Source: a virus. Taken from it: 20,646 bases of DNA. Shown here piece by piece: positions 1 to 20,646 of the stretch. The number at the start of each line of letters is the position of its first letter. Position 1 is the first letter of the stretch. The stretch lies in IMG/VR virus record IMGVR_UViG_3300010334_000350, positions 1 through 20,646 of that record; one strand, written 5' to 3'. The translations under genes were made by a program, and so were the position numbers. The notes beneath the pieces were generated by a model. The model was not told the origin of the DNA, ran no database searches, and saw only the letters and a program-made list of their open reading frames with translations.

Positions 1-1905
1 AAACTGTATTGCTGGTTGAGTTACAGATATAGAAGGAGTAGGAGATTTAGAAGGCGTAGCAGTAATACTAGGTGTAATACTAATACTTGGAGTGACACTA
101 GGCGTAGTAGTAATACTTGGAGTGACACTAACAGATGGTATAGTAGAGCAATCTGTTACTGCTTGAATAACACCGCCTATACTTACTAATACCGCCCAAT
201 AAGTAGAAGCTCTACCTATTTTGAAGAAACTTGGAGAACCAATTCCTGGATTCCATGCTGTTGTAAGAGATGTGTTCGTGTACAGTTGAGCTCCATTAGC
301 AGGAATATTTCCAGCGGCTGGAGACTGATATAATACTTGTCCTATTAAAGTATCGCTTTGAGAGCAAGCTGTGAACGAATCCGCATAAGGCGTGGGAGCT
401 GCTCCAAATGAGCCTTGAGTGGATGTACCAAACTGTACTGCTGGAGGAGTTACGGATATAGAAGGAGTCATGGATACGGATGGAGTTCTACTAGGAGTCA
501 CACTAATTGATGGAGTAATGCTAATTGATGGAGTAATACTAATACTAGGAGTTACACTAGGAGTCACACTAATAGATGGAGTTATGCTAATACTAGGAGT
601 TTGACTAGGCGTTATGCTAATAGATGGAGTAATACTAATACTAGGAGTAATACTAATTGAAGGCGTTATAGATATGCTTGTACTAATACTAGGCGTAATA
701 CTAATTGATGGAGTTCTAGATACACTTGGACTAACTGTAACAGACGGAGATGCTGAAACTCCTGGTATGTTAATTGTGGTATAAACTGTATCGCAAACTC
801 CTGCTATATCATACAAATACATGTAATTTGCTCCTGTTGTAACTCTTACATCAAATCCTGAAACAATTTGTGAAGACGTTAATGTACCTATGTTATTTCC
901 ATTGCTATCCAAAGCCGGAATCAAAGAGCCAACACTACCAGTTTCATCGTAGTATGCCATAAATTTATCAGCGCTTACTCCTGTAGCGGTAGCTTTTATA
1001 GTTACGTATTGATAAGGCTGTTGGACTAAAATACTAGTTGCGCTTAAACCTCTTATTTTACAATCAGTAATTTTAACTTCTAATTTGGCAGGATCCGAAG
1101 GAGTAGAATATGTAGACTTTACAGTAAAGAACGAATTATATGTTCCTACTTGATTCGTTTTAGGATCTGTTTCTCTAAGTGTAATATTTGCATTAGCGGT
1201 GTTAATACTTACGCTAGGAAAAGGTTGACCAAAATAACTGGATAGCGCTAAAGACGCATTATCTATAGGAGCACAATCTCCTGTAGCGTCAGAAAGCGGA
1301 TTAAATGTTTTAGGATTTTGAGTTATATCAAAAGTGTAATATTTGTCAGAAACGTTTGGTCCACCGTCCATTACGCAATAATAATTTTGATTGGTTATTA
1401 TTACCGTAGCTTGAGGATACAGGATATTACCCACATGTATGTAGCTATTAAAAGCATCAACTACGTTTCCGTTACCGTCGTCTATTAATTTATAACTGGT
1501 TCCATCGGCTGAGGCCAATTGAAAACTTTTTCTAGCAATATTCTCACCAGCAACAGTTCTTGGAATAGAAATTATTTTAATTTTTTCGTTTGATCCTGTA
1601 GGGAAAATTCTAATGTCTTCATCTCCACTTCCAGAGGCTGCTGTAGATTGCAAATAATTTATATCTGCAGAACCTGTTGAACTTGAAGATCCTGTAAGGA
1701 AATTAGAATAATAAAGGTGTCTTACAGACCAATAACGCAACGTTGATGGAGTTGCGGCTCCGGCTGGACTTACTGCTCCGTTTATACCTTTTTTAGCCGA
1801 GATACCAGAGTTATTAACGGTTGTGTTGTCGTAAGAACTCGAATATTTAACTTTTATTGGTTTAGCAGCTCCGTTAGAATCTAAAATATTCTTTGCGTTG
1901 CTCAT
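1..1905 (-). CDS. Repeat-containing tail fibre/adhesin-like virion protein, C-terminus beyond left edge
   Basis: The reverse strand is open from ATG at 1905 to the window edge, giving 635 visible residues without a stop, so the gene is partial. The start lies 3 nt after the stop of the 345-aa gene. The N-terminal ~200 residues (with RYWSVRHLYYSNFLTG and RIFPTGSNEKIKIISIPR) look like an N-terminal virion domain I remember from marine T4-like phage structural proteins. A middle region (~200-385) has beta-rich, Ig-like composition. Then comes a Pro/Ser-rich array, PSISITPS type (448-750), a ~99-aa Cys-containing domain (151-447), a second array (19-138), and the start of another copy of the same domain at the edge. 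This modular plan fits a receptor-binding fibre or decoration protein at the virion surface. That role is inferred from composition and from its place at the end of the tail block; the receptor cannot be told. Confidence 0.85.
   Translation of the reverse strand, partial: MSNAKNILDSNGAAKPIKVKYSSSYDNTTVNNSGISAKKGINGAVSPAGAATPSTLRYWSVRHLYYSNFLTGSSSSTGSADINYLQSTAASGSGDEDIRIFPTGSNEKIKIISIPRTVAGENIARKSFQLASADGTSYKLIDDGNGNVVDAFNSYIHVGNILYPQATVIITNQNYYCVMDGGPNVSDKYYTFDITQNPKTFNPLSDATGDCAPIDNASLALSSYFGQPFPSVSINTANANITLRETDPKTNQVGTYNSFFTVKSTYSTPSDPAKLEVKITDCKIRGLSATSILVQQPYQYVTIKATATGVSADKFMAYYDETGSVGSLIPALDSNGNNIGTLTSSQIVSGFDVRVTTGANYMYLYDIAGVCDTVYTTINIPGVSASPSVTVSPSVSRTPSISITPSISTSISITPSISITPSISITPSISITPSQTPSISITPSISVTPSVTPSISITPSISITPSISVTPSRTPSVSMTPSISVTPPAVQFGTSTQGSFGAAPTPYADSFTACSQSDTLIGQVLYQSPAAGNIPANGAQLYTNTSLTTAWNPGIGSPSFFKIGRASTYWAVLVSIGGVIQAVTDCSTIPSVSVTPSITTTPSVTPSISITPSITATPSKSPTPSISVTQPAIQF
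19..138 (-). repeat. Pro/Ser/Thr-rich coding repeat array 2
   Basis: A second, shorter array of about 40 codons of the same PS-[IV]-[ST]-[IV]-T-PS type. It follows the Cys-containing domain and leads into ISVTQPAIQF at the edge. That matches the ISVTPPAVQF junction after array 1 at 430-459. The two junctions are 429 nt (143 codons) apart, so domain plus linker form a tandem unit of about 143 aa, with at least a second copy starting at the left edge. Confidence 0.85.
448..750 (-). repeat. Pro/Ser/Thr-rich coding repeat array 1 (PSISITPS-type)
   Basis: About 100 codons made of degenerate PS-[IV]-S-[IVM]-T-PS units inside the adhesin-like gene. At DNA level short units such as CTAGGAGTAATACTA recur with small changes, and the spacing is kept in multiples of three. 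Such Pro/Ser linkers usually act as extended stalks between globular domains. The near-identical DNA units make slippage and unequal recombination plausible. Confidence 0.9.
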
Positions 1906-1908
1906 TTA

Positions 1909-2946
1909 TTACCAATCTAATTTAACTCTAATTAATGCTTCTTTTGTGAAATCTTTAACAAGTGGCTTAGACATTTTTGCTACTGCCAAAAGTTCGTTAT
2001 TGGTGTTATATAAACCAACAGTTGTCATGTAGGTCTGAGGACTGTTAACAAAGTTAGGATATATTAAGCTACCTGAAACGTCTATCATTGATGGATTTGC
2101 AGTATAATTGTATTCTGCGTTCTTAATTCTTACAAACACATAATCTGACGATATTGTCTCTTCAGAGTTCAATGTGAAAGAACTGCCCGAGTTAATTGTT
2201 TGATAAATTAAATCGTGATTCACCCAACCATTTGCTGCTGTAGTAGAAGTAATAAAAGGAATGGCCAAACCACCATTAGCTGTAGTCGCGCTTAAAGCTC
2301 TAGGATTCAATACAATTAAACCGATATCTGGTAAGAAAAGACCGTAAGATCCTGATTCTGTGTAGCCTCTTGCAGGAGCTCCTGATAATAGAGGACTATT
2401 AACTGCTGTACCGTTAGAACCAGAAATGATATCGTAAGCTCTACCACAATCTAAGTAATTTACAGTAGATATGTCGTTGTAATTATTTGTTAAGAATAAA
2501 GTTTGAGCGTAAGTTCCAAATTTCAAACTTAAGTTAAAAGTGCCTGGAAATAAATTTCCTTTATATCTGTTTCTATCTATAGGAATTGCAATTAAATTTA
2601 AAGAAGAGGTATTACCTGTTCCAAAATTTACGTTAGCGGTAGCATCTCCATAAATTAGGTTTCTATATTGACCAAAAGTAATTCTACTTGGAGTATTTTG
2701 AAGCACTAAAGAGTTTAATGGTGCTGAACCAGAACCGTATATATGACCGTAAGCAACTGAGAATTGTACGGCTGCATTAGAGGCGTTATAAGTAGTATTA
2801 TATACGTCCAAATAATAACTACTCGTTAGGTTAGATGAAGCAGTGTAGAAAGCAGTCAGAGTCTGAGCGTTAGTACTCCATGCTGGAGCTGTTACAGAAT
2901 CTGAAGATACTACAAAATCTGATGAAGCAAGTGATGTAAAAGACAT
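1909..2946 (-). CDS. Virion structural protein (345 aa), cyanophage-type C-terminal domain
   Basis: 345 aa, rich in Ser, Thr, Asn, Tyr and Gly, with no signal peptide or membrane segment, as is usual for beta-structured phage tail parts. The last ~80 residues include VFVRIKNAEYNYTANPS, TYMTTVGLYNTNNELLAVAK and a KLDW end. That pattern is one I remember as the closing domain of structural proteins in marine T4-like phages. It lies between the 219-aa virion gene (10-nt gap) and the adhesin-like gene (3-nt gap). A tail or baseplate role, perhaps an attachment domain for the neighbouring fibre, is inferred from this context. The exact T4 counterpart, if any, is not recognisable. Confidence 0.8.
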   Translation of the reverse strand: MSFTSLASSDFVVSSDSVTAPAWSTNAQTLTAFYTASSNLTSSYYLDVYNTTYNASNAAVQFSVAYGHIYGSGSAPLNSLVLQNTPSRITFGQYRNLIYGDATANVNFGTGNTSSLNLIAIPIDRNRYKGNLFPGTFNLSLKFGTYAQTLFLTNNYNDISTVNYLDCGRAYDIISGSNGTAVNSPLLSGAPARGYTESGSYGLFLPDIGLIVLNPRALSATTANGGLAIPFITSTTAANGWVNHDLIYQTINSGSSFTLNSEETISSDYVFVRIKNAEYNYTANPSMIDVSGSLIYPNFVNSPQTYMTTVGLYNTNNELLAVAKMSKPLVKDFTKEALIRVKLDW

Positions 2947-2956
2947 ATATTAACTA

Positions 2957-3616
2957 TTATAAATTTGTTTTAATGATTGTTACTGGAACACTAATTCTAG
3001 CGCCTGAGTCACGGCCTGTTACTATTAATGTTGTTTGTAGTTGAGAATTACTACCGAATAAAGTATTAACTGTAGTAGCTGTCATATTGATTGTAGTACC
3101 AATAACTGTTTTACTTACAGTTGTACCTATTGTTGTGGTAGCATTTAAAGAAGCGACTTCTGCTGTGTTAATTCCAACTCCAACAAAGTTACTCATTGTT
3201 CTAACGTCTCCGATAGTAACAACGTAGCCTGATTGCTCGTAAGTGCTATTAGCTCCCAAGTAATTTAATGTTTGAGGAGTAATAGAGATAGAAGCTCCTT
3301 GACGAAGGCTAATATTGTTATAACCAATATTCAATACCGGTAACTTAGCTGTGCCTCTAGGAAGCGTCACTAATTTATACTTCATGATTTCTGTATCGTC
3401 AGGAAAAGCCTGAAGAACTGGCATGTTTTCTATTGCTTCACCGTAGAAGGCTGATCCTGATGGATGATTTGGATTGTACAAAGTGTAATCCACTTCATCA
3501 TCGGACAAAGAAAATTGAGTAATTTGGAAAGATCCATCGTTTCGTGCCAATAATTCTCGGCCCTTTTTTGTAAGGATGGCGTCTACAACTACTGAGGTGC
3601 TACTTAAATAAGACAT
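2957..3616 (-). CDS. Virion structural protein (219 aa)
   Basis: 219 aa. The N-terminal ~110 residues carry AILTKKGRELLARNDGSF, then SLSDDEVDYTLYNPNHPSG and VTLPRGTAKLPVL. I know this arrangement from conserved structural proteins of marine T4-like phages. The second half is Thr/Val-rich and low in charge, consistent with a beta-strand fibre or tail-surface region. ATG at 3616 fits the MSYLSSTSVVVDAILTKKG beginning. The gap to the upstream 1369-aa gene is 28 nt, one of only three gaps of 20 nt or more in the leftward block, and it contains an ATAAATAT motif. Its function beyond being a virion part is unknown. Confidence 0.8.
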   Translation of the reverse strand: MSYLSSTSVVVDAILTKKGRELLARNDGSFQITQFSLSDDEVDYTLYNPNHPSGSAFYGEAIENMPVLQAFPDDTEIMKYKLVTLPRGTAKLPVLNIGYNNISLRQGASISITPQTLNYLGANSTYEQSGYVVTIGDVRTMSNFVGVGINTAEVASLNATTTIGTTVSKTVIGTTINMTATTVNTLFGSNSQLQTTLIVTGRDSGARISVPVTIIKTNL

Positions 3617-3634
3617 ATAATTTGTGCTTTAAAA

Positions 3635-3642
3635 ATAAATAT
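3635..3642. promoter_or_regulatory. Intergenic ATAAATAT motif, copy 1
   Basis: The plus strand reads ATAAATAT (ATATTTAT on the gene strand), 18 nt upstream of the ATG at 3616. The same 8-mer is found in all three gaps of 20 nt or more in the leftward block. It may be a promoter element for the gp55-type sigma factor, or an mRNA processing or spacing element. The role is unproven. Confidence 0.3.
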
Positions 3643-3644
3643 TG

Positions 3645-6600
3645 TTAAATTAGGTTTTGTTGCTTTAATGCTTTTACGACGTTACCAGAATTTTCCCTGA
3701 CAACTGGATCTATATATTGAGGGAATATTAGACCATCGTTAACTATATTGGAAGATCCTGAAAAAGCTAGAATCAAGTTAGTTTCATCAGGAGATCTTTT
3801 GAGTACTATATAATTAGATATGTAGCCAGGAACTCCTGAATTAGTGTCTCCAGTATTTAGTGTTCGATCTAAAGTAAACTTATAAAATGGAATATTTCCG
3901 GGTGTAGCTCCAGTTATATCTGTATAATAATCTGGTCCTGATACTTCAACTACTCTATATTCAGATTCGTTATATGAACCCCAAGAAGAATTATTATTTT
4001 TAAGTCTTATGAGATCCATTTGATTTAGACTGAATACTTTTACTGGGGTATCTATACCTGGTGTAGTTGAACTTTCGATAAATCCATTATAGAACAGAGA
4101 TTGGGTTGCAGATATTCTAATTGTATTAACATCTATGGCGTACCATTTACTGTCTAGATCCGTAATAGAAGTCGTGTATACATCAGAAGTTGTTGAACCT
4201 CCAATTGGATTATATGTTTGTTCGCTGTTTATTGCTACACTATAACTATGACCTGGTTGCCAAGTATTAAGAGTTCCTGCGGATCCTGAATATGAACTAT
4301 TTATGTATTGATTAAATCTATAAGGAGGAGAAGTAGAAGATGGTACGCCTACCTGAGCTGTATAAGAATAATTTATGTTACTAGATCCTAAAGTATTATT
4401 GTATATAGTAAAATTAACGTATGTCAATAATGTACTAGGAGTCGTTCCTACCGCGCTAAAAGTAACTGGCATATATATAGCGCTTTGTACTGGGGATCTT
4501 AGTGTCCCTAGAGTCGGGGTAGACCAATAATTTGGATCTCCTGGTGTAATTGATGTATAAGTTGGAATCGTTACGGTCGTAGTAGATTGACTAGGTTGAG
4601 TTAAAGCATATATTTTATTATTATTAACTCCATCTGTGCTATACAATACAGGACTATATTTAAAACCTCCTTCGTATAAATTAGAACTAGTATTATTAGT
4701 CAATACTTGAGCAGTATTATCGGCTGAACTATAGTCAAATAATGATATATTTACAGTTTCTCCTGACTTAAATATGTTTTGTGTATAAAAGATATTATTA
4801 TTTTGTTTAGTTAAATCTAATACATTTTGATTATTATCAAAAATATATTTTATCTGTGCATTAACTCTTCCTGGTAATTGGAAAGAAGAAGAGTATGTAT
4901 CCACTAAATAACTATACTGATATTTTATTTTATCTATTGCTGCAGTTTTACCATAAGAAGAGTCTCCATCGGTGTATGTGGTATAGGTCGCGCTCGTAGT
5001 TTTTGATCCATAGTATCTAGGAATCGTGTAACTCTGCATAGCATAATTAGAGTCTTGAAGTTGCGCTAACTGACTATACGGATCTAAATAGTTGGTATAG
5101 CTATTAGCAGTTCTATTAGAAAGTGATTGAGTGATTAATCCATAATTACTTGGTTTAACTTGACTACTATCGTAATCCAAATCCAAATAATTTCTTGATT
5201 TTACCGAAGCACTAACGTTTTGAAATAGGGCTCCCAAAGATTGCGTAACGAAACTGCCAGCAGAACCGCTAAAATTCTTTGAAATATCGTACTGCTTTTG
5301 GAAACTGTTTAAAGTAGTTGCGGTAATTACGGATCCTCCAAATTCTCCAGTGAATTTTTCAACTCCTTGAGAACTAGTAAATGGAACGTAACCAACAGAT
5401 CCAGTCTTGTAACCTGACCAAGAAGTAGATCCTGATATGATATTTCCTCCCGAACCCGTGATTCCTAATATATCTATTGACTGACTGTAATTATTATAGA
5501 CCGCAACAGAAGGTTCGTATCTTGGCTGTTTGTTTCTTTCCAACATGTGCGACTTAATAATAATACCAGTCGACACGTCAGCTCTTGCCGGCACAAAATC
5601 TTTAATAGCCTTAAATAAACCGTTATTGTAAAATTTGATCAGTCTAATGTACTCCCAAACGCTGTGTTTCTTAGTGTAGTTGTTTTGAAAATAAGAGTCT
5701 CTAAGCGTATTCAAAGCAACGTAAGAAGAAGATGCTGCATAACCAGGATTTCCTATGTATTGATCTATTCCTCCTGCAAGTACTCCTGAGGCAGATATAT
5801 AATTGTTTATAGTATTAGAAGGACTAAAACCAACTTCTATGTTTATTGAATTTAGTTTGGTGTTAGGATCGTAATATTGTAAAGTAGTAAAAGGAGAAAG
5901 TAAAGAAGAGGATATGGTTGTGGATCCTGTAACAGAAGCACTTCCAGTATCTATTGTTATTTTATAATTAGTAGAGTCCAAATCGTAAACTCCAGGAATA
6001 GTGTTATCTACATTACCTCCAAATTCATCAACAGATAAAATAGTGTCAGGAATACCATAACAAGCAATTAAAGCTTTAATGCCTCTTTGAGTACCTCTAG
6101 TCTTTAGTAAATAAGGTAAGTTGTGATAAAGTCTTTTATAAATTTCGTCTTGTACTTGTTGACCTGGTAAAGTAGCAATACTAGAAGTTACGTAATTTGT
6201 AATCATTTCCGATCCAGTAGGAGGCAATAAACTTCCATCGGCATTGATACCAAATAAACTATAATAAACGTTATCGGAAATACTCGTGTTAGTGTATAAT
6301 TGCATTCCCAAACCTCTTAGTGCATCGGAAACCAAATCTAATGAAATTCCAGTATTGGGATTATTTGTAGCATCGAACTTATTAGAAACGTCTTTATAGT
6401 ACAACCAAATATTATCAAAGTGTTGACCTATCATATCCAAGAAGGTCAAATATGGTTGGTTACTAGAGTCGTCTAAAATGTATTGAGGCGAGGAATATCT
6501 TAAAGCGTCCTTATTTGAATAATCGTAAATTGACGCAGAGTATAATAGGGACGCGGTAGTAGCGGTAGTAACAGTATCTGCAGTTCCCAAAAAGTTAGAA

Positions 6601-7754
6601 ACTTGAGAAGATGTAACAGAGTATAGCGTGTAAGGTTGAGTAGTATTTGATTTTGGCCAAGAGTAAGATGAGGACTGAAAATACAAGAAAGTTTCGTAAG
6701 GATCTAATTTACTTACTATATTGTTTATTGAGGTTTGAGCGGCTAAAGAAGACGATGAAGCAATTATAGGTGAGACTGCCGAATATTTTTTTGCATTTGC
6801 TATGTCTTGATTATAACTTTCTATTAATTGAACTTTGTATTTAAAATTTAAAACTCTTTCAGAAGCATTTGAAAAGTGTATAAAATTAGAAAAATCGCTA
6901 TAATCAACGTTGATAGCTATCGACTTATCTTGATAGTAGTTCAACATTTTTTGATAGGACGAAGTTACATTACTTGTTAATAAAGTATTGTAAGAGTAGT
7001 AAGGCGTAGTTTGACCAACCTTAACAGATGTGGCAACAGAATAATTTGGACCTCTTAATTTGAACCTTTCGTTAGGATCCTCGGCAGGCACTTGAATATT
7101 AACGTTGTAGTTTATAGGTTCTGAAACCTTATCTACTATCCACAATTGCGTTTTAACGTCTATATCAGCGTCTAAAGGTTCGTAGAGCTTAACTATTAAA
7201 TAAGCTCCTTCATCGTCTTGATTAAACGCAACGTTAACTCCAATTGCTAAAGTATTAGTTCCAAAGTTTAAATAAAAATCGCTGTAATAATTCTTGGTAG
7301 ATATATAATTTTGGTATACATTGAATCCTTCCAAAATTCCTGAATCACTGATAACTTGAGAAGCCAGTTTGATCTCTGTTCTTGATTGAGATATTTCTTT
7401 GATCCAATATGTCTTACCGTATTGAGAATTGAATAGCTTCTTTAAAAAGTTATATTGTATGTTTACCGAGCCTCTATTGAATCCTCTATTTATAACGTCT
7501 GTTTGAGGATCTAAAGTTAGTGTGCTATATAAACTAGTAGAAGGATTGGTCGTAAGATAGGGATAATAATCGAATCCATCGTAATCAGAAAGAAGTATGT
7601 TTCCGTTTTGATCGTATATAAACAGTTCTATATAATCTTCTTTAGCTCCAAAATTAGAATTTATATAATTATTGGTGATTAACGAAGTATCAACAGAAGA
7701 GTATTGTTGACTTGGTATGTCCGATCCTTTTATTTGTACTTGTATTAATTCCAT
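3645..7754 (-). CDS. Giant tail/baseplate structural protein (1369 aa)
   Basis: 1369 aa, the largest complete gene here, dominated by Ser, Tyr, Asn and Thr, with no membrane segment. The N-terminal ~240 residues (LDPQTDVINRGFNRGSVNIQ, WIKEISQSRTEIKLASQ) and a middle section around residues 540-580 (LPYLLKTRGTQRGIKALIAC, YGIPDTILSVDEFGG) resemble large structural proteins downstream of gp6 in marine T4-like phages, as I remember them. Residues ~700-740 (FKAIKDFVPARADVSTGIII) are a further conserved-looking patch. The C-terminal half appears beta-rich and repetitive in composition. Its start overlaps the previous stop as TAATG. By position it may replace the T4 gp7/gp8/gp10 group of peripheral baseplate proteins. 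That equivalence is a guess. Confidence 0.8.
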   Translation of the reverse strand: MELIQVQIKGSDIPSQQYSSVDTSLITNNYINSNFGAKEDYIELFIYDQNGNILLSDYDGFDYYPYLTTNPSTSLYSTLTLDPQTDVINRGFNRGSVNIQYNFLKKLFNSQYGKTYWIKEISQSRTEIKLASQVISDSGILEGFNVYQNYISTKNYYSDFYLNFGTNTLAIGVNVAFNQDDEGAYLIVKLYEPLDADIDVKTQLWIVDKVSEPINYNVNIQVPAEDPNERFKLRGPNYSVATSVKVGQTTPYYSYNTLLTSNVTSSYQKMLNYYQDKSIAINVDYSDFSNFIHFSNASERVLNFKYKVQLIESYNQDIANAKKYSAVSPIIASSSSLAAQTSINNIVSKLDPYETFLYFQSSSYSWPKSNTTQPYTLYSVTSSQVSNFLGTADTVTTATTASLLYSASIYDYSNKDALRYSSPQYILDDSSNQPYLTFLDMIGQHFDNIWLYYKDVSNKFDATNNPNTGISLDLVSDALRGLGMQLYTNTSISDNVYYSLFGINADGSLLPPTGSEMITNYVTSSIATLPGQQVQDEIYKRLYHNLPYLLKTRGTQRGIKALIACYGIPDTILSVDEFGGNVDNTIPGVYDLDSTNYKITIDTGSASVTGSTTISSSLLSPFTTLQYYDPNTKLNSINIEVGFSPSNTINNYISASGVLAGGIDQYIGNPGYAASSSYVALNTLRDSYFQNNYTKKHSVWEYIRLIKFYNNGLFKAIKDFVPARADVSTGIIIKSHMLERNKQPRYEPSVAVYNNYSQSIDILGITGSGGNIISGSTSWSGYKTGSVGYVPFTSSQGVEKFTGEFGGSVITATTLNSFQKQYDISKNFSGSAGSFVTQSLGALFQNVSASVKSRNYLDLDYDSSQVKPSNYGLITQSLSNRTANSYTNYLDPYSQLAQLQDSNYAMQSYTIPRYYGSKTTSATYTTYTDGDSSYGKTAAIDKIKYQYSYLVDTYSSSFQLPGRVNAQIKYIFDNNQNVLDLTKQNNNIFYTQNIFKSGETVNISLFDYSSADNTAQVLTNNTSSNLYEGGFKYSPVLYSTDGVNNNKIYALTQPSQSTTTVTIPTYTSITPGDPNYWSTPTLGTLRSPVQSAIYMPVTFSAVGTTPSTLLTYVNFTIYNNTLGSSNINYSYTAQVGVPSSTSPPYRFNQYINSSYSGSAGTLNTWQPGHSYSVAINSEQTYNPIGGSTTSDVYTTSITDLDSKWYAIDVNTIRISATQSLFYNGFIESSTTPGIDTPVKVFSLNQMDLIRLKNNNSSWGSYNESEYRVVEVSGPDYYTDITGATPGNIPFYKFTLDRTLNTGDTNSGVPGYISNYIVLKRSPDETNLILAFSGSSNIVNDGLIFPQYIDPVVRENSGNVVKALKQQNLI

Positions 7755-8089
7755 TAAACTAAACTAGTTATTGATGTAAATGATTGATTTATGTCCAATA
7801 GTTGTTGACGAAGAGAGTTAATTTCTTCAATAAGAGCCAATTTCTCTGCGTCTATAACTGATCCTCCCACGTATTGTTGACTTCTTTCGATTAATTCAGA
7901 ATGAGAATTAGTGCCGGTTACCGGAATGTCAAAAAATAGTCTATCGTATTCTCTAAAAAATTGATCAACATTCATGGTACTAGCGCTTATTTCTTGCGGC
8001 GCAGTTATTAACTCCCTAAACGAAGTGTCTATTACCTTCGAATAGGTGTTAATTCCATAAACTTTTTTAACTAGTTGAACATTTTCCAT
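7754..8089 (-). CDS. Small putative virion protein with C-terminal coiled coil (111 aa)
   Basis: 111 aa. The first ~75 residues are mixed (FREYDRLFFDIPVTGTNSHS). Residues ~80-106 (AEKLALIEEINSLRQQLLDI) have a heptad-like hydrophobic pattern and very probably form a coiled coil. The gene joins both neighbours by TAATG overlaps (8089 and 7754), so it is likely co-translated with the 368-aa and 1369-aa structural proteins. A trimerising adaptor or small baseplate part is a reasonable guess. No family is recognised with certainty. Confidence 0.75.
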   Translation of the reverse strand: MENVQLVKKVYGINTYSKVIDTSFRELITAPQEISASTMNVDQFFREYDRLFFDIPVTGTNSHSELIERSQQYVGGSVIDAEKLALIEEINSLRQQLLDINQSFTSITSLV

Positions 8090-9195
8090 TATCTTATTAT
8101 TTTAAAGATAGAATTATTATCTATTTCTATTGATTCACCGTCAGGTAAAACAGTTTTCAACAATAATTTATAATATCTTTCAGGCTCTAATCCATTCATG
8201 TATACATCGAAATAACTGCTTGTGCCATCACAACTTACCTTTGTATAATTATTATCAAAATCAACGACTATATCGTCTGCTTTAACATCTTGTATTGCCC
8301 AATAAGTCTGTTGAGGTAAAGCTTTATTGGTAATATACACAGAAGCAGTTGAAAAAGTTCTAGCTGGATATTTGTCTCTTGCGTTTACTCTAAATCTATA
8401 TTTTCCTGTGTTATATTTAAAACTTCCCACGTTATTGTCAAAAGAAGTAACGAATTGGTTGTTAGATATAATGTTTAAACTTCCTGTTGTATAAGCGCTA
8501 TCGTCCCATTTCATTTCTAAGGTAGGAGGATATATTGTGTGAGTATCTACAGAGAAGAAGTTTAATGCAATATAACTGCCTGAATTGTTTTCTACTGATG
8601 TGGGATGCTTAACTATAAATCCATTGTTATTAACTGATCCACTGAACCATTTGTCTACCATTGAAGTTACGTTCGCATTTATGTCTTTACTGTCTTTATA
8701 AGAAAAAGACTGACTGGCAAAAGATCCTGTCCAGTTTCCTCCTCCTGGAGTTAGATAATAAGAACTACTTATCCATGCACTTGAAGTTCCAGGCGAATAG
8801 TTAGGACCTTGCCAAGAGGCTCCGTTAATTGTTACTGGATAATCAGAAAATTTACCCGTGCCCATTCCCCAAGAGGAAGAAAGCGCTCTAATCTCTAAGC
8901 TGTAAGTAGTGCTTAAGTTTTCAGCGTTAGCCAAATATAATTTTAAACCTGCTTGCCAAGAACCAGTTGCAAAAGATTTTATGGTTTGAATATCTGTATC
9001 GGTAAAAGAGATTAAAGATCTTCTTAAATCGTCGTTTAATATTTGTGTATCTGGTTGGGGTTCATATAAGTTTACTGCTATATTAATTCCATTTTTTACA
9101 GACACTTCTAATATTTCGTCCAATCCAGTGTTCTGAGTTGGAAATCTAGAATATAGAGTTGTATCCGCCGTAGGAAATATTTTGTATACTGCCAT
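8089..9195 (-). CDS. Virion structural protein with DNRLRE-like N-terminal domain (368 aa)
   Basis: 368 aa. Residues ~1-130 follow the DNRLRE-type pattern: TADTTLYSRFPTQNTG, then a strand with SLISFTDTDI, then LKLYLANAE, and then EIRALSSSWGMGTG. Proteins of that family are beta-sandwiches found in secreted and surface adhesins. The last ~120 residues (FRVNARDKYPARTFSTASVY, LEPERYYKLLLKTVLPDG) look fibronectin/Ig-like. It sits directly after gp6, where T4 has gp7/gp8. A similar beginning is known to me from marine T4-like phage structural proteins. Likely role: a peripheral baseplate part or carbohydrate-binding-type tail protein. The fold call comes from pattern reading and is moderately sure. 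Confidence 0.78.
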   Translation of the reverse strand: MAVYKIFPTADTTLYSRFPTQNTGLDEILEVSVKNGINIAVNLYEPQPDTQILNDDLRRSLISFTDTDIQTIKSFATGSWQAGLKLYLANAENLSTTYSLEIRALSSSWGMGTGKFSDYPVTINGASWQGPNYSPGTSSAWISSSYYLTPGGGNWTGSFASQSFSYKDSKDINANVTSMVDKWFSGSVNNNGFIVKHPTSVENNSGSYIALNFFSVDTHTIYPPTLEMKWDDSAYTTGSLNIISNNQFVTSFDNNVGSFKYNTGKYRFRVNARDKYPARTFSTASVYITNKALPQQTYWAIQDVKADDIVVDFDNNYTKVSCDGTSSYFDVYMNGLEPERYYKLLLKTVLPDGESIEIDNNSIFKIIR

Positions 9196-9206
9196 TGTTA
9201 TTTAAT

Positions 9207-11048
9207 TTAGAATGTTACCACGCGACCTTGAATGTCTGAATTTAAGTATTTTAATTCGAATATTGATGGATCTAAAGATGGATACACTACATTGTTTAGC
9301 GTTGCTGCTTGAATATCGTAAGAGTATTTTGAGTATCCATTTGCCTCTCCATATTTGTTTACTATTTCTACTTTCTTAACTGTTTGAACTCCGTCTATTT
9401 GATCCAAAACTCCATAAACTTCGGTTAAAATAATAGGTTGATTGATCTGCCAATTTTGAATATTGAAATAGTCTTGTAAAGTCATCAAACATCTTGCTAC
9501 CACATCTTGACTATTGTAGTTAGGTCTAATTACTACGTCAAAATTACAACCTATATTTATAATGAAAGCCGGTTTTAATTTAATAGAATCGGTCATCATT
9601 CTATATTCAAACATGTAATCTTGAATATTTTTTAATAGCGATGGAGTAGGTACACTTAGATATCCTGAAACATCAAGACTTAATACGTACAAACTTATAG
9701 CCAAAGGATCTCTTAATCCAGAATTATTTTCTATATAGTTTTTAAATACCGCATCGTCTTTTGTAACGTAAGCTTTTGAAATTTTACCAAATTGAGCGGG
9801 CATACACAACGTTCTTGCTAAATAATCCTCTTGAGTCACAGCTCTTAATTGACTTGGAAACTGTAATTGAGTATTGAATCTTAACTCTTGAACAGAATCA
9901 CCATCTCCACCACCAGCAGCCGGTTGTTCGTTATTAGTAACTAACGTGTAAACAAATGTATTATTTCCAGAAATTGTTTTTGCTATTGGTTTTGTTAATT
10001 CTCCCTGTAAAACATTGCTATTCGCTCCTCCTCCAACAAGATACGTGAAAGTGATAGTAGTGCTTTTTGGAGCCAATCCGTAAGTTTGAGTTGTAACAAA
10101 ATTTGTAGGATCGAAAGAGCTTGATAATAAACTCAATCCTCCATTAGTGTTGCCTACGCTTACTTGATTAGGATCCGGAATAACTGCACTATCAGCAACA
10201 GAATTAATTCCAGGTCCAAACTCTATTTGTAATACCGCATTACTTTGAAATCTTGAAGTAAATCTTCTTGGAACTTGTAATTTTTGAATCATGTAAGGAA
10301 CTTGATTCACATCGTTTATTGTGGTGTTTGCTACAGGTTTTAGAATATAGTCTTGAGCTAAATAGGGAACTTCGTACCAAGTATTACCTGATGAATCCAC
10401 TGCATCAAGAATAGTAATGATATTGGAATCTTGTAAATTAATAGTAGCGAATCTTTGTGCATTTCCAAAACTAAATTGCTGCGTCTTTATTTGTCCAGAT
10501 ATCGCTTGTGTTTTTTTTGATAGTAAAAAACTTGTAGGATTATTAAAACCATCAAGAGTATAAGCGGTAACATCTGTTGGATCCAAAGAAGATGAAACTC
10601 TAAAATCTATTTTTTGAGGACAGTAGAATGTATTAGAACTATTTATATTAGAAGCAACTTGCATTCCTTGATCTACGGAAAAAGCATACGAAAAATCAGG
10701 AAGATATTTGCCTGCCGATAATACAGAAGGCACTTGTTGATAAACTTTAAGATCAACTATAGCTGCGCTGGTTACTTTTGGTCTGTAACCTAACATATAA
10801 GCCAGACTATATAAATTATTTTTTTGTTTTGCGTATTGTAAAAAAGTCTCTTGTAATTGATTGTCCAAATAGAAAGATAAAACATCTCCAACATAAGAAG
10901 CCATTTCAATAAACATGCTACCTGGACTTGCTTGATTAAAATCTTTGTAATTGTCAGGATAATAGGATTTAGCATATTCTATCAAATCAGATTTGAAAGA
11001 ACTAAAATTCTTATTTAAGTATTTAATATCTACGTTATTGTTCTGCAT
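9207..11048 (-). CDS. 6: Baseplate wedge protein, T4 gp6-like (613 aa)
   Basis: 613 aa against about 660 in T4 gp6. The N-terminus (SFKSDLIEYAKSYYPDNYKD, then PGSMFIEMASYVGDVLSFYL at ~42-61) is the characteristic gp6/baseplate-J-type beginning. The C-terminal third has the expected order with LQDYFNIQNWQINQPIILTE and VYGVLDQIDGVQTVKKVEIV. Gp6 dimers form the ring around the inner baseplate that opens when the sheath contracts. The gene follows gp25 with a 2-nt gap, the same pairing as in T4 and cyanophages, which strongly supports the call. No Shine-Dalgarno sequence precedes ATG at 11048. An alternative reading as a generic baseplate J-like protein would give the same role. Confidence 0.92.
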   Translation of the reverse strand: MQNNNVDIKYLNKNFSSFKSDLIEYAKSYYPDNYKDFNQASPGSMFIEMASYVGDVLSFYLDNQLQETFLQYAKQKNNLYSLAYMLGYRPKVTSAAIVDLKVYQQVPSVLSAGKYLPDFSYAFSVDQGMQVASNINSSNTFYCPQKIDFRVSSSLDPTDVTAYTLDGFNNPTSFLLSKKTQAISGQIKTQQFSFGNAQRFATINLQDSNIITILDAVDSSGNTWYEVPYLAQDYILKPVANTTINDVNQVPYMIQKLQVPRRFTSRFQSNAVLQIEFGPGINSVADSAVIPDPNQVSVGNTNGGLSLLSSSFDPTNFVTTQTYGLAPKSTTITFTYLVGGGANSNVLQGELTKPIAKTISGNNTFVYTLVTNNEQPAAGGGDGDSVQELRFNTQLQFPSQLRAVTQEDYLARTLCMPAQFGKISKAYVTKDDAVFKNYIENNSGLRDPLAISLYVLSLDVSGYLSVPTPSLLKNIQDYMFEYRMMTDSIKLKPAFIINIGCNFDVVIRPNYNSQDVVARCLMTLQDYFNIQNWQINQPIILTEVYGVLDQIDGVQTVKKVEIVNKYGEANGYSKYSYDIQAATLNNVVYPSLDPSIFELKYLNSDIQGRVVTF

Positions 11049-11050
11049 AA

Positions 11051-11464
11051 TTACATATTTTGTATTTCGAGTACCACACCATCTGTTTCTTTAGAATTTT
11101 TTAATGTATAACTAAATTTTATTTTTATTGAACTAGTGTTGGGATCTCCATTAACTGTCAAATTAGATATCGCAACGTTTGGAAAAGTGTTTTCTATTTG
11201 AGCTATTAAGGATTGTTTGATATCGTCTAAAGAGGATTGAGCTATTTGTTCGAATAGTCTCGATCTTAAACCGGCCCCAAAAGTTGGATTGAAAGGGCGC
11301 TCTCTTCTATCAGTTAATAAGAAGTTGATTAAGTTGTACTTGGTTTGCTCTTTGGTCGTGTACACAGATTGAAACGCTATAGGAGCGGAAAAAGGTATTT
11401 TTACTCCTATTGCTTGAGATGGTCTCAAATCGTCTTGTGATATTTGTCTTAAGTTATATGCCAT
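11051..11464 (-). CDS. 25: Baseplate wedge protein, T4 gp25-like (137 aa)
   Basis: 137 aa, close to the 132 aa of T4 gp25. The family signature is visible at about residues 52-71: DRRERPFNPTFGAGLRSRLF, with the Glu-Arg-Pro-x-Asn-Pro and Gly-x-Gly/Leu-Arg features of the GPW/gp25 fold. The following helix (SSLDDIKQSLIAQIENTFPN) and the final strand pair (IKIKFSYTLKN) also fit. Gp25 joins the wedge core with gp6 and gp53 and contacts the sheath. It overlaps the 157-aa gene upstream as TAATG and precedes gp6 by 2 nt, matching the conserved gp25-gp6 order. Although once called lysozyme-like, members of this family act structurally. Confidence 0.93.
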   Translation of the reverse strand: MAYNLRQISQDDLRPSQAIGVKIPFSAPIAFQSVYTTKEQTKYNLINFLLTDRRERPFNPTFGAGLRSRLFEQIAQSSLDDIKQSLIAQIENTFPNVAISNLTVNGDPNTSSIKIKFSYTLKNSKETDGVVLEIQNM

Positions 11465-11937
11465 TAAATAGCGCCTTTAGCTTTTAGTTTACTCATTAAT
11501 TGTGTAAAGTCAGGTACTTCATTTATTTGTACCATACTTGGATCCGAACTTGCTCTTGCTGTTGACAACATACTGTTTACGTCTCCCACTGCCACTTGTT
11601 TAGGTTGGAAGAAGCTGGTTGGATCGACTCCAATTGAATCAGGACCTATATTTCCAGTAGTAAAAGACATGTCGTCCATTTCTACCATTGACATTGCGGT
11701 CTCGTTTAGTATGCTTGCCAAAGGATTGCCTGAGAAGTTAGCTGCGGGTCTCATTGGTTGCGTGTTTAGAGTTAATGGGACAGCTTTTTTTACAGGTTTA
11801 GATTCTTTTATAACCTCTTTTGTAGTGCTGGAGGTTCGAACCTCTTGTAAAATGGCAGGCATCTCTTGACGAATGGCCTTTGCAACCTCTTCCCTTATTA
11901 ATTTTCTAAGTAAATCTATTTGACTTGTTTTTGCCAT
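11464..11937 (-). CDS. Hypothetical protein with N-terminal amphipathic helix, probable baseplate part (157 aa)
   Basis: 157 aa. Residues ~4-36 (SQIDLLRKLIREEVAKAIRQ, continuing EMPAILQEVR) form a strongly amphipathic, coiled-coil-like helix. The middle (~37-115) is Ser/Pro/Gly-rich and probably unstructured. A short helical end carries FTQLMSKLKAKGAI. It has no membrane segment. The gene lies between the 653-aa protein and gp25, shares a TAATG overlap with gp25, and is preceded by a 37-nt gap containing the ATAAATAT motif. A small scaffold, linker or baseplate assembly role is inferred from position only; no family is recognised. Confidence 0.75.
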   Translation of the reverse strand: MAKTSQIDLLRKLIREEVAKAIRQEMPAILQEVRTSSTTKEVIKESKPVKKAVPLTLNTQPMRPAANFSGNPLASILNETAMSMVEMDDMSFTTGNIGPDSIGVDPTSFFQPKQVAVGDVNSMLSTARASSDPSMVQINEVPDFTQLMSKLKAKGAI

Positions 11938-11941
11938 ATCT

Positions 11942-11950
11942 TATAAATAT
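11942..11950. promoter_or_regulatory. Intergenic ATAAATAT motif, copy 2 (contains TATAAATA)
   Basis: The plus strand reads TATAAATAT, so 11942-11949 is an exact T4 late-promoter box (TATAAATA) but pointing rightward, opposite to the genes. On the gene strand it reads ATATTTATA, 5 nt before the ATG at 11937. Its orientation makes a simple late-promoter reading doubtful. Confidence 0.3.
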
Positions 11951-11974
11951 TGGTTTATGATACTTTCTTTTTAA

Positions 11975-13936
11975 TTAGCGTACTATACCAGAACTATATT
12001 TTCCTCCTGGGTCGGTACTCTTTAAATCTGTTTTTAAATTTTGCACTGAAGCAGCCATTAACTTTCTCATTCTTTTCCTTAACTTTTTACCTCCTGGAAG
12101 GTTATTTGCAAAGGCATTAAGACCCAATCCATTCTCTTCGTTTTCGTTATCAGGAGCGTCCAATCCATTAATAATAGAGGTAACGTCTAGGTCGTCTATA
12201 GTTATATCAGGATCCCCTAGATTTGCAGTCGACTCTATTAAGATAACTAGATCGGAAGGATTCATTCCCGTAACAGACTTATTAGTGTAACCTCCTGCGC
12301 TTAATAACAATTTCACTTCGTTTATTATAATTGTATCGTCAGAAGCATAAGTAGGAGTTGATTGTACCACTTTATTTTTCTTTCCGTCCAAAGCAATACC
12401 AAATCTTCTTTTTATGGACAAAGCAATATCTGTAGTTTCTTCGGTAATAATCTCTATAGTGAAATCTCCATAAGTTTTATTCTTGTTATTTACAGAGTCA
12501 AAATAATCGTCCATATACTTTTGAAGTGCATCTGCGCCCTCTTTAAGTTCTTGTATAGTCTGATTTAATTCGGCTTTTAGGTCTTCATCGCAACTATCGC
12601 AACTATTTAAGTTTCTCGCAATTAATTCTAACTTAGGAATGATGAAAACTACATTATTTAATACGTAAGAAACAACACTTCTAATTAATCCAAGAATTTC
12701 GTTTATTTGCGCTAATCTTTTTAAGAAGTATACTAGACCATTATTAAGTATAGCGTCTTCGTAAGTAGCAGAAATGGCAGTTTGGCCACTGACTGTATTG
12801 AATACTTGAGGTATAGGCATACCAGAAAAGAAGAAGGCTCTTAATTTATAGAATATTTTTATTAGCAACAAACCTACTCTGATCACCAATTGTAACAAAG
12901 AAATGTACTTGACTATGTTGGCCATAATCTTGACAATCGATTTTGCAGTTTTTATTATTGATTTAATAAATGGTACTGCTTTTTTAGGATCTAGTATTTT
13001 GTCCAATTGCTTTATAGCTTCGTTAATTTTTCCCTTTGTTAAGGTATTTAATTGCTGTAAAACTGTTTTTGGATCGTTGTACGCTTGAATTACAATACAC
13101 ACAGATCTCACTTTATTCATAGTGTCTATCGTAGTGGTAAAGTCAACATCAGTAAAAGTTCTTAGATCTATTTTTTTATTTAAAGAGCCTATAGCGTTAG
13201 TTATAAAATTACTTGATATTGCGGCTTGAGGAAAAGCTTGAGAAAATTCAGCGTCTACCAAAGAAGCCGAAGAATTTACATCGTTTAGATCTTCCAATAT
13301 AGAAGTAACTTGAGCAATAAGATCTTTTAAAGCTTTTTGAGTTTCAGGATTATTGGATATAAAACTAGAAACAGTAGTGGCCCCTGAATAAAGAGCCATA
13401 AATTTATCTATATAGCCTTGTACGTCGTAAGCAAGCTTTTGTATTTGATATTTTTTCTTTTCCAAAGATCCTGCGCTACGAGGAGGAGCTTTTTTAGGAT
13501 CAAATTTTTGTAAGTTATCAGGTATTTGGTTTGCTGCAAAACTAAAAATAGCACAAAAGTCTATTCCTGCAATTAGATTAAGAATTCTAACCAATCCCAT
13601 ATCTAACGGATTTAAAAAAATTGCACCTGGGGGTTTTGGTTTTCCGTAAAACACTCTAGAAACGCCTTTCTTTATCTTTATTATAGCTTTGGAAACTATA
13701 CCGACTACTCTCTCTAAACCAGTTGCAAGATCCGCATCAGGAATTAGTTGATTTGCCTTATTTATTAAATCTAATTGAGCGCCTAAATCTCCTGCATTCT
13801 GAGCATCGGTCAATTTAGTATTTATCTCTCCAGTTTTTGCTCTTAGATTCGCCTGCTTATTTCTGGTTTCAGTTCTAAAATCGGCTCTTTCCTGCTGCCT
13901 TCTTTGTCTAGCATCGTAGTTTGGAGTATTTGCCAT
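11975..13936 (-). CDS. Large helical protein with hydrophobic core segments, virion-associated (653 aa)
   Basis: 653 aa, not assignable to a T4 protein by eye. Residues 1-60 are highly charged and coiled-coil-like (RQRRQQERADFRTETRNKQ). Residues ~78-130 and ~325-372 are rich in Ile, Val, Leu and Lys (IVKYISLLQLVIRVGLLLIK at 341-360), which could be membrane-inserting or buried helices. A CDSC pair lies at 446-449. The C-terminal ~150 residues are acidic, then basic (PGGKKLRKRMRKLM). It is placed between spike and wedge genes and abuts the spike gene with no gap. A tape-measure-like or central hub role is possible because such proteins are helical with hydrophobic stretches. This is weakly supported; a generic structural protein is the safe call. 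Confidence 0.75.
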   Translation of the reverse strand: MANTPNYDARQRRQQERADFRTETRNKQANLRAKTGEINTKLTDAQNAGDLGAQLDLINKANQLIPDADLATGLERVVGIVSKAIIKIKKGVSRVFYGKPKPPGAIFLNPLDMGLVRILNLIAGIDFCAIFSFAANQIPDNLQKFDPKKAPPRSAGSLEKKKYQIQKLAYDVQGYIDKFMALYSGATTVSSFISNNPETQKALKDLIAQVTSILEDLNDVNSSASLVDAEFSQAFPQAAISSNFITNAIGSLNKKIDLRTFTDVDFTTTIDTMNKVRSVCIVIQAYNDPKTVLQQLNTLTKGKINEAIKQLDKILDPKKAVPFIKSIIKTAKSIVKIMANIVKYISLLQLVIRVGLLLIKIFYKLRAFFFSGMPIPQVFNTVSGQTAISATYEDAILNNGLVYFLKRLAQINEILGLIRSVVSYVLNNVVFIIPKLELIARNLNSCDSCDEDLKAELNQTIQELKEGADALQKYMDDYFDSVNNKNKTYGDFTIEIITEETTDIALSIKRRFGIALDGKKNKVVQSTPTYASDDTIIINEVKLLLSAGGYTNKSVTGMNPSDLVILIESTANLGDPDITIDDLDVTSIINGLDAPDNENEENGLGLNAFANNLPGGKKLRKRMRKLMAASVQNLKTDLKSTDPGGKYSSGIVR

Positions 13937-14371
13937 CTATCGTGTAAATGTGTTTTTAGAAAGTAATGTTCGCAAAGAGTCTTCTAATTGAACAGCAGCA
14001 GCTTCAAGTTGTAAACCTTGATTTTTTATTACAGTTATTGATGCAGCAATATTTTGTTTATTCTCTCCTACACGACCTAATTGAACTCCTATTTCTTTTA
14101 AAGCCCCAGTGAATAATTCTAATTGAAACACTAGACTATTTCCAAGAACTACGCTTTCACCAAGAGCCTGAGCCTCATGACCAAGTTCAACTATGTCAGA
14201 ATCCAAGATAATTTTTTCTTTTGCATCCAAATTAATTGTTTCAGTAGAACACAAAGATACTGCTCTTTTTCCGGCAATAATTACTGCGTCTTTTTTAGAG
14301 TGCAATAAAATTCTATCAGAAGATAAAATCACCTGTGCGCCTGTAAATGGAAATTCTAATTTATCTAACAT
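13937..14371 (-). CDS. Central spike needle-like protein, gp5 C-terminal type (144 aa)
   Basis: 144 aa. Residues ~10-64 consist of short alternating strands (QVILSSDRILLHSKKDAVII, INLDAKEKIILDSDIVELG) of the kind that build the triple-stranded beta-prism of phage and T6SS spikes. Next comes LGESVVLGNSL (~70-80), matching the 'GE/P-VVLG' turn that closes spike/gpV-type domains in many myophages. The last ~60 residues are helical. It follows the gp5-like gene by one base (TAACATG), so both are probably made together. I infer that it forms the tip or needle of the central spike on the OB-fold protein encoded upstream. No catalytic motif is present. Confidence 0.72.
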   Translation of the reverse strand: MLDKLEFPFTGAQVILSSDRILLHSKKDAVIIAGKRAVSLCSTETINLDAKEKIILDSDIVELGHEAQALGESVVLGNSLVFQLELFTGALKEIGVQLGRVGENKQNIAASITVIKNQGLQLEAAAVQLEDSLRTLLSKNTFTR

Positions 14372-14372
14372 G

Positions 14373-15302
14373 TTATCCTATTGCTTTTTTATCTTGTGTA
14401 TTCGCATCTACTTCTTCGTTAGAAATTATTGGAGAGCTCGACATTCTTATGTTATCAGTTCTCTCTTGTGCTTGAGCATTGATTCCTCCAAAAGATCTGA
14501 AGTCAAAATTATTCAAATCTTCTATTACTATTTGTTGGTCTTTAGTCAAATATATAGAAGAAAAATCCTTGTTTATGTTTTCTAAAGTAGGAGCAAAAAT
14601 ATCTTTACTATTTTCAGGAGCGCCTTGACCGTTTACAATCATTGTTATTGGACTGCCTTGAGGTCCCTTATTGGACCAATAATTTGATCTTTTTATTTTA
14701 GGAGTTGTGCTTCCAAATCTAACCGATTGACCAAATCTAGACTCTAATATAATATCTCCTTCGAAAGGTTTTAGCTTTCTAACCGTATTGGTCTCTTTAA
14801 AATATTCTCCCAAAAATAGCTCTACAGTAGTATCGCCTTTACCGGAAATATTAGGATGAGAAGAGTAGTAGTCCAACAAAAACTGTTGGTATTCTAACAT
14901 ATTTGGAAACGCACTATGATTTGGATTGAATTTCCAAAGATTGTAAGGAGGTAAATAAAACAATTGCTTTGATTGAAAGTCGTCGTTTAGCGCTTCACTA
15001 GGGCCTGGAAATATTATTACAATTTCGTTAATCAGTGGGTATTGATTAATGAAACTAAAGAATGGATAAGCATAGTCGCTTACGCGTTTGCTTTTACTAG
15101 TGGTTAAACTAGTATACAAAATCTCAAAACTTATTTTACCCAAGTCTCCAAAGCTTTTAAAATCTGGGTCGGTTTCTTTTGTGCCTTCTACTAGATCTGA
15201 CAGCACAATACTACTGACTCTTCCTATAATGTAGAAAAAGCCGGATTTAGTGACTGCAGATCCTTCAGGTCTTCCAGTTTTATAGTTATTTTTTCTTGCC
15301 AT
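14373..15302 (-). CDS. 5: Baseplate hub/spike protein, T4 gp5 N-terminal (OB-fold) type without lysozyme (309 aa)
   Basis: 309 aa. Residues ~20-115 (GFFYIIGRVSSIVLSDLVEG, INEIVIIFPGPS) fit a beta-rich OB-like entry domain. Residues ~178-199 (KPFEGDIILESRFGQSVRFG) are the segment I know from gp5-like hub proteins of marine T4-like phages. Residues ~246-262 (DFSSIYLTKDQQIVIEDLNN) match the usual end of that domain. T4 gp5 (575 aa) also carries a lysozyme domain and a C-terminal beta-helix. Here no lysozyme-like Glu/Asp/Thr segment is seen, and the beta-needle lies in the next gene. The start overlaps the previous stop as TAATG. The gp5-like role is well supported; the exact fold is inferred. 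Confidence 0.78.
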   Translation of the reverse strand: MARKNNYKTGRPEGSAVTKSGFFYIIGRVSSIVLSDLVEGTKETDPDFKSFGDLGKISFEILYTSLTTSKSKRVSDYAYPFFSFINQYPLINEIVIIFPGPSEALNDDFQSKQLFYLPPYNLWKFNPNHSAFPNMLEYQQFLLDYYSSHPNISGKGDTTVELFLGEYFKETNTVRKLKPFEGDIILESRFGQSVRFGSTTPKIKRSNYWSNKGPQGSPITMIVNGQGAPENSKDIFAPTLENINKDFSSIYLTKDQQIVIEDLNNFDFRSFGGINAQAQERTDNIRMSSSPIISNEEVDANTQDKKAIG

Positions 15303-15658
15303 TACGCTTTAGGTAATTGTTTAGTGCCTTGTCCTATTGAAGTTACCTCGCTCATTAATTGCTCTATGTCTTTCTCGCTTAAAAGTCCTCCGTCTTCTAC
15401 AGACTTGTCCTTGGCATCCGCAGATTTTTGAAAAGCACTAAGTATTTTCATTAGCACTTCATCGTTTTTAAGGCTAGAATCCAATAGGCCTTTAATCATG
15501 GGCACAAGAACGATAGCGTCGCCAGGACCTTCTATCATGTCAGCAAGACGTAATATCTCTGATTTTATTGATGAATCTTGTGACTTGTGTTTGTTATAGA
15601 CCTCTTCCACCAAATTCGCCAATGTCTTGCCAGGGAAGATTTCTTTTTCTAGTTCCAT
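15302..15658 (-). CDS. Conserved-type hypothetical protein, helical, acidic (118 aa)
   Basis: 118 aa, mostly helical, with no membrane segment or known motif. It begins EKEIFPGKTLANLVEEVYNK and has AIVLVPMIKGLLDSSLKNDE in the middle, with an acidic C-terminal half (LLSEKDIEQLMSEVTS). I recall similarly organised short proteins near gp55 and baseplate genes in marine T4-like phages, without a function. It shares TAATG with the gp5-like gene, so it is probably co-translated with it. The 20-nt gap upstream holds an ATAAATAT motif. A packaging, assembly or hub-chaperone role would all fit; none can be chosen. Confidence 0.72.
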   Translation of the reverse strand: MELEKEIFPGKTLANLVEEVYNKHKSQDSSIKSEILRLADMIEGPGDAIVLVPMIKGLLDSSLKNDEVLMKILSAFQKSADAKDKSVEDGGLLSEKDIEQLMSEVTSIGQGTKQLPKA

Positions 15659-15671
15659 ACGATTTTTTTAA

Positions 15672-15679
15672 ATAAATAT
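15672..15679. promoter_or_regulatory. Intergenic ATAAATAT motif, copy 3
   Basis: The plus strand reads ATAAATAT between the gp55-like gene (it touches its TGA stop) and the 118-aa gene, 13 nt before the ATG at 15658. It is identical to the cores of copies 1 and 2. See the finding on this shared motif for significance and tests. Confidence 0.3.
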
Positions 15680-16437
15680 CACTGGTCTACATTTTCAATA
15701 TGGTGATCCAAGACCTCCTTGTAAACAACTTTAAGCTTCTTTATGACCTTGGTTATTGTATTTGATTGGCAATCGGTCATCTCTTTTATGTATATGAATA
15801 GAGCTTTTTTATTGAAAATGTCTATGTTTTCCCTTCTTTTGAACACTTCTAATATAGCATCGGCCACTTTTACCTCTTGATCCTTATCGAATAGTCTCAT
15901 TAGATTTTCGTCCACATATTTTATAAACTCATCTATGACCGATACTCTATTAATATCGGTGGAATCCGGTTCTAGCACTAAAGTTTCATGAGTTTTATCG
16001 GAATTGTCTATCTCTTCAATTTGCATTTTGGAGACCATCTTTTTGTAATTCTTTTGATTGTAGATGATCAAATACCTTTTAGCAATGGTACCAAAATAGG
16101 AATAGGCTTTGCCCTTTGATTGATCGTAAAGGTGTAATTTTTGCAAAAGAAAAGAGATAACTTCGAACTTAAGATCTTCAATGTTATCTACTTCTGTGTA
16201 GTAAAACTTAAAAGTATGAATGATATTCTCAGCTAACTTATAGAAAGCATAGTGAATTTCCTTATTATAGATTTGATTTGCTACCGCTTGATTAGGAGCC
16301 GAACGATACCTTAGAATGGCCTCTTCAGTTTCAGAAGTAAAGTAAACGTTCTTAGTTTTTGGTTTTCTTTTTCTAGGTGTACCTTTTATGGTAAGACCTA
16401 TATCCACTTCTTGTTCAGCCATTAGTTCTTCTGCCAT
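15679..16437 (-). CDS. 55: Late-transcription sigma factor, T4 gp55-like (252 aa)
   Basis: 252 aa against 185 in T4 gp55. After a basic N-terminal tail (PRKRKPKTKNVYF) comes a sigma region 2-like helical core at ~36-135, with IEDLKFEVISFLLQKLHLYD (86-105) and KAYSYFGTIAKRYLI (110-124), the most conserved gp55 features. The C-terminal part (~200-248: NIDIFNKKALFIYIKEMTD then a helix) resembles the second conserved block of gp55-like proteins in marine T4-like phages. Gp55 directs the host RNA polymerase to late promoters (TATAAATA in T4), usually with gp33 and the sliding clamp. It stands just before the spike/baseplate genes and so could help switch on its own block. No clamp-binding tail is obvious. 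Confidence 0.85.
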   Translation of the reverse strand: MAEELMAEQEVDIGLTIKGTPRKRKPKTKNVYFTSETEEAILRYRSAPNQAVANQIYNKEIHYAFYKLAENIIHTFKFYYTEVDNIEDLKFEVISFLLQKLHLYDQSKGKAYSYFGTIAKRYLIIYNQKNYKKMVSKMQIEEIDNSDKTHETLVLEPDSTDINRVSVIDEFIKYVDENLMRLFDKDQEVKVADAILEVFKRRENIDIFNKKALFIYIKEMTDCQSNTITKVIKKLKVVYKEVLDHHIENVDQ

Positions 16438-16440
16438 AGT

Positions 16441-16713
16441 TTATTTTCTCCCCGTAAATTGTTGAACGCGTAATTGAATTGCTTTAATTGTTTCGAATAG
16501 AGCCAATAATTCTGGGTCTGATTGAACCCACATTGTCATGTCTATTTTGTTTACCAATCCGTTAAAATCGTCCATTAAAGAAAGCGTTTCATTAACGAAA
16601 CTGCTTTGATTAATTACAATCTCTTCTAAACGTTTATTTTTTCTATAAAGATTGTATACTACGGCGCCAATAATAGTGACAAACCATAATACTAGTGCAA
16701 TTGTTCCTGTCAT
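16441..16713 (-). CDS. Small membrane protein with coiled coil (90 aa)
   Basis: 90 aa. Residues ~4-21 (TIALVLWFVTIIGAVVYNLY) are one clear membrane segment, followed at once by RKNKRLEEIV, a positive-inside boundary and the start of a helix that runs to the end. The layout predicts an inner-membrane anchor with a cytoplasmic coiled-coil tail. It ends 3 nt before the gp55-like gene and starts 5 nt after the HD-domain gene. I recall similar short TM-plus-coil proteins next to gp55 in marine T4-like phages. Function is unknown; a spanin is unlikely because there is no signal peptidase or lipobox motif. Confidence 0.75.
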   Translation of the reverse strand: MTGTIALVLWFVTIIGAVVYNLYRKNKRLEEIVINQSSFVNETLSLMDDFNGLVNKIDMTMWVQSDPELLALFETIKAIQLRVQQFTGRK

Positions 16714-16718
16714 TTTAA

Positions 16719-17351
16719 TTAAATTTGTGTTTCTACTCTTGAAGCCATTAAATCGGCTTGATGTAGTATGTAAGGTAAATTAGATTTTAATTCAGAGTCA
16801 GAGCTATACGTAATGTAGTACGCCTTATTTGATTCTTCGTACAGTCCATCGTGTAATTTGATTGCTAAGAATTCATTTTCGCTAACAGAAATATTCGCTT
16901 GCTGTAAGTAGAATAGACTACGATCTGCAATTCTCATGTGAGTAATATTGGTGTTGTATTTAAAATGAGCTCCTTGCTTTTCTACGTGCCAAGAAGAGTC
17001 ATTGGGAATATAGAAAGGCTGTTCATTAGTGCCCAACTTACCAAGATCATGATTAATTGCAGAGAATACTAGTTCTTCAACTGTATAATCTTTCTTCTGA
17101 CCAAAGCGCTCCCATACTTTATCCATAACTAAAGAGGCTTCAACTACTCTGTTAACATGTTCAACGTACCCACCTGGAAAACAGTTATGATGCGATAGTT
17201 TAGTGGAAGCTGGACTGATGGCTAAAGTAACTTCTCTAGCTTTGTAAAATTCCAGTAACGCATCTTTTCTGTCAGAGGCGATGTACTTGTCTATGTAACC
17301 GTAAAACTTCTGTAAGTTCTCAAGGATCTGTTCTTCTGTTAATTTTTTCAT
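16719..17351 (-). CDS. HD-domain phosphohydrolase (210 aa)
   Basis: 210 aa, a metal-dependent HD-superfamily hydrolase. Visible metal ligands are His54/His55 plus His65 in SHHNCFPGGYVEHVNRVVEA, His101-Asp102 in INHDLGKLG, and Asp200 in LHQADLMASR. The GG-x-x-EH arrangement is like the COG3481/YhaM-type HD domains rather than the dNTPase SAMHD type, but substrate cannot be read from sequence. The domain fills the whole protein with no nucleic-acid-binding module. Likely activity is phosphate ester hydrolysis of a nucleotide, cyclic nucleotide or RNA end in the host cytoplasm. It sits among small accessory genes upstream of gp55, with 5-16 nt gaps. The HD assignment is firm; any role in nucleotide salvage or host defence evasion is speculation. 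Confidence 0.82.
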   Translation of the reverse strand: MKKLTEEQILENLQKFYGYIDKYIASDRKDALLEFYKAREVTLAISPASTKLSHHNCFPGGYVEHVNRVVEASLVMDKVWERFGQKKDYTVEELVFSAINHDLGKLGTNEQPFYIPNDSSWHVEKQGAHFKYNTNITHMRIADRSLFYLQQANISVSENEFLAIKLHDGLYEESNKAYYITYSSDSELKSNLPYILHQADLMASRVETQI

Positions 17352-17367
17352 AACTTTTATTTTTTGA

Positions 17368-17544
17368 TTAATTGTCGTGCTCAGTGTTTATTAAATGTTC
17401 AATCTCTCTAAGTTTCTCTTGCATTCTCTCTAAAGTCGCTTTCAACTCTTGTGGAGGACGTAATTGGGAAATTTGGGAATTTTGGTACATGATCATATTG
17501 ACCATCTCGCTTAATTTTTTAATTACTAGGTTTTTGTATCTCAT
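17368..17544 (-). CDS. Small helical protein (58 aa), hypothetical
   Basis: A 58-codon frame, ATG at 17544 and TAA at 17368-17370, exactly fills the space between the glutaredoxin-like gene (9-nt gap) and the HD gene (16-nt gap). The product starts MRYKNLVIKKLSEMVNMI and ends with LKATLERMQEKLREIEHLIN, a charged amphipathic helix likely to form a coiled coil. It has no motif I recognise. Support for being real is its fit to the gene spacing and strand of the operon and its protein-like composition. An opposite-strand frame over the same bases is rejected below. Confidence 0.68.
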   Translation of the reverse strand: MRYKNLVIKKLSEMVNMIMYQNSQISQLRPPQELKATLERMQEKLREIEHLINTEHDN

Positions 17545-17553
17545 GTTTATAAT

Positions 17554-17859
17554 TTAATAATTTTTTATCGCATCTATGATATTATCTATCGAGTACATGC
17601 CTTTAGTTGATAGATTCTCAGATATCACTTTTATTTTTCCTATATCAGAGTGTTTCTCTGCAATATAATATATCTTCCCGTTCAAATTAACCATTGGATA
17701 AGAATCCACTCCAGTTATATTCTCTATGTTATCGCACATATTGGGGTACTCTTCGCAAGGAATCGATTCGTACTTAATTTTTAAGTTGTCTAAAGTTGCT
17801 TTTAGTTTTTTACATTTATCGCAACCTTGTAAAACGTATACTTCTAACTTATTCTTCAT
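17554..17859 (-). CDS. Glutaredoxin/thioredoxin-like redox protein (101 aa)
   Basis: Thioredoxin-fold redox protein. From ATG at 17859 it begins MKNKLEVYVLQGCDKCKKLK: a first beta strand, then a Cys-Asp-Lys-Cys active site (Cys13/Cys16) at the start of helix 1. A second strand (YESIPCEE) and the cis-proline region (GVDSYPMVNLNGKIYYI) follow, as in glutaredoxins such as T4 NrdC. An upstream in-frame ATG at 17892 would add 11 residues but deepen the overlap with the preceding gene to 44 nt. I prefer 17859 (11-nt overlap) because the strand begins right there. Expected role: reducing ribonucleotide reductase or other phage/host disulfides. No reductase gene is in view. Confidence 0.8.
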   Translation of the reverse strand: MKNKLEVYVLQGCDKCKKLKATLDNLKIKYESIPCEEYPNMCDNIENITGVDSYPMVNLNGKIYYIAEKHSDIGKIKVISENLSTKGMYSIDNIIDAIKNY

Positions 17860-18025
17860 ATTCAATGTCATTAAATTCAGGATCCAATTCATTCATTAAC
17901 ATTATCCAAGTATCTTTTTGCTCTTGAGTCATCTGTTCGTAGTACATACTTAGATATAGGTATATCCCCTGCAGTTCGTCCTCTGTTAGCTGCGGTTTTT
18001 CTGTTTCTTTATTTTCTGTATTCAT
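17849..18025 (-). CDS. Small acidic protein (58 aa), first gene of leftward operon
   Basis: A 58-codon frame from ATG 18025 to TAA at 17849-17851. The product is acidic: MNTENKETEKPQLTEDELQG, then a Tyr-rich helix (IYLYLSMYYEQMTQEQKDTW) and an Asp/Glu-rich end. It is the first gene downstream of the divergent control region and its end overlaps the glutaredoxin start. First-gene position and acidic make-up recall small phage regulatory or host-takeover proteins, but there is no direct evidence for that. No homologue is recognised. Confidence 0.68.
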   Translation of the reverse strand: MNTENKETEKPQLTEDELQGIYLYLSMYYEQMTQEQKDTWIMLMNELDPEFNDIEYEE

Positions 18026-18093
18026 ATATATGCTGCTGTTGTTTTCCCCCTGTAGTAGAAGGTTTTAAAAATAATTATTTTATGGGACAAAAA

Positions 18094-18123
18094 GAAATAT
18101 AAGTTCTAAGTACGCTCAACAAA
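18094..18123 (-). promoter_or_regulatory. Candidate Bacteroidetes-type promoter for leftward operon
   Basis: Reading the reverse strand, TTTG (18123-18120) is followed after 18 nt by TATATTTC (18101-18094). The Bacteroidetes primary-sigma consensus is TTTG at -33 and TAnnTTTG at -7, so five of the six fixed bases of the -7 box match. Transcription would start near 18087, about 60 nt before the ATG at 18025. Direct evidence is the sequence match only. Confidence 0.45.
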
Positions 18124-18134
18124 GATTAATTTTT

Positions 18135-18162
18135 TTTGTTCGAACTATTTTTTGTATATTAG
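18135..18162 (+). promoter_or_regulatory. Candidate promoter for primase/nuclease genes
   Basis: TTTG at 18135-18138 and TATATTAG at 18155-18162 (five of six fixed -7 bases) are 16 nt apart, shorter than usual for Bacteroidetes. A start about 5-8 nt downstream would give an almost leaderless mRNA for the ATG at 18167. The palindrome GTTCGAAC lies within the spacer and could be an operator. Weak but consistent with the divergent layout. Confidence 0.33.
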
Positions 18163-18166
18163 ATTT

Positions 18167-19093
18167 ATGGAGAACGAACAATTAGTTTTGGGGCTTTTGG
18201 AATCTGTGTTGGGAAAATCAAAACCCGACAAAAATAAGAAGGACCACGCATTCCATTGCCCTATTTGCAATCACAAGAAACCAAAGTTGATAGTAAACAT
18301 TTCAACCGGGCAATACAACTGTTGGACCTGTCACCCCGCGACAAAAGGCAAAACGCCGGTGTCTTTATTTAAGAAGCTTGGTGTAGATAAACCTCGAATG
18401 GTGGAGATGAAAGGCTACTTTTCCAACGATAGAACCAAGATAGAAGACGTAGAAACTGAAAGAGTATTTTTGCCTAAAGAATTCATTTCAATGACCGATA
18501 ACGATAAATCTTTGGAGTATCGTCACGCAGCCGTATACTTAAAAAGTAGAGGAATAAACGAATACGATATAAGAAAATACAACATTGGGTACTGTAAAAC
18601 TGGAAGGTATAGAAATAGAGTTGTGATTCCTTCTTACGATAAAAATGGTCAAGTTAATTACTTTATTGCGCGCTCATTCGAAAAGGATCCGTATCAAAAG
18701 TACGACGCTCCTTCAATCCAAAAGACAGAAATAGTCGGCATGGAGTACTTTGTAAACTGGTCAGTACCAATAATACTTTGCGAGGGAATATTCGACGCAA
18801 TTGCAATAAAAAGAAATGCAGTTCCTCTATTTGGCAAATCAATTCCAAAGGCACTGATGTTGAAACTTGTGGAATCTCAAGTAAAAACAGTATATTTGGC
18901 CTTGGATAAAGATGCGCTTAAAGAAGCATTGACTTATTCAGAACAGTTGATAAATCTAGGTAAGGAAGTTTATTTAATACAATTAGAAGGAAAGGATCCT
19001 TCTGATTTAGGTTTCGAAAATATGACAAAATTATTACAACAAGCAAAGCCGTTAACATTCGGTGAGATCATTCTCAAAAAAATGATGGGTTAA
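18167..19093 (+). CDS. 61: DNA primase, DnaG/T4 gp61-like (308 aa)
   Basis: 308 aa, near the ~340 aa of T4 gp61. It has an N-terminal CHC2-type zinc ribbon: Cys31-x2-Cys34 in HCPICNHKKPKL and Cys52-x2-Cys55-His56 in YNCWTCH. The Toprim domain has Glu206 in ILCEGIFDAIAIK, the Asp247-x-Asp249 pair in ALDKDALKEA, and DPSD (277-280). Such primases make short RNA primers for lagging-strand synthesis together with the gp41-type helicase, which is not in this window. I start at ATG 18167 rather than the in-frame TTG at 18152, because the latter lies against a likely -7 promoter box. The stop is 3 nt before the next gene, suggesting joint expression with the recombination nuclease. Confidence 0.9.
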   Translation: MENEQLVLGLLESVLGKSKPDKNKKDHAFHCPICNHKKPKLIVNISTGQYNCWTCHPATKGKTPVSLFKKLGVDKPRMVEMKGYFSNDRTKIEDVETERVFLPKEFISMTDNDKSLEYRHAAVYLKSRGINEYDIRKYNIGYCKTGRYRNRVVIPSYDKNGQVNYFIARSFEKDPYQKYDAPSIQKTEIVGMEYFVNWSVPIILCEGIFDAIAIKRNAVPLFGKSIPKALMLKLVESQVKTVYLALDKDALKEALTYSEQLINLGKEVYLIQLEGKDPSDLGFENMTKLLQQAKPLTFGEIILKKMMG

Positions 19094-19096
19094 ACC

Positions 19097-20646
19097 ATGA
19101 TAAGAAAAATATTTCAAGTAAGTGATATTCACATTAGAAATTTCAAAAGACACGAAGAGTACAGAAGAGTTTTCGAGAGACTTTACGACTACATTAAAGC
19201 AAATTTTACAGAAGACGATCTAATCTGTTTGACAGGAGATATCGTTCATGCCAAGACAGACGTAACTCCAGAATTAGTAGAAGAGGTACAAAACTTTCTA
19301 AAAACATTGGCAGACATTGGAAGAGTCTTATTGATTCCAGGCAATCACGATGCAAACTTAAATAACGGCCATAGAATGGATGCGTTGACTCCTATCGTTA
19401 ATGCTTTGAACCATCCTAATCTAACCTATCTTAAGAAGACTTGCGCATTAGACATTTACAACAACAACGTTACTTTTTATCACTGGTCGGTTTTTGACAG
19501 TCACACCGAGTATCCAAAATGTTTCGGTACTCAAGACGACTTTAAGATCTGTTTGTATCACGGACCGGTTAGCGGCACAGTTACTGAAAGCGGCTTCGGT
19601 CTTTTCGAAAACGACGTGAAAGTAGACGATTTTGAAGGCTTTGACTTAGTTTTACTAGGCGATATACACAAGACTCAATTCCTAAACGAAGCCAAGACTA
19701 TTGGATATCCAGGATCTTTGGTACAACAGAATCACGCAGAGTCTTTAGTACACGGCATATACGTTTGGGACGTTGCGACTAAGTCTGCAGAGTTCGTAGA
19801 GATAGAAAACGATACTGCTTTCTACACAATAGAAGTGGACGCTGGCATCTATCAACCGTTACCAAAACTACCCAAGAATCTTTACCTAAGAGTCAAATAT
19901 AGAAACACAGATCAGTCGGAAATCAAGAGAATAGTAGCTGAAATCAAGCAAGAATACAACGTATTGGAAACTTCCTTGATGAAAATAAGAAACTTCACCA
20001 ACTCTTCCAACGAAAATAAGAAGCTTAACGTACACAATGTAAGAGACGTTGACTATCAGAACTCAATAATGATAGAATTCTTAAAAGAAAAGTTCGATTT
20101 AGACGAACAATCGATAAAGGACATCTGCGAGATAAACAAAATAGTGAACAACTCTTTACCAAAATCCGAAGTTCCAAGAAACTCAATTTGGATTCCCAAG
20201 ACTTTCGAATTCTCTAACATGTTTAGTTACGGAAAAGGCAACTTTATCGACTTTTCTAACATGGCTGGAACCTACGGCATCTTTGCACCAAACGCTAGCG
20301 GTAAATCTACTTTATTGGATTCTATCGCCTACTGTATATTTGACAGATGCTCTCGTACAACTAAGTCAGCGCAAGTAATGAACAGTAATTCTGACTCATT
20401 TAAGTGCAAATTGGTCTTTGAATTGAATGGAGTGGAGCATACTATAGAAAGAAAGGGATCGAAACAAAAATTGGGTAACGTAAAAGTCAACGTGGACTTC
20501 TATTATACAGATCAAGACGGCAATAAAGTGTCTTTAAACGGTAAAGAAAGAAACGACACTAACAAAAGCATTCAAAATGTTATGGGTAATTACGAGGACT
20601 TTGTTCTTACTGCGTTATCCATGCAAAACAACAATACAGGTTTTAT
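19097..20646 (+). CDS. 47/46: gp47-gp46 (SbcD-SbcC/Mre11-Rad50) fusion protein, partial at right edge
   Basis: One open frame of 516 complete codons from ATG 19097 to the edge. Residues ~1-340 form an Mre11/SbcD-type metallophosphoesterase: SDIH (Asp10, His12), TGDIVH (Asp48), PGNHDAN (Asn83-His84-Asp85), YHGP (His155) and GDIHKT (Asp189-x-His191). From ~365 comes the N-lobe of an SbcC/Rad50 ABC-type ATPase: FSYGKGNFIDF, a Walker A GIFAPNASGKSTLLDSI at 394-410, and later YEDFVLTALSMQNN, the Q-loop-like region. In T4, gp47 and gp46 are separate subunits of the complex that resects DNA ends for recombination-dependent replication. Here no stop or start separates the two. The coiled coil and Walker B/signature parts would lie beyond the window. 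Fused function is inferred; each domain call is firm. Confidence 0.9.
   Translation, partial: MIRKIFQVSDIHIRNFKRHEEYRRVFERLYDYIKANFTEDDLICLTGDIVHAKTDVTPELVEEVQNFLKTLADIGRVLLIPGNHDANLNNGHRMDALTPIVNALNHPNLTYLKKTCALDIYNNNVTFYHWSVFDSHTEYPKCFGTQDDFKICLYHGPVSGTVTESGFGLFENDVKVDDFEGFDLVLLGDIHKTQFLNEAKTIGYPGSLVQQNHAESLVHGIYVWDVATKSAEFVEIENDTAFYTIEVDAGIYQPLPKLPKNLYLRVKYRNTDQSEIKRIVAEIKQEYNVLETSLMKIRNFTNSSNENKKLNVHNVRDVDYQNSIMIEFLKEKFDLDEQSIKDICEINKIVNNSLPKSEVPRNSIWIPKTFEFSNMFSYGKGNFIDFSNMAGTYGIFAPNASGKSTLLDSIAYCIFDRCSRTTKSAQVMNSNSDSFKCKLVFELNGVEHTIERKGSKQKLGNVKVNVDFYYTDQDGNKVSLNGKERNDTNKSIQNVMGNYEDFVLTALSMQNNNTGF

Follow-up and report, generated by a model that had tools for sequence, protein, structure and literature searches.

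A single-chain Mre11-Rad50 (SbcD-SbcC) gene, very probably from a large tailed phage

Mre11 and Rad50 are the nuclease and ATPase halves of a universal DNA-break-processing machine. The last open reading frame of IMG/VR record IMGVR_UViG_3300010334_000350, which was analyzed in its entirety (20,646 bases; hereafter, the window), raises the question of whether a phage encodes both halves as one chain, and how such a chain is related to known fused and split pairs. We conclude with high confidence that this ORF is the 5′ half of a large tailed phage's single-chain Mre11-Rad50 (SbcD-SbcC) gene, two products of which would form an M2R2-like homodimer for end resection and bridging in recombination-dependent replication.

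One open frame for nuclease and ATPase

From its ATG at 19097 the ORF runs for 516 codons, to position 20644, without a stop, and is still open at the contig end (Table 1). Its residues 4-192 match Pfam Metallophos (E 1.6e-11) and residues 373-493 match AAA_23 (E 2.8e-10), both above the curated cut-offs and far beyond chance, while the SbcC family phrog_77 of PHROGs matches residues 262-513 (5.5e-18). All five phosphoesterase motifs of Mre11/SbcD are present, with Asp instead of His as one of the metal ligands. Residues D10, H12, D48, N83, H84, H155 and H191 are invariant in a 29-row alignment, and H12 is at least 90% conserved in a 43-row alignment; the metal-ligand roles of the nuclease residues are presumably those seen in published Mre11 structures. 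The original prediction, that these motifs and a Rad50-type Walker A lie in one uninterrupted frame, thus holds for the motifs and Pfam domains alike.

Table 1. Features of the fused gene and its upstream neighbor in the window
Feature	Position	Strand	Evidence or remark
DnaG-like primase (308 aa), directly upstream of fusion	18167..19093	+	phrog_47, E 3.9e-50
Mre11(SbcD)-Rad50(SbcC) fusion gene	19097..20646	+	5′ 516 codons of 1049; contig end cuts gene
Phosphoesterase motif I, D10xH12	19124..19132	+	D10 invariant in 29-row and 43-row alignments
Motif II, G47DIVH51	19235..19249	+	G47, D48, H51 invariant in alignments
Motif III, G82NHD85	19340..19351	+	Invariant in alignments
Motif IV, His155	19559..19561	+	Invariant in alignments
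Motif V, G188DIH191 (Asp for first His of canonical GHxH)	19658..19669	+	Invariant in 29-row and 43-row alignments
Capping domain, residues 240-296 (beta-beta-alpha-beta)	19814..19984	+	AF2 model, pLDDT about 90
Helix-loop-helix, residues 318-332 and 337-352	20048..20152	+	AF2 helices
Linker, about 11 residues (353-363)	20153..20185	+	AF2 unstructured, low pLDDT
Rad50/SbcC ATPase N-lobe, residues 364-516, truncated by contig end	20186..20644	+	AAA_23 above cut-off; Foldseek to Rad50 1f2u and SbcC 6s6v
Walker A, A397PNASGKS404	20285..20308	+	N399, G402, K403, S404 invariant in alignment

The rest of the gene is supplied by another contig, IMGVR_UViG_3300027747_001536, which equals the window at 7546 of 7548 nucleotides over the shared 7.5 kb and runs on to complete a protein of 1049 aa followed by a stop. 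In the same frame, as the original prediction had anticipated for a rightward extension, it adds the coiled coil, a zinc hook (C722KFC725) between the coils, a signature motif (L957TSGME962, of the SGME type and not LSGGE) and a Walker B/D-loop (AIDEGFGALD), so that, together with Walker A and the Q-loop (Q510), the full Rad50/SbcC motif set is present. The AF2 model of the full-length monomer, with its long coil, was built from 29 sequences (mean pLDDT 77, with a low pTM of 0.42), and that of the window's part from 43 (pLDDT 81, pTM 0.57). Modeling placed a phosphoesterase domain (1-235), the cap, a loop (300-314), the helix-loop-helix (HLH), the unstructured linker and the N-lobe in that order, with coil helices at about 536-715 and 729-899, the CxxC (722-725) between them and the C-lobe thereafter. 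Foldseek against the PDB retrieved Thermotoga maritima Mre11 (3tho, 3qg5), E. coli SbcD/SbcC (6s6v, 7yzo, 7yzp) and Rad50 (1f2u), and a profile search retrieved the solved SbcC 6s6v at 1.5e-31 along with Rad50 and Mre11. The HLH is expected to be the Rad50-coil binding element, by analogy with T. maritima Mre11 (discussed in PMC3175470).

Could the single frame be an assembly artefact, or the result of a lost stop codon, the true genes being two, as in T4? The contig end does cut the ORF, and some relatives (T4, XG4, Riverwalk) do have two genes. However, the same fused frame recurs in many other contigs at 38-97% identity, and complete phage genomes carry annotated fused CDSs of 1066-1326 aa. 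The first scan yielded 69 related loci, and a second one, based on an alignment, found at least 576; the approximately 100 full-length homologues that were read are fused, with neither a stop nor a frameshift at residues ~320-390. Nearly all are 1026-1066 aa in length and contain Walker A, hook, signature and Walker B; one exception is L131, which stops at 828 aa. When the window gene was compared with four relatives at 84-90% protein identity, the junction (residues 340-375) showed dN of 0.01-0.06 versus dS of 0.7-1.4, and values outside the coil were about 0.005-0.12 for dN and about 0.5-2.3 for dS where computable, with the coiled coil looser than other segments (dN 0.13-0.24). Purifying selection acts on every segment of the fusion, and is weakest in the coil. 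Neither an artefact nor a decaying read-through would show such low dN at the junction; with the near-identical contig and the roughly 100 fused homologues, this rules out assembly error or frameshift and leaves the two-gene explanation a negligible probability. The prediction of a genuine SbcD-SbcC fusion, nuclease first and with capping and HLH regions kept, was borne out by the completed gene and its fused homologues, the same fusion being present in many phage contigs, complete genomes and isolates.

It is also very improbable that one translated chain is later cut into an Mre11 and a Rad50 polypeptide: the linker is predicted to be flexible, but it is short, the region around it is conserved, and cleavage after fusion would bring no clear gain.

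Fused and split relatives

Fusion of the two proteins is not in itself new. Yoshida, Claverie and Ogata (2011; PMC3175470) described Mre11/Rad50 fusions in Mimivirus (R555), bacteria, plasmids, eukaryotes and one phage (of Bacillus), and argued that the abundant R555 homologues of aquatic origin are viral, some of them probably from phages and some adjoining phage-like primases. The fusion architecture can no longer count as a discovery, phage and abundant aquatic viral examples having been published in that study, and the window protein is a further member of the 2011 fusion group; what is new here are the full-length sequences, the clade, the primase linkage, the isolates and the GDxH pattern. 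As in R555-type fusions, both domains share one open frame with Mre11 at the N-terminus, and in the AF2 model the cap, the HLH (318-352) and a linker close to the 9-12 residues of that type lie between the halves. The order Mre11-capping-HLH-short linker-Rad50 and both active-site changes of R555 are shared with the mimivirid fusions, while the tailed-phage context, the primase neighbor and the length (about 1040 aa vs 1351 aa for R555) are not. Among predicted viral structures in BFVD, the best matches were mostly giant-virus proteins at 19-25% identity, Tupanvirus first (25% over about 1300 columns), with Harvfovirus, Yasminevirus and Catovirus also represented, and Tenacibaculum phage pT24 ranked after them.

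Three trees, built from the nuclease part, the ATPase lobes and both joined, each set the fused proteins apart from split pairs, with support of 99/98, 99/98 and 100/99, respectively. The split pairs came from T4, XG4, S-CRM01, Enterococcus and Staphylococcus phages, a Moorella phage, a Cetobacterium plasmid and E. coli; the collections searched covered phages, plasmids and E. coli, and the trees are without Mimivirus R555, giant-virus proteins and Bacillus phage 0305phi8-36. The fused clade, which is one of aquatic phages, takes in Microcystis phage Mel-JY01, cultured jumbo phages of Tenacibaculum (pT24 and PTm1), Sphingomonas (PAU, gp288) and Chryseobacterium (MA9V-1), and a 735-kb phage known from metagenomes. 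The Mel-JY01 protein (WWT39521.1, from a complete 190-kb genome) is 40-44% identical over its whole length and also has a primase upstream. The jumbo-phage proteins have the same architecture, but are longer (1301-1326 aa), that of PAU has GHIH, and several records name the nuclease half only. Since the fused proteins form one clade apart from the split pairs, these sequences suggest that the fusion most simply arose once within it. The idea that the fusion defines a phage lineage was right in that it marks a phage clade, but this clade is broad (contigs and genomes of 132-735 kb, several bacterial hosts) and not one narrow lineage.

T4 gp47/gp46 have the same domains, the same order of transcription (47 before 46) and likely the same role. 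In T4, however, these are two genes (339 and 560 aa) separated by 46.1/46.2, an arrangement that the window does not have; the T4 motif is GHFH, its ATPase chain is 560 vs about 689 aa here, and the pair belongs to a separate clade. Describing the protein as fused gp47/gp46 is correct as to domains, but not as to a recent joining of the T4 genes; a recent private fusion of T4-like genes is ruled out by the depth of the clade, with T4 outside. E. coli SbcD/SbcC share the fold and motif set, but are two proteins (400 and 1048 aa), with GHIH and a longer ATPase chain.

Several loci depart from the common pattern. A human gut phage contig (MT837445.1, 2-3472 of locus L169) carries a second Mre11-Rad50 fusion with canonical GHIH and SGGER, which falls outside the clade and is apparently independent. 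At L069 (6001-10098), a nuclease ORF (259 aa) and a capping-plus-Rad50 ORF (789 aa) are about 950 bases apart, with a small coiled-coil ORF between them, and the start of the capping domain looks repeated in both; given its tree position inside the fused clade, this is probably a secondary split. In IMGVR_UViG_3300002093_000030 (L063, 6001-10994), the gene is fractured inside Walker A (GK/S, the slash marking the break), probably by a split intein: its N-part is CVDSSTKIEIEF..., and its C-part ends in VSHN/S and matches NCBIfam intein_Cterm TIGR01443 above the cut-off. A free-standing 437-aa ORF between the parts perhaps encodes an endonuclease, and the layout resembles published “fractured gene” arrangements. 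In a 484-kb phage (LR756508.1; L072, 3950-8175), the fusion is broken just after GDIHK by an ORF whose product has a TnsA-like endonuclease domain (PF08722). An Rfam search for introns in the interrupted relatives, L072 included, gave nothing above threshold.

Plasmid relatives comprised only split or partial matches at 24-27%. Cellular relatives came to three loci on MAG contigs, of which two are complete fusions (45% and 38%) and the third is partial; the full-length fusions L153 and L154, on MAG contigs labeled Nitrosopelagicus and Gammaproteobacteria, each have a primase upstream and are likely binned phage contigs. Fusions in isolates (PP395634, NC_049383, NC_019521, OR050627) are often annotated by one half, as “metallo-phosphoesterase” or “AAA domain containing protein”, the latter being the only annotation of the Mel-JY01 protein.

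An altered metal site

Nearly all fused members have GDxH (GDIH) where canonical Mre11 has GHxH, with Asp replacing a conserved metal-ligand His; the exceptions to GDIH are PAU (GHIH) and L063 (GDLH). The split T4, XG4, Riverwalk, SscM-1, S-CRM01, Cetobacterium and E. coli proteins have GHxH. Both substitutions reported for R555 (PMC3175470), in which His replaces the third Asp of GDxxD and Asp replaces His206, are present in the window protein as GDIVH and GDIH, but only the latter is diagnostic, since the split proteins of Riverwalk and SscM-1 have GDxxH as well.

With Asp in a metal-ligand position, nuclease activity or metal preference could differ. We consider it unlikely, however, that catalysis by the nuclease half is altered or weak and that the protein mainly tethers or bridges DNA. 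The prevalence of GDxH in the fused proteins and its occurrence in Mimivirus R555 (PMC3175470) speak for this option; on the other side, the seven remaining motif residues (from D10 to H191) are invariant or nearly so, Asp (residue 189 here) can coordinate metal, its strict conservation argues for use and not decay, and PAU retains GHxH inside the same clade. A bolder proposal, which we put forward only tentatively and think less probable than its negation, is that phage and mimivirid R555 fusions are one family that moved between tailed phages and giant viruses, the shared His-to-Asp change giving a cleavage mode or metal use unlike that of the studied split Mre11-Rad50 complexes.

Genomic setting and proposed function

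A DnaG-like primase lies no more than 2 kb upstream of the fusion in 52 of the 53 loci tested, mostly within 60 bases; it is 214 bases away in Mel-JY01 and about 1.4-1.5 kb away in L063 and L069, and the 735-kb phage has none. The AAA_23 search detected no second, split Rad50 in most fused-clade phage genomes examined: G001 (174 kb), G007, G008, G009 and the complete Mel-JY01 each have one Rad50-type match, within the fusion, a result limited by the sensitivity of the model, which missed even the fusion itself in G006, where it fell below threshold. In the 735-kb phage, AAA_23 also matches at two places beyond the fusion. Five of the six genomes searched gave a RecA-type match, which was weak in one case. 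In the window, baseplate-region genes occupy 2957-17351 on the minus strand; the baseplate wedge protein (9207-11048) shares 46% identity with its counterpart in Flavobacterium phage immuto, and the genes around it seem to follow a similar order; no fusion is detectable in immuto.

By analogy with the split complexes, two fused chains would form a homodimer, (MR)2, equivalent to the canonical M2R2. This could work because in the known complex the Mre11 C-terminus lies near the Rad50 N-terminus, and a linker of 9-12 residues was argued to be enough to join them (PMC3175470). The Rad50 lobes would close on ATP around DNA, with the tethered Mre11 domains dimerizing below them; ATP hydrolysis would shift the nuclease onto the DNA end, and CxxC hooks would bridge molecules. 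The most likely function would be end resection and bridging as the phage genome undergoes recombination-dependent replication and repair, together with a RecA/UvsX-type recombinase, as for T4 gp46/gp47. The suggestion of a distinct architecture of the resection machine did not hold up: the nuclease-linker-ATPase order fits the canonical M2R2 geometry, and nothing indicates a differently built machine.

These data give full-length support to the 2011 inference that the R555-like genes abundant in aquatic viral DNA come from viruses, phages among them, fix the position of the phage genes downstream of a primase, and point to cultured phages that could serve for studying a one-chain resection machine. 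With its parts held at 1:1, the fused chain could suit studies of the control of Mre11 by Rad50, whether by cryo-EM or by single-molecule methods.
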